Shown here one piece after another: positions 1 through 64,000 of a stretch of DNA of 64,000 nucleotides; within the stretch, counting starts at the first letter, position 1, and every line of letters begins with the position of its first letter. The DNA is taken from contig JAFWOT010000014.1 of the NCBI GenBank assembly GCA_017509785.1, forward strand, positions 124,001 to 188,000, given 5' to 3'. Position numbers and translations under genes: made by a program. A model generated the notes under the pieces. It did no database searches. It was not told the DNA's origin and was given only the letters and a program-made list of their open reading frames with translations. The stretch comes from Clostridia bacterium (lineage in GTDB: Bacteria > Bacillota > Clostridia > Christensenellales > CAG-138).

Positions 1-727
1 TTCGGAGGAGGCCGCGGACTCGAAGGGCTTCCTCGGCGCGGAACGCAGCCGCTGCCTTGAGAACGTGAGCTTCTCCATAGAAAAGGGAGGCTCGCTCGGC
101 ATAATTGGGGCGACGGGCTCCGGCAAGACGAGCATTATCAACCTGCTCATGCGCTTCTACGATCCGCAGGAGGGCAGGATATTCGTCGGCGGACGGGACG
201 TGCGCTCCTATGATGCGGACGAGCTGCACAGGATGTTCGGCGTGGTCTTCCAGAACGACGTTATTTTCGCCGACACCATCCGCGAGAACGTCGTATTCGG
301 CCGCGATATAGACGAAGCGGGCGTCGCCGAAGCGCTTGCCGACGCGATGGCGGCGGAATTCGTCAACTCATATGAGGACGGCGTCGATCACAGGGCCGTC
401 ATACACGGCGCGAATTTCTCCGGCGGGCAGAAGCAGAGGCTGCTCGTCGCAAGGGCGCTAGCGGGCAGGCACGAGATACTCATACTCGACGATTCCTCCT
501 CCGCGCTCGATTACAGGACGGACGCCAACCTGCGCCGCGCGATAAGGGAAAACCACGGCGAGGCGACGACGATAGTCATCGCGCAGCGCATTTCCTCCAT
601 CATGTCGCTCGACAGCATAATTATGCTCGACGAGGGGCGGATCGCTGGTCACGGGACTCACGAGGAGCTCCTGCGGACCTGCCCCGCTTACAGGCAGATA
701 CATGAAACTCAGATGGGGGAAATGTGA
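1..727 (+). CDS. ABC exporter subunit, nucleotide-binding domain (5' partial)
   Basis: C-terminal ATPase half of an ABC exporter subunit. The reading frame is open from base 2, so the membrane domain lies upstream of the window. Walker A is GATGSGKTS and the signature is SGGQKQR. Walker B reads LILDD, with Asp where the catalytic Glu should be, and the switch histidine is Gln (VIAQR). These are the marks of the degenerate ATP site of a heterodimeric exporter. The next gene has the complementary pattern, so the two should form one transporter in the cytoplasmic membrane. The substrate cannot be read from sequence. The GTG at 65 lies inside the domain and is not the real start. Confidence 0.93.
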   Translation, partial: SEEAADSKGFLGAERSRCLENVSFSIEKGGSLGIIGATGSGKTSIINLLMRFYDPQEGRIFVGGRDVRSYDADELHRMFGVVFQNDVIFADTIRENVVFGRDIDEAGVAEALADAMAAEFVNSYEDGVDHRAVIHGANFSGGQKQRLLVARALAGRHEILILDDSSSALDYRTDANLRRAIRENHGEATTIVIAQRISSIMSLDSIIMLDEGRIAGHGTHEELLRTCPAYRQIHETQMGEM

Positions 728-728
728 T

Positions 729-785
729 ATGAGCCGTTCTCCCCTTAAAAAGCTGCTCCGGCTCCTGCCGGGAAAGGTGAACTGA
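729..785 (+). CDS. possible 18-residue linker peptide between the ABC genes
   Basis: A short frame beginning ATG just after the first ABC stop codon, reading MSRSPLKKLLRLLPGKVN, and ending one base before the ATG of the next ABC gene. A G-rich stretch (GGGGGAAATG) precedes it. It is basic, with no recognisable domain. Its position suggests translational coupling between the two exporter genes rather than an independent product, but it may simply be a chance frame. Confidence 0.25.
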   Translation: MSRSPLKKLLRLLPGKVN

Positions 786-786
786 T

Positions 787-2556
787 ATGGCGGCAAGGGA
801 TTCGATAATGCATAAGCCGAAGGATTCGCGCGGGGCGCTCGCGCGGATGCTTCGCTATCTCCGTCCGTTCCTGCCGCTGCTGCTGCTCGTGTTCGCGCTG
901 TGCATATGCTCGAACCTGCTCTCGCTCTGGGGGCCGAACCTCGCGGGCTCCGCGATAAACGAGGCCGCCGCCGGGGAGGGCAAGGTCGATTTCGAGCGGG
1001 TCTGGTACTACGCGAAGCGCATGCTCATATGCTACGCAGCCTCCTCCGCGCTGACGGTGCTCATACACGTCATAATGATGAACATATCAAAACGCGCCGC
1101 GAAGCAGATGCGCCGCAGCGTTTTCGAAAAGCTCATGCGCCTGCCGGTCAGCTATTTCGACCGCAATCAGGCGGGCGACATAATCAGCCGCGTCAGCTAC
1201 GATATCGACGTCATTTCGACCTGCATGGCGACGGACGTCGTCGCGATACTGACGAGCGTCGTCACGGTGGTCGGCTCCGTCGTGATGATGATAACCATCT
1301 CTCCCCTGCTCTCGCTCGTCGTGCTGTTCAGCGTGCCGGCCTCTGTCATATACACCTCCCGCATGAGGAAGAAGACCCAGCCCCGCTTCGTGAAGCGGTC
1401 GAAGAGCTACGGCGTGATGAACGGCTTCGTCGAGGAGATGCTCTCCGGGCAGAAGACCATCCGCGCCTACGCCTACGGCGGCCGCGTGGAGGAGCGCTTT
1501 GACGAGATCAACTCCGCCGCGGCGGAGGCCTATTACGACGCCGACCGCTACGGCGTGACTATCGGCCCCACGATGGGGACCATCAACAACATAACGCTCT
1601 CGCTCATAGCGCTCTTCGGGTCGCTCCTCTTCATGGGCGGGAGGATACTCCTCGGGGATATCTCCTCGTTCGTGCTGTATTCGAGGAAGTTCTCCGGCCC
1701 GATCAACGAGATCGCCAACATCATAAACGAGCTCTTCTCCGCGCTCGCAGCCTCGGAAAGGGTGTTTGAGCTGCTTGACGCTGAGGAGGAGCCCAAGGAC
1801 GCGGACGACGCGCTGAAGCTCGAAAACGTGCGCGGCGACGTCGCGATGGAGCACGTCGCTTTCGGCTACGACCCGGGCAAGACCATAATACACGACCTCT
1901 CCATGCACGCGGAGGCCGGTAAGCTGATAGCGATAGTCGGCCCGACGGGCGCGGGAAAGACGACGATAATTAATCTGCTCATGCGCTTCTACGACGCGCA
2001 GAGCGGGAGCATCACCGTCGACGGGCACGAGATCTGCTCCTGCACGAGGGAAAGTCTGCGAAAGGCGTTCGCGATGGTCCTGCAGGATACATGGGTCTTC
2101 CGCGGGACAATATTCGAGAACATCGCCTACGGCAGGCAGGACGCCACGATGGAGGAGGTCGCCGCCGCGGCCAAAGCCGCCCACATACACCCCTTCATAA
2201 TGCGCCTGCCGAAGGGTTATGACACCGTCGTCAGCGAGGACGGCGGCAATATCTCAAAGGGGCAGAAGCAGCTCCTGACGATCGCCCGCGCCATGCTCTA
2301 CGACGCGCGCATGCTCATTCTCGACGAGGCGACCTCCAACGTTGACACCTCCACCGAGCGCGCGATACAGGAAGCAATGCGCCGCCTCATGCAGGATAAG
2401 ACCTGCTTCGTCATCGCGCACCGCCTCTCCACGATACAAAACGCCGACCTCATACTCGTGCTCGACAAGGGCGACGTCGTCGAGCAGGGCACCCACCGCG
2501 AGCTCATGGAACGGAAGGGCTTCTATTACAGGCTCTACCGCTCGCAGTTCGAGTGA
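787..2556 (+). CDS. ABC exporter subunit, membrane and ATPase domains
   Basis: 589-residue half-transporter with an N-terminal six-helix exporter membrane domain (about residues 20-310) and a C-terminal ATPase. Walker A is GPTGAGKTT, and Walker B has the catalytic Glu (LILDEATS). The switch His is present (VIAHR), but the signature is SKGQKQ instead of SGGQ. Pairing it with the upstream subunit gives one canonical ATP site (this Walker A/B plus the partner's SGGQ) and one degenerate site. This matches heterodimeric multidrug or peptide exporters of the LmrCD/BmrCD type. Start is the ATG at 787, preceded by GGAAAGGTG. Substrate unknown. Confidence 0.95.
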   Translation: MAARDSIMHKPKDSRGALARMLRYLRPFLPLLLLVFALCICSNLLSLWGPNLAGSAINEAAAGEGKVDFERVWYYAKRMLICYAASSALTVLIHVIMMNISKRAAKQMRRSVFEKLMRLPVSYFDRNQAGDIISRVSYDIDVISTCMATDVVAILTSVVTVVGSVVMMITISPLLSLVVLFSVPASVIYTSRMRKKTQPRFVKRSKSYGVMNGFVEEMLSGQKTIRAYAYGGRVEERFDEINSAAAEAYYDADRYGVTIGPTMGTINNITLSLIALFGSLLFMGGRILLGDISSFVLYSRKFSGPINEIANIINELFSALAASERVFELLDAEEEPKDADDALKLENVRGDVAMEHVAFGYDPGKTIIHDLSMHAEAGKLIAIVGPTGAGKTTIINLLMRFYDAQSGSITVDGHEICSCTRESLRKAFAMVLQDTWVFRGTIFENIAYGRQDATMEEVAAAAKAAHIHPFIMRLPKGYDTVVSEDGGNISKGQKQLLTIARAMLYDARMLILDEATSNVDTSTERAIQEAMRRLMQDKTCFVIAHRLSTIQNADLILVLDKGDVVEQGTHRELMERKGFYYRLYRSQFE

Positions 2557-2560
2557 TATA

Positions 2561-2612
2561 AAAAAGAGGAGCCGTCTCGGGGCGAATCCACCCCCGGGCG
2601 GCTCCTTTTTTA
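2561..2612. terminator. bidirectional terminator between convergent genes
   Basis: An A-run, a GC-rich stem (GGAGCCG pairing with CGGCTCC) and a T-run. It lies between the ABC operon and the convergent esterase gene and can serve both strands. Confidence 0.85.
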
Positions 2613-2614
2613 TT

Positions 2615-3373
2615 TCAGCAGTTCCTTCCCATGAGATAATCGAAGAACACCGGGATGCGCTTTTCCCACGCAGCCTCGTTGTGAAGGGCGCCGGGCACGA
2701 CCCGCGCCGCGGCCTCCGCGCCCGAATTTGCGAGCCGCTTCGCCGTTTCGAACATGGTGGTTATAAGGCGCCCGTCGCCTTCGGCCTCGCCGCCGCCCAT
2801 GTCGAGATATACCCTCGTGCCGGAAAGGTCCCGCCGCCGTATGGCCTCCGCCATACGCCGCGGCTCCAGCCAGAGGCTCGGCGAGAGCGCCGCCGCCCGT
2901 GAGAATACCCCGTTATACTCGACCGCCGCCCAGAGCGCCATTATCCCGCCCATGGAGCTCCCCGCTATCATGGTGTGATCCCTGTCGGGCAGGGTGAGGT
3001 ATCCCGAGTCGATCATGGGCTTCAGCACGTTTACGAACCACTCCATAGTCTGCCTGCCCTGCGCCTCTATGAAGCCGAGCCTGCCCGCTTTGAAGCTCCA
3101 CGGCGCGTACTCGTTCAGCCTGCGGTTTCCCTCCGGGTTGCACTCGACGGCGGCGAGTATTATCTGCTCGCCGCTCTTTTCGAGGTATTGCTTCATCCCC
3201 CAGCTTTTGCCGTAGGTGGCGTGGCTGTCATAAAATACGTTGTGCCCGTCGAACATATAAAGCACGGGATAGCGCTTTTCGCTCCTGTTATAGCCCCGCG
3301 GCAGGTATACGTAGAGCCTGCGCGGCTTTTCGGTCGGCAGCTCCGGGATATTTATCTTCGTGACCTTTATCAT
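2615..3373 (-). CDS. alpha/beta-hydrolase esterase (enterochelin-esterase-like)
   Basis: 252-residue protein of the putative esterase (esterase D / Fes-like) family. The nucleophile elbow is GSSMGG (Ser140) and the probable catalytic His is in GALHNEAAW (His231). The acid is likely in the LDMGGGEAEGD stretch (about 191-200). There is no signal peptide, so it is probably cytoplasmic. The start at 3373 is chosen because AGGAGG sits just upstream and the protein then begins directly with the beta-strand MIKVTKINIPEL; a longer frame back to 3463 would run through the promoter. Likely a carboxylester hydrolase of unknown substrate. Confidence 0.88.
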   Translation of the reverse strand: MIKVTKINIPELPTEKPRRLYVYLPRGYNRSEKRYPVLYMFDGHNVFYDSHATYGKSWGMKQYLEKSGEQIILAAVECNPEGNRRLNEYAPWSFKAGRLGFIEAQGRQTMEWFVNVLKPMIDSGYLTLPDRDHTMIAGSSMGGIMALWAAVEYNGVFSRAAALSPSLWLEPRRMAEAIRRRDLSGTRVYLDMGGGEAEGDGRLITTMFETAKRLANSGAEAAARVVPGALHNEAAWEKRIPVFFDYLMGRNC

Positions 3374-3415
3374 ATCAGCCTCCTGCGATGTGCGGGTCTT
3401 ATGCCCGCCCGATAC

Positions 3416-3444
3416 AGTATAACATAAAGGAGCGCGCTTTTCCA
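3416..3444 (-). promoter_or_regulatory. promoter of the esterase gene
   Basis: On the minus strand, TGGAAA, a 17-base spacer and TATACT, about 45 bases before the esterase start. The -35 box lies in the loop of the upstream terminator hairpin. Confidence 0.5.
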
Positions 3445-3458
3445 CAGCGCGCTCCTTT
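3426..3458 (-). terminator. hairpin after the anti-sigma gene
   Basis: Perfect 12-bp stem (AAAGGAGCGCGC and its complement) with a 9-base loop, just downstream of the sigma/anti-sigma operon. The T-tract is weak, so termination may be partial. Confidence 0.65.
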
Positions 3459-3471
3459 GGCATAAATATTT

Positions 3472-4974
3472 TTACAGTTCGACCGATCCGTCCGTCACCT
3501 TGCCGGTATCGAACCTTTCGATGAAGCTCCCGTCCTCCGCGAAGCGGTACTTATAGACCCTGAAGGTCGCTTTTATCCCATAGCATTCATCGTCCTCTGC
3601 GGGCATGTTCGGTTCGACCTTCGCGGCGCAGGTGCTCCAGACCGTCCACTCGAGCTCTCCCTTTTCATTGACATCGAGATCTATACCCATCGAACCCTCC
3701 GCCTCATAGAAGATACGTGGCTCGCCGCCCGCGGAATCGCAGACAAGAAGCAGCGCCTTTGTGGAGTTTATTGTGAATTCGAGCGCCTCTTCATCGGTGG
3801 TCGCGGGATCCATTTCGCTCCCCGCGGTCTCGATGAACTCCTCCTTTGCCGCATAGACCGAGATGTACACCTTCCCGCCGAACTCCTTCACGCCGCTGAT
3901 ATAGCACTCCCAGCCGTCGAGCGCATAGTCCACGTTCCTGCTGATGCGCCCATCGGCGCCTATCATGTAGAGGCGCTGCTCGGCCCCGATCGCATCGAAG
4001 CCCGTAATAATGAACCCTTCGCCGAAGCAATAGGCCTCGCCCACGATGACCGGCATGCCGGTGAAGTTATCCGCGGCGCAGAGTATCTCTCCGTCGGATG
4101 CGATCCTTGTGACGCGGAGTATGCCGTTATTCTTATAGGGATCCTCGTTGACCAGCGAGAAGAACGCAACGGATCCGTCCGGCGCGCCGACAGCTCTCAC
4201 TTCTCTGCCCTTGCCGATCTCGCGGAACCACATCTCCGTCCCGTCGTCTGAGATCAGCATCGCCGCCTTGATCGAAGGCTTGGTCTCATCATGCGGTATG
4301 GCGCCGAGTATCACCGTACCGTCATCAATGAGGAACGCGGTGATAAAGCTGAGCTTTTGCGGCTCGACGGTGCAGCTCCACAGGGGGGTGTCGTCAAGAT
4401 ACTTTATCAGCGTGATCACGCCGTCCTCATCGCGGCTGCCGTCGATGCGCTCCCTGTGACCGTTCCTGGTCCTCGACCATCTGGAATCGGCATGGATGAA
4501 TTCGTCATCATCCGCGGGCGCGGCAGCATCCGCGGGGAAGCTGACGCCGCCAATGGAGGTCTCGTGTTCCTTCTTTTCGCCGTTCGGTCCTTCTTCTGAG
4601 GCGGAGATCCTGAAATTGCGGTAGACCTCCTTTATTTCGCTCCTTGAAAGGCCCTCGGTGGAGAGGCCGTTCTCCTCGAAATATGCGAGCGCGGCCTTGT
4701 ACTCCTTCGCCTCCGCGGCGTAGGCGAAGGAGCCCGCGCCCAATGCTATGACGAGCGCGAGGCAGGCCGCTATCGCGATCATCGCCCTGCGGCTTATGCG
4801 CGGCCTTGCCGCGGCGCGTTCCCCCGAGGGGGAGCCCGCCTTTATAAACGCGCTCTTTGCTGTCCTTTTCTTTGTCAACTCGTCGAGACTCTCCGCCCGG
4901 AATCCGGACAGCAGTTCTTCGAGTTCGTTTTCGTTCATGCTTTCAAAAGCGTTTTTGATATCGTTATCGTTCAT
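3472..4974 (-). CDS. membrane-anchored anti-sigma factor
   Basis: 500-residue protein encoded directly after an ECF sigma factor, with an 11-base overlap that implies translational coupling. The N-terminal ~70 residues are cytoplasmic, acidic and helical (MNDNDIKNAFESMNENELEE), the likely sigma-binding part. One transmembrane helix follows at about residues 70-90 (MIAIAACLALVIALGAGSFAYA). The remaining ~400 residues are extracytoplasmic and strand-rich, with repeated W/D/G turns suggesting a propeller-like sensor. The layout matches an anti-sigma factor that senses an envelope signal; the signal is unknown. Confidence 0.8.
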   Translation of the reverse strand: MNDNDIKNAFESMNENELEELLSGFRAESLDELTKKRTAKSAFIKAGSPSGERAAARPRISRRAMIAIAACLALVIALGAGSFAYAAEAKEYKAALAYFEENGLSTEGLSRSEIKEVYRNFRISASEEGPNGEKKEHETSIGGVSFPADAAAPADDDEFIHADSRWSRTRNGHRERIDGSRDEDGVITLIKYLDDTPLWSCTVEPQKLSFITAFLIDDGTVILGAIPHDETKPSIKAAMLISDDGTEMWFREIGKGREVRAVGAPDGSVAFFSLVNEDPYKNNGILRVTRIASDGEILCAADNFTGMPVIVGEAYCFGEGFIITGFDAIGAEQRLYMIGADGRISRNVDYALDGWECYISGVKEFGGKVYISVYAAKEEFIETAGSEMDPATTDEEALEFTINSTKALLLVCDSAGGEPRIFYEAEGSMGIDLDVNEKGELEWTVWSTCAAKVEPNMPAEDDECYGIKATFRVYKYRFAEDGSFIERFDTGKVTDGSVEL

Positions 4975-5542
4975 AATATTCGCCTCCCATGCTCTTTTTC
5001 AACTTTTTCAGTGCCCTGTGCGTGCGGGTGTTCACGTTGGATTCGCTGAGGGACGTCGCTTCCGCGATCTCTTTTGCGGATTGCCCGAGGAAGAACTTGC
5101 GGATGATGATCTCGCTGTCTGGCCTCCCCAGCGCCTTTACCGCGGCGATGAGCGCCGCCCGCGTCTCCGCCTCCGCGAAGGCTTCCTCCACCGAGCCGGG
5201 CGCGGGGACCGCCGCCGAGATCTCCGGCGTGAGCGGCACGACGTCCGCCTCCCGGTAAAAGCGCCTGAGCATATCCGCCGCTCTTCGCTTTGCGATTACG
5301 CACAGCCTGCCCTTTAAGGGGAAGCCGGAGAGGTCGCCGGAGTGCTCCGCGGCTTTCAGCCCCGCGTAGAGATCCGCGAAGGTCTCCGCCGCGCAGTCCT
5401 CGATATCCGCCTCGCAGAACCTCGTGCCCGAAAGCCTGCTTCTGATGACGGCGCACACCAGCCCGCCGTACTCCGCAACGAGCCTTTCCATGCCCGCTTC
5501 CGGGTCCCTCAGTATCGTTTTCAACAGTTTTTCGTCTTTCAC
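4964..5542 (-). CDS. ECF-type RNA polymerase sigma factor
   Basis: 192-residue sigma-70 family protein with only regions 2 and 4. Region 2 is about residues 15-75 (DIEDCAAETFADLYAGL, FPLKGRLCVIAKRRAADMLRR). Region 4 is about 130-185, with a helix-turn-helix (GQSAKEIAEATSLSESNVNTRTHRALKKLKK). It lies first in a two-gene unit with the anti-sigma factor, as usual for this class. The start is GTG at 5542, set by a GGAGG eight bases upstream. Confidence 0.92.
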   Translation of the reverse strand: MKDEKLLKTILRDPEAGMERLVAEYGGLVCAVIRSRLSGTRFCEADIEDCAAETFADLYAGLKAAEHSGDLSGFPLKGRLCVIAKRRAADMLRRFYREADVVPLTPEISAAVPAPGSVEEAFAEAETRAALIAAVKALGRPDSEIIIRKFFLGQSAKEIAEATSLSESNVNTRTHRALKKLKKSMGGEYYER

Positions 5543-5614
5543 TGCCGCCTCCGTTTTCGATCGCGATCACCCTAATAGTCGCAGAAGAAGCGAATTTCTT
5601 ACACCGTTTTGCTC

Positions 5615-5643
5615 ATTATACTTTATTTTTCCCGAAAGGCCAA
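5615..5643 (-). promoter_or_regulatory. promoter of the sigma/anti-sigma operon
   Basis: Minus-strand TTGGCC, 17-base spacer, TATAAT, about 70 bases before the sigma start. It resembles a housekeeping promoter; I could not identify a separate autoregulatory ECF promoter. Confidence 0.55.
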
Positions 5644-5688
5644 TCCGTACGGGCTCTTTTCCCGCCCCGTCTCCTTCCCAAATAATTC

Positions 5689-5717
5689 TTGCCTGCGCTG
5701 AAAACTTATGGTATAAT
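5689..5717 (+). promoter_or_regulatory. promoter of the phosphoribosyltransferase-like gene
   Basis: TTGCCT, 17-base spacer, TATAAT. Predicted transcription start is near 5724, leaving a 20-base leader with the ribosome site. This rules out the longer frame beginning at 5689. Confidence 0.75.
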
Positions 5718-5745
5718 AATGAAATCAAATGAAGGAGGCGGCAAC

Positions 5746-6387
5746 ATGAACGCTAACTCTTGGGAAGTCAGCTGCAAGAGCAACAAGAAGATCAAGCTCA
5801 ACGTATCGATCGGGCATTTTGCGACGAGCCATTCGCACATCGATCATTACATGGGCTTCACGGATATGCGCACGAACTGCCACATGGCGCGTCTCTGCGC
5901 GCAGGAGCTCGCGAAGTTCTATTCTCACTCCAAGCCCGTCGATACGATCATCTGCCTTGAATACACGCAGGTCATCGGTTCCTACGTGGCGGAGATACTG
6001 ACCGAGCCCGGCTCCCGCGGCGTGAACGAGAGGCATCAGATCAGCGTCATCACCCCCGAATCGAACTCCTCGGGCCAACTCGTTTTCTCCGGCGATATCC
6101 AGAACCTCGTGGCGAACAGGTCCGTTCTCGTGCTGATCTCCACCGTCTCCACCGGCCGCAGCCTTGAGCGCGCGCTCGAATGCATCAACTACTACGGCGG
6201 TCATCTCGTCGGCGTCGCAGCGCTGTTCTCCGCGGTAAAGGAATCCGCGGGCGTTGAGATCCACACCCTCTTCTCCCCGGACGACGTGCCCGACTACCAC
6301 TCCTATTCCTCCAACGAGTGCCCCTACTGCAAGCGCGGGAGGAAGCTGGACGGGCTCGTCAACGCCGCCGGCTACACAAGGATATAA
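5746..6387 (+). CDS. divergent orotate-phosphoribosyltransferase-like protein
   Basis: 213-residue protein with a type I phosphoribosyltransferase fold: a middle region VDTIICLEYTQVIGSYVAEIL and a PRPP-loop region RSVLVLISTVSTGRSLERAL. The usual acidic pair in the PRPP motif (hhhDD..TG) is replaced by ST, so catalysis is doubtful and a regulatory or divergent role is possible. The C-terminus has a CPYC pair. The start at 5746 follows GGAGG and fits the promoter. It lies upstream of small membrane protein genes and xpt, but each has its own spacing, so a shared operon is not certain. Confidence 0.7.
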   Translation: MNANSWEVSCKSNKKIKLNVSIGHFATSHSHIDHYMGFTDMRTNCHMARLCAQELAKFYSHSKPVDTIICLEYTQVIGSYVAEILTEPGSRGVNERHQISVITPESNSSGQLVFSGDIQNLVANRSVLVLISTVSTGRSLERALECINYYGGHLVGVAALFSAVKESAGVEIHTLFSPDDVPDYHSYSSNECPYCKRGRKLDGLVNAAGYTRI

Positions 6388-6472
6388 CGGCCCCCAAATC
6401 GGGGAGCGGAAAGGGAATCTATGCTTCACGGCATGGATTTTCCCATATTTGAACGAGTGAAAGGCTCCACAC

Positions 6473-7108
6473 ATGCGGAAGAAAACCATCGCGATCCAAA
6501 TACTGATGCTCCTGACACTGATCGCCTTCTGGTTCAGTATGATGTTCTATTTCGCAGGAATAGTCCCCACCGAGATAAAGTCGTTTACCGTCGACTCCGA
6601 CGGCACGCTTGCCGTATGTGTTACAGGGCGCGTCGTGTTCTGCACCACCCCCGGCGAGGAGGAATCCAAGCGCTTGCCCGGCTTGATCGACACCGATCAC
6701 GCGATCGTGCTTACCCAGCATACAGTAACGATCTACGGCAGTCATTCCTCTTGGGCGACGTACGATCGTCAAACCTGGCAGCTCAAAAGCTCCGGGACCG
6801 GCAGCCCGATAACGACCCTTTCCGATCCCGTTCCCTATAAGGACAGCGTCTTCCTTTACAGGAGCGTTTGGGGCCGCGGTCAGATCTGTGAGAAAACGGC
6901 CGATGGCCGCGAAATCGTTTGGTATCGGGTCCCGCTGGGCGGTTTCCTGTTCAGGATATTCCTTTACGTAATTGGCGTCTGCTTTGCCGTCATGATCCTC
7001 CTGCTCCTCATCCATATTGTCCGGAATTATAATATTGAAGTGGACCTTAAGCATTTTGTAACACGTTGCACGCCCAAAACCGCCTCAAAGGAGGCAAACG
7101 CGAAATGA
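6473..7108 (+). CDS. two-helix membrane protein of unknown function
   Basis: 211 residues with a hydrophobic helix near the N-terminus (about 7-30) and another near the C-terminus (about 158-182, LFRIFLYVIGVCFAVMILLLLI). Between them is a ~125-residue strand-rich loop, probably outside the cell. No family recognised. The stop codon overlaps the start of the next small membrane protein (ATGA), so the two are coupled. Confidence 0.65.
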   Translation: MRKKTIAIQILMLLTLIAFWFSMMFYFAGIVPTEIKSFTVDSDGTLAVCVTGRVVFCTTPGEEESKRLPGLIDTDHAIVLTQHTVTIYGSHSSWATYDRQTWQLKSSGTGSPITTLSDPVPYKDSVFLYRSVWGRGQICEKTADGREIVWYRVPLGGFLFRIFLYVIGVCFAVMILLLLIHIVRNYNIEVDLKHFVTRCTPKTASKEANAK

Positions 7109-7329
7109 TGCAGGATGTTGGTATTTCGACGCTCATACTCGATCTTATCGTCGGCATATCGATTACGGCGCTTCTGTTTGTTTTTAGGGGCAAGAGCAGA
7201 ACGGTCAAGATCATCATTTACGTTGTTGGATTCCTTCTGTTCGCCGCGATAATGCTCAGGGCCTGGCTGCTTCTGCATGGCGGTGAAAACACGGATGCTG
7301 CTCTGCTTTTCTCTCGAACTTTGATCTGA
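7105..7329 (+). CDS. small membrane protein
   Basis: 74 residues with two hydrophobic helices (ISTLILDLIVGISITALLF and IIIYVVGFLLFAAIMLRAWL). The start ATG overlaps the previous stop in an ATGA arrangement and is preceded by AAAGGAGG. No known family; probably works with the upstream membrane protein. Confidence 0.6.
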   Translation: MMQDVGISTLILDLIVGISITALLFVFRGKSRTVKIIIYVVGFLLFAAIMLRAWLLLHGGENTDAALLFSRTLI

Positions 7330-7384
7330 TCAAACAAAAATCGGCGACCCGTTTATCAGGCTGCCGCTATTGAAGGAGATAATT

Positions 7385-7954
7385 ATGAACGAGCTTCAGC
7401 AAAGGATAATCGCCGAGGGGCGCGTGCTCCCCGGGGACATAATAAAGGTCGACGGGTTCATGAACCACCTCGTGGACATAAAGCTGCAGCGGGCTCTCGC
7501 AAAGGATTTCGCGGAGCATTTCAAGGGTCGGGAGATCACCAAGGTCATGACGGTGGAAGCCAGCGGCATCCCCCTCGCCACCATCACGGCGGATGAGCTC
7601 GGCGTGCCCCTGCTCTTTGCGAAGAAGGCTAAATCCGATAATATCGAGGGCGGCCTCGTCTGCTCCGAGATACATTCCTACACCTACAACAAGAAGGTCA
7701 CGCTCATGGTCTCCGCCGAATGGATCGGCCCGGAGGACAAGATCCTCATAGTGGATGATTTCATGGCGAACGGGGAAGCGATGCGCGGCCTCGTCGATAT
7801 AATTACTCAGGTCGGGGCGGAGCTCGTCGGCGTCGCCATCGCGATAGAAAAGGGCTATCAGGGCGGCGGCGACCGCCTCCGCGCGAAGGGCGTCGACGTC
7901 TATTCCCTCGCCATAGTCGAGCACGCGGAGCCCGGCAATATCGTCTTCCGATAA
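7385..7954 (+). CDS. xpt: xanthine phosphoribosyltransferase
   Basis: 189 residues, the normal length of Xpt. It converts xanthine and PRPP to XMP, which GuaA (encoded next) turns into GMP, so the two form a purine salvage pair. The PRPP-binding motif is VDDFMANGEAM (123-133). The N-terminal MNELQQRI...DGFMNHLVD is typical of the family. The start at 7385 follows GAAGGAG. No purine riboswitch is visible in the 55-base gap upstream. Confidence 0.95.
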   Translation: MNELQQRIIAEGRVLPGDIIKVDGFMNHLVDIKLQRALAKDFAEHFKGREITKVMTVEASGIPLATITADELGVPLLFAKKAKSDNIEGGLVCSEIHSYTYNKKVTLMVSAEWIGPEDKILIVDDFMANGEAMRGLVDIITQVGAELVGVAIAIEKGYQGGGDRLRAKGVDVYSLAIVEHAEPGNIVFR

Positions 7955-7970
7955 GCGCAGCCGATCCGCA

Positions 7971-8065
7971 TACTAACCAATGGGACGGTTCCCAGTGGTT
8001 AGTAAATCCCTGCCGTAAGGATCTTCACATTATACTAACCACTTAGAACCGTCCCATTGGTTAGT
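7971..8065. repeat. long inverted repeat in the guaA leader (REP/MITE-like)
   Basis: Two 33-34-base arms (7971-8004 and 8033-8065) complementary except for two or three central bases, with outer 20 bases identical (ACTAACCAATGGGACGGTTC and its complement). Each arm is also a hairpin by itself, because ACTAACCA pairs with TGGTTAGT. The structure ends five bases before the guaA ribosome site. The GGGACGGTTC core resembles REP-like palindromes of Bacillota. In mRNA it could act as an attenuator. Confidence 0.8.
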
Positions 8066-8080
8066 TCACGAAAGGAACCC

Positions 8081-9601
8081 ATGGAAAGAATCGTTATACT
8101 TGATTTCGGCGCCCAGTACAATCAGCTCATCGCGCGGCGCGTGCGCGAGCAGGGCGTATTTTCCGAGCTTCTCCCGCCCAATTCCCCCATCGAGCGGATA
8201 CTTGGCGACGGGCTCTCGGGCGTGATACTCTCCGGCAGCCCGGACAGCGTCTATGCCGAGGACGGCAGGAAATGCGATCCCGCGGTCTTCGGGCTCGGCG
8301 TGCCGGTGCTCGGCATCTGCTACGGGATGCAGCTCATGACGCATCTTTTGGGCGGCAGGGTCGAGAAGGCGCCCGTGCGCGAATACGCCGGTGTTAAGGC
8401 GTTTTTCGAGCCCTCCCCCCTCTTTGAGGGGATGCCGGACTCCACCGTCTGGATGAGCCATAACGATATGGTGACAAAGGCGCCCGAGGGCTTCTCCGTC
8501 ATATCCCATACGGCGGAATGCCCCATCGCCGCTATGGAGAACCGCGAAAAGCGTCTCTATGCCGTGCAGTTCCATCCGGAGGTCGCGCACACGGAATACT
8601 GCGCCTGCTTCTTCCAAAACTTCACCCACGGGATCTGCGGCTGCAAGGGGGGTTGGAGCCCCGAGGGTCTCGTTGAAGAGCTCATCGAAAACGTCAAAAA
8701 GCAGGTCGGTTCCCGCCGCGTCGTCGCGGGGCTCTCCGGCGGGGTCGATTCCTCCGTCGCAGCCGCGCTCGTATCCCGCGCCGTCGGCGACCGCCTCACC
8801 TGCATATTCGTCGATCACGGCCTGCTCCGCAAGAACGAGGCGGATGAGGTCATGCACTTCTACCGTGAGAACATGGGCCTCAACGTGATCGAGGTCGACG
8901 CGAAGGAATACTTCCTCTCGCAGCTCGCGGGAGTCACCGAGCCCGAAAAAAAGCGCAAGATAATCGGCGAGAGCTTCGTCCGCGTGTTCGAGCGGGAGGC
9001 GAAAAAGATAGGCGGCGCCGAGCTTTTGCTGCAGGGAACCATCTACCCAGACGTGATCGAATCCGGCTCCGGCGGCGCTTCCGTGATCAAAAGCCATCAC
9101 AACGTGGGCGGCCTGCCCGAGAAGTTCGGCTTCGAGCTTTTGGAGCCCCTGCGCCCCTTCTTCAAGGATGAGGTCCGCGCCATCGGCGAAGCCCTCGGCA
9201 TGCCGCGCGAGCTCGTCTGGCGCCAGCCCTTCCCCGGCCCCGGCCTCGGCATCCGCGTCCTGGGCGACATAACCGAGGAGAAGCTCTCCATACTGCGCGA
9301 ATCCGATTGGATACTCCGCGACGAGATCAAAAAAGCCGGGCTCGACCGCTCCATCTGGCAGTACTTCACCGTGTTCACCGGCATGCGCTCCGTCGGCGTG
9401 ATGGGCGACAGCCGCACATACGATTACGCCATCGGCGTCCGCGCCGTCGTCTCCACCGACGCCATGACCGTCGAGTTCGCCGATATCCCCGCAAAGCTCC
9501 TCCGCAGGATCTCCTCCCGGATCATCGCCGAAGTCCCCCACGTCAACCGCGTGGTCTACGATATCACCGATAAACCCCCGGGAACGATAGAGTGGGAATG
9601 A
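8081..9601 (+). CDS. guaA: GMP synthase (glutamine-hydrolysing)
   Basis: 506 residues. Converts XMP to GMP using ATP and glutamine in the cytoplasm. The N-terminal class I amidotransferase has GICYGMQ (Cys80) and its His/Glu in QFHPEVAH. The ATP-pyrophosphatase loop SGGVDSS is near residue 220. The C-terminal dimerisation domain ends in KPPGTIEWE. The start at 8081 follows GAAAGGA; the alternative TTG at 8057 lies inside the inverted repeat. The last codons and stop form the attachment core of the islands that follow; the protein end looks intact. Confidence 0.97.
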   Translation: MERIVILDFGAQYNQLIARRVREQGVFSELLPPNSPIERILGDGLSGVILSGSPDSVYAEDGRKCDPAVFGLGVPVLGICYGMQLMTHLLGGRVEKAPVREYAGVKAFFEPSPLFEGMPDSTVWMSHNDMVTKAPEGFSVISHTAECPIAAMENREKRLYAVQFHPEVAHTEYCACFFQNFTHGICGCKGGWSPEGLVEELIENVKKQVGSRRVVAGLSGGVDSSVAAALVSRAVGDRLTCIFVDHGLLRKNEADEVMHFYRENMGLNVIEVDAKEYFLSQLAGVTEPEKKRKIIGESFVRVFEREAKKIGGAELLLQGTIYPDVIESGSGGASVIKSHHNVGGLPEKFGFELLEPLRPFFKDEVRAIGEALGMPRELVWRQPFPGPGLGIRVLGDITEEKLSILRESDWILRDEIKKAGLDRSIWQYFTVFTGMRSVGVMGDSRTYDYAIGVRAVVSTDAMTVEFADIPAKLLRRISSRIIAEVPHVNRVVYDITDKPPGTIEWE

Positions 9602-9603
9602 TG
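9590..9603 (+). other. attachment site core at the guaA 3' end (attL of island 1)
   Basis: GAGTGGGAATGATG spans the last codons and stop of guaA. The same 14 bases recur at 40526-40539, and a diverged form at 60694-60707, each at the very end of a conserved 270-280 bp block. The guaA 3' end is a known target of tyrosine-recombinase elements. Confidence 0.72.
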
Positions 9604-9613
9604 ACATGGCGTT

Positions 9614-9642
9614 AAAAAAGCCTTGTAAACACTGGGTTTTTT
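9614..9642 (+). terminator. weak A/T-rich terminator after guaA
   Basis: A-run plus GCC facing GGG plus T-run around an 11-base loop. One G:G mismatch makes it weak. Confidence 0.4.
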
Positions 9643-9753
9643 ATAGGCCAAAACCCGATTTGATTGCATATTGATGTCGCCTGTGCTTTTAGGATCATTT
9701 TAGGTCCGGCAAAAGGCTTACGGGAAGGTTTTTCCCCTCCCGGCAAACGTATT

Positions 9754-9793
9754 GAAAGCCCCCGGCTGCTGCGAGCAGTCGGGGGCTTTTTTC
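9754..9793. terminator. strong rho-independent terminator
   Basis: AAAGCCCCCG and CTGCT pair with AGCAG and CGGGGGCT, followed by TTTTTT. It stops plus-strand transcription reaching past guaA and may also serve the convergent XRE gene. Confidence 0.88.
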
Positions 9794-9812
9794 GTACCTT
9801 GAAAACCGAATA

Positions 9813-10304
9813 TCAGTCTGTCGGAAGGTCAACGTCAATGGCCGGGCTTATCCTGTGAAAACGCTTCCCGTGAAGCGGATACCGGTAACGCCATTCGTCG
9901 TATTCGTCGCAGCTCATCGCTCCCGAATCGAGCTTCTGCTTTTGCTCCGCCCACTCGCGCAGCAGCGGGATCATCTCCGCTCCCATCCCCTCGCTTTGAA
10001 AGCGCAGTTGAGGTTCTCCGCCGTTCAGCTCCACGGTGAGCCCGCAGCCGTCCTCCAGCGCGAACAGAGTGTGCATGAGCCCAATGAGCGAGTCGATATC
10101 GGGCACCTTGAGCGCGTCAGGAGAAACGCCCAGGCAGCCCGCGAGCTTCTCCGTGAGCTCGTCCTTGGGCACGCGCAGCCCCGTCTCATACTGAGCTATG
10201 CGCGAATCGGCCGTAGCTTCGCCGAAGCCCGCCTTCACCCCGAGATACTTCATGCTCATGCCGTTTTTCATGCGGAAAAACCTGATCCTCTGCCCTATCG
10301 CCAT
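9813..10304 (-). CDS. XRE-family DNA-binding regulator
   Basis: 163 residues with an N-terminal lambda-repressor-type helix-turn-helix (about 5-65; GQRIRFFRMKNGMSMKYLGVKAGF, then RIAQYETGLRVPKDELTEKLAGCLGVS). The C-terminal region of ~95 residues is unrecognised. It is the first gene inside island 1, between the attachment core and the integrase. It is oriented toward guaA and separated from the excisionase by the 1.1-kb repeat region. Probably a repressor of element functions, by position. Confidence 0.8.
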   Translation of the reverse strand: MAIGQRIRFFRMKNGMSMKYLGVKAGFGEATADSRIAQYETGLRVPKDELTEKLAGCLGVSPDALKVPDIDSLIGLMHTLFALEDGCGLTVELNGGEPQLRFQSEGMGAEMIPLLREWAEQKQKLDSGAMSCDEYDEWRYRYPLHGKRFHRISPAIDVDLPTD

Positions 10305-10430
10305 ACCAAAGCTCCTTCATGCTTGATGGGCTTACTATAGCATATTTGTTAAGTGTGGGCAAGTCCGACGGGCAAAGAGAGGCTTTGATCGGTCGCCCCC
10401 GGAAAATATATTTCCCAAAAATATTTTTTC

Positions 10431-10456
10431 GGGGTTACACCCCCCTGTTTTTTTTG
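10431..10456 (+). repeat. hairpin module 1 (GGGGT-TAC-ACCCC plus T-run)
   Basis: Five-bp GC stem with a three-base loop, then a run of eight T. Preceded by AAAATATATTT and AAAAATATTTTTT. It is the first and most diverged member of the hairpin family at 10431-11351, and terminator-like. Confidence 0.55.
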
Positions 10457-10506
10457 CCATAGAACTATAGAGGGACTTTTTCAACCGTAGAGGCCAATGA
10501 TCGGAA

Positions 10507-10554
10507 GCAGGCAGATGGCCCATAACAAATTTGTTATACCGGTATCCGGCATCG
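10507..10554. repeat. 48-bp direct repeat, copy 1
   Basis: 44 of 48 bases match copy 2 at 11098-11145. It contains the palindrome ATAACAAATTTGTTAT and CCGGTATCCGG. Possible integrase-arm or excisionase-binding site. Confidence 0.75.
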
Positions 10555-10909
10555 GGCTTATTTGATCGAAAAACAGGCGCAAGCGGCTTATGAGAAAAAG
10601 CAAGCAAAACGCTGAGAAAACCAAAGAGCGGCAACGTACGGCAAAAAGTATATTTCTTACTGACGAAAAATCAATGCTACTTTTGGGCCCGTTTTTGTCC
10701 AAGTAAGTGAGAGGCCATACGATAGCTTTGTGCATTTTGACAACCGAATATCGCTTCCCGAACCGACATCCAACGAAACTTCCGCCTTGAACGCGTCACG
10801 GCATTGGGCGGCCCGGCACAGGAATGCGGGGACACGAGAGTGTATGCGGGCGAAGGCCCGGGAGAGGGAAGAAAAGGGCTCAATAACGAAAATATATTTA
10901 ATAATATAT

Positions 10910-10936
10910 GTAACCCACGGGGGTTACACGTTTTTT
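10910..10936 (+). repeat. hairpin module 2 (GTAACCC-ACGG-GGGTTAC)
   Basis: Perfect 7-bp stem with loop ACGG, then ACGTTTTTT. Preceded by AAAATATATTTAATAATATAT. Resembles a small terminator. Confidence 0.6.
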
Positions 10937-11019
10937 ATCACATTTTGGGCATAAAAATCAACATATAGTGGTTGGCACCATGACCGCATCTATATATTGC
11001 GATTCGGGGCTGAAATTTT

Positions 11020-11039
11020 GGTAACCCCCGTGGGTTGCC
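11020..11039. repeat. hairpin module 3 (GGTAACCC-CCGT-GGGTTGCC)
   Basis: Eight-base arms with one G:T pair and loop CCGT. Preceded at ~30 bases by TATATATT. Confidence 0.6.
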
Positions 11040-11097
11040 GATTTTGGAGCAAAAATAGTGTATGATGCGTGAGAAAGCTTTAATGAAGGCTGCGGAT

Positions 11098-11145
11098 GCA
11101 GGCAGATGCCCCATAACAATTTAGTTATAACGGTATCCGGCATCG
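11098..11145. repeat. 48-bp direct repeat, copy 2
   Basis: Second copy of the 10507-10554 repeat with four substitutions. The central palindrome is slightly broken (ATAACAATTTAGTTAT). Confidence 0.75.
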
Positions 11146-11220
11146 ACCTTCCAAGCCGCGTACGGCAGCAAGAGACCGAGCGGATCGGGCGCCTTTTTGA
11201 AAAATATATTTTTTCGATTT

Positions 11221-11240
11221 GGGCACCCCCGTGGGTGCCC
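11221..11240. repeat. hairpin module 4 (GGGCACCC-CCGT-GGGTGCCC)
   Basis: Perfect 8-bp stem with loop CCGT. Preceded by AAAAATATATTTTTT. Confidence 0.65.
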
Positions 11241-11331
11241 GTTTCAGAGCCTGTTTTCAGCACTTTTTTACAACATATTGTGTGCCGCACGACTGCCGCC
11301 ACCATATATTGACAAAAACACTCAATTATTC

Positions 11332-11351
11332 GGGCACCCACGGGGGTGGCT
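11332..11351. repeat. hairpin module 5 (GGGCACCC-ACGG-GGGTGGCT)
   Basis: Imperfect 8-base arms with loop ACGG. Preceded by CATATATTGACA at ~30 bases. Lies ~95 bases before the excisionase gene. Confidence 0.55.
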
Positions 11352-11446
11352 GAATGATCGGATAAAAAGTGGCATAATACCCGCATCGAATCGCCGGACG
11401 AGCGGCAAAGGATACGGCGATCCGAAAGCAGAAGGGAGGTGAGACT

Positions 11447-11638
11447 ATGAACAACGATAAATTCATCAACGCGAAGCAGATCGCGCAAGAGCTCGATATT
11501 TCGGACTCCTATGGTTACAAGATCATCAGGCAGCTGAACGCCGAGCTGAGAAGGAAAGGCTACATCACGCTGGCAGGACGTGTGAGCAGACCGTACTTTT
11601 ACAAGAGATTCTACGATGAAAAGAAGGAGGACAAATAA
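11447..11638 (+). CDS. excisionase-like small helix-turn-helix protein
   Basis: 63 residues: an N-terminal winged-helix/HTH segment (NAKQIAQELDISDSYGYKIIRQLNAELRRKG) and a basic tail. The stop codon overlaps the integrase start (TAATG), the usual coupling of a directionality factor with its recombinase. A GGGAGGTGA ribosome site precedes it. Likely binds the attachment region and favours excision, or regulates int; inferred from size, fold and position. Confidence 0.72.
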   Translation: MNNDKFINAKQIAQELDISDSYGYKIIRQLNAELRRKGYITLAGRVSRPYFYKRFYDEKKEDK

Positions 11639-12732
11639 TGGGAGTCTACAAAGACAAAAACGGAACATGGTATGTCTGGACCAGATATACCGACTGGACC
11701 GGCGAGCACAAGAAGAAGTGCAAGCGCGGGTTCGAACTCAAGCGCGAGGCGCTGGAGTGGGAGCGCAGGTTCCTGCTCGAAACATGCGCCGATACCAACA
11801 TGACCTTCGATGAGTATCTGCATCTTTACGAGCGGGACATACGCCCCAAGCTCAAGGAGCACACCTGGCTCTCGAAGGAGTACCTCATCAAGCAGAAGCT
11901 CCTGCCCTATTTCGGGCACAAGAAGCTCTGCGATATCACCACAAGGGACGTTATGCAGTGGCAGAACGTGATGATCGGCTACCGCGACGAAAAGGGCAAG
12001 CCCTATTCCCAGACCTACCTCAAGACCATCCACAACCAGCTCAGCGCCATGCTGAACCACGCCGTGAAGCATTACGGGCTCTCCAGGAACCCCGCCGCGC
12101 TCGCGGGGAGCATGGGCGAGAAGGAATCGGGCGAGATGGATTTCTGGGAGAAGGAGGAATACCTCAAATTCGCCGAGGCCATAATGGACAAGCCCCTGGC
12201 ATACTACGCGTTCGAAATGCTCTACTGGTGCGGCATCCGCGTGGGCGAGCTGCTGGCGCTGACGCTCGCGGATCTCGATTTCAAAAAGGGCACCGTGAGT
12301 ATCAGCAAATCGTATCAGCGTATCAAGGGCAGGGACGTCATCACCACGCCGAAAACGAAGAAGAGCAACCGCACGGTCAAAATGCCCAAGTTCCTCTGCG
12401 AGGAGATGCGGGATTACACCTCGCGCCTCTACGATCTGGAGCCGAACGACAGGCTCTTCCCCTTCACGCGGAGGTTCCTGGATCACGAGATGAAGCGCGG
12501 GGCCGAGGCCGCCGGAGTGAAGAAGATACGCATACACGATCTTCGCCACAGCCACGTTTCGCTCCTCATCGACATGGGCTTCTCGGCGGTCGCTATCGCG
12601 AACCGCGTCGGCCACGAGAGCATCGACATCACCTATCGCTATGCCCACATGTTCCCGTCGAAGCAGACGGAAATGGCGGACAGGCTCGACGCCGCAAAGG
12701 AGGCGAATGCGTATGTCGCAGAAGAATCTTGA
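11638..12732 (+). CDS. int: tyrosine recombinase (integrase) of island 1
   Basis: 364-residue site-specific recombinase. It has an N-terminal arm-binding segment (1-50), a SAM-like core-binding domain (about 55-160) and a catalytic domain (165-345). Catalytic residues visible: Arg201 (CGIRVGELL), a Lys near 240, His300 and Arg303 (HDLRHSH), His326 (GHESID) and the nucleophile Tyr335 (TYRYAH). It is expected to cut and rejoin DNA at the guaA 3' core. It is the only integrase seen in the window, so it may also act on the neighbouring islands in trans. Confidence 0.95.
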   Translation: MGVYKDKNGTWYVWTRYTDWTGEHKKKCKRGFELKREALEWERRFLLETCADTNMTFDEYLHLYERDIRPKLKEHTWLSKEYLIKQKLLPYFGHKKLCDITTRDVMQWQNVMIGYRDEKGKPYSQTYLKTIHNQLSAMLNHAVKHYGLSRNPAALAGSMGEKESGEMDFWEKEEYLKFAEAIMDKPLAYYAFEMLYWCGIRVGELLALTLADLDFKKGTVSISKSYQRIKGRDVITTPKTKKSNRTVKMPKFLCEEMRDYTSRLYDLEPNDRLFPFTRRFLDHEMKRGAEAAGVKKIRIHDLRHSHVSLLIDMGFSAVAIANRVGHESIDITYRYAHMFPSKQTEMADRLDAAKEANAYVAEES

Positions 12733-13057
12733 CAAGCATAACCGTTTCCGCTCGAAGTCGGTGGTGTTCCGCGTCTCGCCCGAGGAGGCCGTGGAGCTGA
12801 ACCGCGCCGTGGCGATCTCCGGGCTTCCCAAGCAGGAGTACTGCTACCGCCGCTGCATGAACCGCGAGATCACGGTCAAGGGCAGCCCCCGCGTTTACAT
12901 CGCGATGAAGCATCTTCATGAGGAAGTGCTCGGGGAGCTGCAGCGCATCGGGACGGGCGAAAACGTGAGCCCCGATCTTCTCGAAACGATCCGGCTCATG
13001 ACCTTAACGCTGAAGGGCTTACAGGAGGAATCGACATGGAAGCAAAAGAAAAGATGA
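12713..13057 (+). CDS. MobC-like relaxosome accessory protein
   Basis: 114 residues. The N-terminal region (NRFRSKSVVFRVSPEEAVELNRAVAISGLPKQEYCYRRCM) has a ribbon-helix-helix layout typical of plasmid mobilization accessory proteins, followed by a helical tail. The start at 12713 is placed nine bases after AAAGGAGG; it overlaps int by 20 bases. It probably binds oriT and helps the MobV relaxase encoded 1.5 kb downstream. Confidence 0.72.
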   Translation: MSQKNLDKHNRFRSKSVVFRVSPEEAVELNRAVAISGLPKQEYCYRRCMNREITVKGSPRVYIAMKHLHEEVLGELQRIGTGENVSPDLLETIRLMTLTLKGLQEESTWKQKKR

Positions 13058-14178
13058 CTGCCGGAGCCGTATCTGTTGCAGCAGACACGAAGCAGTCACC
13101 ACTTACCACTGCCGATATTATAGCAGAACTCGGGGATTTTTGCAATACCGGCGAGGAAGAAATTTTCGTGGACCCGCGAAAGCTCGATCCGCGGTACATC
13201 GAGACGCATACGATGCAGGACCTGCTCGATACGGCGTTCGTGCCCCGTCTGCCGATTATCGAGGGCTTCCTCTATCCCGGCACCTACCTCATCGCGGGCT
13301 CGCCGAAGATCGGCAAATCCTTCCTCGTGACGCAGATCGGCTACTCGATAGCGACAGGGACTCCGCTCTGGGGGATGCCCGTGCAGCGGGGCTCGGTGAT
13401 CTACTTAGCCCTCGAAGACGACTGCCCAAGGCTCCAGCGGCGCATCTCGCGCATGTTCGGGGTCGAGGGCACCCCCGACTTCCATTTCGCAACGCAGGCA
13501 AGGTCGGTGGAAAACGGCCTCATGCAGCAGCTCGAGGGCTTCATCCGGGATCACGAAGATACGCGCCTTATCATCATCGACACGCTCCAGAAGGTGCGCG
13601 GGGACGAGAGCGAGAAGTACAGCTACGCGAACGACTATCAGATCATCGCGAGCCTCAAGGCGCTGACGGACAGCATGCCCATCGCGATAATGATCGTCCA
13701 CCACACCCGCAAGCAGGACGCGGAGGACAAGTTCGATACCATCTCCGGTACGACAGGTTTGCTCGGAGCCGCCGACGGGGCGTTCCTCCTGCGCAAGGAG
13801 AAGCGGACGAGCCCGGAAGCCACTCTCGACGTGGTAGGACGCGATCAGCAGGATCTTCGTTTCAAGCTCCTGTTCCGGTATGAGAGCTGCACGTTCGACC
13901 TCACCGAAACGGAGACCGAGCTGTGGAAGGATCCGCCCGATCCCCTGCTCGAAGCCGTAGCAGCGCTGGTGAATGAGGATACGCCGCTGTGGGAGGGCTC
14001 ACCTACCGAGCTTGCCATGCGGATAGGCTGCTCGCTCAAGCCCCACCACCTTTCCAGAAAGCTGAACGTGAGTGTTTCGAGGCTCATTGCCGAATACGGC
14101 GTGCTGTACGCGCCTTTCCGCACTCATGACTCGCGTATGATCCGACTCTATTACAGAGGAGGAACGGAAGGCCGGTGA
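13036..14178 (+). CDS. RepA-like AAA ATPase
   Basis: 380-residue ATPase of the AAA_25/RepA helicase type. Walker A is GSPKIGKS (88-95), Walker B is LIIIDTLQ (about 175-182), and a VHHTRK motif is near 225. The C-terminal ~100 residues look like a winged-helix domain. AGGAGG precedes the start, and the gene overlaps the MobC-like gene by 22 bases. Iterons begin at its stop codon, which supports a role in replicating the excised element. Similar ATPases occur in many mobilizable elements of Clostridia. Confidence 0.85.
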   Translation: MEAKEKMTAGAVSVAADTKQSPLTTADIIAELGDFCNTGEEEIFVDPRKLDPRYIETHTMQDLLDTAFVPRLPIIEGFLYPGTYLIAGSPKIGKSFLVTQIGYSIATGTPLWGMPVQRGSVIYLALEDDCPRLQRRISRMFGVEGTPDFHFATQARSVENGLMQQLEGFIRDHEDTRLIIIDTLQKVRGDESEKYSYANDYQIIASLKALTDSMPIAIMIVHHTRKQDAEDKFDTISGTTGLLGAADGAFLLRKEKRTSPEATLDVVGRDQQDLRFKLLFRYESCTFDLTETETELWKDPPDPLLEAVAALVNEDTPLWEGSPTELAMRIGCSLKPHHLSRKLNVSVSRLIAEYGVLYAPFRTHDSRMIRLYYRGGTEGR

Positions 14179-14338
14179 CGCTCCGTGTCGCTCCGCGTCG
14201 CTCGTGTCGCTCATTTGGGCACTATCAAAATCAGCGACGCGGAGCGACGCAGGCGAGGCCAAAGGTGCAAAAAACACAGGTGATTAAAGCGAAAAATCGC
14301 GTGACGCTAAAATATCCCTGAGCGACGCGCGTGACGCT
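14175..14338. repeat. iteron-like repeats (candidate replication origin)
   Basis: Four direct repeats of a GTGWCGCTC-type unit start at 14175, 14185, 14195 and 14204, about one helical turn apart. Inverted copies (AGCGACGC) lie at 14233, 14243 and 14321, and further GTGACGCT copies at 14301 and 14331. The first overlaps the end of the RepA-like gene. Likely binding array for that protein. Confidence 0.7.
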
Positions 14339-14481
14339 GAATCATCGGTTTCGTAACGATGAACGAACCAAGGCGAAAGGGTTTGTTTATCCCATGGACC
14401 CGTTTATGGGAGGGAGCGGAGAGCGAAGTGCATCCTCCTCCGCCCCCTCCATGCACCGGGACGGCCCCGCAGGGCGCAACA

Positions 14482-14541
14482 GCACTTTTGGCGGGCGAAG
14501 ACTGACGAAAGTGCTTTTGCGTTACTTTCGCAGAAAGTAAC
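14482..14541. other. candidate origin of transfer (oriT) upstream of the relaxase
   Basis: Two adjacent inverted repeats: GCACTTT/AAAGTGC (14482-14514) and a perfect 9-bp GTTACTTTC-GCA-GAAAGTAAC hairpin (14521-14541), 28 bases before the MobV relaxase. MobV enzymes typically nick next to an inverted repeat just upstream of their own gene. The nick site itself is not identified. Confidence 0.55.
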
Positions 14542-14568
14542 AAAGGCATACACCCGAGGTTATTTATC

Positions 14569-15747
14569 ATGAAACGTACGATCAGCGCAATGGTCGGGAA
14601 GGGCTCCGCCAGACACAACAACCGCAGTTTTATCGCGGAAAACGTGGACGGCTCCCGCACCCGATTTAACATCAGTTACATCGATGAACCTCTCAAAGAG
14701 GTTTATCACGAGCTCTTCGACGAAGCCCTGGCGCGGTACAACGCCAGGCAGAAACGGAAGGATCGCGTCATCCCCGATTACTACGAGAAGATCCGGGGAA
14801 GCCATCAGGAAAAGCTGTTCCATGAGATCATACTGCAGATAGGCGACAAGGACAACATGGGCTCCGCAACCGAAAACGGCGAGCTGGCAAAGGAGGTGCT
14901 GGACGAATACTACAAGGGCTTTCAGGAGAGGAACCCGTATCTGCGGGTGTACTCCGCCCACCTCCACATGGACGAGGCGACGCCGCATATCCACATCGAT
15001 TTCGTCCCGTTCACGACCGGGAGCAAGCGCGGCCTCGATACCCGCGTTTCTCTCAAGCAGGCGCTTGCCGCGCAGGGCTTCACCGGCGGCACGCGCGGCA
15101 ATACGGAGTGGGCACAGTGGGCGGAATCGGAAAAGCAGGCGTTAGCCGAGGTCATGGAGCGGTACGGAATCGAGTGGGAGCAGAAGGGTACGCACGAGGA
15201 GCACCTCTCCGTGCTCGACTTCAAGAAGCAGGAGCGTGCGAAGGAGCTTGCTTCGCTCGAATCCGAGCTTGCCGAAAAACGGGACGAGCTTCACGAGGTT
15301 CAGCTTCGCCTCGAGAGCGCCGACACCGCGCAGGAGGAGATCGACCGTATCGAATTCCGGCTCGCCCACAGCCCCGACTATGAGGTCCCCGATCCGCCGA
15401 AGCTCATGTCAGCCAAGACCTACCGCGAGCGGTTCGTCCTGCCGCTCGTGCAAAGATTCAAGGATCTCGTGCGCACGGTGCTCGTCTCGCTTGTCAAGGC
15501 GTTCGATAAGATCGCCCTGCTTCGCGGCGAAAACGAGGATCTCGAAAACGAAAACCGCAGGCTGGAAAGGAAGCTTGCTTCGCTCGAAGAGAAAAACGAC
15601 CAACTACACAAAGAAACCCGTGACTACGCTCTCCTCCGACGTGTCTTCGGCGACGAATACGTCGACAAGCTCATATCGGAGGCAAGAGTAAAACAGCAAA
15701 AATCTAATGAACAAAACCGAAAGGAGAAATACCATGAAGAACTCTGA
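14569..15747 (+). CDS. MobV-family relaxase (Mob/Pre)
   Basis: 392 residues. The N-terminal Mob_Pre nicking domain (about 1-200) has the RHNNR motif (15-19) and the metal-binding HLHMDEATPHIHIDF segment (His131, His133, His140, His142). The C-terminal half (205-392) is a long charged coiled coil, typical of MobV. It nicks oriT and pilots single-stranded DNA into a recipient using a helper conjugation machine. No type IV secretion genes are present here, so the element is mobilizable, not self-transmissible. Confidence 0.93.
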   Translation: MKRTISAMVGKGSARHNNRSFIAENVDGSRTRFNISYIDEPLKEVYHELFDEALARYNARQKRKDRVIPDYYEKIRGSHQEKLFHEIILQIGDKDNMGSATENGELAKEVLDEYYKGFQERNPYLRVYSAHLHMDEATPHIHIDFVPFTTGSKRGLDTRVSLKQALAAQGFTGGTRGNTEWAQWAESEKQALAEVMERYGIEWEQKGTHEEHLSVLDFKKQERAKELASLESELAEKRDELHEVQLRLESADTAQEEIDRIEFRLAHSPDYEVPDPPKLMSAKTYRERFVLPLVQRFKDLVRTVLVSLVKAFDKIALLRGENEDLENENRRLERKLASLEEKNDQLHKETRDYALLRRVFGDEYVDKLISEARVKQQKSNEQNRKEKYHEEL

Positions 15748-16132
15748 CAACACCTTACCCGCCACCGTCTATGACGAGTCGAACGGCCTCACCTACGATC
15801 TCGTCGGCGACTACTATTACCCCCGCCTCGCCGTGCCCGAGGAGCCCGAGGGCGATATCGGCCGCTTCGGGCGCATGCGTAAGAGGTTTTTGAAGGAGCA
15901 CCGCAAAGGCGTTTTCGCCGAGCTGCTTCTGACAAACACCCTGCACTATTACCTCGTCGAGGTCAACAACGACGCGCTGACTATGATCGAGCGCATCACC
16001 GATCAGCTCGCAAAGGCCGAGGGCGTGACCGAAGACCTCAAGGCCCGCGACCAGCTCGAATGGATCCGCGCGATGAATTCCTGCCGCGCGAGAGCTGAGG
16101 AGATCGCCGTCCGCGAGCTCATCCTCTCGTAA
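15734..16132 (+). CDS. TnpV family protein
   Basis: 132 residues matching the TnpV family found in transposons and mobilizable elements of Clostridia: NGLTYDLVGDYYYPRL, then GRFGRMRKRFLKEHRKGVFAELLLT. Its molecular role is unknown. The start at 15734 follows AAAGGAG and overlaps the relaxase by 14 bases, so it is cotranscribed. Confidence 0.85.
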   Translation: MKNSDNTLPATVYDESNGLTYDLVGDYYYPRLAVPEEPEGDIGRFGRMRKRFLKEHRKGVFAELLLTNTLHYYLVEVNNDALTMIERITDQLAKAEGVTEDLKARDQLEWIRAMNSCRARAEEIAVRELILS

Positions 16133-16142
16133 CAAAAGGACC

Positions 16143-16164
16143 GGGGCCGCTCCCCCGCGGCCCC
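16143..16164 (+). terminator. GC hairpin between tnpV and the next gene
   Basis: GGGGCCGC, a six-base loop and GCGGCCCC, without a T-run. It lies just before the ribosome site of the next gene and may attenuate rather than terminate. Confidence 0.5.
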
Positions 16165-16179
16165 AATGAAAGGAGTTTT

Positions 16180-16512
16180 ATGAGTAAATTCAAAGCACAT
16201 TCGCATTATCAGATGTACCGCTCGGACTTCGTTTTTTCCGACTACAGCTTCATCGACGAGGAGGGCACCTTCCGCGCCGTCCTCGACAACAAGATGTGGG
16301 GCAGGATGAACCTCACCGCCTTTTTCACCTTCGAGGACGGACGCAGGATCATGGCCTCCGCCTATCAGGACAACGATTACTACCTCGGCCTGCCGGATAT
16401 CGACATCGGCTCAACGCTGGAGCTCACCTTCCTCAAGGGCAAAAGGAGCGCCCGCATCTGCCTGCGCGGGGTCACGCTCATCGCCCCGCCTCCCGCGGAG
16501 GATGAGGAGTAA
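16180..16512 (+). CDS. hypothetical protein at the end of the mobilization operon
   Basis: 110 residues, strand-rich (FVFSDYSFIDEEGTFRAVLDNKMWGRMNLTAFFTF...), with a compact beta-barrel-like pattern and an acidic tail. No family recognised. AAAGGAG precedes the start. The last ~17 codons and following hairpin recur as a remnant at 60863-60947, so this gene belongs to an element type that has entered the locus more than once. Confidence 0.6.
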   Translation: MSKFKAHSHYQMYRSDFVFSDYSFIDEEGTFRAVLDNKMWGRMNLTAFFTFEDGRRIMASAYQDNDYYLGLPDIDIGSTLELTFLKGKRSARICLRGVTLIAPPPAEDEE

Positions 16513-16521
16513 AGGAATATG

Positions 16522-16547
16522 GGGCTGCGTCCTTCGCGGCGCAGCCC
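16522..16547 (+). terminator. hairpin after the mobilization operon
   Basis: GGGCTGCG and CGCAGCCC with a 10-base loop, 10 bases after the stop codon. There is no strong T-run. A diverged copy with the same stem follows the remnant at 60922-60947. Confidence 0.6.
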
Positions 16548-16611
16548 GGGACAGTCGTCCTTGTCTTCTTTTCAATATAATTCCGCTGTTTTGTTTGTTT
16601 GCGGATTTTGG

Positions 16612-16640
16612 TTGAAATATTGTTTGGATCGTGCTATACT
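16612..16640 (+). promoter_or_regulatory. promoter of the AbiE toxin-antitoxin pair
   Basis: TTGAAA, 17-base spacer, TATACT, 30 bases before the antitoxin start. Confidence 0.75.
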
Positions 16641-16669
16641 GGTATTCAGATAATAAAGAGGTGAGAACG

Positions 16670-17245
16670 ATGGACGACAACAAACTGCTTTCAGCCAACA
16701 AGCGCTGCTATACCGGCGCGGAGCTTCGTGCGCTCGGACTGACGTATTACCGTATAAAAAAGCTTGTTGAAAGCGGCGCGCTCGTGCGACTCGGCAAGTC
16801 CTCGTATGAGAACACTGCTTACAAAGGGGAGTATTCCGCTTACGCGGAGGCTCAGGCCCGATATCCGCAGGCGATCGTCTGTATGCTTACGGCGGCCCGT
16901 GAATACGGACTGACGACATACCTCCCCGACGCCGTGGATCTCGCCATCGGGCGGGACATGAAAGCGCCCGCGCTTGCAAAGGATCCTCATATACGGATAT
17001 GGTACTTTCCGCAGGTCCGCTATGAGACGGGTATCGTCCGCACGGAGAACTCCGCGATCTACGATATCGAAAAAACGGTCGTCGATATCATTTACTACCG
17101 CAACAAGGTGGGGATCGAGGAAACCAAAGAGGTGCTGACGAATTACCTTGCCCGGGCCGACCGCGATCTTGTGAAGCTCCACCGGTATGCCGGGCTGCTT
17201 GGCTGCAGGAAGATACTTGCGACATATTTGGAGGTTCTGCTGTGA
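16670..17245 (+). CDS. abiEi: AbiEi-type antitoxin
   Basis: 191-residue type IV antitoxin and repressor. The N-terminal winged helix (NKRCYTGAELRALGLTYYRIKKLVESGALVRLGKSSYEN) fits the AbiEi_4 domain, and the C-terminal domain (SAIYDIEKTVVDIIYYRNKVG) matches the family. It should repress its own promoter and counter the AbiEii toxin without direct binding. The start at 16670 follows GAGGTGAG. The gene overlaps the toxin by four bases. Confidence 0.85.
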   Translation: MDDNKLLSANKRCYTGAELRALGLTYYRIKKLVESGALVRLGKSSYENTAYKGEYSAYAEAQARYPQAIVCMLTAAREYGLTTYLPDAVDLAIGRDMKAPALAKDPHIRIWYFPQVRYETGIVRTENSAIYDIEKTVVDIIYYRNKVGIEETKEVLTNYLARADRDLVKLHRYAGLLGCRKILATYLEVLL

Positions 17246-18141
17246 ACAATATTGCGTCCGTCAAGGACAGACTTAAAAACAAAGCGGACTCCTCGGGGAA
17301 AACCATGATGGAGCTGCTTACTGCATACGGGCTTGAGAGGACCGTTTATCGCCTCTCTGTATCGAGATTTGCAAACAACTTCACGCTGAAAGGGGCCATA
17401 TTCCTTTATGCCCTGTTTGGCGGCGAATACGCCAGGGCGACCACCGATATCGACCTCGAAGCGCGTCTTATCGGCAACGATCCCGAAGGCATGCGCGCTG
17501 TATTCGAAGAGATCTTTTCGATAGAGGCCGACGATCCACTCCGATTCGACCTCGGCACACTGGAAGTGAAAAGGATAACGGAATTCAAGGAATACCCCGG
17601 GATAAACGTCTCCGTTATGGCCTTCCTCGACAGGACGAGGATCCCCGTATCGATCGATATCGGGTTCGACGACGTGATCTATCCCGGAAGGGTGAGCATG
17701 GACTTTCCCGTGGTCCTCAGCGAGGTCCCGCCGAGGATCTACGCTTACTCCCTCTCCTCCTGTATAGCGGAAAAGTTCGAGGCGATCGTTTCCCTCGCCT
17801 ATGACAATTCAAGACTGAAGGATTTCTATGACCTGTACGTTATCGCCTGCAGCCGCGATATCGACGGAGCCGAGCTGCTCGGCGCGATGAAGGAGACCTT
17901 CACTCACCGCAATGTGCGCACGGACGTCATTGCCGCATTCGAGCCCGATTTCACCGAGGATCCGATCCGCCGCACACGCTGGACAAGCTTCGTCAAAAAG
18001 AAGCGGGCTATGCTTCCGGTCACCTTTGAGGAAACGATCGGCATGATCAGGACCTTCATAGGACCCGTCCTCGACGCAATGAAAAGCGGAGAAGCGTTTG
18101 ATAAGGTTTGGAGGCATGAAATAAGGGAATGGGAAGCGTAA
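17242..18141 (+). CDS. abiEii: AbiEii/AbiGii nucleotidyltransferase toxin
   Basis: 299 residues, GTG start overlapping the antitoxin stop. The nucleotidyltransferase core has LKGA (49-52) and the metal-binding RATTDIDLE (Asp69, Asp71). The later NSRLKDFYDLY block (about 191-201) is characteristic. AbiEii enzymes block growth by transferring nucleotides to cellular targets such as tRNA, and give abortive infection against phage. Together with abiEi it forms the first defence cargo after the mobilization core. Confidence 0.88.
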   Translation: MNNIASVKDRLKNKADSSGKTMMELLTAYGLERTVYRLSVSRFANNFTLKGAIFLYALFGGEYARATTDIDLEARLIGNDPEGMRAVFEEIFSIEADDPLRFDLGTLEVKRITEFKEYPGINVSVMAFLDRTRIPVSIDIGFDDVIYPGRVSMDFPVVLSEVPPRIYAYSLSSCIAEKFEAIVSLAYDNSRLKDFYDLYVIACSRDIDGAELLGAMKETFTHRNVRTDVIAAFEPDFTEDPIRRTRWTSFVKKKRAMLPVTFEETIGMIRTFIGPVLDAMKSGEAFDKVWRHEIREWEA

Positions 18142-18165
18142 TCGACCGAAGCCCCAACATTCATT

Positions 18166-18195
18166 TTGAGCCGCAGCCGATCAGCTGCGGCTCAA
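18166..18195. terminator. hairpin after abiEii
   Basis: TTGAGCCGCAGC and its complement, 12-bp stem and six-base loop, 25 bases past the toxin gene. No T-run. Confidence 0.55.
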
Positions 18196-18258
18196 GCGTT
18201 ATAGAGATAGCGGTCAAAGGATTACAGTCGTCAGATACATTCTACCAATGTATCATCC

Positions 18259-18349
18259 CACAAGATGTTGTGGTTTCTAGACTAAATATAACACAATACA
18301 AGGATTTCTCACAAGATATTGTGGTTCTCTAATTATATATAGCACAACA
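18259..18349. repeat. two ~39-bp direct repeats with inner dyads
   Basis: Copies at 18259-18298 and 18310-18349. Each has CACAAGATRTTGTGG (a CACAA/TTGTG dyad), then an AT-rich stretch and CACAA. They lie just upstream of a strong promoter at 18365, so they are likely operators for an unknown regulator. Confidence 0.6.
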
Positions 18350-18364
18350 TATAGATTTTGGTTG

Positions 18365-18393
18365 TTGACTCTCGATAAAGTTTGCAGTATAAT
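18365..18393 (+). promoter_or_regulatory. strong promoter driving a long leader
   Basis: TTGACT, 17-base spacer, TATAAT. Transcription would begin near 18400, leaving about 270 bases before the YjzC-like gene at 18669. Confidence 0.75.
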
Positions 18394-18470
18394 AGCCCCT
18401 GCGAAGGAGGAATCGGACTAAGTCGCATAGCACACCCGATCCCAACCAAGTATTTCGCAAGAAAGGAGTG

Positions 18471-18524
18471 ATGATTTTTGCTGGGCATTGCAAAAAAGAA
18501 AGCACCTCGATGCTGACAAAATAA
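18471..18524 (+). CDS. possible 17-residue leader peptide
   Basis: ATG preceded at five bases by AAAGGAG. Reads MIFAGHCKKESTSMLTK and ends inside the hairpin at 18502-18535. It could be a leader peptide that couples translation to folding of the leader. No homology claimed. Confidence 0.3.
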   Translation: MIFAGHCKKESTSMLTK

Positions 18525-18535
18525 CATCTTGGTGC
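18502..18535 (+). promoter_or_regulatory. leader hairpin upstream of the YjzC-like gene
   Basis: GCACC..GATG pairs with CATC..GGTGC around a 12-base loop, with an internal 2x2 loop. It overlaps the end of the short frame at 18471. I do not recognise a riboswitch class. Confidence 0.4.
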
Positions 18536-18668
18536 AAATCCCCGAACAGCTATGTTCGAATCGCAATTTCATTATAGATTTGTTTTGGGGAAAAGTCAAC
18601 GGAATCCTGAGATATATTTGGATCCCGGCAATGCCATCATCATCTTATTATGAGAGGAGGTGAAAAAG

Positions 18669-18854
18669 ATGGCATTAAAACCTGGACAAAAGGCCCCCGC
18701 CTCAGGCCAGTATGGCGTTATCGGCCCTAAGGGCGGAAAAACCAACCATGAGGTCACGGTTGTAAAGGGTGAGCACATGCCCCCGACTAAGAAGCCCGGG
18801 CAGACCTATGTGATGGTCGATCCGACAAATAACAAATCTGGTAAAAAAAGATAA
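18669..18854 (+). CDS. YjzC-like small protein
   Basis: 61 residues, basic and glycine/proline-rich: MALKPGQKAPASGQYGVIGP, then an EVTVVKGEHMPPTKKPGQTYVMVD segment. This matches small YjzC-like proteins of Bacillota, whose function is unknown. The ATG at 18669 sits nine bases after AGGAGGTGA; the GTG at 18660 is part of the ribosome site. Transcribed from the promoter at 18365 after a long leader. Confidence 0.75.
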   Translation: MALKPGQKAPASGQYGVIGPKGGKTNHEVTVVKGEHMPPTKKPGQTYVMVDPTNNKSGKKR

Positions 18855-18864
18855 CGGGAACACT

Positions 18865-18894
18865 GAAGGGCTGTGCCGAGCGGCACAGCCCTTC
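18865..18894. terminator. hairpin between convergent genes
   Basis: Perfect 13-bp stem GAAGGGCTGTGCC with a four-base loop, placed between the YjzC-like gene and the convergent acetyltransferase. Works on either strand. Confidence 0.7.
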
Positions 18895-18900
18895 ACGCTA

Positions 18901-19344
18901 TTATTCGATTGTTTTCTCCGTTCTGAAGACCTCGCAGCCATCCCGCTGACCGGTATGCCTGAATCCGAGCTTCAGGGCAATGTGCTTCGTGACTTCCTGC
19001 GCGGGAGAGCACTCGATCACGGCATCCTTTCCTTCCGCAAATGCCCTTTGCATGAGCTCCTTTGTGAGCTCGGTCGCACAGCCCTTCCCCCAATGCTCGG
19101 GGTAAAGCACCCAGCCGATCTCACGGCTCGTTTCGTCGTAATCATGATAGATCACGTAGCCGATGAAAGCGCCGTCATCCTCGACCGCCCAAACGAGAGG
19201 TTCTGTGCACAATCCTGTATGCTCAAGAAAAGCTGCCGTTTTCTCCAAATCGAAAACGGGCTCGATATGCTCCATCACTTTTTCATCCGACAGCAGCCGG
19301 TAAAGCGGCATGAGGTCGGACTTTTTCATCTTTCGGATCAGCAT
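18901..19344 (-). CDS. GNAT-family N-acetyltransferase
   Basis: 147 residues of the RimJ/RimL-like GNAT type. The acetyl-CoA-binding motif A is around IGWVLYPEHWGKGCATELTKELMQ and the C-terminal strand is KLGFRHTGQRDGCEVFRTEK. It acetylates an unknown amine. The start at 19344 follows GAAGGAAC and overlaps the stop of a short upstream frame (TAATG), so translation is coupled to it. Confidence 0.88.
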   Translation of the reverse strand: MLIRKMKKSDLMPLYRLLSDEKVMEHIEPVFDLEKTAAFLEHTGLCTEPLVWAVEDDGAFIGYVIYHDYDETSREIGWVLYPEHWGKGCATELTKELMQRAFAEGKDAVIECSPAQEVTKHIALKLGFRHTGQRDGCEVFRTEKTIE

Positions 19345-19487
19345 TACAGTTCCTTCTTCATGTATCGCGGCTCGAACTCCGCATAGCCGTGCTTGGGATA
19401 GAATGCGTAGGACTCGAACCACTGCTCGCGCGGCTCACCGAGATGAACCTTTGATACTTGTTCTTTAAGATTTTGGGGTTCTCTCAT
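19344..19487 (-). pseudogene. 47-residue remnant with an acetyltransferase-like tail
   Basis: Reads MREPQNLKEQVSKVHLGEPR and then EQWFESYAFYPKHGYAEFEP, ending RYMKKEL. The second part resembles the C-terminal end of a GNAT domain (FY.KHGY..F), joined to an N-terminal start with most of the domain missing. It retains a ribosome site (AAGGAG) and promoter and now leads the GNAT gene. Interpreted as an internally deleted acetyltransferase serving as a translated leader. Confidence 0.55.
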
Positions 19488-19522
19488 TCCGTTTGCTCCT
19501 TCTCAAAGTGCTCTCCATCGAT

Positions 19523-19551
19523 ATTATATCAGAAAACGCATACCATGAAAA
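19523..19551 (-). promoter_or_regulatory. promoter of the GNAT unit
   Basis: Minus-strand TTTTCA, 17-base spacer, TATAAT, 35 bases before the short frame at 19487. Confidence 0.55.
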
Positions 19552-19556
19552 CATTA

Positions 19557-19979
19557 TTAATGATAACGTAGGATCCTTTTGTGCTTCCTTTCTGAATATC
19601 GAAACGTTTTGCTTGCTCCTCCGAAACTGTAAATTACGTACGCGACCACAACGTCGGCCTGATCGACCATGTATTCATTTCGCCTTGAGATCGCATATCT
19701 CCTCGGCACGTTTTCAAACGGAGGATAGAGCGTTTCATCATAAGCGGAAGCATCATAATTCCTATCCAAATACGGTAACACTAACACGGAGCGGATCTGC
19801 GGATACCGCTCCTTTTTCTCACGCACGACTGCCGCCGCCATTGCATCAAACTGCCCGTAACCTCCGAGATAGAAGGTGTCGGCGCCCTCATGAATCAGCC
19901 TATCGACGACCTCTTCCAGCCAGCCCTTGACCTTTTCCGGTTCATGTACTTCCCTGTGTCCGCAAAAAGTTACGGTCAT
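19557..19979 (-). CDS. SLOG-superfamily protein (DUF1273/YpsA-like)
   Basis: 140 residues with a Rossmann-like SLOG fold: MTVTFCGHREVHEPEKVKGW, then FYLGGYGQFDAMAAAVVREK and RRNEYMVDQADVVVAYV, a pattern of proteins proposed to bind nucleotide-derived ligands. The start at 19979 follows GAAGGAGAG. It is transcribed divergently from an XRE regulator with a shared operator region. A truncated, frameshifted paralogue lies at 27222-27602. Confidence 0.8.
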   Translation of the reverse strand: MTVTFCGHREVHEPEKVKGWLEEVVDRLIHEGADTFYLGGYGQFDAMAAAVVREKKERYPQIRSVLVLPYLDRNYDASAYDETLYPPFENVPRRYAISRRNEYMVDQADVVVAYVIYSFGGASKTFRYSERKHKRILRYH

Positions 19980-20000
19980 AATCGTTCTCTCCTTCATTGC

Positions 20001-20068
20001 ACCAACATTCGTTGGTATATAGCCAATGATAATCACCTACAATTGTTCTGTCAAGAACATTCGTAGGT
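20001..20068. promoter_or_regulatory. operator sites between the SLOG and XRE genes
   Basis: Three related half-site pairs: ACCAACATTCGTTGGT (20001-20016), and the 15-base arms ACCTACAATTGTTCT and AGAACATTCGTAGGT (20035-20049, 20054-20068; 13 of 15 complementary). The last overlaps the XRE ribosome site, so binding would block both promoter and translation start. Likely autoregulation by the XRE protein. Confidence 0.65.
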
Positions 20069-20076
20069 GGTGCAAT

Positions 20077-20292
20077 ATGAAAGAGATCTTAGCCCAGCGC
20101 CTGAAGGCGTGCCGTAAAGAAAAAGGCCTTACCCAGATGCAGGTCGCAGTTTACTGCGACATTACCGAGAAGGCCTATCAGAACTATGAACTTATGACTC
20201 GCGAACCCAAACTGGAGATACTGATCCGAATCGCGGATCTGTATGGGGTGTCACTGGATTATCTTGTTGGAAGAAATGAAAATGGAGAATAA
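20077..20292 (+). CDS. small XRE-family repressor
   Basis: 71 residues, almost entirely one Cro/C1-type helix-turn-helix (AQRLKACRKEKGLTQMQVAVYCDITEKAYQNYE...VSLDYLVGR). The start at 20077 lies just after operator half-sites. It overlaps the following DUF5677 gene by 17 bases, so the pair is one unit with a probable regulator/effector relation. Confidence 0.85.
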   Translation: MKEILAQRLKACRKEKGLTQMQVAVYCDITEKAYQNYELMTREPKLEILIRIADLYGVSLDYLVGRNENGE

Positions 20293-21286
20293 GATTAATT
20301 ACAGGAACAGTGGAAGCCTGTTGGAAATTGTTGAAAAAGCATTCAATAGTGCTCATGCAGATCTTACCGAAAAAGGAATGGATAACAAAAATGCGGTCTC
20401 AACGCTCGTTTCTAAGATTGATCCAGCAATGAATGGCTTATATGCTATGGCTTCAGATGGCATGTTCGATTATTTAAGAGAGCATATGTATGAAGCCTAT
20501 TGCCATGCAAACGGGGAAGATGCAGAGTTCCTGTTTCACCACGATACGGTGTGGGGGGATTGCTTTGTGGCATCTCGATTACTGTATGAAATAACCGTTG
20601 AAGCTACAAATTTACATAGCGAATACATCTCGGCAAGTATTTCAAAAAAGGAGTTCCTTCCCCTTCAATACACCTTTCAAGTTATGCAACATCTTCAAGG
20701 AAGGGCCTGCCAAATTTATCTTGAAATACTTGAGTTGGTTAAAGGTGGATTTGCAGATGGAGCTATGGCGAGATGGAGATCGTTGTATGAGTTATGTTGC
20801 ATAGGTCAGTTTATTATAGATAATGGGGAAGCTATTGCGAAAGAATACTTTGAGCAAGCTGAGACCGATGACCAGAGGTATCGCTGGGCGAATAGCATCA
20901 TAGACAAAAACAACAATAAGGTAACAACGTTTAAGCAAATACAAGAATTATGCTCTATTGAACCTGTGTGGATACAGGAGTATAAGTTGGGATGTTTTGT
21001 AACACATGCATCTGCTCAGGGCACATTCAAACGGCTGGGAAATTTTAAAGCACTAAACATGATACCCACAGGAAGATCAGACTATGGAATAGACATCCCT
21101 GCAGGTCATTCCGCATTGTCATTAAGCTGGATATCCAACTTATTGCTCAGCATATTCCCAAACGTTGATAGTTTAACGCATGGAAATGTCATAAGCAAAT
21201 GGAGCAACTACACCGAAAGACTGTATTATGACAAAAAGATAGAAGTATTTGGAGAAAAAGATGAATTAGTCAGCAATCATGAGTGA
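20276..21286 (+). CDS. DUF5677 domain protein
   Basis: 336 residues, AT-rich relative to its neighbours, a sign of recent transfer. The central region (LELVKGGFADGAMARWRSLYELCCIGQFIIDNGE) matches the DUF5677 pattern of helical proteins often found in mobile and defence regions. Function unknown. The start overlaps the XRE gene, either at 20276 or at the second ATG at 20282. It ends in coding sequence with no clear terminator. Confidence 0.7.
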   Translation: MKMENKINYRNSGSLLEIVEKAFNSAHADLTEKGMDNKNAVSTLVSKIDPAMNGLYAMASDGMFDYLREHMYEAYCHANGEDAEFLFHHDTVWGDCFVASRLLYEITVEATNLHSEYISASISKKEFLPLQYTFQVMQHLQGRACQIYLEILELVKGGFADGAMARWRSLYELCCIGQFIIDNGEAIAKEYFEQAETDDQRYRWANSIIDKNNNKVTTFKQIQELCSIEPVWIQEYKLGCFVTHASAQGTFKRLGNFKALNMIPTGRSDYGIDIPAGHSALSLSWISNLLLSIFPNVDSLTHGNVISKWSNYTERLYYDKKIEVFGEKDELVSNHE

Positions 21287-21426
21287 GGTTACTGTAACAT
21301 CTATCTTTCTTGGTTCAACGCAAGAACATGTAATCCAAAACAAGAACTGTCTTAATTGTATACTTTCAACAAATATGTTCCTGTTTCCATGTGGATTCTT
21401 CTTTTTGCTGTAACAAACAAATAACA

Positions 21427-21450
21427 ATGCCGCCCCAGTTGGAGCGGCAT
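21427..21450 (-). terminator. terminator of the toxin-antitoxin-chaperone operon
   Basis: ATGCCGC.CC and GG.GCGGCAT around a short loop, followed on the minus strand by TTGTTATTTGTTTGTT. Confidence 0.65.
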
Positions 21451-21457
21451 ATATCAT

Positions 21458-21865
21458 TTATAATCCCTGATCTTGGCTAGATTCATCTGGGAATAGTTTT
21501 TTCACGTCTATTATCGGGAGAATAATAGGCGGCATAAGCGCGCTCGAAGTTGCATTCGTAATAATACTTCGAACATATGGAAAGAGAATTTGAACTGCAG
21601 TCACATCCATAAATTGTTTATACTGTTCTTTCGGGAAATTAACCAAGTCAAATATTCCAGTTAAGCGAACCTTAATATCGATAGGGAAAGGATTCTCAAC
21701 CGTGTTTTCAATTATCGCTGTTAGCTCGACAAAAGCAACCGTTTCTGAAATCATTCCTGTCTTCCTTGCAAAGACAGGCGACACAGTAAACTCACCCGGC
21801 TGCAAATCATTGTTCTTAATCACGACTTCATTAGTAACAATTTGAACATTAGCCAATGGTTCCAT
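21458..21865 (-). CDS. SecB-like chaperone of a toxin-antitoxin-chaperone module
   Basis: 135 residues with the SecB fold: VAFVELTAIIENTVENPFPI, LTGIFDLVNF and the family hallmark LFPYVRSIITNATSSALMPP followed by IILPI. It is the last gene after HigB and HigA, the order seen in toxin-antitoxin-chaperone (TAC) systems, where the chaperone protects a labile antitoxin. The start at 21865 has GAGGTG upstream and overlaps higA by 17 bases; a longer frame would lie deep inside higA. Clostridia generally lack a housekeeping SecB, which supports a dedicated role. Confidence 0.82.
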   Translation of the reverse strand: MEPLANVQIVTNEVVIKNNDLQPGEFTVSPVFARKTGMISETVAFVELTAIIENTVENPFPIDIKVRLTGIFDLVNFPKEQYKQFMDVTAVQILFPYVRSIITNATSSALMPPIILPIIDVKKLFPDESSQDQGL

Positions 21866-22268
21866 ATGCGCACACCTCGTTAATAGATATGTTTTCTTGT
21901 CTCCAAAGATACGAATCGGTATTCTTGTTGTTCCTGTAATCAAGAATTGAAACAACATTCGACCTGTTATTAGTTATAACCGTTGTTTCTGCTCGGATAG
22001 ACAAGTTCAAACAGTTTGCAATTTTAATCAGCGTATCGACTCGGGGGATAGCCTGAAGCGACTCCATTCTTGCAATTGCGGACTGTTTGATACCACATTT
22101 TTCTGCAAGCTGACGCTGAGTCAGTCCTGCATTGATTCTAGCTGTGACTATAGACTCAATAAGAGTTGATAACTCCGTAGCCGCTTTAACAACCGCCGCT
22201 TCCTCAGGACCAACTGCTGCTACCTTCTCAAGAATTACGTCAAAACGGTTCTCCGTCCTTTTTGCCAT
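21849..22268 (-). CDS. higA: HigA-type antitoxin with a C-terminal extension
   Basis: 139 residues. The XRE helix-turn-helix spans about 41-92 (NAGLTQRQLAEKCGIKQSAI and ARMESLQAIPRVDTLIKIAN). Beyond it is a ~45-residue tail (95-139) ending DSYLWRQENISINEVCAYGT, with aromatic and hydrophobic residues. In TAC systems such a tail (chaperone addiction, ChAD) makes the antitoxin depend on the SecB-like partner. Overlaps higB by 29 bases. It should neutralise HigB and repress the operon. Confidence 0.86.
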   Translation of the reverse strand: MAKRTENRFDVILEKVAAVGPEEAAVVKAATELSTLIESIVTARINAGLTQRQLAEKCGIKQSAIARMESLQAIPRVDTLIKIANCLNLSIRAETTVITNNRSNVVSILDYRNNKNTDSYLWRQENISINEVCAYGTIG

Positions 22269-22620
22269 TTTGATACCTCCTGATATAATCGTTTTTTTCT
22301 TTTATTGCCCTTTCAATTTCGCTTGGCGGAACATCGCTTCGCTTCTTTTCAATAGCGTGTAACAGTACTATAGTATTATCAACAAACGTAAAGAAGAATA
22401 TCCTTGTAGTTTTAGGACGCAATTCGTACACTCCGTCTCTCAATAGCTTGCAGGATCCTCTGAAATGGTTGTTGATATCCAACCCAAATTGACTCAATCT
22501 TTTGATATAGGATTCAATTGCAGCAATATCTATAATCTTATGTTTCTTTGCTAATTGTCCAATATACTTTTCTACTGGAACGTTCCCTGATTCAGTAGAA
22601 TAGTAATTAATCGAATACAA
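22240..22620 (-). CDS. higB: HigB-type toxin (RelE/Gp49 family)
   Basis: 126-residue RelE-superfamily toxin: EKYIGQLAKKHKIIDIAAIESYIKRL, then the core FRGSCKLLRDGVYELRPKTTRIFFF and FVDNTIVLLHAIEKK. Members cut mRNA at the ribosome. It is the first gene of the TAC operon. The apparent start is TTG at 22620 following a G7 tract; no in-frame ATG gives a complete N-terminal strand. The rare start may keep toxin levels low. Confidence 0.88.
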   Translation of the reverse strand: MYSINYYSTESGNVPVEKYIGQLAKKHKIIDIAAIESYIKRLSQFGLDINNHFRGSCKLLRDGVYELRPKTTRIFFFTFVDNTIVLLHAIEKKRSDVPPSEIERAIKEKNDYIRRYQNGKKDGEPF

Positions 22621-22648
22621 TTAAACATCGCCCCCCCATCTCGCAAGC

Positions 22649-22705
22649 TTTGATAACATTTTTGTTATCAAAATTAATTATATCTCATCCCGTTATGGAT
22701 GTCAA
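22649..22705 (-). promoter_or_regulatory. consensus promoter and operator of the TAC operon
   Basis: Minus-strand TTGACA (22700-22705), 17-base spacer and TATAAT (22677-22682): a perfect consensus promoter. Just downstream is a perfect 10-bp palindrome TTTGATAACA-TTTT-TGTTATCAAA (22649-22672), overlapping the predicted start of transcription. HigA is the obvious candidate repressor. Confidence 0.88.
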
Positions 22706-22810
22706 TGCATTTCTTGCAACTAAATTTAGAACTGCCGTAACACTCATTTGATACCTATAGTTTTCAAGAATAAGTAAGCTTTCGGCATCTATATCCACTG
22801 CCTCGATCTG

Positions 22811-23071
22811 ATGACGGACGAGGCGGCGGAGACCGTCGCGGGGCCAGTCTATCTGCGTGTAGGCAGCGCGCTTCTGAATGGGGACGGCGTCGAGGCGGAT
22901 CCGAAAAAGGCTCTCGTCGCCTTCCAGCGCGCGGAGCTGTTCCTTTACGATATGGTCGCCGGCGGCGACGCAATGTACAAAAAGAGCCTGCAGGCCGCGA
23001 TCGACGGGCAGCTGAAGGCGCGGGCAATGCTCGCCGAAGCCCTCCCGGATCGGGAGTGGACGGCGGACTGA
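22811..23071 (+). pseudogene. 3' fragment of a Sel1/TPR-like protein gene
   Basis: 86 codons resembling the last repeat of a Sel1-like protein (YLRVGSALLNGDGVEADPKKALVAFQRAE). It is GC-rich, whereas DNA just upstream is AT-rich and belongs to the TAC promoter. The N-terminal part is missing, and no ribosome site precedes the first ATG. Probably a host-like gene truncated when the TAC module entered. Confidence 0.55.
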
Positions 23072-23129
23072 TGATTCATACGCATACAGCGCAAGTAGGT
23101 GAGAGTGACAATCCTGTCGCTCTTGCCTA

Positions 23130-23158
23130 TTGAAAAATCGCCCTTTTTCTGGTATAAT
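23130..23158 (+). promoter_or_regulatory. promoter of the first WYL regulator
   Basis: TTGAAA, 17-base spacer, TATAAT, 30 bases before the start codon. Confidence 0.78.
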
Positions 23159-23190
23159 CAAGCCATCAAAAATGTTCGGGAGGTTGGAGC

Positions 23191-24234
23191 ATGGCGGAGA
23201 ACGGCAACAAGATAATACTGCTCAAGCTCTGGGAATACCTCCATAATGAGACGGATGAGGATCATCCTGTCTCCCGCATCGAGCTCGCGGAGAAGCTCGG
23301 TACTCAGGGCGTCCCCTGCCACGTCCGGACGATAAGCCGCGGGGTGGAAACTCTCATAGAATTAGGTTATGAAGTCGAAAGCTTCATGAGAAATCACGAG
23401 CGGTATTACTACATGCCGGATAAGGGCTTTGATACCGCCGAACTCAAAATAATGATGGACGCCGTCCATGGGGCGAACTTCATTACCGAGAATAAAACGA
23501 GAACACTCATTGACAAGATCGCAAGTCTTGGCGGTTCTCACCGCAGAGAGCTTATGAAACGCAGCATGAAGGATTTCAACGCTCATAAGCACTCGAACGA
23601 GGGTATCCTTTACAACGTCGACGCCATTGAGACGGCGCTGGAGAAAAAGAGGAAGATCTCGTTCTTTTATTTCTATCTGGACGAGAACCGGAAACGGGCG
23701 TTCGCCCTGCGTCAAAACGGCGACAGGAAGCACTATACGGTCGATCCCATCGCGCTTATAATCAGCGACGACAACTACTACCTTATCACCTATAACGAGA
23801 AGTATCCGAACACAACGACGAATTTCCGCGTTGACCGCATGTTTCAGGTCGAAGTGGTGCCGGATTCCGAGCAGTCCGAAGAAGCCGCCGCCATGGCGAA
23901 GATCGTTAAGGAGTATACCCGCCAGACCTTCAAAATGCAGCCTGGCGAGCTCACCAAGGTGACGCTGCAGTTTAAAAGAAATCTACTCGGCCCCGTCTAC
24001 GATCAGTTCGGCGAGAATACAAAGGTCAAGGTCGTCGACGATGATACCCTGTCCATCACCGTCCAGCTTCGCGTCAGCAAAACGTTCTTCGGCTGGCTCG
24101 CGCAGTTCGATAACCGCGTGTGGATAGTCGAGCCGGAAAGAGTGCGGGAAGAATACAGAGATCACATTGCGGCGATTCTCGCCGGTATTGATGAAAAACA
24201 AAAAACTCTTATAAAAACAGGAGGTTTGATATGA
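23191..24234 (+). CDS. WYL-domain transcriptional regulator (copy 1)
   Basis: 347 residues. The N-terminal winged helix is about 10-75 (LAEKLGTQGVPCHVRTISRGVETLIELGYEV). A WYL domain is about 145-235 (KKRKISFFYFYLDENRKRAF, YTVDPIALIISDDNYYLITY). The C-terminal WCX-type extension ends in RVREEYRDHIAAIL. WYL proteins bind ligands, often nucleic acid-related, and commonly control defence genes. A paralogue at 39095 shares the layout. It overlaps the next gene by four bases (ATGA), so it controls or is cotranscribed with 24231-24614. Confidence 0.9.
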   Translation: MAENGNKIILLKLWEYLHNETDEDHPVSRIELAEKLGTQGVPCHVRTISRGVETLIELGYEVESFMRNHERYYYMPDKGFDTAELKIMMDAVHGANFITENKTRTLIDKIASLGGSHRRELMKRSMKDFNAHKHSNEGILYNVDAIETALEKKRKISFFYFYLDENRKRAFALRQNGDRKHYTVDPIALIISDDNYYLITYNEKYPNTTTNFRVDRMFQVEVVPDSEQSEEAAAMAKIVKEYTRQTFKMQPGELTKVTLQFKRNLLGPVYDQFGENTKVKVVDDDTLSITVQLRVSKTFFGWLAQFDNRVWIVEPERVREEYRDHIAAILAGIDEKQKTLIKTGGLI

Positions 24235-24614
24235 CGGACTATCTAAAAAGCGATGAGATGTTGACTTACGATGATGAGGCGCTTGTATTCTTCAGACCGT
24301 TAATGGATATTTACCCAAATCTTGAGTTTACAAACATCGATGCGACAGGTGTAAAGCAAAGGAGAGCGGTTTATATTTTCCCAAAGGATATGATCCGCCA
24401 TGGCAATGTCTTTATCGAGGCATGGCAGAAAAAGGACTATTTTCACTTTGTGTTGAAAAAGTCGATGATGACAGAAGCAGAAAAGGCCGAATCGAAACGA
24501 GATTGGAAAAAGGACAACTCTTCTCGCGGAAGGGTAAGCGTTTACATGTCGTATAAGAAAGAGCTGTTCGATTACATTGTGCCCAAGCTTAACACGATTG
24601 ATTCGCTAAAATGA
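24231..24614 (+). CDS. hypothetical protein coupled to WYL copy 1
   Basis: 127 residues, mixed alpha/beta with a basic central region (RRAVYIFPKDMIRHGNVFIEAWQKKDYFHFVLKK). No family recognised. The start lies in an ATGA overlap with the WYL gene and is preceded by GGAGG, so the pair is translated together. May be the effector controlled by the regulator. Confidence 0.65.
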   Translation: MTDYLKSDEMLTYDDEALVFFRPLMDIYPNLEFTNIDATGVKQRRAVYIFPKDMIRHGNVFIEAWQKKDYFHFVLKKSMMTEAEKAESKRDWKKDNSSRGRVSVYMSYKKELFDYIVPKLNTIDSLK

Positions 24615-24735
24615 CAAGCCATGAGTTATCATTGTATTTGAATCAAAGCATAACCCTATCTGGGGTTTAATTGTTCAATCACTTTAACGAGAAATCGAAA
24701 AGCCGCAGTTAACGAGACTGCAGAAAGGCATTGTT

Positions 24736-25023
24736 ATGATCAAAGAAAACATCGCTTTATGCAATGACCTCAGGTTCCCCATGTCCCTTCGGACACTCCC
24801 GCTCGTACCGGACTGTGACGGCCGCATCGAGTACATCTTTTATTCCGTTAATCTCGCGAGAGACTTCGATGATCTATCCTCACTGCTCGAACGCGTGCTC
24901 GACTGTCCGTTTACCGAGCTGAAGCGGGATAACAGCCGCATTCTATATGAGGTTATAATAAACGAGGAACCCTGTTCTTTGCTGTTTAAGATTAAAGAGA
25001 GTGAACAAGGCAAAGCAGCGTGA
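24736..25023 (+). CDS. hypothetical small protein
   Basis: 95 residues, acidic, with an alternating strand/helix pattern (RIEYIFYSVNLARDFDDLSSLLERVLDCPF). No recognised domain. It follows a 121-base gap and precedes another unknown gene by 30 bases on the same strand, so those two may be one unit. Confidence 0.5.
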   Translation: MIKENIALCNDLRFPMSLRTLPLVPDCDGRIEYIFYSVNLARDFDDLSSLLERVLDCPFTELKRDNSRILYEVIINEEPCSLLFKIKESEQGKAA

Positions 25024-25053
25024 CAACTATACAAACAACAGAAGGAGAACATC

Positions 25054-25902
25054 ATGGATATTTCGAACGTAATCGGCGAGCAGATCAAACATAAGGCATT
25101 TGGCCTCGGTACAATTGAATCCATCAGTGGAAAAATCATCACTGCAAACTTCGATGGAATACCGAAAAAACTTGATATTTCCGCAATCATCTCAGGCGGG
25201 TTTGCTATATTTGAATCACAAGAAACCGCTGATATTCTTTCCGAGTATGCGCTCGAGATTGAAAAAGAAAAAGCTAGGACAGCTGTGCCTAACCCGGCAC
25301 CTTCAACGCCCTCTGCCCCAGTCAAGAAGAGTACATACAAGTCTAAGGGGACGCATGGAATCTGGATCAAGTTTGAAGGTCAGCAGAATGAGAATCACAC
25401 AGCTAATCTCCATAAAGTAGTTCTAAACGGGAAAACACTGTATGTGCTGAACTATACGAATTCAAAAAAACCCAGTGGGGTAAGAGAAGACGACGAATTC
25501 TTTATGGCAGAAGGAATCACCGACTATTACGGCAAGCCATGTCAGGTAATAACCGGGCGCGGTCATCTGTGTGCATTTTCCGACGATAATGTTTCTCCTG
25601 AAAGCTGGTATACAGCACACCCCTGGATGAAAGATCGGAAGTGGTATGTAATCATAAAGGATTTTGAAGCGTTGGATACTAATATAAAAAACGGCCTCCT
25701 TCTTAACGATGTTATTAGTCATTGCGGCACTGAAACTTATGAATCGTCTTCCGGAAAAGGAAGAGACGATAGCTACGTTAAACGTATGCATACGCAAAAA
25801 ATACATATGAGGCTTACAGAAGAAGCATGCAACTATATCAATTCCGAGTTTGACCGACTTAAAAGAAAGTATGGATCTAAAGAGTATCTATCAGAGTTGT
25901 AA
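25054..25902 (+). CDS. unknown protein with a small N-terminal SH3/Tudor-like domain
   Basis: 282 residues. The N-terminal ~40 residues ([20 protein letters not shown]...[14 protein letters not shown]) match the short barrel seen at the C-terminus of UvrD/PcrA-type helicases and in CarD-like proteins, which binds RNA polymerase in known cases. A proline-rich linker (about 78-95) leads to an unrecognised ~180-residue C-terminal domain with several Trp and His residues. AGAAGGAG precedes the start. Role unknown; interaction with transcription or repair machinery is only an inference. Confidence 0.6.
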
Positions 25903-25937
25903 TTCATCAAAGTATTAATCATTGGGAGGGAAAGACA

Positions 25938-27221
25938 ATGCAGGAGATCAAATGCCCCAATTGCGGGAAGGTATTTTCGGTGGACGATTCCGGCTATGCC
26001 GCGATACTGAAGCAGGTCCACGACAAGGAATTCGAGAAGGAGCTCAGGCGGCGCGAGGACGCGCTGAATGAGGAGAAGGAAAACGCAGTCGAGCTGGCCG
26101 TCACGAAGGCGGAGGCGAAGAAGGACAAGCGTATTTCCGAGCTCGAGCATCAGCTCGAAGCCATGAAGGACAAGACGCGCGGCGAGCTGGAGCTTGCGCT
26201 TGCGGAGAAAAACCTAAAGCTTTCCGAGAAGGACAGCGAGATCACGCGCCTCAAGGGGCAGCTCGAGCTCGACAAGTCCCTCGCCGAAAGCGCGGTGAAG
26301 GACGCCGTGCAGTCGAAGGACAGCGAGATAATGAAGCTCAAAAACGATCTCGAGCTCGAGCAGAGCAAGCGTCAGCTGAACGAAAAGTCGCTCAAGGAGG
26401 CGCATGACGCGGAGCTCAGGCGCAAGGACGAGGAGATCGCCTATTACAAGGATTTCAAGGCGCGTCAGTCCACCAAGATGGTCGGCGAAAGCCTGGAGCA
26501 GCACTGCATGATCGAGTTCGACCGTCTGCGCGCGACGGCCTTCCGCAATGCCTATTTCGAGAAGGACAACGACGCGAGGAGCGGCAGCAAGGGCGATTTC
26601 ATCTACCGCGAATCGGGCGAGGACGGCACGGAGTTCATCTCCATTATGTTTGAGATGAAGAACGAGATGGACACCACCGCGACCAAGCACCGCAACGAGG
26701 ATTTCTTCAGGGAGCTCGACAAGGATCGCCGCGAGAAGGGCTGCGAATACGCCGTGCTCGTCACCCTGCTCGAGGCCGACAACGAGCTCTACAACGGCGG
26801 CATAGTGGACGTATCCCACCGTTACGATAAGATGTACGTCATCCGTCCGCAGTTCTTCATTCCGCTCATCACGATCTTAAGGAACGCCGCGCTCAATTCG
26901 CTTTCCTACAAGCAGGAGCTCGCGCAGGTGAGGAGCCAGAACATCGACGTGACGAATTTTGAAAAAAGCCTCTTGGAGTTTCAGTCAAAATTCGGCAACA
27001 ACTACCGCCTTGCAAAGGATCATTTCGATAAAGCGATCGAGGAGATCGACAATACTATCGGTCACCTGCAGAAAGTGAAGGACGAGCTTTTGGGCTCGCA
27101 GAAGCAGCTTCGCTATGCCAACGATAAGGCGCAGGATCTGAGCATAAAGAAACTCACCCGCAACAACCCCACGATGCAAGCAAAGTTTGCGGAGCTAAAA
27201 GAGGATAAATCCGACGGCTGA
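25938..27221 (+). CDS. DUF2130 domain protein
   Basis: 427 residues. N-terminal zinc-ribbon-like CPNCGK (one CxxC pair seen), then a long charged coiled coil (about 30-170), then the DUF2130 domain (about 170-340: [37 protein letters not shown]) and a helical tail. DUF2130 has been linked by others to nuclease-like folds, but its role is not established. GGGAGGG precedes the start. GC content is near that of the chromosome, unlike its neighbours. Confidence 0.85.
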
Positions 27222-27602
27222 TTATGTCTGCCGCAGACAATGGCCATTACCTGTCTGCTTCCAGTATAGTTCGATCTGTTTATTCTTTTTCTCCGCATAC
27301 CGCAGCGTCTCACATGCTCCGCCGAAGCCGTAAATTACATAGGCGACCACGGCGTCGGCATTATTGACCATGAATTCATTTCGCCTTGAGATCGCATATC
27401 GCCTCAGTACGTTTTCGAGCGGAGGATAGTGCGTTTCATCATAAGCGCACGCATCAAATACCCTGTCTAAATACGGCAGCACCAAAAGGAGCGGATCTGC
27501 GGATACCGCTCCTTTTTCCCGCGCACGACCGATGCCGCAAGCAGATCAAACTGCCTGTACCCGCCCAGATAAAAGGTGTTGGCTCCCTCATGAATTAAGC
27601 TC
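27222..27602 (-). pseudogene. truncated and frameshifted SLOG (DUF1273-like) paralogue
   Basis: The sequence from LVLPYLDRVFDACAYDETHY to the C-terminus matches the intact gene at 19557-19979. Near 27487 a one-base deletion relative to the intact copy shifts the frame, and homology stops at about 27600, where residues before HEGA would be encoded. Beyond that point is the end of the unrelated HD gene. The first ~30 codons are lost. Confidence 0.8.
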
Positions 27603-28721
27603 CCGACTGTTTTCTTTGGATCCTTTCTGATCTATCACAATTGATATCGTTTTTTTCTCTTTGTTCTTTACAGAAAACTGCACCCATACCCCCAACCAAG
27701 ACATCAATCCTCCTTCTGTATCAGCTAATTGAGTAGCATAACCTTCAAAATCTGGATTATTGTAAAATAGGTCGAGAGCCTTTATCTTGTTTCGATTAGT
27801 AAAATAAACATAAGCATTCGTTAACACACTTATTTCAGTTGCGGGATTCTTTGAACGACGGTCATGACAGAATTTTTTAATTGGGTCGATAGTATCTACA
27901 AGAGCTAGTAAGAATAGAAGCGAATCATCCTTGTAGAAAATAATATGATGCTGATCATTGCCAGGTATCAACGGCCACAAGTTGTGCATTATATATACAT
28001 TGTTTGTTGCAGGTGTAGCACGCCACATATTGTGAAGCGCTATTGTATCGCATACTTTTACAAAAAAGTCTTTATAATATCTTATGTGGGAATATATCTG
28101 CGAACTTTCCGCCAAATCCATTAGCGCGTCATATAGCAATAAAGCACCAATGATACCATGATCCAAGCATGGGTCTTTCCCTGTAATGCGATACTGATAA
28201 TAGTTCCTTATAAGTTCTTCATTCTTGCTTTCATAGAGCAAATTATAATTCAGGTTATGGGAAAGTATCCAGTCGTCAATGGATTTGTATTCTGTTTTAT
28301 TTGCCGAATCGTTTTCATACTTATACCCGATATCATGAAATAGACATATTAGCGACCAAAACAGCACAAAACTGCCCTTGGGAGAATGCTCTCCCGGTAA
28401 TCGCCTCCAAGAACGTGTATCAATCTGTAAGTTGTCTCTAATCGATAATCCAAGTAAAAAAGCTGAGACAGTATGTATGGCGCGCGAAGGTGTAATAAGG
28501 TCAATGCATTCCTTGATCTTTTTGTTAGTGTATTCTTTAGCAAAGCGCTTTCTAATGAATCTTTTGGCTTCTTTTTGAGACGAGAATAGTTCAACGCTAT
28601 TTTCTGACCCCAGTTCCTTTAGTGCTTCATTATAGTGTTCTGCTAAAGAATTAGTTTCATAGTTATTTTGTGCGTTCACGCTTTCCTTGTTTATATCGGC
28701 AGTTTCAAAATCCTTTTCCAT
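27588..28721 (-). CDS. HD-domain phosphohydrolase-like protein
   Basis: 377 residues with HD-superfamily metal-binding features: LICLFHDIGYKYEN (His-Asp pair), LDHGIIGALLLYDAL and LLALVDTIDPIK. Such enzymes hydrolyse nucleotides or phosphoesters. It is AT-rich and lies at the distal end of the defence cluster, on the same strand, 132 bases after the restriction endonuclease gene. Probably a defence effector, judging by company. The 3' end overlaps the broken SLOG paralogue by about 15 bases. Confidence 0.68.
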   Translation of the reverse strand: MEKDFETADINKESVNAQNNYETNSLAEHYNEALKELGSENSVELFSSQKEAKRFIRKRFAKEYTNKKIKECIDLITPSRAIHTVSAFLLGLSIRDNLQIDTRSWRRLPGEHSPKGSFVLFWSLICLFHDIGYKYENDSANKTEYKSIDDWILSHNLNYNLLYESKNEELIRNYYQYRITGKDPCLDHGIIGALLLYDALMDLAESSQIYSHIRYYKDFFVKVCDTIALHNMWRATPATNNVYIMHNLWPLIPGNDQHHIIFYKDDSLLFLLALVDTIDPIKKFCHDRRSKNPATEISVLTNAYVYFTNRNKIKALDLFYNNPDFEGYATQLADTEGGLMSWLGVWVQFSVKNKEKKTISIVIDQKGSKENSRELNS

Positions 28722-28853
28722 TACTTATTCTCCATATTTTTAATTACATATAGACTTGCGACTTGTTTCTTTTTCATGTTTTTTAAGAATGGTTTCATCA
28801 CATCTTTGACCCTTCGACTTAACAGATTGGCAAGATTAAGCTATTCGGAAGAT

Positions 28854-30152
28854 TTAATCAAACAGTATCTCTTCCGGTCTTCTGTTTTTGCATGCAGACG
28901 AATACTCATCTTCTATGTTTGAGAGTAATTCCTCTACGGTTATTCCTTCCCTATAGATAATGGATTGAATTGCTTTTACAACTTGAAGCCCATTAACAAG
29001 CATAATGGGGCTTTGATCGTCAAGCACTTCTTTCTGGACTGCGACTGAAAAATAAGATGTAGTTACATAAACGCCAATCCATCCCCGCTTAAGACGGGAG
29101 ACGGTACGCGCAATGCCTATACCGTTTGTCGCTGTGGTAATGCTTTCGCATTTCGCCTGCCCAATTACAATTGTTTTGATTATTGCCAGTCCTTGCCCAA
29201 TATCACTTCTAGCAACAAAATCTATTCCTCCGTCACCTGATTGCTGCGTTACCCAGCCTGGCATAAAGTTTGCCCCGGACATTCTAAACACTTCTTGGGT
29301 AACTTTCATAGCAAGGAGTTCAAAACAATGCTTGTCCCTGTCGCTAAAGAACTCATAAACTGTTTTTAGGATCTCCTCCTCTTTGCTTCCGGAAGCCGGT
29401 TGCTGATCCTTGGGTTTTGCAATTGCAGAAGAGAAAACATGCCTCCTAATTTTACTGTACTCCCCGTTGTTTACCCAACTTTTCCACGCAGACGGTGCAT
29501 ACTTTAGCGTGTCTTCGTTTGAAAGATTCGGATCTCTTCTCGCATTAATCCACACCCAAGGGAATTCTTCGTTGTCACCGGTCAATGAAAAAACACACAT
29601 ATCAAATACGTAGTTGGAGAAATACCCATCTTTCGTTTTAACATCGTACTGTGTGATTAGCTCTACGGCTTCTATAATACCATATCCGTGAAATTTCAGA
29701 TATCCCTTTTGTGCTCCACCAACCGCAGTTCTTTCAAAGAAAAGAATCGGTACAGCCTCATTCTTTCGCAAATTAGCATCAGGCGAAGATTGAATCCTAA
29801 AGGCATTTAATAACGCCTTGTTACCCTGTTTCTCCTCTGGGCGCTTGTCGTTCGATTTATTATCGCCATAGTATCTCACCCTACCGAAGTCTGGATCGTA
29901 AATATCTTCCCACGGCGTGGTTTCTCCGCCATACTTGTGTGGGCTGCTTGAAACAATTATCGCAGGAACACGCACTTCCCCGTTTTTTGTAATTACTTTT
30001 CCGATTGAATGCACTCCGCGCTGAAACTGTATTTTTGCGTTATCCGCAAGATAGGTATGATAGTAAAAGTTTGGGAAGCCATCAACTTCGAGCAAGGACG
30101 GATCTTGCTTTTCTTTTCTGTTTGATGCTCTATATATCTGCCCGATTCTCAT
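28854..30152 (-). CDS. modification-dependent-type restriction endonuclease (Mrr-like nuclease)
   Basis: 432 residues. The C-terminal Mrr-type PD-(D/E)XK nuclease has GDGGIDFVAR (Asp311) and GQAK (Gln332, Lys334). The N-terminal ~240 residues (VRYYGDNKSNDKRPEEKQGN, FHGYGIIEAVELITQY) resemble the SRA-like DNA-reading domain of AspBHI-type enzymes that cut methylcytosine-containing DNA; this second assignment is less certain. It starts two bases after vsr, so they are cotranscribed. It could instead be the cognate endonuclease of the nearby C5 methyltransferase. Confidence 0.75.
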   Translation of the reverse strand: MRIGQIYRASNRKEKQDPSLLEVDGFPNFYYHTYLADNAKIQFQRGVHSIGKVITKNGEVRVPAIIVSSSPHKYGGETTPWEDIYDPDFGRVRYYGDNKSNDKRPEEKQGNKALLNAFRIQSSPDANLRKNEAVPILFFERTAVGGAQKGYLKFHGYGIIEAVELITQYDVKTKDGYFSNYVFDMCVFSLTGDNEEFPWVWINARRDPNLSNEDTLKYAPSAWKSWVNNGEYSKIRRHVFSSAIAKPKDQQPASGSKEEEILKTVYEFFSDRDKHCFELLAMKVTQEVFRMSGANFMPGWVTQQSGDGGIDFVARSDIGQGLAIIKTIVIGQAKCESITTATNGIGIARTVSRLKRGWIGVYVTTSYFSVAVQKEVLDDQSPIMLVNGLQVVKAIQSIIYREGITVEELLSNIEDEYSSACKNRRPEEILFD

Positions 30153-30153
30153 A

Positions 30154-30570
30154 TCATTCTCCTTTTATCTCTTTTATTAGCCTTTCAACAGCCTCAATTG
30201 GGTCCCCATGTCTTATCTCGCACTCCCATATTATTAAAACACGCCACCCGTCTTCTTCAAGCCTTGCATAGTTTTTTCTGTCGCGTTCAATATTGTATTT
30301 AAACTTTGCCCTCCAGAAATCTGTGTTTGTCTTTGGAGGAACAAACCAACGGCACCCCTCATGACAATGCCAAAAACAACCGTTGATAAATACCACCGTT
30401 TTAAACTTTGGCAATACAATATCCGGTTTGCCAGGCAAATCAGATACGTTTTTTCGGTATCTGAAGCCCTGTTTAAATAAGTATTTTCGCACATATTCCT
30501 CGGGTTTTGTTCCTTTGCTGGGAATATGTGCCATATTCCTGCTTCTTGCTTCTTTTGAACGGTTGTCCAT
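30154..30570 (-). CDS. vsr: very short patch repair endonuclease
   Basis: 138 residues, the usual Vsr length: RSRNMAHIPSKGTKPEEYVR, DLPGKPDIVLPKFKTVVFIN, GCFWHCHEGC (zinc ligands) and W...K..YNIERDRKN. It nicks at T:G mismatches made by deamination of 5-methylcytosine, protecting sites of a C5 methyltransferase. Its presence fits the dcm-type gene at 37920-39056, although six genes separate them. Confidence 0.95.
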   Translation of the reverse strand: MDNRSKEARSRNMAHIPSKGTKPEEYVRKYLFKQGFRYRKNVSDLPGKPDIVLPKFKTVVFINGCFWHCHEGCRWFVPPKTNTDFWRAKFKYNIERDRKNYARLEEDGWRVLIIWECEIRHGDPIEAVERLIKEIKGE

Positions 30571-30580
30571 GGCTGCTCCT

Positions 30581-32671
30581 CTATTCGATGCCGTTTTCTT
30601 TTAGTTTTTTAACCACATCCATTATTGTTTTAATCTGTTTCTTTGTTAGCTGCGTATACTGCAAGTTGCAGTATTTGATTGCATCCGTTAATGCAAATAC
30701 ATCAGCATTATTAAGTACATACTGTGCCTGTCCTCTTTCAACTAAAGACGACCAGTACTCAGCTCCTTTGTTAAAGATCTCTATCTCATTCATGATTCCG
30801 TTATCAAAAGCCTGATCCTTTTTTGCCGCTATTTTTTCAACTGTCTTCTCGCTTGGGGATATCAGGATTTCTCTAAGCTCATCCGATATCGAGTACGGAA
30901 CCTTTGAAATAATATCCCAGCATTCGGTTTTTTTGCAGTATGTTTCAACGTTTGCCGTTGAACGGTAAGGATCGTTTATTCTGTCAAATACGATTTTACC
31001 TATTTGGGCTATATCCTCGTCAAATTCTATTGGGACTCTCTGAAGGTCCCAGATCTGTCTGTAGTTTATCTCTTTATGTATTGCTTTTGCAGACAACACG
31101 AGTTTAGAAAACGTATATGCAACAATCTGGGGACGGTATGCCCTTTTTTCTTGGTACCACTGTTGGCTAGAAATCATCGTTTCGATTTTGGAGAACAGGA
31201 TCTTTTTTCCAATAAGCTCTTTATAGAAAAGCTCATTAAAAACTTCATTACTCTTATTCCACTGTTTTTCCATATCGTTATGGAAATGGGCAGCATTTAC
31301 CTCTCCGCCCCAAGAAACATAGTGCGGTAGCATGTTTGCTGCATTAATGTATTTAGCCAAATCCGTAAGCGTAAAACGCATACTCTTGGGCCTTGTAAGT
31401 TTATAATTGTTTGCCTGTGCTTTTGTCATTTGCATAATAGGCTGTTCATATTGTCCGCGGGTACGTTCAAAGAACCAAAGCTGCTGAACTAAACTTCCGC
31501 TTGCAAGAGGTGCATATATCTTTCTGGAGAAGTCCTCCATTCGTACATAGAACGGATGGCTAGAGTTCAAATCTGCGGTCTTAACCTTATTCTGGCTGTT
31601 CGCATATTTAGCTATATTCCTTATTAATTCAGGATCAGAATCTTTTAAGACGGTCAGCTTCATCTGAACAAAAATGCCCTCTAGGTCTGCATTATTCTTT
31701 ATGTTGGTTGCCGCCAATGTAGCAGTTGTCTGACCTCCGTTTATTATTTGAAGATCGTCAAACGCTGTTATCATGTTGCCGCATATAGGATCCGAAACCA
31801 CGGTTACACCTCTTGCCGTGGTCGATATCCCGTTATTATAAGTAAAGAACCTTGATTTTTCGTTTAGTATGGTCCCACGAATGCCTTTGTTGACAGCCCC
31901 GTTAAACTTAAGGAACGAGCGGACGTTTGATTCAAGAAGCGCAGAGCTATACTTTTTATAGATCTCTGAGAGGAAAGAGCCCGGTACAATGGCCAAATAA
32001 GACTCATATTGGTCGGTTCCAATATCTGCCTTAATACACGGAATCCCTCGGATGCCAAATTCGTTACAATTAATTACAATCTTTTCTTTTTCAAATCCGG
32101 CCAGTTTAGATCTATATATTCCTTCAATATCAAGAACATCAAGCGTCACCTTAAATGTGTGCTCTTTAAAGGTATAATCTGGAAAGTCAAGATTTTTAAC
32201 GCTTTTACTTAGCCTGTTAGTGCTAACTACAAACAGGTGTATGGTATGAATGTCTTTATAATTGTTTCGAATATCTCGTGCAAGCTGTACTGCAGGATCA
32301 GCCTGTTCAGCTGATGCAAAGAACCCCTTTAATGAATTCTCAAAGAAATTCAGCAGAAGCTGAGATTTATTGCCAAGAATCTCATTGGTTATATTCGTGA
32401 TCTCTCCCTCATTATAATCGGCGCAGAGCAAGTCAAGAGCATTTGACGCAAGATCTAAATATGCAGCATCAATATGCATATTCTTATATGCCCTTGTTCC
32501 TTTACTAAAGGAAAAGAAGCACTGACTCATGTCAGTAATGAGAGAGTAATCGTTTTTAAGGATATCTGCAGCATTGTCAATAAACACCTCAACCGGATAC
32601 CGCATAGTGTTTACTGCCTCGGCATTGATATCCTCATTTATATAACTCTCGCGAAACTCAAGGATGTCCAT
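30581..32671 (-). CDS. AIPR-family abortive infection protein
   Basis: 696 residues. The AIPR core (about 230-480) includes GIRGTILNEKSRFFTYNNGI, the signature INGGQTTATLAAT, and IAKYANSQNKVKTADLNSSH. AIPR proteins occur in phage-defence clusters, including the Mza system. The likely role is an effector or DNA-targeting subunit working with the upstream DUF4420, Z1 and GHKL proteins. The gene follows DUF4420 by three bases and precedes vsr by 10. Confidence 0.88.
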   Translation of the reverse strand: MDILEFRESYINEDINAEAVNTMRYPVEVFIDNAADILKNDYSLITDMSQCFFSFSKGTRAYKNMHIDAAYLDLASNALDLLCADYNEGEITNITNEILGNKSQLLLNFFENSLKGFFASAEQADPAVQLARDIRNNYKDIHTIHLFVVSTNRLSKSVKNLDFPDYTFKEHTFKVTLDVLDIEGIYRSKLAGFEKEKIVINCNEFGIRGIPCIKADIGTDQYESYLAIVPGSFLSEIYKKYSSALLESNVRSFLKFNGAVNKGIRGTILNEKSRFFTYNNGISTTARGVTVVSDPICGNMITAFDDLQIINGGQTTATLAATNIKNNADLEGIFVQMKLTVLKDSDPELIRNIAKYANSQNKVKTADLNSSHPFYVRMEDFSRKIYAPLASGSLVQQLWFFERTRGQYEQPIMQMTKAQANNYKLTRPKSMRFTLTDLAKYINAANMLPHYVSWGGEVNAAHFHNDMEKQWNKSNEVFNELFYKELIGKKILFSKIETMISSQQWYQEKRAYRPQIVAYTFSKLVLSAKAIHKEINYRQIWDLQRVPIEFDEDIAQIGKIVFDRINDPYRSTANVETYCKKTECWDIISKVPYSISDELREILISPSEKTVEKIAAKKDQAFDNGIMNEIEIFNKGAEYWSSLVERGQAQYVLNNADVFALTDAIKYCNLQYTQLTKKQIKTIMDVVKKLKENGIE

Positions 32672-32674
32672 TTT

Positions 32675-33607
32675 TTACTCCTCTATAAATCTGTAAATGG
32701 ATGCCACACTTAACACATAGTTCACATCCGTAATTTCCGGAAACGGTACATTATCTACTGTGATTCTAGGGAACTCTTCTGCAACCGAATATGATTTAAT
32801 CGACTTTATATCGAACCTTGAGTTAATCTCCTTTCCGTATACATCGATCCCCATGCCTTGGATTTTTCTTATGAAATCATTTTCTATACTCTCACTGGAT
32901 ACCGATAGCAAGATTTCTTTAACTAAATCAATGATCGCTAAGCTTGTCCCTCCTGCCTCAGGAGATACGGCCTCAGCACGGACCACAACTAAATGTCCGT
33001 TATTTGGAGAAGATAGTTGAGCGAGTGAAGAGATGCGAATACTGTCTGCATTTGCTCCTATAGTTTTTACCTCATACCATGTGTCTCCCACGGTGAAGTC
33101 TTTACTTTGCATTTTGGGTCCGCCCCATGCTTGTATCGCCGTGTCAACGCCATACTTTTTAGAAATAATCTCCTTTAGCACTGCAAGCTCACCGAAAATA
33201 CCCATAAGCTTTTCCTTTGAAATATCTCCACCGGAGACCTTTTGGAAAAGCTTTTTCCATGTGATAAATCGTCTCCTCAGCATATTTAGTGCCAAGGACT
33301 CGTCGCGGATTTCAACAATAGAGTCAATCATGTTTTCGCAAAAGCTGAAGTATGCTTCTTTTAGTTCCCCGTTAAGAAGGTCGAAAGAAGTCCAATAGGA
33401 ATCTTTACCTTCTCTCCCCTGGACTACATGGAGTATTGATGTGGACTCCATCACAGGGCAGTCGCCTTTCGACATGAAAGAAAGACGAAGATTCCCTTCG
33501 AAACTAAATCCAAAGAAAACTTCTATACACGAATCCACCGGGACTTTCTTTTGATTACCATGCTGCTGATCGCAAAACTTGTTATAAATCTCGCTAAATT
33601 CAATCAT
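32675..33607 (-). CDS. PD-(D/E)XK nuclease-like protein (DUF4420)
   Basis: 310 residues. Nuclease-type core around GIFGELAVLKEIISKKYG and SKDFTVGDTWYEVKTIG (Asp, then E-x-K). DUF4420 is a recurrent component next to Z1 and AIPR genes. The start is uncertain: MIEFSEI at 33607 has GAAGGAG 12 bases upstream and overlaps the Z1 gene by eight bases; earlier candidates at 33634 (ATG) and 33646 (TTG) would overlap more. Confidence 0.8.
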   Translation of the reverse strand: MIEFSEIYNKFCDQQHGNQKKVPVDSCIEVFFGFSFEGNLRLSFMSKGDCPVMESTSILHVVQGREGKDSYWTSFDLLNGELKEAYFSFCENMIDSIVEIRDESLALNMLRRRFITWKKLFQKVSGGDISKEKLMGIFGELAVLKEIISKKYGVDTAIQAWGGPKMQSKDFTVGDTWYEVKTIGANADSIRISSLAQLSSPNNGHLVVVRAEAVSPEAGGTSLAIIDLVKEILLSVSSESIENDFIRKIQGMGIDVYGKEINSRFDIKSIKSYSVAEEFPRITVDNVPFPEITDVNYVLSVASIYRFIEE

Positions 33608-36386
33608 CTGTGTCTTCAACTCCTTCGTCTTCATCGTCAGTTTCAATTCCTTTTGTCATCTGATCTATCATCACAGCATTTGCTCTATATGTCACCATAA
33701 CTTTTGTTTCTGTATCGGGAAATGCATATGAGAACGCAAGTAGCACTTCCCCTTCAAAAGCGGCCTTTGCCTTTGCTTTATAAATCGCTTCATCTTCCGT
33801 ATCTTCTTGACTTACTTCGTTAAGTGCTATGGGAAACACTACCAGAATAGGCGTTTTGCGGTGCTTTAAGTATTCCTTTGCTGATAGTGCTTCTCCTTCT
33901 TTGTACCATAGCCCAGCATTTAACTGTCCCGGATCGAGGACTCGGTTGTTTGATCCACCGATTCGAATAAAATCTGTCTCGCTTCTGGTATGAAAACTAC
34001 GCACGACCGGATAAACGTCCATAAACTGCTTTCCGTCTTTTTGACTTCCGTTTGCAATTACGACGTCCCACCAGGGGTACTTGTCACTATCCTCTGTATA
34101 CTCAGCAAGTCCTGCAGTATTAAATTTTTTGTTTTCTATTGGTATCCGTATATCTTTAAACAGTTGAGCAATGTAATGCTGAGACACATTTTGTGCCATG
34201 TAGTACCGGTGTGAGTTTGGATTACCATCCTTACTCACCCACTTGAATTCGACATTTTTGCAGAATCTTCGGAAAGCCTCAATGTTATGCTTATTCACGG
34301 CAGGATCTTTATCCATTTTCGACGTATCAGCATAGACACCGCTGTAATTGAGACTGCGGACAAAAGTCTCCGTTCCGCGCATTTTGTTTCTGCTTGTTAT
34401 GAGCAACGTTGTTTCAAGAGTGTCGGGGCATTCTTTGATCATAATGCCGAAGTCACTAGGCTTCTTATCGCGCAACTTCATTTCTCCAAATTGCGTTTTT
34501 AAATCCTCCGTGGCGGATAAAACTGCATCAAACTGGTCTATGCTGATTTGTGACAGATAAATACGGCATAAGTCCATATACCTTGGCCTATATCCGAACC
34601 AACGGCACATCTGGAGAAGCGTATCGTATGCCCCGGCATGTCTGCTATAGTAGCTAATCATCAACCCCTCAAGAGTAAGGCCTCTAGAAAGCACCATGCC
34701 TCCGATCGCAATAACCCTAGCTCCTTCATCCTTTTTGTCATCATAGTCAAAGCGTTTTTTACTCCCTGAAGGGTCAAGGTTATTCATTTGTCCATTCCTT
34801 GAGTTGATTACAACTACAATGATTTTTTTGATTTCATCATACAACCCGCTCTGAATCTGTTCCCAAGGGATTGGCCCTTCTGCTTCTTCGCTATTTCCTT
34901 CACGAATGATTTTAAAAAACTCATCTTTAGTGTATAGTTCGTAAAGAGCATTGCAGTAACGGTTCTTGATGAATTCGGCAACCGGCATATCACTTAACTG
35001 CTCAATATCATTTTTGAGCTTTTCAAGATACTCATTTACTCTCTCCCAAATAAGAGCCTGCGTATCGTTATACCTTGTGATATTAATCATCATGCTACGG
35101 TGCTTTAGTCCCTGTCCGCGTAGTGTTCTTATAACATTGCAGATAACAAACGAATTTATAGCCTCAACCAAGCTTTTTGCCATGGCAGGGTATTGCACAT
35201 ATTTATCGTGAACGACCGGAAGAAAACTATCTTCGCTCTCAGAAATTAATCTTACATACCTAGAACGGGTTCCGTCAGCCGGAAAGACAAGCCTTCCGCC
35301 AAAATATGTGCTCGGTGCATGAAGCTGAGCTATAAAATCGCTCGGGAATAAGTCCAAATAGCTTTCGTCGTCTTTGGGGTTGATAAAAATATTTGCAAAC
35401 GGCGTTGCTGTATACCCAACATACGATGCAATCGGGAATTTGTTGAAAATATCACGAATGCATCGATTAATGGCCGTAGGCTTGTCAGGATCTTTTGCTG
35501 TCGAGATAGAAGCATTATCTGCCTCGTCATCAATAATCAATATGCTTTTGCAATCCAAACCTTTATCGCTCAATTCATATTGAAGTCTTTCTGCTACACT
35601 TTCCAAAACGCTCTTAACCTTCTTAACGACCAATACGACCGGTTTATTTATGTCTGCAATTGCAACATTATAATTCTTTTGAACAAATTTTTTGAAATCA
35701 TTAATCTGATTTGTGAACGGCACAGCAAAGTGTTCGTTGGTATTTAGACCAACACCTATAAATTCAATTGTATTGCCGATAGTTTCACTTCTTGCGCCAA
35801 TCACTCCGCTGTCTGTACGTTTTTGTGTCTGTTCGCGAAGAGAATTGGTGGTTCCCGCTAAAAGAACAACTATGCGGTACCCGTAGTCATAGGCCATATT
35901 AATTAAACCAAGATAGTTGGCTGTTTTTCCCGATTGAACATCTCCAACAACTAGGCCCTTTTTCTTTTCTGACAAAGCTGTAGTCTTTGGGTTTGCGCAT
36001 CTTGCCAGAATCTGTTCACAAGTAGTTTCAATATTAGTTATTACCTTAGGTTCAAAACCGTTGTTTGACAGATAGAGCTTGTATCTGTCAAAAAACGGAT
36101 GTTGAATACGTTCTTTTTCCTTGTATAGCCAATACTTTGCTTCTCGGTCGATATCAATGAACTCAGGATCGTATGTTATAATACCGACTTCGCTCTCATA
36201 ACGGCTGACAACTGCTTTTACAATAGGATTGTGTTCTTCCGTTGCAACCAAATTGGGAAGCACTATCGGAAATAGAGCTTTCGCAGTCTGAACGACATCG
36301 TTGTGCGGAATCCGTTTACCCTGAATCGCACCGTAAAGCACAGTATAAAGCGTATTAACTGCTGCTTGATATTTCTCAGTTGTCAT
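33600..36386 (-). CDS. Z1-domain ATPase/endonuclease-associated protein
   Basis: 928 residues. It has a P-loop near residue 160 (LVVGDVQSGKTANYLGLI), a Walker B-like SILIIDDEADNAS, then the Z1 domain (VIAIGGMVLSRGLTLEGLMI, LLQMCRWFGYRPRYMDLCRI). These are helicase-like motifs ending in the Z1-specific part. Z1 proteins are core parts of defence systems containing GHKL ATPases and AIPR. The start at 36386 follows AGGAGG; the longer frame to 36500 lies inside the GHKL gene. Overlap with that gene is 11 bases. Confidence 0.9.
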   Translation of the reverse strand: MTTEKYQAAVNTLYTVLYGAIQGKRIPHNDVVQTAKALFPIVLPNLVATEEHNPIVKAVVSRYESEVGIITYDPEFIDIDREAKYWLYKEKERIQHPFFDRYKLYLSNNGFEPKVITNIETTCEQILARCANPKTTALSEKKKGLVVGDVQSGKTANYLGLINMAYDYGYRIVVLLAGTTNSLREQTQKRTDSGVIGARSETIGNTIEFIGVGLNTNEHFAVPFTNQINDFKKFVQKNYNVAIADINKPVVLVVKKVKSVLESVAERLQYELSDKGLDCKSILIIDDEADNASISTAKDPDKPTAINRCIRDIFNKFPIASYVGYTATPFANIFINPKDDESYLDLFPSDFIAQLHAPSTYFGGRLVFPADGTRSRYVRLISESEDSFLPVVHDKYVQYPAMAKSLVEAINSFVICNVIRTLRGQGLKHRSMMINITRYNDTQALIWERVNEYLEKLKNDIEQLSDMPVAEFIKNRYCNALYELYTKDEFFKIIREGNSEEAEGPIPWEQIQSGLYDEIKKIIVVVINSRNGQMNNLDPSGSKKRFDYDDKKDEGARVIAIGGMVLSRGLTLEGLMISYYSRHAGAYDTLLQMCRWFGYRPRYMDLCRIYLSQISIDQFDAVLSATEDLKTQFGEMKLRDKKPSDFGIMIKECPDTLETTLLITSRNKMRGTETFVRSLNYSGVYADTSKMDKDPAVNKHNIEAFRRFCKNVEFKWVSKDGNPNSHRYYMAQNVSQHYIAQLFKDIRIPIENKKFNTAGLAEYTEDSDKYPWWDVVIANGSQKDGKQFMDVYPVVRSFHTRSETDFIRIGGSNNRVLDPGQLNAGLWYKEGEALSAKEYLKHRKTPILVVFPIALNEVSQEDTEDEAIYKAKAKAAFEGEVLLAFSYAFPDTETKVMVTYRANAVMIDQMTKGIETDDEDEGVEDTDD

Positions 36387-37839
36387 TTCCAAAAATCCTC
36401 CTCTTAATCTCTTCTTTCCTGGGTAATAGTCTCTGGTAGTTTTCTGCCATGAAAATGTTTTCGAAGACACTCTTTCTCGTCTCGCTATCAAAGAAGGCAA
36501 TGATGGCTTCTATCTCGCTTATCAGTCGCTCGTCTTCGACGTCTTCTCCCGAATTAACAATGGTCAATGCATCCATATTATCGTTATTAATACGATACTT
36601 AGGAAGATAGCTTTCAATTTGCGACAGCACTATTTCCAACAATTCTTTCTCGCTCTCGCCAAGAGCATTATTGAGTGCAACTATAGCGGGCATTTCTCTG
36701 TTTATCTGATACTTAATCTGGCCTTCGTGCAAATTAACACGGTCCCAAACTTGGACTTCCGGCATCTGTTCCTTTACGCCCGGGAAACGCGTCGTCCTTC
36801 TGCTTCTAATAACCGAATCCTCAACGGCAGCTTTTATCTGGTTCTTTATGATATCAGGAATTCTTGCAGAGGACTTTTTAACATCTAAAGTCCATACTTC
36901 ATCTAAGGACGATGGTATGTCGACCTGAATCCTGGCCAGCTTATTCAGCTCACTGCGTATGCCCATCCTCATCCAATTGCCCCAAGAGATAAGCCTTTTG
37001 TTCCGATAGATGTAAAACCCCTGCTCGTCATATATGCTCTTCGGATTGCCTAGCAGTGCTTTTTCCTCGGATGTCAACGTGTTTGCAAACGGCAAAGTGT
37101 ACGGTGTTACCGTAATAATAGATTCTCCGATACTGATCCTTGTTGTTCTGCCCGTTTGCTGACGTCCGAATGAACCGAGCAAAAACGGATCTCTTCGCTC
37201 GATTCGTTTGTTATTGAAGTAGATTTCTAGATCATCGTAGAACCTATGAAAAACGAATTCTACATGTTTTTTTGCTTCGGCAACAGCGCTCCTAAAGCTA
37301 TCTTCGAAACTCTTGGAGCTGGATTCAATTTTATCAAACTTTTCCCAAACCACTAAAGTTCCGCTATCGTACTCGCGCAGTTCATCAATATATGGCAGTT
37401 CGGCGATCTCGTTTTTATCCAGCACTGATAGGACGAGCTTGTTGCTGTTTTCTATCTCATCTAAGTCAAATGACATTGCATTGATTTTGCCGTATTTTTT
37501 ACTAGCTACGATAAACTCTCTACACTGAGAAAGAGAAGCAGATTTTAAGCCAAGACCAAACCTGCCGAGCTCAAGCTCGCAGTCCTCTTTGCCCGTTCTA
37601 TCTGATCCTGGAAGCATTGCGTTGTTAAGTTCAGCAAAACTCATTCCGTTTCCGTTATCAAGAATGCAGAAAAACGGAGTGGCTGCAAGAGGATCGGAAT
37701 AGACTCTGACAGTATTCGCTTGGGCCGAGACACTGTTGTCGATAATATCCGCAACAGCAGTTGAAAAGTTATACCCGATAGCCCTTAGCCCCGTAAGCAA
37801 CGCTTTTGCCGGGAACTGTTTTTCAACTAATTCACCCAT
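36376..37839 (-). CDS. GHKL (MORC/MutL-like) ATPase
   Basis: 487 residues. The Bergerat ATP-binding fold is clear: DIIDNSVSA (N box), ILDNGNGMSFAEL (G1) and LGRFGLGLKSASLSQ (G2). The region after ~200 contains a transducer-like domain, and the C-terminus is helical. GHKL proteins close like a gate on ATP binding. In this cluster it pairs with Z1, DUF4420 and AIPR as in the Mza system (MutL, Z1, DUF, AIPR), known to protect against phage. Confidence 0.9.
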   Translation of the reverse strand: MGELVEKQFPAKALLTGLRAIGYNFSTAVADIIDNSVSAQANTVRVYSDPLAATPFFCILDNGNGMSFAELNNAMLPGSDRTGKEDCELELGRFGLGLKSASLSQCREFIVASKKYGKINAMSFDLDEIENSNKLVLSVLDKNEIAELPYIDELREYDSGTLVVWEKFDKIESSSKSFEDSFRSAVAEAKKHVEFVFHRFYDDLEIYFNNKRIERRDPFLLGSFGRQQTGRTTRISIGESIITVTPYTLPFANTLTSEEKALLGNPKSIYDEQGFYIYRNKRLISWGNWMRMGIRSELNKLARIQVDIPSSLDEVWTLDVKKSSARIPDIIKNQIKAAVEDSVIRSRRTTRFPGVKEQMPEVQVWDRVNLHEGQIKYQINREMPAIVALNNALGESEKELLEIVLSQIESYLPKYRINNDNMDALTIVNSGEDVEDERLISEIEAIIAFFDSETRKSVFENIFMAENYQRLLPRKEEIKRRIFGNDN

Positions 37840-37919
37840 TGTTGTTACCTTTCCAAACAGTACAAACCTGCTTTTTTGTTTATCACTCTGCCTAGGTTCG
37901 TTACATCTTCTTCTGAAAG

Positions 37920-39056
37920 TTATTTATACTTATCACCGAACATTGAATCAAATACAGCTTCCAGCACGTTCACAACAATAGAGTTGCCAATTAACTTATT
38001 AAGCTTGCGGTAGCTGTAACCAAGAGAGGATGCTTTTTCGTATTCATCCGCAGTAAACCCCATTAACAGGAAAGCTTCACGAAGTGTTAGCCTTCGGTAA
38101 GTTTTCCCCTTCGGCCCGCTATATTCAAACAAAGCTGCAGTATGCGTCCGATCCATATTGCACGTTATTGTTCTAATTATTGTATTATTGTTTATCTCTT
38201 TTCCGTTAATCTCCCACATTACATCTCGCGAGGGTGTTTTGTTTAGCTGGGCGATGTTTGCTTCCCGCTTGTAAGTTGGATTTTGATAATCATCCATTAT
38301 AAAATCGTGGATGTTGTATTTTCGTTCTCCCTTTTTCGCCTCTATTTTATCCTTTACATTTAGAACCTCTCCCAGATGGCTTACTATGAAAGCTCTTTCG
38401 CGATCCTGAGGCACTCCAAAATCTAAGGCATTAAGAATCATGCAATCGCTATTTGAATACCCAATTGAGGTTAAAAACCCCAACCATTGCTCAAGATCTT
38501 CTTTGTTCTTATCTGCTTTAATTGTCTTCACGTTCTCAAGCAACAAATACTCAGGCAATCTGTTTAGCTCTGCAAGCTCTTTTAAAATCCGTTCAATCTC
38601 CCAAAGCAATCCGGAGTGAGTGCCGGAACCTTTTTTCATGCCTTTTCCAAGTCCGCCTGTTGAAAGGTCCTGGCAAGGAAAACTGTAAACAAGCAAATCC
38701 GTTAATGGCATATCCGCGCCCTTTAATTCAGTTATAGACCCGAAGTTATTTGCTTTTTTATTTGCTCTGTATAAATCGCGTTTTTGATCTTCGGATAAAA
38801 TTTTTAGGTTAGTCGGCCTAATAGACGTAGCACTAAACGTAAACTGATTAAGGTATTCTTCGACGAGTTTAATATCCTGGGGAACATCCACTTCGACATT
38901 CTCACAGTGAATAGCTGCATAACACTCAATTGCGTCAATAAACCAGTCGCTAATTCCTACAATTTCATAATTGATCCCAAGCCGCTCTAAAGCTGAGGCC
39001 TGAGCCCCAATACCAGCAAATGCCTCAAAGACACGTAGTTTTTTCGGTTCACTCAT
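37920..39056 (-). CDS. DNA (cytosine-5) methyltransferase
   Basis: 378 residues. Motif I is EAFAGIGAQA (11-20), the catalytic motif IV is FPCQDLS (Cys128), motif VI is LLENV (about 172-176), QDRERAF is motif VIII, and motif X is LIGNSIVVNVLEAVF. The target recognition region (about 230-320) does not reveal the site. It marks host DNA so that partners can tell self from non-self. It is encoded between the WYL regulator and the GHKL ATPase on the same strand. Confidence 0.95.
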   Translation of the reverse strand: MSEPKKLRVFEAFAGIGAQASALERLGINYEIVGISDWFIDAIECYAAIHCENVEVDVPQDIKLVEEYLNQFTFSATSIRPTNLKILSEDQKRDLYRANKKANNFGSITELKGADMPLTDLLVYSFPCQDLSTGGLGKGMKKGSGTHSGLLWEIERILKELAELNRLPEYLLLENVKTIKADKNKEDLEQWLGFLTSIGYSNSDCMILNALDFGVPQDRERAFIVSHLGEVLNVKDKIEAKKGERKYNIHDFIMDDYQNPTYKREANIAQLNKTPSRDVMWEINGKEINNNTIIRTITCNMDRTHTAALFEYSGPKGKTYRRLTLREAFLLMGFTADEYEKASSLGYSYRKLNKLIGNSIVVNVLEAVFDSMFGDKYK

Positions 39057-39094
39057 GATACTCTTTCTTCTTTCGATGTTACTTTTTTAGCGTG

Positions 39095-40078
39095 TTACTC
39101 AGTCCCTAACTTGGCATTGAAAAGCGATATAAACTTTTCTTTAACCTTCCTCGGCCCTTCTATCATCATCCTCCCTTCAAACTGGAACACCCAACCGAAG
39201 AAGACATTGCTGACCTGGACGGGCACGCGGGCGCGAAGGGTGGTATCGTCGACGCGCTCGATCTTGGTGTCCTCGCCGAATTTGTCGTAGACGCAGCCGA
39301 GGAGGGACTGATCAAACCGCAGGGTCACCTGGGAAGTGGGGCCGCTGTGCATTTTGAACGCGGCCTTCACGTGGCTGTCGACGTCGGCGCGCATCTTGAG
39401 GGCTGTCTCGCAGGCGTCGGCTTCCTCGGCCTCGACGGTATCCATACGGTCGATGCGGTAGGTGGTCTTGGCGCGGTGCTTAGTGCTGTACGCGAGGAGG
39501 TAGTAATTATCCTCGTGCATTACCATCGCGATCGGATCGACGACATAACGGGACTTATCCTTTCTGAACACGCGCTCGCCGTTTTCATCGAGATCGTAAT
39601 AGAAAAATGAAACCTTCTTCTTTTTCAAAAGAGCGGTTTCGATGTTGAGAACGGCATAATAAACCTGTTCGTTTGTGTGCTTGCGCGTATTGAAGGCGAC
39701 GAGGTTGCGGGTCAGGAGCTCCGCGCGGTTATTGCCGCCGAGAGCGGCGAGCTTTTCGATGAGCTCGTCGGACTTCTTATCCGTTATGAAGGTCGCCGCC
39801 TGTACGGCGTCGATCAGTATCTTGAGCTCGGACGTGCTGAACCCGCGCTCCGCGACGTAATACGCCTTGTTATGCCCGACGAATCGGCTCATGACCTCAT
39901 ACCCGCACTCGTTGAGCATATCGATATCCATAGTGACCGTCCTGCGGTCACAGCGAATGCCCATCTCCTCAAGCCTTTTGACGATCTCGTTCGTCGTCAA
40001 AGGATGCGCTTCGTCGGTTTCCCGGCTCAGCATCTCCCACAGCTTCAGAAGCTTGATCTTTAAAAGAGTCGTGGTCAT
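39095..40078 (-). CDS. WYL-domain transcriptional regulator (copy 2)
   Basis: 327 residues with an N-terminal winged helix (NEIVKRLEEMGIRCDRRTVTMDIDMLNECGYEV), a WYL domain (KKVSFFYYDLDENGERVF, RYVVDPIAMVMHEDNYYLLA) and a WCX-type tail. The start at 40078 follows GAAGGAG. It lies 38 bases upstream of the methyltransferase on the same strand, so it is the probable first gene and regulator of the defence operon. It is GC-rich like copy 1 but the genes it precedes are AT-rich. Confidence 0.9.
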   Translation of the reverse strand: MTTTLLKIKLLKLWEMLSRETDEAHPLTTNEIVKRLEEMGIRCDRRTVTMDIDMLNECGYEVMSRFVGHNKAYYVAERGFSTSELKILIDAVQAATFITDKKSDELIEKLAALGGNNRAELLTRNLVAFNTRKHTNEQVYYAVLNIETALLKKKKVSFFYYDLDENGERVFRKDKSRYVVDPIAMVMHEDNYYLLAYSTKHRAKTTYRIDRMDTVEAEEADACETALKMRADVDSHVKAAFKMHSGPTSQVTLRFDQSLLGCVYDKFGEDTKIERVDDTTLRARVPVQVSNVFFGWVFQFEGRMMIEGPRKVKEKFISLFNAKLGTE

Positions 40079-40114
40079 GGCGTACTCCTTCGAGGATAGA
40101 ATAATCCAAAGGAT

Positions 40115-40143
40115 ATTATACCATATCGCCATGCCGGATTCAA
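40115..40143 (-). promoter_or_regulatory. promoter of the Mza-like defence operon
   Basis: Minus-strand TTGAAT, 17-base spacer, TATAAT, about 35 bases before the WYL start. Confidence 0.75.
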
Positions 40144-40325
40144 GGATAAAGAGTCGATTCTTGTTGCTCCTTCGGAATACTTATGACATTTCAACATTAA
40201 TTCGGCATGAGAATGACTGCATTTCAAAGCAAGCCTCTGCCGGGTTCGCTCAACTTTCACCGCTTCATGAACTCTCACGGTTTGCCTGTTAAGAAAATAA
40301 AATGTAATTTTTATTGTATTTGGTG

Positions 40326-40354
40326 TTGCGTTTCCCTGCAGGTCGTGCTATAAT
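40326..40354 (+). promoter_or_regulatory. conserved promoter in end block copy 1
   Basis: TTGCGT, 17-base spacer, TATAAT, kept unchanged in copy 2 (60504-60532). It points toward the attachment core. Confidence 0.75.
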
Positions 40355-40525
40355 GCAGGTGTCGGCGGGAGGGATCCTGCCGGAAAGCCCGCGGCGGCCC
40401 CCGAAAATGCGATTGCATATCGATGGCGAGGGTCATGGGGCGGTTCAATACGTACAAAATATGCAAAATGTGCATCATGTGCACCGGGTGATAAATTTCC
40501 TTAGCAAATTTGTTAAGGTTGGCTC

Positions 40526-40539
40526 GAGTGGGAATGATG
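40526..40539 (+). other. attachment core between islands 1 and 2
   Basis: GAGTGGGAATGATG, identical to the guaA 3' end at 9590-9603. Confidence 0.72.
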
Positions 40540-40556
40540 CAGTATAAACCGGATAG

Positions 40557-40583
40557 AAAAGCTCCCAAATTCGGGAGCTTTTT
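40557..40583 (+). terminator. terminator at the left end of island 2
   Basis: AAAAGCTCCC pairs with GGGAGCTTTT around a short loop, then T. It stops the RNA started in the preceding island end block. Confidence 0.88.
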
Positions 40584-40605
40584 GCGTGCGCGTCAGTCTG
40601 TATTA

Positions 40606-40634
40606 TAGACAACATAACGGTTTTCTGTTATGAT
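40606..40634 (+). promoter_or_regulatory. promoter of the radical SAM gene
   Basis: TAGACA, 17-base spacer, TATGAT. The ATG at 40630 lies inside the -10 box, so translation must begin downstream at the GTG at 40666. Confidence 0.65.
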
Positions 40635-40665
40635 ATTATCAGACTTGAAACGCGGAGGGAACGCC

Positions 40666-41553
40666 GTGCATTATGTGAAGGTGAAGGGGATCTTATCCTC
40701 TCAAAACGGAATGAATCTTTACCGGGGCTGCACGCACGGATGTATTTACTGCGATTCAAGGAGCAGCTGCTATCGGATGGATCACTCTTTTGAGGATATC
40801 GAGATCAAAGAAAACGCCCTTGAGCTGCTTGAAGACGCGCTGCGCCGCAAGAGAAAGCGCTGTATGATCGGCACGGGCTCCATGAGCGATCCGTACATGC
40901 CGTTGGAAGCAAAAACGGAATACACGCGAAAAGCATTGTCGATCATCGAAAAATACGGTTTTGGCGTCGCCCTGCAGACAAAGTCCGACCGCGTGCTCAG
41001 AGATCTGGATATCCTGAAACGTATCAACGAAAAGACCAAGGCCGTTGTTCAGATGACTCTTACAACGGCGGATGAAAGCCTGTGCAGGATGATAGAGCCG
41101 AATGTCTGCCCGACAAAGGAGAGGTTCGAGGCGCTGAAAACCCTGCGCGATAACGGTATTCCCACCGTCGTGTGGCTGTGCCCGATACTGCCCTATATCA
41201 ACGATACCCGCGAGAACATCGAGTCGATCCTTCAAATGTGTATTGAGGCTGAGGTGCGCGGCGTGATCTGCTTTGGGATGGGGCTGACGCTCAGAGACGG
41301 CAATCGCGAGTATTTCTACCGCCAGCTTGACAGGCATTTTCCCGGATTGAAGGAGCGCTATATCAGGGAGTACGGTGACCGCTACGAGATCCCCAGTCCA
41401 CGCAGCGACGAGCTGATGAGCCTGTTTCATCACACCTGCGGGCAAAACGGGATCATGCACGACAACGGCGAGATCTTTGCTTTCCTGCACCGCTTCGAAG
41501 AGAAGGCGCCGTTCGGACAGCTCAGCTTGTGGGAGCTTCAGCCGAATGAATGA
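40666..41553 (+). CDS. radical SAM protein of the spore photoproduct lyase-like (SPL/Rv2578c) type
   Basis: 295 residues. The iron-sulfur cluster motif is CTHGCIYCD (CxxxCxxC). TGSMSDPYMPLEAKTEYTRK and LCPILPYINDTRENI fit the Rv2578c/SPL-like radical SAM family, whose substrates are mostly unknown. The GTG start at 40666 is set by GGAGGG and by the promoter. First gene of island 2, followed closely by an ASCH-domain gene and an unknown gene on the same strand. Confidence 0.85.
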   Translation: MHYVKVKGILSSQNGMNLYRGCTHGCIYCDSRSSCYRMDHSFEDIEIKENALELLEDALRRKRKRCMIGTGSMSDPYMPLEAKTEYTRKALSIIEKYGFGVALQTKSDRVLRDLDILKRINEKTKAVVQMTLTTADESLCRMIEPNVCPTKERFEALKTLRDNGIPTVVWLCPILPYINDTRENIESILQMCIEAEVRGVICFGMGLTLRDGNREYFYRQLDRHFPGLKERYIREYGDRYEIPSPRSDELMSLFHHTCGQNGIMHDNGEIFAFLHRFEEKAPFGQLSLWELQPNE

Positions 41554-41604
41554 CGCTTGGAGAGCACGCTGATTCTTTATAACAGAAAACACAGGGGGCG
41601 GAAC

Positions 41605-41958
41605 ATGATCCACAGAATGAAGCTTTGGCACGATTCCTTTATGAAGATCCTCGAGGGAACGAAGACGATCGAGATGCGCCTGTTCGACGGGAAGCGCTCC
41701 GCGGTCTCGGTCGGCGATACGATCGTATTTGAGGATGCATCCGATGGTGCGCAAATGGAGTGCGCCGTCCTCGCCCTGCACAGGTATCCTTCATTTGCGG
41801 AGCTCTATGCCTATCACGACAAGGTCAGCATCGGCTACGGCGAAAACGAGAACGCCGATCCCGCCGATATGCTGGAGTACTATTCGGAAGAAGAGGTCCG
41901 CAAATACGGCGTGGTGGGGATAGAAATAAAAGCTGTAAAGGACGATAGGACTCGATGA
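41605..41958 (+). CDS. ASCH-domain protein
   Basis: 117 residues: MKLWHDSFMKILEGTKTIEM, SVGDTIVFED and YGVVGIEIK fit the ASCH fold, a PUA-like domain thought to bind RNA or modified nucleic acid. The start at 41605 follows GGGGGCGG. It overlaps the next gene by four bases (ATGA). Confidence 0.82.
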   Translation: MIHRMKLWHDSFMKILEGTKTIEMRLFDGKRSAVSVGDTIVFEDASDGAQMECAVLALHRYPSFAELYAYHDKVSIGYGENENADPADMLEYYSEEEVRKYGVVGIEIKAVKDDRTR

Positions 41959-42695
41959 AAAACCAGTACATCGGAGACATAGGCGATTACGGCAAATACG
42001 GACTGCTCCGCTTCCTTCGCGACAGCGGGGTAAAGATCGGCGTCAATTGGTATCTGACTCCCAAAGACGGTCGAACGGACGGCTGCCATACGGAGTATCT
42101 CGGTATAGAAGCGATGCGTCAGTATGACGAAGATCTGTTTGACGCTATGAAGCCGATTGCCGACCTGGACGGAAAGCATATCGTCATGGTGGAATCGTCA
42201 GGCGTGTTGGACGGGATCGCATTCTATCACGAGGAAATGGATTTTGACAACATTCCCTCCCGCATTCGAGGCGAGAAAAGGGCCGAATGGCACCGGAGGG
42301 CACTAACGGCTCTTTCCGGATGCGAGCTCGTTTTTGCGGATCCGGACAACGGGCTGATCGACAGGAAGCCCTCCGCAAAGGGCGCGCAGAAATACATTTT
42401 GCCCGAAGAGATCGAATGCTATTTCAAACGCGGTCAGCAGGTCGTCTATTATCAGCACAGGCCGCGGATAAACGAAACGAATTGGGATGCATTCAAGAGG
42501 CGCATTCTGATGAAGATTCCCGAGGCAAGGCTGCTTGCGGTTTCGTTCAATCGCTGGAGCTGCCGCACGTACATATTCGTTTTGCATGAGAACGAGTACG
42601 CCCGCTATGAGAAGCTCATCGGTGACTTCCTCGAAACGAACTGGGGACAGCTTAAGGTCTGCGGGAAGCCCGCGTTCATCCCCGAAATAATCTGA
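41955..42695 (+). CDS. conserved protein of unknown function with a methyltransferase-like motif
   Basis: 246 residues. It begins MKNQYIGDIGDYGKYGLLRF, recalling a widespread uncharacterised bacterial family. The segment LVFADPDNGLI resembles motif IV of N6-adenine methyltransferases (DPPY-type), and NRWSCRTYIFVLH forms a late strand. No SAM-binding glycine motif is clear. Translated together with the ASCH gene. Possibly a nucleic acid modification enzyme, by motif and company only. Confidence 0.6.
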   Translation: MKNQYIGDIGDYGKYGLLRFLRDSGVKIGVNWYLTPKDGRTDGCHTEYLGIEAMRQYDEDLFDAMKPIADLDGKHIVMVESSGVLDGIAFYHEEMDFDNIPSRIRGEKRAEWHRRALTALSGCELVFADPDNGLIDRKPSAKGAQKYILPEEIECYFKRGQQVVYYQHRPRINETNWDAFKRRILMKIPEARLLAVSFNRWSCRTYIFVLHENEYARYEKLIGDFLETNWGQLKVCGKPAFIPEII

Positions 42696-42705
42696 CTTAT
42701 ATGCG

Positions 42706-42741
42706 CACAGCCCCTCGCATTCCTGCGAAGGGCTGTTTTGC
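42706..42741. terminator. terminator between convergent units
   Basis: ACAGCCC and TCGC pair with GCGA and GGGCTGT, then TTTT. Lies between the plus-strand trio and the end of mcrC. Confidence 0.85.
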
Positions 42742-42766
42742 CTCGGTTCAAAAGAAGGTTTTCTGT

Positions 42767-43822
42767 TTATTTTAGAAATTCCCCCGCCAACTCGTCAAGC
42801 TGTTTTGCGATATGCTTAAAATCCGTGTTGAGATCGAGTGTTCTTGCACCGATGCGGTTGCCGCCCATTACAAAAACGCAGTCGGGCGTTATCGGCTCGT
42901 CGGTCTTGGCATACAGGAGCATGCCGGAGACGTTGCCCGTGTTCTCTTTGTCCTGATTCTTCACGTATGTGAATATCTGATAGACGTTCGCGGAGTGGAG
43001 CGTGAGCTTATCGTACTGTTTCTGCAGGGAGCTCCCATAGTACTTTGCATCGATGATCAGCACTTTTTCACCGTTTCGCAGGAATACGTCCGTCTGCATA
43101 GAGGGCAGGAAGCGGATCATTCGCTCGTCGGTATCCTCCGTCAGATCCCACTTGACCTGTGCCGAACGCGCCTCCGAAAGATAGGCGTGATGCTTGCGGT
43201 AGTATTCGAGGATGAACTTCTCATAAAGCCTTGCCATATGCTCGTCGGATAAGGCGAGCATTTTGTATTTTCCGGATTCGGTGGTCTGCAGCATGCCGTC
43301 AAGCACAAAGAAGCAGATATTCATCAGCAGCTCGTAGCTCCGGTTGTTCCGCCTGTAATTCAATCGGCTCCACTGGATGGAGGAAGGTTCGATGAGCTCG
43401 ATCCCGTCGAAGAATACAAACAGCTTTTTAAGCTGTGCTTTGCGTTCCGAACGCACTCCCTCATCCGCGACGAGATAGTGCATAGTCGTTTTCAGTATTT
43501 GATTGAAGAGATTGTTTTCGGAGAGCTCGTCGAATTCACAGGCGAGCTTTTGCTCCCTTGCGAGCCTCGCGCGGATCGTGCCGTTGATATCCAGCTTGCC
43601 GCGAAGCACGTTCAGCGTTTCGTTTTTCGTAACGTATTCACGATAAAGGCCCTGCTTCAGCTGCTGTGCGACGCCCTTTGAAAGCACCGCGGCGAACAGA
43701 TCCTGCGCGTTTTCAAAGCGCTCCGAAGCGACCTCCTCGTAATTCCCGCGCCGGAGCGCCCGGAACGCGTAGGAGAGCATGTAGTAGATATTCTTTATGA
43801 ATATGCTCTTATCCTTAATCAT
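42767..43822 (-). CDS. mcrC: McrC-type nuclease subunit
   Basis: 351 residues. N-terminal McrC region (FIKNIYYMLSYAFRALRRGN, LRGKLDINGTIR) and a C-terminal PD-(D/E)XK nuclease (MQTDVFLRNGEKVLIIDAKY). With McrB it forms a GTP-driven complex that cuts DNA with modified bases. It overlaps mcrB by eight bases and is the last gene of the long minus-strand run. Confidence 0.92.
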   Translation of the reverse strand: MIKDKSIFIKNIYYMLSYAFRALRRGNYEEVASERFENAQDLFAAVLSKGVAQQLKQGLYREYVTKNETLNVLRGKLDINGTIRARLAREQKLACEFDELSENNLFNQILKTTMHYLVADEGVRSERKAQLKKLFVFFDGIELIEPSSIQWSRLNYRRNNRSYELLMNICFFVLDGMLQTTESGKYKMLALSDEHMARLYEKFILEYYRKHHAYLSEARSAQVKWDLTEDTDERMIRFLPSMQTDVFLRNGEKVLIIDAKYYGSSLQKQYDKLTLHSANVYQIFTYVKNQDKENTGNVSGMLLYAKTDEPITPDCVFVMGGNRIGARTLDLNTDFKHIAKQLDELAGEFLK

Positions 43823-46664
43823 CGAATACGCTGTTCAGCTCTTTCTCCCATCTTGAAAGCTTTTCGGGATCATCAAACCAATACTCGCCGAGCATGGGCA
43901 GTATGTCGAATTCGATCACGGAATGAAGCCATTCATTCTCATTGCCGTCTGGCTCCCTGCCGCAGAAATAGCTGTGGCCGATACGGAAGCCTCGCCCAAG
44001 TGCGCTGTCCTCGGCGATGGCTTTGTTGAGCTGACGGATCTTCTCGATCAACGCGTTGAAGGTCTCGCTTCCGAAGGAGTTCTGATAGCTCATGAATCCC
44101 TCGGAGGTGAACCCGGGCTCGATCTCAAAGAAGCTGAACCTCCTGCGCAGCGCGTAATCGATCATGGCAAGGCTTCGGTCGGCGGTATTCATCATGCCTA
44201 TGAGATAGAGGTTCTTGGGAACGGAGAACGGCATCCCGCTGTATGCGAGAGTCGCTTTTGTTCCGCGATAGTCCTTTTCGATGAGCATGAGCAGCTCGCC
44301 GAATATCTTGCTCATGTTGCCGCGGTTGATCTCGTCGATAATGAAGAAGTAATCACGCCCGGGATCGTTTGACGCGCGTTGGCAGAAGCGGTAGAATATG
44401 CCGTCGGTCAGCTTGAAGCCTTCGCCGTCCGGACGATAGCCCTGGATGAAATCCTCATATGAATAATTTTGATGGAACTGGATGAGCTCGATCCTGCTCT
44501 CGTCCTTTTCGCCCATCATGGCATAGGCGAGCCGCCTTGCAGTGAAGGTCTTGCCGACGCCGGGAGCGCCCTGCAAGATGACGTTTTTCTTGTTCCTGAG
44601 CAGCGCTTCAAGCACATCGTAACGTTCAGAAGACATATAGACCGAGGAAAGGAAATCCTCCTTCGTGTATCGGGCAATCTCGTTATCGGCCTGCCGCAGG
44701 GGATTTTCCTCACGGATGAGATCCATTATGAAATCGAATTCGCCTTTTGTCAGCTTGAAAAGGCTCCCGTTCTGCTGAGTCAGGAATTCCATCTTTTCAA
44801 GCTCCGGGCAGCTCTTAATGGTCTGGAGGTCGATAGGCGAAGCTAAACCCTCGGTTTTCGCAAACCTCAGCACCTCGCCGTCGTTTTCCTTTGTGATGCG
44901 GGCAAGAGCTACGATCTTCTTAACGGGATTCGCTTCGTAACCTATCACGATATCTCCCGCCTGGGCATCGAGGAAATTCTGATAGATTCGGCGCTTGTTG
45001 CCATTTTCATTTACAAGGGTATAGCTCTGCTCCTCGCCCACGCCGATATCTGCAAAGCTCCAGATCTTGGGGCTGGCGGTAAGCCACCAATAGCCGTGGG
45101 GCTCGTCCGCATTTTCGAAAAGCTCCGGGAGCGTCATGCCGAAGTACGGTTTCAGTATCTCCTTCTCAAACAGCGGAGCATCATCCACCTTTACGCAGGT
45201 GGAATTGAAATCCGGAGTCCACCACTTTTTTTCTCCGGTATAGGGGGAGGTATCCTTTGACACGGCAATCACGCGATACTCCCGTTCAAACCAGCCATTG
45301 CCTATCTCCGGATTGGGAACCGCTTCATTGCCAACAAACTGTGCCAAATACCTTATGCTGTTTCCATAGCATAAGTAGAAATAGTCCCCATCTTTAACGG
45401 AGTTCATAAAGCTCTCGCCTTGCGGTATCTTTGAAGACGCTATAGCTCGGGTTTCGCTGTGCATTGCGGCAACATTGCGTTTTTCAAGCTTGATTCGGTT
45501 TTCTTCGGATACCGAACCGTGGCTAATCTTCCAGATGGCGGGAGTGTTGTCTGCATACAGCCGAACGTTGGACAGATCCACCCTGTCAAGCGCTTCCAAA
45601 AGCTCATCCCTTAGTCTCCAAATATAGGATCCCTCATCTGTGTTCTCTGCGCCGCGACCCACAAACAGCACTGTCCACCATCTTGTGCTGTTTTCGCTTC
45701 TTATCATAACTGGACAACCCGTCTTTTTTGCAACACGCCTTGCAAGAGAAGTTGCACCATTTCTATAAAAATTGAAATCCTCCCCATATTTTACAGCCAG
45801 CTGCTTACATGTGGCCTGTCCGCCGTAATCCTTTAGGCGCTTCACGATTTCAAGGCTACTCTCAGTGAAAACCTCGGTATCATTAAGCAGATCCACCCAT
45901 GTCTCAACAGATATTCCGGGATCGTATCCTCCTTTAGTCGGCCACCATTCCTCTTCGCTTCCGGTATCATTCTTTTTCTTCTCATTCACATAAAAGCGGG
46001 TCAGATAAAACCCGATATCCATTGTTGCCGTCTTCAGCTCCGGGTCGGGATAGCATCCCGGAGTGAGCTCTTTTTCAATCATATCACGAATGGACGGATC
46101 CGCTTTCACCGCCTCGCAGATTTCGTCGTACATTCGAAAGCCGTGTATAATATTATCGGTAGAACCGGTCCTACGGGGCGCGTAATCAGAAGCCAGCTCC
46201 TTTGCAACGGCGCGGAATACCTCATACTTATAGACATAGTACTTATCGGGGTAGCGAAGCCAAAGATACGTGCTCACGGGATTGATGCCCTGATAATGGC
46301 TCCGCCACGACTCGGCTCCGTATTTCTGGCGCATGTTTTCAGAGGCGGCAATAAACTCGTCCACCCTCTCGGCAAGATCGCGCTTTTCATCATACAGCGC
46401 GCGGAACATCGCACGCGTCGCTTCGTCGTCCGCGTTGGCAAACTCCAGTATCATAGCGCGGGGATAGGCATAGCCCGAAGCAAGCAGGTTATAGGTCTTT
46501 GCAGTCGCTTCCTTGAACATTTCACCGAAGTTATCAGCTTCGATATCCCAATGATCCTGGAAGTGCTTCACAGCACCCCATTTATACAATTCATCCTTGC
46601 AATGCTTCGGGAAATACTCCTTGTAGCCCTCGAGCACCGGGACAAGCTTTGTTAAATCGATCAT
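43815..46664 (-). CDS. mcrB: McrB-type GTPase with EVE domain
   Basis: 949 residues. The N-terminal ~300 residues are unrecognised and rich in Trp and Tyr. A winged-helix-like stretch is near 275-325. An EVE domain is near 510-620 (YWWLTASPKIWSFADIGVGE, AGDIVIGYEANPVKKIVALA), probably reading modified bases. The C-terminal AAA+ module has GAPGVGKT, FFIIDEINRGNMSKIFGELL and MMNTADRS. The start follows GGAGG, ten bases after the end of hsdR. EVE-McrB fusions are known type IV restriction forms. Confidence 0.93.
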   Translation of the reverse strand: MIDLTKLVPVLEGYKEYFPKHCKDELYKWGAVKHFQDHWDIEADNFGEMFKEATAKTYNLLASGYAYPRAMILEFANADDEATRAMFRALYDEKRDLAERVDEFIAASENMRQKYGAESWRSHYQGINPVSTYLWLRYPDKYYVYKYEVFRAVAKELASDYAPRRTGSTDNIIHGFRMYDEICEAVKADPSIRDMIEKELTPGCYPDPELKTATMDIGFYLTRFYVNEKKKNDTGSEEEWWPTKGGYDPGISVETWVDLLNDTEVFTESSLEIVKRLKDYGGQATCKQLAVKYGEDFNFYRNGATSLARRVAKKTGCPVMIRSENSTRWWTVLFVGRGAENTDEGSYIWRLRDELLEALDRVDLSNVRLYADNTPAIWKISHGSVSEENRIKLEKRNVAAMHSETRAIASSKIPQGESFMNSVKDGDYFYLCYGNSIRYLAQFVGNEAVPNPEIGNGWFEREYRVIAVSKDTSPYTGEKKWWTPDFNSTCVKVDDAPLFEKEILKPYFGMTLPELFENADEPHGYWWLTASPKIWSFADIGVGEEQSYTLVNENGNKRRIYQNFLDAQAGDIVIGYEANPVKKIVALARITKENDGEVLRFAKTEGLASPIDLQTIKSCPELEKMEFLTQQNGSLFKLTKGEFDFIMDLIREENPLRQADNEIARYTKEDFLSSVYMSSERYDVLEALLRNKKNVILQGAPGVGKTFTARRLAYAMMGEKDESRIELIQFHQNYSYEDFIQGYRPDGEGFKLTDGIFYRFCQRASNDPGRDYFFIIDEINRGNMSKIFGELLMLIEKDYRGTKATLAYSGMPFSVPKNLYLIGMMNTADRSLAMIDYALRRRFSFFEIEPGFTSEGFMSYQNSFGSETFNALIEKIRQLNKAIAEDSALGRGFRIGHSYFCGREPDGNENEWLHSVIEFDILPMLGEYWFDDPEKLSRWEKELNSVFDD

Positions 46665-46674
46665 AGTATCCTCC

Positions 46675-49600
46675 TTACGCCGCGATCGCGTTGGTGTTTA
46701 TGGTTTCTATCGTCCGCCGGATGCCCGCCCAAACGGAAAGGTCGGTGAAGATATCGACAATGCTGCCGAGATCGGTAAACGGCGGCTCCTGCAAAACGGA
46801 CAGGTCGCGGAGCATGCCGTTATGGACGATGTACTCTACTATCTGATTGACGAAGTATATCTGTCTGGAATCGAGACTCGTATCGTTCAGGTATTCGGCA
46901 AACGCGGCCTTGGCGGCTGCCATATCCATACCGACTATCTCTCGCACGAATTCGCCGAGGGGTTTCTTGCCATACTCCGCCTCATACTCCTCCTTCGTGC
47001 CGACCTCGCTCCAAAGGATGCCCTCAAGCACCTTTATATCGTTCTCCGTCATCGGGATGTTGCCGCGGAGCTTTTGTATCACCTCGTTATCCTGGTGCTG
47101 ACGGACGTAATACTCCGCCTTTGCCTTATAATTCTTGAGGTCGTCGTTCTCGAGCTCGGACTCGTTCCAGTCGATCGTGAGTATCTCATCGTCGAAATCG
47201 GTGTCGTAGCGCAGCTTCTTCACGGGGATGTACTTAATGAGGTCGCGCAGGTTCTCGCGGATGTTCTCGAGATCGAAAATATCGGCGTTGTCGAGGTAAT
47301 CGGTGTGCAGAATTTTATCGATCAGTTCCGACTGCGCCATTATCTCCGGGATATTCGCCACGCCGGCGATCCCTTCGACCTTCTTCAAAAGGTCGCGGCG
47401 CGCTCTGTTGTACGTCCTGCCCGCGAGCAGAGCAAGCTCGATACCGTAAACGAGCCAGTCGAAGCGCAGCGCCTTCGGATCGTCCGGATCCGGCATAATG
47501 AGCGGTGCGAGCTGATCGGCTATGAGCAGCGTATCCTCATAGGTGATCGTCCTGTAATTCTCGGGATCGGAGTAAAGGTCGACGTATTTCATGTGCTGCT
47601 TCACGGCGAAGTTCTCGCGGTTGAGCTCGCGCACCTTCCTCACCATATCGTCAACGAGCGCGGCTCGGAACGCCTTCAGCTCGTCCGTCTGATAATTGAT
47701 ATCCTGCAGCTTAAATACAAGCTGTGCTTTCAGGTAGAATATCGCCCCCTGCAGCGCGATCATGTTCGCGGTAGGCCGCCCCTTGTTCATGCGGAAGAAC
47801 TCAAAGTTGCCGCAAAAATCGAATATGTAAAACTTTTCCTTATCCTTCCCATCTATGAGCCCGGGGCAGAGGCGCGTTCCGCGGCCTATCATCTGCCAGA
47901 ACTTCGCCTTGCTCATCACCTTTTTGAAGAAGACGAGATTCAGCACCTCCGGCACGTCTATGCCGGTGTCGAGCATATCGACCGAAATGGCGATCTGCGG
48001 GAGCTTTTTCGGGTCGGAGAACTCGTCTATGGCGCTCTGAGCGTAGGTCATGTAGTTGTCGATGACCTTCGCATAGCCGGTAAGGTGTGGGTATTCCTTG
48101 CCGAATACCTCCAGTATCTTCTCCGCGTGAGCATGGTTCTTGGCAAATATGATCGTCTTGCCTATCCTGGAGCCGTAATCTATTTTGAGACCGTTCGCCA
48201 TCAGCACGTTCAGCACCTCGCGGATGGTATCCTCGTTGAATATCCATTCGTTCAGCGCAGAGGAGCCGATCGCCTCCGGAAGTTCGCCGTTCTCGTCGGT
48301 GAAGGTATCCTCGTATGCCTGCTTGTCCTCTTCGGAGAGCTCGTCATAAACTATGCCCTGCTGAATGAATTTGAGCGTCGTCTCCACAGAGAGGAAATCC
48401 ACGAGGAACCCGTCAGCGACCGCCTGCGCGAGCTCATAGCCATAGGTCGGCACTCCGCTTTCGAGCTCGAATATCTCATATGTGTTCTTGTCGATCTCAT
48501 CCTTCGGCGTGGCTGTGAGGCCCACGAGCGGCGCGTCGAAGTAGTTGAATATGTCGCGGTATTTGTTATAGATCGAGCGGTGCGCCTCGTCGCAGATCAC
48601 GAGGTCGAAATGCCCGCAGGTAAAGAGCCTCCCTTCGTCGTCCTCTGCAGTATCGATAACATTCATCATGGTCTGGTAGGTCGAGAACACGCAGTGTGCG
48701 GTGTAATTGTCCTTTTCGACACAGAGGTTCGTCACGGAAAGATCGGGCAGCAGGTTCACGAAGGAGCGCTTCGCCTGGGTGACGAGCGACGTGCGGTCGG
48801 CAAGGAAGAGTATGTTCTTCACCCAGCCGTGCTGCAGGAGCACGTCGCAGAGGGCGATGACCGTGCGCGTCTTGCCGGAGCCCGTCGCCATAACGAGCAG
48901 CGCCTTCCTGCGGTTCTTTTCGCCGAAGGCGTCGCACACGGCCTTTATCGCGCCCTCCTGATAGTAGCGCCCGGCGATATCGGGGTTCACAACGACGTTG
49001 TTTAGGCTCGTCCGCATTGAGCGAAGGTTGAACAGCTTTTCGATATCGCGTTTCGACCATATCGCCGCCGTGCGTCTTTCGGGGTAATTGCCGTCCTCGA
49101 TGCGCGTATCAAAGCCGTTCGTCAGGAATATGACCGGGCGGCGGTGGTATTTCTTTTCGAGGATGTCGGCGTAGAGCTTTGCCTGCTGGCGGCCCTTCGA
49201 AACGTCTACACAGGTGCGCTTGGCCTCGATTACCGCGAGCGCGCGCCCGTCGTCACCGTAGAGCACGTAATCCGCGTAACCCACGCCGGATTCGTTCGGC
49301 ATGCCGTAAAGCTCCACCTCGTTGAGCCAGTTCTTGCCCTCCGTCCAACCGGCGTCCTCAAGCATGGAATCGATATAGAGCTTGCGCGTCTTGTATTCGG
49401 AAAGCTCCAGGGGCTTGGGCACGTAGTTTTGCTGCTGCGCTTCGCGGCGGCTCGTCAGCTCCTCGCGAAGCGCCCTGTTCTCCTCCATGAGCGCGGCAAG
49501 GTCAATGCCTTCCTCGCCTTCCTCCTTGCCTTCCCCTCGAGGGGAAGGTGTCGCCGCAGGTGACGGATGAGGTGTAGACTCCGCAGCCGACGGATGAGGC

Positions 49601-50028
49601 GCCTCCTCCTTCAAAAAGCTCTCGTCAAAGGTGGGCTCAACGTAATCGTCCCCGTAACAGCAGGCGACGAAATCCATGAAATAGAAGAGGTTTCTGATGC
49701 AGAGCTCCGCCATCTCGGGAGTGATCTTCTTGCCGGAGTGCGCGGCGTTGTTCGCCGTGCGGCGGATGAAGTCCATCCTGCGCCAGACGTCCGTGCCCAC
49801 GATATCGTGGAAGCTTTCTTCCCCCATCAGCGAATTGAGATTATCCTGATACGGCAGGCTGAGCTCCCCGTCAACAGAGTACATCCATTTTACAGCAAAC
49901 TCCATCGCCCTGCGGCAGTTTAATACGCAGGAGCCGAGCTCCGTGTGATAAAGCTTTTCCACAGAGCACGCGATCTCCGAGAAGGAGGAGAATTGCGGGT
50001 CGCGGGTGAGGAAGGAGAAGTTGGTCAT
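46675..50028 (-). CDS. hsdR: type I restriction enzyme R subunit
   Basis: 1,117 residues. An N-terminal DUF4145-like domain (about 1-110), a linker with an inserted palindromic repeat (about 140-175), an HSDR_N nuclease (DYVLYGDDGRALAVIEAKRT), an SF2 helicase (MATGSGKTRT, CDEAHRS, GLTATP) and an EcoEI-type C-terminal domain. It translocates and cleaves DNA lacking the host methylation. The ATG at 50028 follows AGGTGA; a GTG at 50037 is less likely. 37 bases from the upstream membrane protein gene. Confidence 0.94.
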   Translation of the reverse strand: MTNFSFLTRDPQFSSFSEIACSVEKLYHTELGSCVLNCRRAMEFAVKWMYSVDGELSLPYQDNLNSLMGEESFHDIVGTDVWRRMDFIRRTANNAAHSGKKITPEMAELCIRNLFYFMDFVACCYGDDYVEPTFDESFLKEEAPHPSAAESTPHPSPAATPSPRGEGKEEGEEGIDLAALMEENRALREELTSRREAQQQNYVPKPLELSEYKTRKLYIDSMLEDAGWTEGKNWLNEVELYGMPNESGVGYADYVLYGDDGRALAVIEAKRTCVDVSKGRQQAKLYADILEKKYHRRPVIFLTNGFDTRIEDGNYPERRTAAIWSKRDIEKLFNLRSMRTSLNNVVVNPDIAGRYYQEGAIKAVCDAFGEKNRRKALLVMATGSGKTRTVIALCDVLLQHGWVKNILFLADRTSLVTQAKRSFVNLLPDLSVTNLCVEKDNYTAHCVFSTYQTMMNVIDTAEDDEGRLFTCGHFDLVICDEAHRSIYNKYRDIFNYFDAPLVGLTATPKDEIDKNTYEIFELESGVPTYGYELAQAVADGFLVDFLSVETTLKFIQQGIVYDELSEEDKQAYEDTFTDENGELPEAIGSSALNEWIFNEDTIREVLNVLMANGLKIDYGSRIGKTIIFAKNHAHAEKILEVFGKEYPHLTGYAKVIDNYMTYAQSAIDEFSDPKKLPQIAISVDMLDTGIDVPEVLNLVFFKKVMSKAKFWQMIGRGTRLCPGLIDGKDKEKFYIFDFCGNFEFFRMNKGRPTANMIALQGAIFYLKAQLVFKLQDINYQTDELKAFRAALVDDMVRKVRELNRENFAVKQHMKYVDLYSDPENYRTITYEDTLLIADQLAPLIMPDPDDPKALRFDWLVYGIELALLAGRTYNRARRDLLKKVEGIAGVANIPEIMAQSELIDKILHTDYLDNADIFDLENIRENLRDLIKYIPVKKLRYDTDFDDEILTIDWNESELENDDLKNYKAKAEYYVRQHQDNEVIQKLRGNIPMTENDIKVLEGILWSEVGTKEEYEAEYGKKPLGEFVREIVGMDMAAAKAAFAEYLNDTSLDSRQIYFVNQIVEYIVHNGMLRDLSVLQEPPFTDLGSIVDIFTDLSVWAGIRRTIETINTNAIAA
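49529..49548. repeat. palindromic repeat inserted in hsdR
   Basis: CCTTCCCCTCGAGGGGAAGG, a perfect 20-base palindrome. Next to it (49549-49600) are two copies of a GACGGATGAGG unit. All are translated in frame as a Pro/Ser/Gly/Glu-rich linker of HsdR. Confidence 0.8.
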
Positions 50029-50065
50029 GGTGGTCACCTCGTTATCACATACTTTAATTTACCAT

Positions 50066-50977
50066 TCAGAGCATCTTGCCGTTAGTTCTATAAACCTCTT
50101 TTGCGCATGATGTTGTGTGATGGACATACTGAGGATATCCATAACTATCTGAATATTCTCTGTATTCATCTGCAGAGATAACTCTGAATTCAAACTCTTC
50201 AGCAATTTCACGGCATGTTATTTTAATTATTTCTTTATCTCCTAAACTAGTATCGAAATCTTTTTTTACAGCGTCAAACAGGTTATGCCATTTTATATCA
50301 TGTTGCATTGTTTTTAGAACATCCAACTCTCTTTTATACTGTACTGATGCACTCGAAATACAAGTATGCCATTTTTGAAGCTCTTCTTCATCTGTATCAT
50401 TCGGCATAAGAATAAAAGATTGTTTGCAAAGGAAGTATCCTCCACAAGTATTCTTATACGTGGTCATTATTTTTATTCTTGGTAGGCATTCAGCAGAATT
50501 AGCCCTTATAGAGTCATAGAAAAAGGATACATTATCTCCTGCGATCATTTCGTGATACGATGCTTTACCTCCATCCGCTGTAACTACATTGTTCCTATTA
50601 GATAATGTCAACATCGAATAATGATCTCCATCCTTTTCAACCTTCAACTTAGCTACAGTATCGACACATACTGCAGTTGCATTTGAGTAATTGATTATTT
50701 CTCCTTCACAATAGTATCTTGATTGAAAAGAATATCTGTCAAAAGGAGGTGCGTAGAAAAACCGTGGCCTTTCAATTCTAAAATTAATATCTTTAACTAC
50801 AAGCACTGGCTGTAAAGAGAGTTGATGTTCTGAACGCATTTCTTCAATTTGACGTTCATTAGATTCTAGCTGTTTTTTGTTCTGGCGTAGTGTTATTATA
50901 ACTGTAATGACAGATATTGCAGCAAGAACAAACGATAACACAGCTACTATGATATTGATTATTGATTCAGGATTCAT
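50066..50977 (-). CDS. membrane-anchored protein within the type I operon
   Basis: 303 residues: one N-terminal transmembrane helix (IINIIVAVLSFVLAAISVIT), a short coiled coil (RQNKKQLESNERQIEEMRSE) and a ~250-residue strand-rich soluble domain, probably cytoplasmic. It is AT-rich compared with hsdR and hsdM. No family recognised. The start at 50977 follows AAGGAGG. Its place between hsdS and hsdR suggests an accessory sensor or effector, but this could also be passenger DNA. Confidence 0.6.
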   Translation of the reverse strand: MNPESIINIIVAVLSFVLAAISVITVIITLRQNKKQLESNERQIEEMRSEHQLSLQPVLVVKDINFRIERPRFFYAPPFDRYSFQSRYYCEGEIINYSNATAVCVDTVAKLKVEKDGDHYSMLTLSNRNNVVTADGGKASYHEMIAGDNVSFFYDSIRANSAECLPRIKIMTTYKNTCGGYFLCKQSFILMPNDTDEEELQKWHTCISSASVQYKRELDVLKTMQHDIKWHNLFDAVKKDFDTSLGDKEIIKITCREIAEEFEFRVISADEYREYSDSYGYPQYVHHTTSCAKEVYRTNGKML

Positions 50978-51135
50978 GATATTTCCTCCTTTTTTATATT
51001 CATTTATCAAATGATTGATTACGCAAAAAACATGGTTGCATTCACCGATCCAGATCGCTACAGATTGTCACTATTCTTTTAACTATCGTTCAGCCTACCA
51101 CTAGAAACTGGTAATCCAAGCATACACATACTCCT

Positions 51136-52296
51136 TTATCCAAAGTATTTTTGCATTAAGCTGTCGAACAGCAGCTGCGCCTCATCAAGCGCCTTCTGAA
51201 CGACAACTTTTGATTTGTCGACTTGTTTGGCAAAAGCTTCGAATTGATACTGTATATCAATTGAAGGGTTCATAACCTTAATTGCTCGAACTTTTTGTAT
51301 GCCGAATGCCGCTTGTGAAGTTGAGTTTTTCGCCTCTTCAAATTGTCTATCCATATAAGCAGACATAAATGAGTATTTAAGGAAATATGGCGAAACCTTT
51401 TTCTTATCAGGCTGAATAAGTACTATATTTGCCGACAAGGTATAATCCTTCCGAGCTGGGACAAATATTGGATTTCCGATTGTCCCTATTTTTCCAATAA
51501 TGAAATCCCCATCATGTACCTCGTAACGTTGAAGGTGTTCCTCCAATACATTCCGCCCTACTTTGCGCGCATTTTCAAAATCAATTACGCCTGTTTTATA
51601 GTCGCAATCTTTTATGCTGACATAAGGAATCCCTGCCTCATCCACTGGTGGGGTCCTATGACTTGGCTGAGGATCTATTGATTCTGCGACATCCCCAACA
51701 GTGTGTATTGGCCACTTATCTGTTCCAGAAAGAGGGTCTCCAAACATCTCGACAAATCGGGCTTTGATGAGGGTATCGAGGGCGCGGAGCTGGCGCTGGC
51801 GTGTTTGAACCAAACGGCCAACTTTATCAAGAATACCTACTATTGATCCCTGTTGTTCCAGCACCGGTATTGGTAAATCAATATCTCCGACTTCGCCAAG
51901 ATAGATGCCTTTCTGAGCAACTCCTCTTGCAGTTTTTTCAATATGAGCACGCCTGCTTTGAAGAGCATACATAAGGTATCTACTTGTGCAGATTTCTCTA
52001 CGGGGATGCAATACTGCTACACTTCGCTGGAGTGTGAAACGCGGCATATCATCTGAGACAACAGCTGTACGCCCAACAGTACCAACAATTGTCAGTAAAA
52101 CGTCTCCTGGTACAATCATTGTACGTTTGTCTTCTTGCTGAAAGGCTTCTTCTGTCAGGAATCTTGGATCATCCACAGTTATTTCATCGTCGAAAATATT
52201 CTTTGAGCTAAGCATCAAATACTTGCTCTCCTCAACACCTTGCGGCGGATTATGACTTCCATCTGTGATGGAATGACATATCTCCCGAACCTTCAT
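51136..52296 (-). CDS. hsdS: type I restriction enzyme S (specificity) subunit
   Basis: 386 residues with two target-recognition regions and conserved helices: TRD1 about 1-130, a spacer helix (VGRLVQTRQRQLRALDTLIK, about 155-180), TRD2 about 190-330, and a C-terminal helix (KVVVQKALDEAQLLFDSLMQ). It determines the DNA site of the HsdMSR enzyme. The start at 52296 follows GGAGGAAC. Lower GC than hsdM, as common for specificity genes that exchange TRDs. Confidence 0.93.
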   Translation of the reverse strand: MKVREICHSITDGSHNPPQGVEESKYLMLSSKNIFDDEITVDDPRFLTEEAFQQEDKRTMIVPGDVLLTIVGTVGRTAVVSDDMPRFTLQRSVAVLHPRREICTSRYLMYALQSRRAHIEKTARGVAQKGIYLGEVGDIDLPIPVLEQQGSIVGILDKVGRLVQTRQRQLRALDTLIKARFVEMFGDPLSGTDKWPIHTVGDVAESIDPQPSHRTPPVDEAGIPYVSIKDCDYKTGVIDFENARKVGRNVLEEHLQRYEVHDGDFIIGKIGTIGNPIFVPARKDYTLSANIVLIQPDKKKVSPYFLKYSFMSAYMDRQFEEAKNSTSQAAFGIQKVRAIKVMNPSIDIQYQFEAFAKQVDKSKVVVQKALDEAQLLFDSLMQKYFG

Positions 52297-52335
52297 CGTT
52301 GTTCCTCCACAAATCCGAATTTGCATTTCCCCTTT

Positions 52336-52749
52336 TCACGCCTTGATAAGCGCGATAACGGCAACTATCAACGCAACAAGTGAAACAAGCGTTGTAAACA
52401 GCACTATGGAATCCTGATAATTGTCATCTAAGCTTTCATTGAAACAAAGAAAGGCAATAATTGCCATCAGCAACAATGCTGCCGTTGCAAATATGCGCAC
52501 CCAAAGCTCCACGGTCGCCCCTATGAGCGTTGTCCAAAGAAGTACTATCCCGGCTATGAAAAGAACCGCCATTAACACAAAAGCAAATGCATTCAAAAAC
52601 CTGAATACGCTTCGTCTGGTCTTCTTCCCTTTAGACTTTTGTTCTTCGCTTGCCGTTTGCGCTCTGACTATCGCCTCAGCCAGCTTATCATAGTCGATAT
52701 CGAGATTCAGGTTCTCGATCACATTTTTCGTCGTGGGTTTCTTACTCAT
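52336..52749 (-). CDS. small membrane protein in the type I operon
   Basis: 137 residues: a charged N-terminal cytoplasmic segment (about 1-45) and three hydrophobic helices (AFAFVLMAVLFIAGIVLLW, IFATAALLLMAIIAFLCF, IVLFTTLVSLVALIVAVIAL). It overlaps the Bro-N gene by eight bases, so it is part of the operon. No known family. Small multi-helix proteins in defence operons are sometimes membrane-acting effectors; that is inference here. Confidence 0.6.
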   Translation of the reverse strand: MSKKPTTKNVIENLNLDIDYDKLAEAIVRAQTASEEQKSKGKKTRRSVFRFLNAFAFVLMAVLFIAGIVLLWTTLIGATVELWVRIFATAALLLMAIIAFLCFNESLDDNYQDSIVLFTTLVSLVALIVAVIALIKA

Positions 52750-53605
52750 TCCTTTCCTCCTCAGCCACCGCCTCGATCATCTCCGTGACGACCTCATTCA
52801 GCTTTGCGGCGTTATCCTTCGTTATGACGGGGCGGCCGGTCTGCGCCTCTATGCTCCTGCGGGCGTCGCCCGCGATACTGCCGCCCGCGCGGGCAGTGCG
52901 TTTGTTCTCCTCAAGGCCGATGGGATCCTGCGCCCTGGTAAGCTCGGTGGTGGAGGCCTCCGCCAGCATATTGAGCGCAAGCTCCAGCGTGCTCATGTTA
53001 TCGCGCAGGTTCTCCTTTTTGAGCCCCTTGAGGTTCTTATACTGCCGCGTGCTCATGCCCGACCACGCCCTTGTGACCTCATCCGTGAGTATCGCGTACT
53101 CCGCGCCCTTTTCAACGCCGTGCGCCTGCCACTCGTCGGTCAGCTCCCTGCGCGCACGTATCGAAATAAGCCGCTGATTGATCCAATCCTCGGAATATCC
53201 CTTTTTCGCGTAGGTTTCGAGTGCCCGGTTTATGGTGAGCTCGGGATCGATCGTCTCCTCAATGCGCTCCCTGCCGACCCTTGCCAGCCACAGCTTGAAA
53301 GGCTCCGCCTTCTTGGAGGGTATGGACTGGATCAGGCGAAGAAGCTGCTCCGTATCGGCGACGTCGGTCAAGCGATTTTTGCCATCCTGTGAAGGCATTT
53401 TCAACCGGTTACAATTTGTAACCAGTTCGCTGCCCTCATTTTTTAATCTGTTTTTGAGGACTTTCCAATAGTTCCTCGCTCCGTCTGTGTCGGGCTGATC
53501 CGTGAGAATACCCACGACGTCCACTATCGAAAAATACCATTCCTCTTTTTCCTCATCCCAAGCGGTGCGGATTGGGCGGTTTTCAAATTTCTTTATATCG
53601 CTCAT
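52742..53605 (-). CDS. Bro-N domain protein (DinD/antirepressor-like)
   Basis: 287 residues. The N-terminal Bro-N domain (about 8-110: TAWDEEKEEWYFSIVDVVGI, LFRLIQ-like LLRLIQSIPSKKAEPFKLWL) is followed by a helical C-terminal region (ELTDEWQAHGVEKGAEYAIL). It resembles proteins commonly located inside type I restriction loci and related to DNA-damage-inducible protein D. Function in restriction is not known. It overlaps hsdM by four bases (ATGA) and the next gene by eight. Confidence 0.82.
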   Translation of the reverse strand: MSDIKKFENRPIRTAWDEEKEEWYFSIVDVVGILTDQPDTDGARNYWKVLKNRLKNEGSELVTNCNRLKMPSQDGKNRLTDVADTEQLLRLIQSIPSKKAEPFKLWLARVGRERIEETIDPELTINRALETYAKKGYSEDWINQRLISIRARRELTDEWQAHGVEKGAEYAILTDEVTRAWSGMSTRQYKNLKGLKKENLRDNMSTLELALNMLAEASTTELTRAQDPIGLEENKRTARAGGSIAGDARRSIEAQTGRPVITKDNAAKLNEVVTEMIEAVAEEERNE

Positions 53606-55152
53606 TTCAGCATTTCCTCCAGCTCGTCCATGGTCGTTTTGATCTCCGCCTCAAGCGCACGCAGCTGAGCCATAATCTCACTCGTGGGCGGGTACTCCAC
53701 GGGCTTATACTCAGTCTGCTTATACTTGTTGATGGAAAGGTCGTAATCGTTATCCACGATCTCCTTTTTCGGGACGAAGAAGGATTTTTCGGTGCGCTTC
53801 CTCTCGCTTTCATTATACACCTCATCCACCGCTCCGCGGTCCCCCTTCCCCTCAAGGGGAAGGCTGTTAAAGGAACGGAACCTCGCGATAATATCAGGAA
53901 TATCGTTCTCATTCACGGGGCTGCGCTTATCGTCAAGCGAGAAGCCGTCTGCCTGCATATCGTAGAACCAGACGTTATCCGTGCCGCCGTGACCGGTTTT
54001 GGTGAATATCAGCACCGCGGTCGAAACGCCGGCATAGGGCTTGAACACGCCCGAGGGCATGGAGATGACGGCCTCAAGACGGTTGCCCTCGATGAGCTCC
54101 TTTCGTATCGCCTTATGCGCCGCGGAGGAGCCGAAGAGCACTCCGTCCGGAACTATGCACGCGCATCTGCCGCCGACTCTGAGCATTCGCAGGAACAGCG
54201 CGAGGAACAAAAGCTCGGTCTTTTTCGTCTTGCAGACCTTCAGAAGATCGGTCGAGACTATGTCCGCGTCGAGACTGCCCTTGAAAGGGGGGTTGGCGAG
54301 TATCAGCGAATACTTGTCCTTATCCGGGTTCTGATCGGATAAGCTGTCGCGGTATTCGATGAAGGGGTTGTCCACCCCGTGCGTCATCATGTTCATTGCG
54401 CCTATGCGGAGCATTGTGCGATCCATATCGTAGCCGTGGAACATGTGGTTCATGTAATGATCCTTCTTGACACGGTTGAAGAATATCTCCTCCCTGCGGT
54501 GCTCCTTAAGGTATTCTCCCGCCGCTACGAGGAAGCCCGACGTGCCGCAGGCGGGATCGCAAATAACGTCGTCCGCCTTAGGGTCCATGAGCTCCACCAT
54601 CATGCGGATTATGTGGCGCGGTGTGCGGAACTGACCGTTGAGGCCGGACTGCGCGATCTTGGATAGCAGATACTCATAGGTATCGCCGCGGATGTCGGAG
54701 GACTGCGCCTCGCTCATGAGCGAGTAGACGCCGTCGAGCGAATCGACGACCTTTGAAAGCACGAGCGGAGTGGGGATCATGAAAATGGCGTCGTCCATGT
54801 AGCGGGAATACGCGCTGTTCTTGTCTCCATGGAGGTTTTTGATAAACGGGAACACGAGCTCCTGCATGGTGGAATACATCCGCCCCGCGGGAAAATCGCG
54901 GAACACAGACCACTTGAGCTGCTTGCCCTCGACCTTGCGGCCGTTCACTTCAACCTCGTCCGCAAATATGCTGGAATAGGGAAGCCCGAGCATCGCCGCC
55001 TCCTTTGCGCGTAGGTTGTCGCTCTCGTCCAGATCGTGGATGAACATAAAGTATGTGATCTGCTCTATGACCGTCAGCGGGTTCACTATGCCTCCCGCTG
55101 CGAAGATGTCCCAAAGGCTGTCGATCCTGTTTTTGAGTTCGCCTGTTACCAT
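53602..55152 (-). CDS. hsdM: type I restriction enzyme M subunit (N6-adenine methyltransferase)
   Basis: 516 residues. HsdM_N helices (about 1-110), SAM-binding CDPACGTSGFLVAAGEYL and catalytic LILANPPFKG. It methylates adenine at the site chosen by HsdS. Near residue 430 an in-frame palindromic repeat adds LPLEGKGDRGAVDEVYNESE. The start at 55152 follows AAAGGA; a longer frame to 55200 lacks a ribosome site. First gene of the eight-gene minus-strand run. Confidence 0.94.
   Translation of the reverse strand: MVTGELKNRIDSLWDIFAAGGIVNPLTVIEQITYFMFIHDLDESDNLRAKEAAMLGLPYSSIFADEVEVNGRKVEGKQLKWSVFRDFPAGRMYSTMQELVFPFIKNLHGDKNSAYSRYMDDAIFMIPTPLVLSKVVDSLDGVYSLMSEAQSSDIRGDTYEYLLSKIAQSGLNGQFRTPRHIIRMMVELMDPKADDVICDPACGTSGFLVAAGEYLKEHRREEIFFNRVKKDHYMNHMFHGYDMDRTMLRIGAMNMMTHGVDNPFIEYRDSLSDQNPDKDKYSLILANPPFKGSLDADIVSTDLLKVCKTKKTELLFLALFLRMLRVGGRCACIVPDGVLFGSSAAHKAIRKELIEGNRLEAVISMPSGVFKPYAGVSTAVLIFTKTGHGGTDNVWFYDMQADGFSLDDKRSPVNENDIPDIIARFRSFNSLPLEGKGDRGAVDEVYNESERKRTEKSFFVPKKEIVDNDYDLSINKYKQTEYKPVEYPPTSEIMAQLRALEAEIKTTMDELEEMLK
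53844..53863. repeat. palindromic repeat inserted in hsdM
   Basis: CCTTCCCCTCAAGGGGAAGG, the same family as the palindrome in hsdR with a two-base centre change. Translated in frame. Confidence 0.78.
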
Positions 55153-55289
55153 TTTTCGATCCTTTGACTTTGCATATAAGCAAAGTAGTCCTTTCTTCAC
55201 GGATTTGATGGTTTTGCATCAGCATAATTGCCGCGCCTTCTGCGGCAAAATCAAATGCATGGAAGTTTGCAGACGCAGCTACAAACCTG

Positions 55290-56348
55290 TTACTCCTTAT
55301 CGTGATTCCAAACGTATTTCGTGTATCTGCCCCCGCTTATTTTGAGAATGTCCCCGTTTTTCAGCAGATCGTTCAGCGTCCGCTGAACGGTGACCTGGCT
55401 GATATCGCCGCATTGGCGCATGATCTCCGCTTTTGTGATCGGCCCCAACGTGCTTTTTATCGTTTCGCGTACACGGTCGGGCTTGGACATGCTCCGATCC
55501 GACAGAATGACGAGCCTTTGCTCAAGCTCACGGTATGCCGCCACAATTATGCCGAGCAGGTAATTGACGAAAGGGGTATAGTCGTTTGTTCCTTCGTGCC
55601 AGCCGACCGAGCTCTCCGCAAGGGTTTCATAATAGGTTTCCTTGGAGTCATTTATGAGGTTTTCAAGCGATATGTATCTGCCGACCTCATAGCCCGCGCG
55701 ATACAGAAGCAGCAGAGTCAGTATTCGGCTCATTCTGCCATTGCCGTCGTTGAACGGGTGGATACAAAGAAAATCAAGTATAAACATCGGAATGAGGAGC
55801 AGCGGATCCATCTCGCCGCTTTCGGCCGCATCGCCATATGCGGCACAGATCCGCTCAACCGCTTCGGGAGTTGCCCATGCGGGAACAGGCTCGAAGCGAA
55901 CACGCCTCGTCCCGTCGGGAAGCTCCTCGGAAATAATGTTGTCGGAGTTCTTAAAGGTGCCGCCAATGGACTTCCCGCTGTACCTGTACAGATCACGGTG
56001 AAGCTGGAGTATCGAGCCGGGCTTTACGGGGATGTATTCATGATTCTCATGCACCGCTTTAAGCACGTCGCGGTATCCGGCGATCTCCTGCTCGGACCGA
56101 TCGCGCGGCATGGTTTTCTCGCGGACAAGCTTGTTAAGACGATCGTCCGTGGTAATTATACCCTCGATCCTGTTGGACGCCCCGGTGCTTTGGATCTTAG
56201 CAAGTTCTATGAGCTCGTTCACAGCGGCTTTATCTGCGTCCTTATAAGACGCCTGCTTACCTTTATGCTCATAAATGTCTACAAGAAGCGCGACTGTTTC
56301 CGGTGTCAGCAGCTTCAAATAATAGGTTTTATAATCAATTTCTCTCAT
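55290..56348 (-). CDS. Fic-domain protein (probable AMP transferase)
   Basis: 352 residues. The Fic core has HPFNDGNGRMSR near residues 200-211. An N-terminal helix carries the inhibitory motif STGASNRIEG, placing it in the class with an intramolecular inhibitor. The C-terminal winged helix (KSTLGPITKAEIMRQCGDIS, LNDLLKNGDILKISGGRYTK) could bind DNA. Fic enzymes usually AMPylate proteins. It lies 137 bases upstream of hsdM on the same strand. Confidence 0.9.
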   Translation of the reverse strand: MREIDYKTYYLKLLTPETVALLVDIYEHKGKQASYKDADKAAVNELIELAKIQSTGASNRIEGIITTDDRLNKLVREKTMPRDRSEQEIAGYRDVLKAVHENHEYIPVKPGSILQLHRDLYRYSGKSIGGTFKNSDNIISEELPDGTRRVRFEPVPAWATPEAVERICAAYGDAAESGEMDPLLLIPMFILDFLCIHPFNDGNGRMSRILTLLLLYRAGYEVGRYISLENLINDSKETYYETLAESSVGWHEGTNDYTPFVNYLLGIIVAAYRELEQRLVILSDRSMSKPDRVRETIKSTLGPITKAEIMRQCGDISQVTVQRTLNDLLKNGDILKISGGRYTKYVWNHDKE

Positions 56349-56498
56349 ATTGCCTCTCTGCGTCTATCGAACTCAACGCATGTATATTATACTGATGCTA
56401 TTGTTCAACGTCAAGCTTAATTTAGTCTTTTTGCTAAAAATGATTAAATTAAGCCCGGGTCGGCCTATTTGCCGTCTCCGGGCCATATCTGCTGGTTG

Positions 56499-59315
56499 TT
56501 ATTCCATTATCTGCATCATGTTTCCGCACGGCGCATCCTTGTTCCAATAGTTTGTGCACCCGTAAAACACATTCCCGTTCTTTTGATTCATTTTGACTAT
56601 CATATAGCCGTCCGTGCATTTTGGGCATTTGAATATGTCATGCATATGAGCTCGGTCGTTGGTCATAAAATCGCAGATCTCTGCTTCGTTCGTACAGATA
56701 TAGAGGTGCAGGCCGTAGTTTTTATTGAACTCATATTTGAGCGGGAACCCGCAGACAGGGCAGCGAAGGCTGAAAAGATCGACTATCTGCGTATTGATCT
56801 CGCCGTCGAGCGGAAGATGGTGTTCCTTTATCAATTCCACGAGGAAGCGCGAAGGCTTGTTTTTCGGAACAGCAATGTAAACGCGGTTCTTCGTGCGCGT
56901 GAGTGCGACGTAAAAGAGCCTGCGCTCCTCGGCAAACGGCATGCTCCTGTCCTCATACATCACGAGCTTCATTATCGGATCGTCCTCGATCTGACACGGG
57001 AAGCCGAACTTGCCTTCGAACATGTTTACAAGTATCACGTTATCATAGCCCAAGCCCTTCGAGCTGTGCGCCGTCATGAAAGTGATGTCGGCATTCGGAT
57101 ACTTTTCGCTTCTGACCTTTCCGCCAAGCTCGCTGAATAGGCCCGATCTGACCAGCTTATACATATCATAGTTATATCTACCGATCAAAAGTATCGTTTT
57201 CTTCGGTCCGTACTCCTTTATTATTTCGCCGATCATCGCCTCTATCTTCTCCGCGAGAGCTTTGAAAGGCCTGACTCCATCATCAAACACTCTCAGCCGG
57301 ATCGGGTCGGAAATATGTTTCGGGCTGATCAGCTGCTTTCGGATCTGCGTTGAGTTTTTCTGGACAAAGCTTCCCGCGATATCTATAAGCTCCTGCGAGT
57401 TGCGGTACGTATGTGTGATCTTAAGCTCCGTTCCGCTGCCCATAAGCTCAAGGAATCGTGTGAACAGGGTGATATCCGAGCCGGAAAAAGCATAGATGGA
57501 CTGCCAATCGTCGCCGACTGCGACCACCTTTGCATTAGTTATCTGGGAGAGCCTTTTAGTCAGGTTGAACCTTTGGCGGGCGATATCCTGGAACTCATCT
57601 ATGATTATGTATTTATACGGCAGCTCGATATGCTGTTTTTCGATCTCGGCCAGATAGAAATGCGCGTCGTTTATCATATCCGCAAAATCGATCTGGTTCG
57701 TTTGGCGCAGGACGCTCTGATAATGCGCATACACCTGTTCAGCTATGTCAAGGAACAGAAGCGTGCGCGGATTATCCGTTTTCGAGCGCAGCACCTGAAA
57801 CCCGCCCTCGTCGTAACCGGTCGTCTTGAACTGCTCGATGAACTTCATCATAAAAATGATGAGCTTGAAAATGTATTTGTCCTTACCTGTTTCGACGATC
57901 TTTTTATATACTTCGGTAAGGTCCCGCGGCTTCAGCACAAAGCCCTCTTCGATCAGCCTCTCGCACAAATGGTCGAGGAGCGGGCGCCTATCATTGTATA
58001 AAGACCACGTCTCTATCAATTTCGTACGGTATCGCCTGTGCAGATCCCTTTTGTTTTTTATCGCTTTTTTGTATTTTGCCGTCTGCTGCGGCGTGAACAG
58101 GTTATTGTAACCGCTCTCCGAAAGCGCATAGTGTTCGAGCCAAGCGGTATGCTCCCCCTGTTTTATGTAAAAATCCGGAGTGTACTTCTTCCCCCGCGAA
58201 AGCGACTCGAACGGATAGACGCGTTCGTATTCGTAATCCAGTCCGTTGAGATACAGGAAGTTGGCGATCTGGACCTCCTGATTGGACCTTAAAAACTCGC
58301 CTGTTATCGTTTTTACCTGCCTCGTGCGCTGTGCAGCGACCTTCCTTACGTATTCGCCCAGTCCGCTCTTTAATGTCTCAAAATCCTGCGCGGCTTTATA
58401 AAGGTGATACTGATTGAGATTATCAAACTTGAACACCTCCTCCGTCAGATCAAAATAATACCCCATGAAAAGGACGAGATTGCGCATAAGAGGCTTGTTG
58501 TCGTAGATGGACTTCTCAAGCATATCGAATATGATCTGATATGACTGAAAGTTTACGGAAGGCGGCTCGGAAGAAAACCGGCGTACGATATCGAACGCGA
58601 ACGAATGAAACGTGCATATCTGGGCGGGGATGCCGAGGCGTTTATTGATCCTGTCCTTCAGTTCTCCTATCGCCTTATTGGTATATGAGATGACTATGAT
58701 CTCCCTCGGATCGACGCCCTATTTATCAACGAGATACTTCACTTTTGCCGCCATCGTGGTGGTCTTTCCGGCGCCCGCTCCCGCGACAAGCAGACAATAA
58801 TCGTCATCAACAACGACCGCTCGCCGCTGCTCTTCATCGAGCTTGATCTCCGGGTCAATATCTCTCAGTATCCCGTCGAAGTATTCCTTGTTTCGCGCCA
58901 GGTGGGTGCTTACAAATCCCTCGTTATGGGAAACAACATCCGCGTCCAGGGATCTCATCCTGCGGATAAAGCCGTTCAGCTCCGCAGTGTCGATCCTGAA
59001 CTCCGAGGCATGGTTGGAAACATACCTGAAAATGAGTTCATTTCCCAAAGCCGCATAATACTTCTCATATGCGGCGCGAAACCGATCCCGGTCTTTTCCG
59101 GAGACGTAATGCGCCGGGCTTAAAAGCTCAGCATAGTCCCTGTCGAATGAAAGAAGCACGTTATGCAGGTTGCCGTAGTCGATCTCTTTCAGCCCTGCGG
59201 CATCCTTCTTTTCGGACGATGCAAAGAAATACGCGGACGGAAGCCCGCAGTGCGGACATTTTTCCGCCCTGTCGGAGATCATATTACCGCATTCGGGACA
59301 TTTGATGAGAGCCAT
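56499..59315 (-). pseudogene. SF1 (UvrD/Rep-like) helicase interrupted by an amber codon
   Basis: One frame of ~939 codons with a single TAG at 58719-58721. The N-terminal part has a zinc ribbon (CPECGNMISDRAEKCPHCG) and Walker A (GAGAGKTT). After the stop the same frame continues without a break, GVDPREIIVISYTNKAIGEL (motif Ia), then DEFQDIARQR (motif II), GDDWQSIYAFSGSD, MTAHSSKGLGYDNVIL and a C-terminal zinc finger (CPKC..C). The codon affected probably encoded Lys (AAG to TAG). Either a recent pseudogene, or two pieces, or a suppressed stop. Confidence 0.88.
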
Positions 59316-59346
59316 CTGTTATTGCCTCCGGTTATCCCACAACATT

Positions 59347-60069
59347 TTAGAGCCCGAGTTTCTGTATCCTCATTTTGATCGCGTACTGCGTGCGTTTCAG
59401 CGTTGCGGCGATCTCGCCTATTGGGACGTTCTTTTTATAAAGATCCGCAAGGCATTCGTCGTGCGCCGGCGTCCACGGCTGATTGCTCATTTCCCTGTTG
59501 TTTTTGCTGTTTTGGATGCAGATTATCGCATCGATATTGTCCATAATGAAGCGCTGAGCCTCCGCGTCGTACAGCACCGAAATGTACGGACCGTTCGGGC
59601 CCTCCCTGTCGACTGCGGTGATCCCCATCGAGACGCCACTTTCTGTCGGGCGACGGGTATTATTTCCATTCGAATTCACAACACTCTGCAGAAGGCCGAA
59701 TTCCGTCAGCCATTCGGAAATGGAAGTGTATTTCAGCGGATCGAGTTCATCGTTTTCCGCAAGCGCTGTAATGTTTTTTGCGAGGACCGATATCGTTACG
59801 GGATGTTCTGAAGGCATAAAGCGCGCTTGTTGCTCAGCAGTAAGCGCGAACGGGGGCTTTTGTTGCTTTTTCTCGCGCTGAGTACGCCCCACTCCCCCGT
59901 TTTCAAGTACCCTTCGCAGTATGTCCGACACGAAAAACAAGCAGCGTGAGATCCGCACGTTGTTTATCATGTCGGTCTCGGCCGTGGGCTTATCCGTGAT
60001 GGGATCGATGCCGTTGGCCATTTTGTCAAGATACATCTTGGCTCGTTCGATGGTTTCAAGTTCGGTCAT
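59347..60069 (-). CDS. unknown protein with a C-terminal helix-turn-helix
   Basis: 240 residues. The last ~45 residues (WTPAHDECLADLYKKNVPIG, EIAATLKRTQYAIKMRIQKL) form a SANT/HTH-like motif often found at the end of uncharacterised bacterial proteins. The N-terminal region is helical and the middle is strand-rich. The start at 60069 follows AAAGGAG. It lies 10 bases after the DUF3427-like fragment and 31 bases before the helicase remnant, all on one strand, so probably one operon. Confidence 0.62.
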   Translation of the reverse strand: MTELETIERAKMYLDKMANGIDPITDKPTAETDMINNVRISRCLFFVSDILRRVLENGGVGRTQREKKQQKPPFALTAEQQARFMPSEHPVTISVLAKNITALAENDELDPLKYTSISEWLTEFGLLQSVVNSNGNNTRRPTESGVSMGITAVDREGPNGPYISVLYDAEAQRFIMDNIDAIICIQNSKNNREMSNQPWTPAHDECLADLYKKNVPIGEIAATLKRTQYAIKMRIQKLGL

Positions 60070-60079
60070 GTTAACTCCT

Positions 60080-60316
60080 TTATCCAACCACAAGTTTATT
60101 CGTCTTCTTCAGATACTTCGCCGGAATCGGGCGGTCCAGGTGCCAGGTGATATTCATCGGGCGGGAGCCCTCGTGCTTGACGTATGCCGCCGTGCCGAGG
60201 AAGGTATAGGCAGCGGCTCCGCCCGAAATACGATCATTCTTGAATTCACGGACGAAAAGCAGCACCCGGCTGCCGCGCTCGGCGTGATGGATATAGCGCT
60301 GGCCGGTCGGGATCAT
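60080..60316 (-). CDS. short DUF3427-like protein or fragment
   Basis: 78 residues matching the C-terminal end of the DUF3427 domain normally found at the end of large SF2 helicases (VLLFVREFKNDRISGGAAAY, TFLGTAAYVKHEGSRPMNIT). The helicase part is absent. It has a good start codon and a near-consensus promoter 35 bases upstream, so it is likely expressed as a small protein at the head of an operon. Alternatively a remnant that retained a promoter by chance. Confidence 0.6.
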   Translation of the reverse strand: MIPTGQRYIHHAERGSRVLLFVREFKNDRISGGAAAYTFLGTAAYVKHEGSRPMNITWHLDRPIPAKYLKKTNKLVVG

Positions 60317-60349
60317 TTCAGCACCCTCTGTTTTACAGATTCTCTAACC

Positions 60350-60378
60350 AGTATACCAAAAAATAGGTTGTTTTTCAA
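60350..60378 (-). promoter_or_regulatory. promoter of the DUF3427-like operon
   Basis: Minus-strand TTGAAA, 17-base spacer, TATACT. Confidence 0.75.
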
Positions 60379-60503
60379 TATGGCTGTAAGGCATAGCCCC
60401 CTTGCTGAAAAAGAATGCCCAAAGTACACGCGCTCCCCCACTTTATGAACTCTCACGGTTTGCCTGATAAGAAATTAAAATGTAATTTTTATTGTATTTA
60501 GTG

Positions 60504-60532
60504 TTGCGTTTCTGTGCAGGTCGTGCTATAAT
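60504..60532 (+). promoter_or_regulatory. conserved promoter in end block copy 2
   Basis: TTGCGT, 17-base spacer, TATAAT, as in copy 1. Confidence 0.75.
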
Positions 60533-60693
60533 GCAGATGTCGGCGGGAGGGATCCTGCCGGGAAGCCCGCGGCGGCCCCCGAAAAATGCGATTGCATATC
60601 GATGGCGAGGGTCATGGGGCGGTTCAATACGTACAAAATATGCCTCATGTACCGGGTGATAAAAACCCTCAGCGAATTTGTTAAGGCCGACTC

Positions 60694-60707
60694 GGGCGGG
60701 AATGATG
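60694..60707 (+). other. attachment core variant between islands 2 and 3
   Basis: GGGCGGGAATGATG, two differences from the guaA core, both in its first four bases. Confidence 0.62.
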
Positions 60708-60714
60708 CAAGAAA

Positions 60715-60745
60715 AGAAAAATGTCCAATAGAATTATGGACTTTT
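60715..60745 (+). terminator. terminator at the left end of island 3
   Basis: AAAAA, GTCCA paired with TGGAC, then TTTTT. The stem sequence differs wholly from the terminator in the same position after copy 1. Confidence 0.75.
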
Positions 60746-60803
60746 TGCGAGCACAATCACAAATTGGCAACCGATCGGCAACATCGAACAACCATCCGTA
60801 TGT

Positions 60804-60839
60804 AAACCGACCAATCCGTTATGAGATCGGCCGGTTTTT
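60804..60839 (+). terminator. second terminator near the left end of island 3
   Basis: AAACCG.CC pairs with GG.CGGTTT, followed by TT. Confidence 0.65.
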
Positions 60840-60862
60840 ATTATTTCTCTTTGGGGAGTATT

Positions 60863-60947
60863 CCTGCAGGTGTACCGCTCATCGCCCCGCCTTCCGCGGA
60901 GGACGGAGAGTAAGGTAATACGGGGCTGCGCCGGATGGCGCAGCCCG
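60863..60947 (+). pseudogene. remnant of the mobilizable-element terminal gene
   Basis: About 85 bases matching 16461-16548: the last ~17 codons, stop and hairpin of the hypothetical gene at 16180-16512, with a one-base deletion and scattered substitutions. The frame IAPPSAEDGE-stop is still readable. Everything upstream of this gene is missing here. Confidence 0.78.
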
Positions 60948-60978
60948 CAGTTTTCGGATATCATCTTCTTTTTTCGGC

Positions 60979-61623
60979 TCATTTACCGGGATTTGGCATC
61001 GGAAAGGCGTTCAGATGATTCTCCCCTTTGTAATTGTCTATGTTTTCCACAAGGCGCGACAGGAACCCTTCTGCAGCAGGTTCTGTTGGGAACCATACCA
61101 TCGACTGTCCGAAGCCGTATGAACGTGTATAGCGTGCTGTCGGTACGGACCATATAGCACGGTTGCGTTCGCCAAAGGGCAGCAGAACACAGTCGTCTGC
61201 TTTTGCCATTACGTTGTACCAGTGGCCCTCTTCCGAGCCGTCTTCAAATTCCATTACCCATTCCTGCAGTTCTCGAAACACCTCGGCATGCTTGTACCAT
61301 CCGACGACTGTAAGGTCTCCTGTGTCCATCGTGGCACACCAGATTACGAGGACATCGCCTATCGACGGCTCCTTTTTCAGCGCAGAGCAGCCGGCAATCT
61401 TCTCGATGTGAATTGTGTTCGTTACCCCGCGATTGGACTTCGGTTCAACAAAACCCAGACATACGGGTTCATCTTCGCCGTTAAGAAGGAACGGCATGAA
61501 ATTATATTCCTCGTGTCCGTAGCCGTTTTCTGCAACAAAGCTGCCTCCGTTTATTGCGGGATCCTCAGGGCAAACGCCCTTATAGTACTTCATGCTCGAA
61601 ATTTTCAGGAACAGTATCCTCAT
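60979..61623 (-). CDS. unknown protein with a probable nucleic acid-binding PUA-like domain
   Basis: 214 residues beginning MRILFLKISSMKYYKGVCPE, with GGSFVAENGYGHEEYNFMPF and VVGWYKHAEVFRELQEWV. This N-terminal arrangement occurs in uncharacterised proteins, some fused to nuclease domains; the VVGWYK segment recalls EVE/PUA-like folds. No nuclease domain is present here. It lies 75 bases downstream of the helicase-SprT gene on the same strand and may be cotranscribed. Confidence 0.6.
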   Translation of the reverse strand: MRILFLKISSMKYYKGVCPEDPAINGGSFVAENGYGHEEYNFMPFLLNGEDEPVCLGFVEPKSNRGVTNTIHIEKIAGCSALKKEPSIGDVLVIWCATMDTGDLTVVGWYKHAEVFRELQEWVMEFEDGSEEGHWYNVMAKADDCVLLPFGERNRAIWSVPTARYTRSYGFGQSMVWFPTEPAAEGFLSRLVENIDNYKGENHLNAFPMPNPGK

Positions 61624-61698
61624 ATTTTTAAGCTCCCTTCTTTTGATGCTTCCATTTTACCGCCAATTATAATGATGATCGAGGACGGCTTGTCCCCT

Positions 61699-64000
61699 TT
61701 ACATCCCAAGCTCACGATCGAACTTTGGGAATGTGTTATCAAGGAACCGTTCATGCTCCGTCCAGTTCGGATACTTATGCTCCTCTGCACGGAACGCCTT
61801 GTTGTGATAGCGGTTGTCCCTATGCAGCAGTTCGTGGTAGATAACGTATTTTACCGTTTCCGCAGGAACGTCCTTTGAATTGAGAATGCAGTTGATATGT
61901 ATCCGATTGCGTTCTCCATAGAAATATTCTCCGTAATAGCCTGCGTATGCCTTGTCCGACCATCTGACGGGCGGCAGATCGCCGTATGCGCCGTCGAACA
62001 TCTCTTCGACCACCTGAGCTGTGAGTTCGTTTATGTCATATATCGGGGTGCGGTCGAGGGTGATGAAGTCCTCCTCTATCTCTTCGATCTTCATCCCCGG
62101 AGTCTTCACCCCGTTCGGATGCATGAGCAGCTCGCGCACCCTGCGGCAGTATTCATCGAACCCGCCGTAGATGCTGTCTATCACTTCGGGATTCGAATCG
62201 TAGGCCTCGCGGAGCTTTCCGTCGATATCGGCAACGCCCACATTCTCTTCCCTGAGCTTTTCAGCCGCTGCGGCTGCGTCGGCCTGTTTTCTCTCCTTGA
62301 ATCGACAAAGATGCGGAAATTCACCCGAGATCCTGTATGTATCGATAATCATCTGAAGCTCGTTTGCCGAGGGAAGAAGGCCAAACCCGCCGAACCAATT
62401 GTCAAGCGCGTCATTTCCCGTGTAGTCAGCATTATCAAGCGTGGAGGCACGGTGCGAGAGCATCGCGTTGTAGCCCGAAAGCTGGGAGGAAAAAACGAGC
62501 ACCTTGCGCTCTGCATTATCCTCATCGAACACGTCATACCAACCCACCGGAAGCACGCAGACCGGGGCGGGCCGGTTTGGATCGGCATATTCCGTCCGAA
62601 TTGCATCCATATATGCCCGGATGAGCGCCCAAGGCACGGTTTCGTCGGAAGTATGGACTTTTGAGGGCTTCTGTTCGCCTTCTTCGCCGTAAAGCTCGCC
62701 CTCGATGAGAAATTGCGGATTGAGCCAATTGACGTATCTGTCCCAAATATCGTTGAAGCAGACTATGTTTACGCTCTCCGTTCCGCCCGCGTATTTGCCG
62801 CGCATCCCCCTGCCGATCATCTGCATCAGAAGAACGTCGCTCTGGGTGGGCCTTGTAAGGAAAACGGTTTGGATATCCGGAATATCGCTGCCCTCCGTAA
62901 GCACCTGAATGTTTACCAGCACTTCCAGCTCCCCTTTTTTGAAGCGCTCGATCTTATCCGCGTTTCCCTCATGCGCACAGTAGATATAATCACAGCGCAC
63001 GCCGCGTGAGGCAAGCTCCTCGCAAAGGCTTATGCAGTGAGTCGAATTGAGGGCGAATATCAAAGTCTTACCATAACGCTCGCGATCCTTCATGTAGGTA
63101 TCTGCAATGAGCATATTTCGTTCTTTGATCCTTGCAAGGCGCTCCATCGTTTCCGGAGAAAGCTCTCCCCACTTTTCAATGTACCTTCGTTCCGGCGGCG
63201 TCAGCTCGGAAGCAAAGTCGACGTTCGTATCAACAAACTCGAATTTCGGCTCCGCAAGGTAGGCCTTTGCGATAAGATCGCTCATTGCAACGCTGTAAAC
63301 TATGTTCCCTGAAAACATGCCCATGAGTTTTGCGGTTCCTTCATCGCTCATTCGCACGGGTGTTGCCGTCAGCCCGAGCAGTTTTACGTTTGCTGCATTC
63401 TTCTTAACTTCATTTATTATCAGGCGGTAGGAAGGCGCAACAGCGTGGTGTGCTTCGTCTATCACTACCATCACTTTAGCCCCGAGTACGGACTGAAGAT
63501 ACGGAAGGTTGCGGACAAGGCTCTGCACACCGCAGATCAGCACATCGTCATCACGTTCGGTCGCTTTTACCGAAGCATGGTTTCCCGATACGCACACCAT
63601 CTTGAACCGCGCCCTGTCGGGATCGGCATTCCTCAGGAGCGCGCCGGCGTGAGCATAGACGGCCGATGCGGTCTGCTCGATAAGCATCGCCCGGTGAGTC
63701 AGCCAAACCACCTGCCACCCCTTGGCGACAGCGGACTCAATAAGAAAACGCACCGCAACGCGTGTCTTGCCGCTCCCTGTGGGCATTACGAGTATCCCGC
63801 CCGCGCGGTCATCGGCGAAAAAGCATTTGTCTAACGCTTCCACAGCTTTTTCCTGATAATCATAGAGAGGGATATCGCCCGGGATACATCTTTGAATGTC
63901 TATCATCTTCGGCGCTGTGAACACGGAAAACTCCGCGTCGTCATCGATCCGTTTGTCTCCCTCGCGGTAAAGCTCGCCGATTATGAGTCTCGATACGGTA
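61699..64000 (-). CDS. SF2 helicase fused to an SprT-like metalloprotease (5' partial)
   Basis: At least 767 residues; the frame stays open to the window edge, so the N-terminus is missing. SF2 motifs: VMPTGSGKTRVA (I), VVIDEAHHAV (II), LLGLTATPVRM (III), QMIGRGMRGK (VI). The C-terminal ~120 residues carry KYVIYHELLHRDNRYHNKAF, the HExxH zinc site of SprT/Wss1-type proteases, and finish in KFDRELGM. SprT-like enzymes digest proteins crosslinked to DNA. The combination suggests removal of roadblocks or attack on DNA-bound proteins. Confidence 0.88.
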   Translation of the reverse strand, partial: TVSRLIIGELYREGDKRIDDDAEFSVFTAPKMIDIQRCIPGDIPLYDYQEKAVEALDKCFFADDRAGGILVMPTGSGKTRVAVRFLIESAVAKGWQVVWLTHRAMLIEQTASAVYAHAGALLRNADPDRARFKMVCVSGNHASVKATERDDDVLICGVQSLVRNLPYLQSVLGAKVMVVIDEAHHAVAPSYRLIINEVKKNAANVKLLGLTATPVRMSDEGTAKLMGMFSGNIVYSVAMSDLIAKAYLAEPKFEFVDTNVDFASELTPPERRYIEKWGELSPETMERLARIKERNMLIADTYMKDRERYGKTLIFALNSTHCISLCEELASRGVRCDYIYCAHEGNADKIERFKKGELEVLVNIQVLTEGSDIPDIQTVFLTRPTQSDVLLMQMIGRGMRGKYAGGTESVNIVCFNDIWDRYVNWLNPQFLIEGELYGEEGEQKPSKVHTSDETVPWALIRAYMDAIRTEYADPNRPAPVCVLPVGWYDVFDEDNAERKVLVFSSQLSGYNAMLSHRASTLDNADYTGNDALDNWFGGFGLLPSANELQMIIDTYRISGEFPHLCRFKERKQADAAAAAEKLREENVGVADIDGKLREAYDSNPEVIDSIYGGFDEYCRRVRELLMHPNGVKTPGMKIEEIEEDFITLDRTPIYDINELTAQVVEEMFDGAYGDLPPVRWSDKAYAGYYGEYFYGERNRIHINCILNSKDVPAETVKYVIYHELLHRDNRYHNKAFRAEEHKYPNWTEHERFLDNTFPKFDRELGM

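Follow-up and report, generated by a model that had tools for sequence, protein, structure and literature searches.

The question raised by this locus is what a block of about 280 bases, found twice in a 64,000-nucleotide stretch of clostridial DNA (hereafter the window), might encode and why it is carried there. The two copies, A (40257..40541, plus strand) and B (60438..60709, plus strand), align pairwise at 89% identity (88.7% over 283 columns, E 1e-100), and the home assembly (2.4 Mb, 30 contigs) contains no other copy. Block A, a discrete conserved unit whose limits are the edges of homology in comparisons with B and with a related copy, G103, consists of 65 nt of upstream sequence, a promoter and a predicted RNA body. 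Block B, which has an 11-nt deletion and many private changes, may be decaying. Direct reading confirms the original prediction that both copies have the same promoter, TTGCGT-17-TATAAT, and this promoter is conserved in homologues. In A (40326..40354, plus strand) the -35 hexamer TTGCGT lies at 40326-40331 and the -10 hexamer TATAAT at 40349-40354, with a 17-nt spacer and the bases TGC, thus a TG, preceding the -10. In B (60504..60532, plus strand) the hexamers stand at 60504-60509 and 60527-60532, again with a 17-nt spacer and TGC before the -10.

With a start assumed 7 nt past the -10, the predicted RNA of A would run from promoter to terminator over about 223 nt (40361..40583, plus strand), and that of B over about 208 nt (60539..60746, plus strand). 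A ends in an intrinsic-terminator-like hairpin, GCTCCC(AAATTC)GGGAGC-TTTTT (40561..40583, plus strand), and B in GTCC(AATAGAATTAT)GGAC-TTTTT (60723-60746), whose stem is unrelated to that of A. None of 100 dinucleotide shuffles of either tail reached the score of its hairpin; a generic terminator scanner called neither of them. A and B share no sequence past their 3' block edges, and the rest of the window contains no mate of either hairpin sequence. The original prediction had noted such terminators, with unrelated stems at the same position, and had placed them in the next element. The unrelated stems and the common place in A and B stand; we assign the hairpins to the block's own unit instead, and not all homologues obey the same-position rule.

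A nucleotide search of relatives, followed by a sequence model run over 103 genomes of the family, yielded five further copies (G011, G006, G103, G105 and G102), which brings the total to seven copies in six genomes and two genera, all rumen Clostridia of one family. When about 85,000 species genomes were scanned with a degenerate pattern, five records matching these five genomes came up and none besides, and a rebuilt model searched against 396 genomes of the order and 391 of the class (about 790) gave only noise beyond the known copies, with no further convincing member. No copy was found in IMG/VR or among phages and plasmids, and neither the window nor the homologues matched any Rfam 15 family at the block, in gathering or E-value mode. 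Weak model matches in G025, G056, G049, G008 and G105:C31 were rejected, as their coordinates span mainly the promoter part; those of G025 and G105:C31, read directly, were judged to be promoters of other genes. A separate observation concerns the G102 copy: immediately upstream of it lies a pemK RNA motif (L066 100-179) that scores over the Rfam gathering cut-off, and this motif is an orphan, with no long toxin frame directly 3' of it.

Comparison of the seven copies shows which parts of the block are kept. The -10 and the spacer are present in all seven, save for one -10 base in G006; in G102 the -35 is not conserved. When A is compared with G006, identity is 76% for the RNA (with 41 gap columns in addition), 70% for the neighbouring intergenic region and 91.5% for the adjoining gene for a WYL regulator, so that the RNA is not clearly better conserved than the adjoining intergenic DNA. 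The argument for purifying selection therefore comes mainly from the deeper split, that between the A type and the type represented by G105 and G102. The latter two are 82% identical to each other from the promoter spacer to the 3' part of the RNA, and their flanks have no BLAST match. Across the deepest split the flanks are unalignable, and the promoter and parts of the transcript are conserved: the -10, the spacer (TGCARGWCNTGCTATAAT) and the 5' hairpin segment are kept, the two types share the motif GATGGCG..RGGTC.TGGGGCGG....ATACGT.CA, and A, G105 and G102 all have a 3' half of exactly 106 nt, in which the two types are 51-57% identical. Terminators are more variable. Those of A, B and G102 are strong and beat all shuffles, have unrelated stems, and occupy one position in A and B and a nearby one in G102; that of G105 is strong and displaced by about 160 nt, G006 has a larger hairpin displaced by about 35 nt (read by eye), that of G011 is degenerate, and G103 has none.

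In five of the five readable left flanks (A, B, G011, G006 and G105), a raw count, the block is divergent from a defence cluster, a different one each time. The sample is small, since these are five contexts, A and B lie in one island, and the left flank of G102 is off its contig. The first gene divergent from RNA A encodes a WYL regulator (39095..40132, minus strand) with 90-91% identity to the genes that open two type I-C cas loci and with a promoter of its own (TTGAAT-17-TATAAT, 40143-40115, minus strand). Behind it lies a defence operon (28854..39056, minus strand) encoding a C5 methylase, MzaB, MzaC, MzaD, MzaE, Vsr and a methyl-directed restriction enzyme. The cluster divergent from RNA B (42767..60093, minus strand) comprises McrC/McrB-like proteins, HsdR, HsdS, HsdM, Fic, a GajB-like UvrD helicase and others; this helicase (window 56499-59315) is split into two reading frames of 674 and 198 aa, and is probably a frameshifted or decayed gene. 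The divergent neighbours are PDC-M33A/B for the G011 copy and, for that of G006, a WYL gene with 91.5% DNA identity to that of A, followed by cas3, csd1, cas7 and further genes in a type I-C arrangement. The G105 copy is divergent from a Schlafen-like gene with Cas9, Cas1, Cas2 and Csn2 (type II-A). The block thus also occurs in some copies without a WYL gene, and it was not found upstream of relatives' WYL genes at 66% identity or less. This head-to-head placement with defence operons is context that the original prediction had missed.

The home genome also contains a type I-C locus to the right of the window (G000:C10, about 190.8-199.7 kb; L030 3313-12190), with 43 repeats. It carries the WYL gene seen at A and G006 and retains the block's initial bases, and the RNA is missing. 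WYL, cas7 and cas1 are retained; cas5, the helicase part of Cas3 and the first 139 residues of Csd1 are missing, as if through one internal deletion. Elsewhere in the window, two direct repeats of about 330 nt, about 80% identical and 7.7 kb apart (19572-19907 and 27273-27607), enclose a module with another WYL regulator (23191-24234) and DUF2130, and the right repeat abuts the end of the Mza operon.

We then considered what the product of the block could be. The 11-nt indel between A and B breaks the small frames, in line with the original prediction that these are disrupted between copies, and indels of 1, 11, 18 and 20 nt occur among the copies. Substitutions per codon phase are flat in every comparison (5/5/5, 10/11/12, 20/16/13, 13/16/17, 17/21/14 and 8/9/7), and thus give no coding signature; no frame with synonymous drift, the pattern that the original prediction had named as telling against an RNA, emerged from the comparisons of homologues. 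Covariation analysis, also proposed there, was applied to the seven sequences: the predicted 5' hairpin is 93.5% paired, one pair is changed on both sides, and covariation is in no excess over shuffles, the covariation term of RNAalifold being almost nil. Folding z-scores are modest when the terminator is excluded. Taken from the sequence comparisons, the product is more likely RNA than protein. A short secreted or regulatory peptide, encoded by a frame of 46 to about 53 codons in A, G011 and G103 with B and G006 as pseudogenes, strikes us as improbable: the frame GHGAVQYV...SSGN of A does equal in length the open frame of G105 and G102, but the synonymous excess is missing in all comparisons, the start codons of the A type differ from those of the G105 and G102 copies, and no Shine-Dalgarno sequence was seen at a proper distance. 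Still less probable is that the block is an untranslated leader or attenuator of a same-strand downstream gene (the radical SAM gene at 40630, for example). Past the T-tract of A, such a gene does begin after 47 nt; the radical SAM gene, however, has its own promoter-like site (40606-40634), and in B, G006, G105 and G102 the next gene runs convergently, so the block is not its leader there. The copies at the heads of a type I-C operon and of a II-A locus might recall an RNA toxin-antitoxin guard of CRISPR-Cas of the CreTA kind, a reading we regard as the least probable of all. Local alignment of the block to CRISPR repeats scored no higher than shuffles, so that no repeat-like segment above chance was found, although strongly degenerate repeats could escape this test, and none of the spacers of three arrays targets the block. 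Moreover, other copies head non-CRISPR systems, and the home genome, whose assembly is 94% complete, keeps two copies although cas5 and the Cas3 helicase were not found at its one detected type I-C locus and its only Csd1 gene is truncated. A guard of this type is unlikely because no repeat-like parts were found, because of the Cas9 and non-CRISPR neighbours, and because of this persistence in a genome whose only type I-C locus found is broken. A tracrRNA of the II-A locus was also tried and rejected: block A matched the 36-nt II-A repeat no better than shuffles in either orientation, the G105 copy was checked by eye, and homologues occur without Cas9.

The edges of the block bear on two further readings. 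Its left edge falls at 40257-40260 (A/B and A/G103 comparisons) and its right edge at 40535-40544 (A/B, A/G011 and A/G103 comparisons); flanks swap at these edges, so that homologues stand beside unrelated flanks, and the block appears to move between defence operons as a discrete piece. In G103, the block is 98% like A and the left flank 97% like B, and on the right the block has fused into the first part of a lipoprotein gene (L091 3374-4790, minus strand), which lacks its start codon when compared with intact relatives; the terminator is lost and the block runs into this truncated gene. Intact homologues of the lipoprotein gene share a contig with a WYL gene (in G003) and with the RNA block (in G105), and this gene region is perhaps a shared insertion neighbourhood. 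The original prediction took the block for the right end of integrative elements, with a transcript that crosses an attachment core and reports or guards the state of integration. That the blocks sit at module boundaries, and that B and G011 have a common right flank with a tandem TTGGCAACCGATYGGCAACA repeat that could represent recombinase arm sites, would agree with it; we nevertheless consider it very improbable. The motif shared at the 3' edge, GGGAATGATGCA, has two sites only, in A and B, and neither a third copy nor a mate of the core was found at any left end with mismatches allowed. The left ends are not shared, a Pfam search of the larger proteins encoded between 40.6 and 60.3 kb identified no integrase (the PF00589 match closest to this interval is outside it, at window 12175-12654), and the genome has a single instance of the tandem TTGGCAACCGATYGGCAACA repeat. 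In G103, the block's right edge is an ordinary within-gene fusion: an empty-site comparison of the lipoprotein gene was tried, and the joint removes the start codon region with no duplicated core. With no integrase found in the interval and no core mate or shared left ends, the attachment core, the excised circle with a transcript across attP and the report of integration state are all unsupported. What survives of the proposed control RNA is a small unit whose product is likelier RNA than protein; its place at an element end is not supported. Independently, the window region 12175-16132, with a tyrosine integrase match, AAA_25, Mob_Pre and TnpV, looks like an integrative mobilisable element, and 55 nt from downstream of TnpV are found again at 60876-60930. 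The strongest competing reading is a neutral one, in which the block is a hitchhiker or recombination joint, a piece of repeated defence-island DNA that is kept since homologous recombination between copies swaps modules, its transcript being incidental. This possibility is a good deal more credible than the readings above, even though we hold it to be unlikely. Flanks that change at the block edges, the mosaic of G103 with its fused right edge, and the fast drift of B and G006, with indels, are all in its favour; it accounts poorly for a promoter, a length and GC-rich motifs kept in two genera despite unalignable flanks, and for terminators with unrelated stems whose position agrees between A and B, and nearly so in G102, which suggest a kept function. 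If the block is neutral, it still marks the exact joints at which rumen bacteria exchange defence modules.

The reading we prefer, to which we give roughly even chances, is that the block is an orphan, independently transcribed small RNA gene or control cassette that travels with defence modules and probably helps to control them. Judged by its sequence, it would be a self-contained unit: transcription would start at a sigma-70-type promoter, yield a non-coding, GC-rich RNA (about 210-230 nt in the window copies) and usually stop at an intrinsic terminator. Within one family of rumen Clostridia it stands head-to-head with anti-phage defence operons. We infer that the block is transcribed and that it serves the divergent operon as a control cassette or through a small regulatory RNA. 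Its effect might come from base pairing, protein titration or simply transcription from the divergent promoter. For copies A and G006, control may be joint with the WYL regulator, whose gene and control region adjoin the block, the WYL protein being a plausible common regulator of the two divergent promoters. A broader version, which we advance with considerable doubt, is that of a shared RNA-based immunity control cassette: one small RNA, sometimes with WYL, would be reused across unrelated systems (type I-C and II-A CRISPR, Mza, PDC-M33 and GajB-like/restriction clusters), coordinating or restraining expression across the island and across species. The apparent link to diverse defence systems is consistent and unexpected over few loci, and the architecture is ordinary. 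Accounts of defence islands usually list their protein genes. An RNA unit common to the heads of several unrelated systems would indicate a layer of control shared between them, above the level of the single system, and would offer a simple handle for testing it.

Orphan intergenic small RNA genes typically have a promoter, a frameless body of 200 nt, a hairpin with a T-tract and, usually, a convergent downstream gene. The block shares the promoter and the frameless body, has a strong hairpin with a T-tract in some copies and, unlike this class generally, is limited to one bacterial family, is tied to defence loci and has no Rfam match. CreTA is likewise a small RNA unit with its own promoter that adjoins cas genes (PMC8501985, PMC9458426), as the block does in some copies; unlike CreTA, the block has no detected repeat-like parts, is also found beside Cas9 and non-CRISPR systems, and is retained in a genome whose only detected type I-C locus is broken. 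Among known systems, those of the BrxR type come closest in function as a precedent for a defence operon under WYL control (PMC9122589). In the parts of that source used here, a WYL regulator of the BrxR/CapW type is the first gene of the defence operon and an upstream cis-acting region matters for its control; these same parts describe a single operon transcript that starts upstream of brxR and do not describe a separate divergent RNA gene (PMC9122589). Copy A resembles this WYL/BrxR/CapW arrangement in having a WYL regulator as the first gene of its defence operon, and departs from BrxR, as presented in those parts, in that the block is a divergent predicted RNA unit that is also found without a WYL gene.
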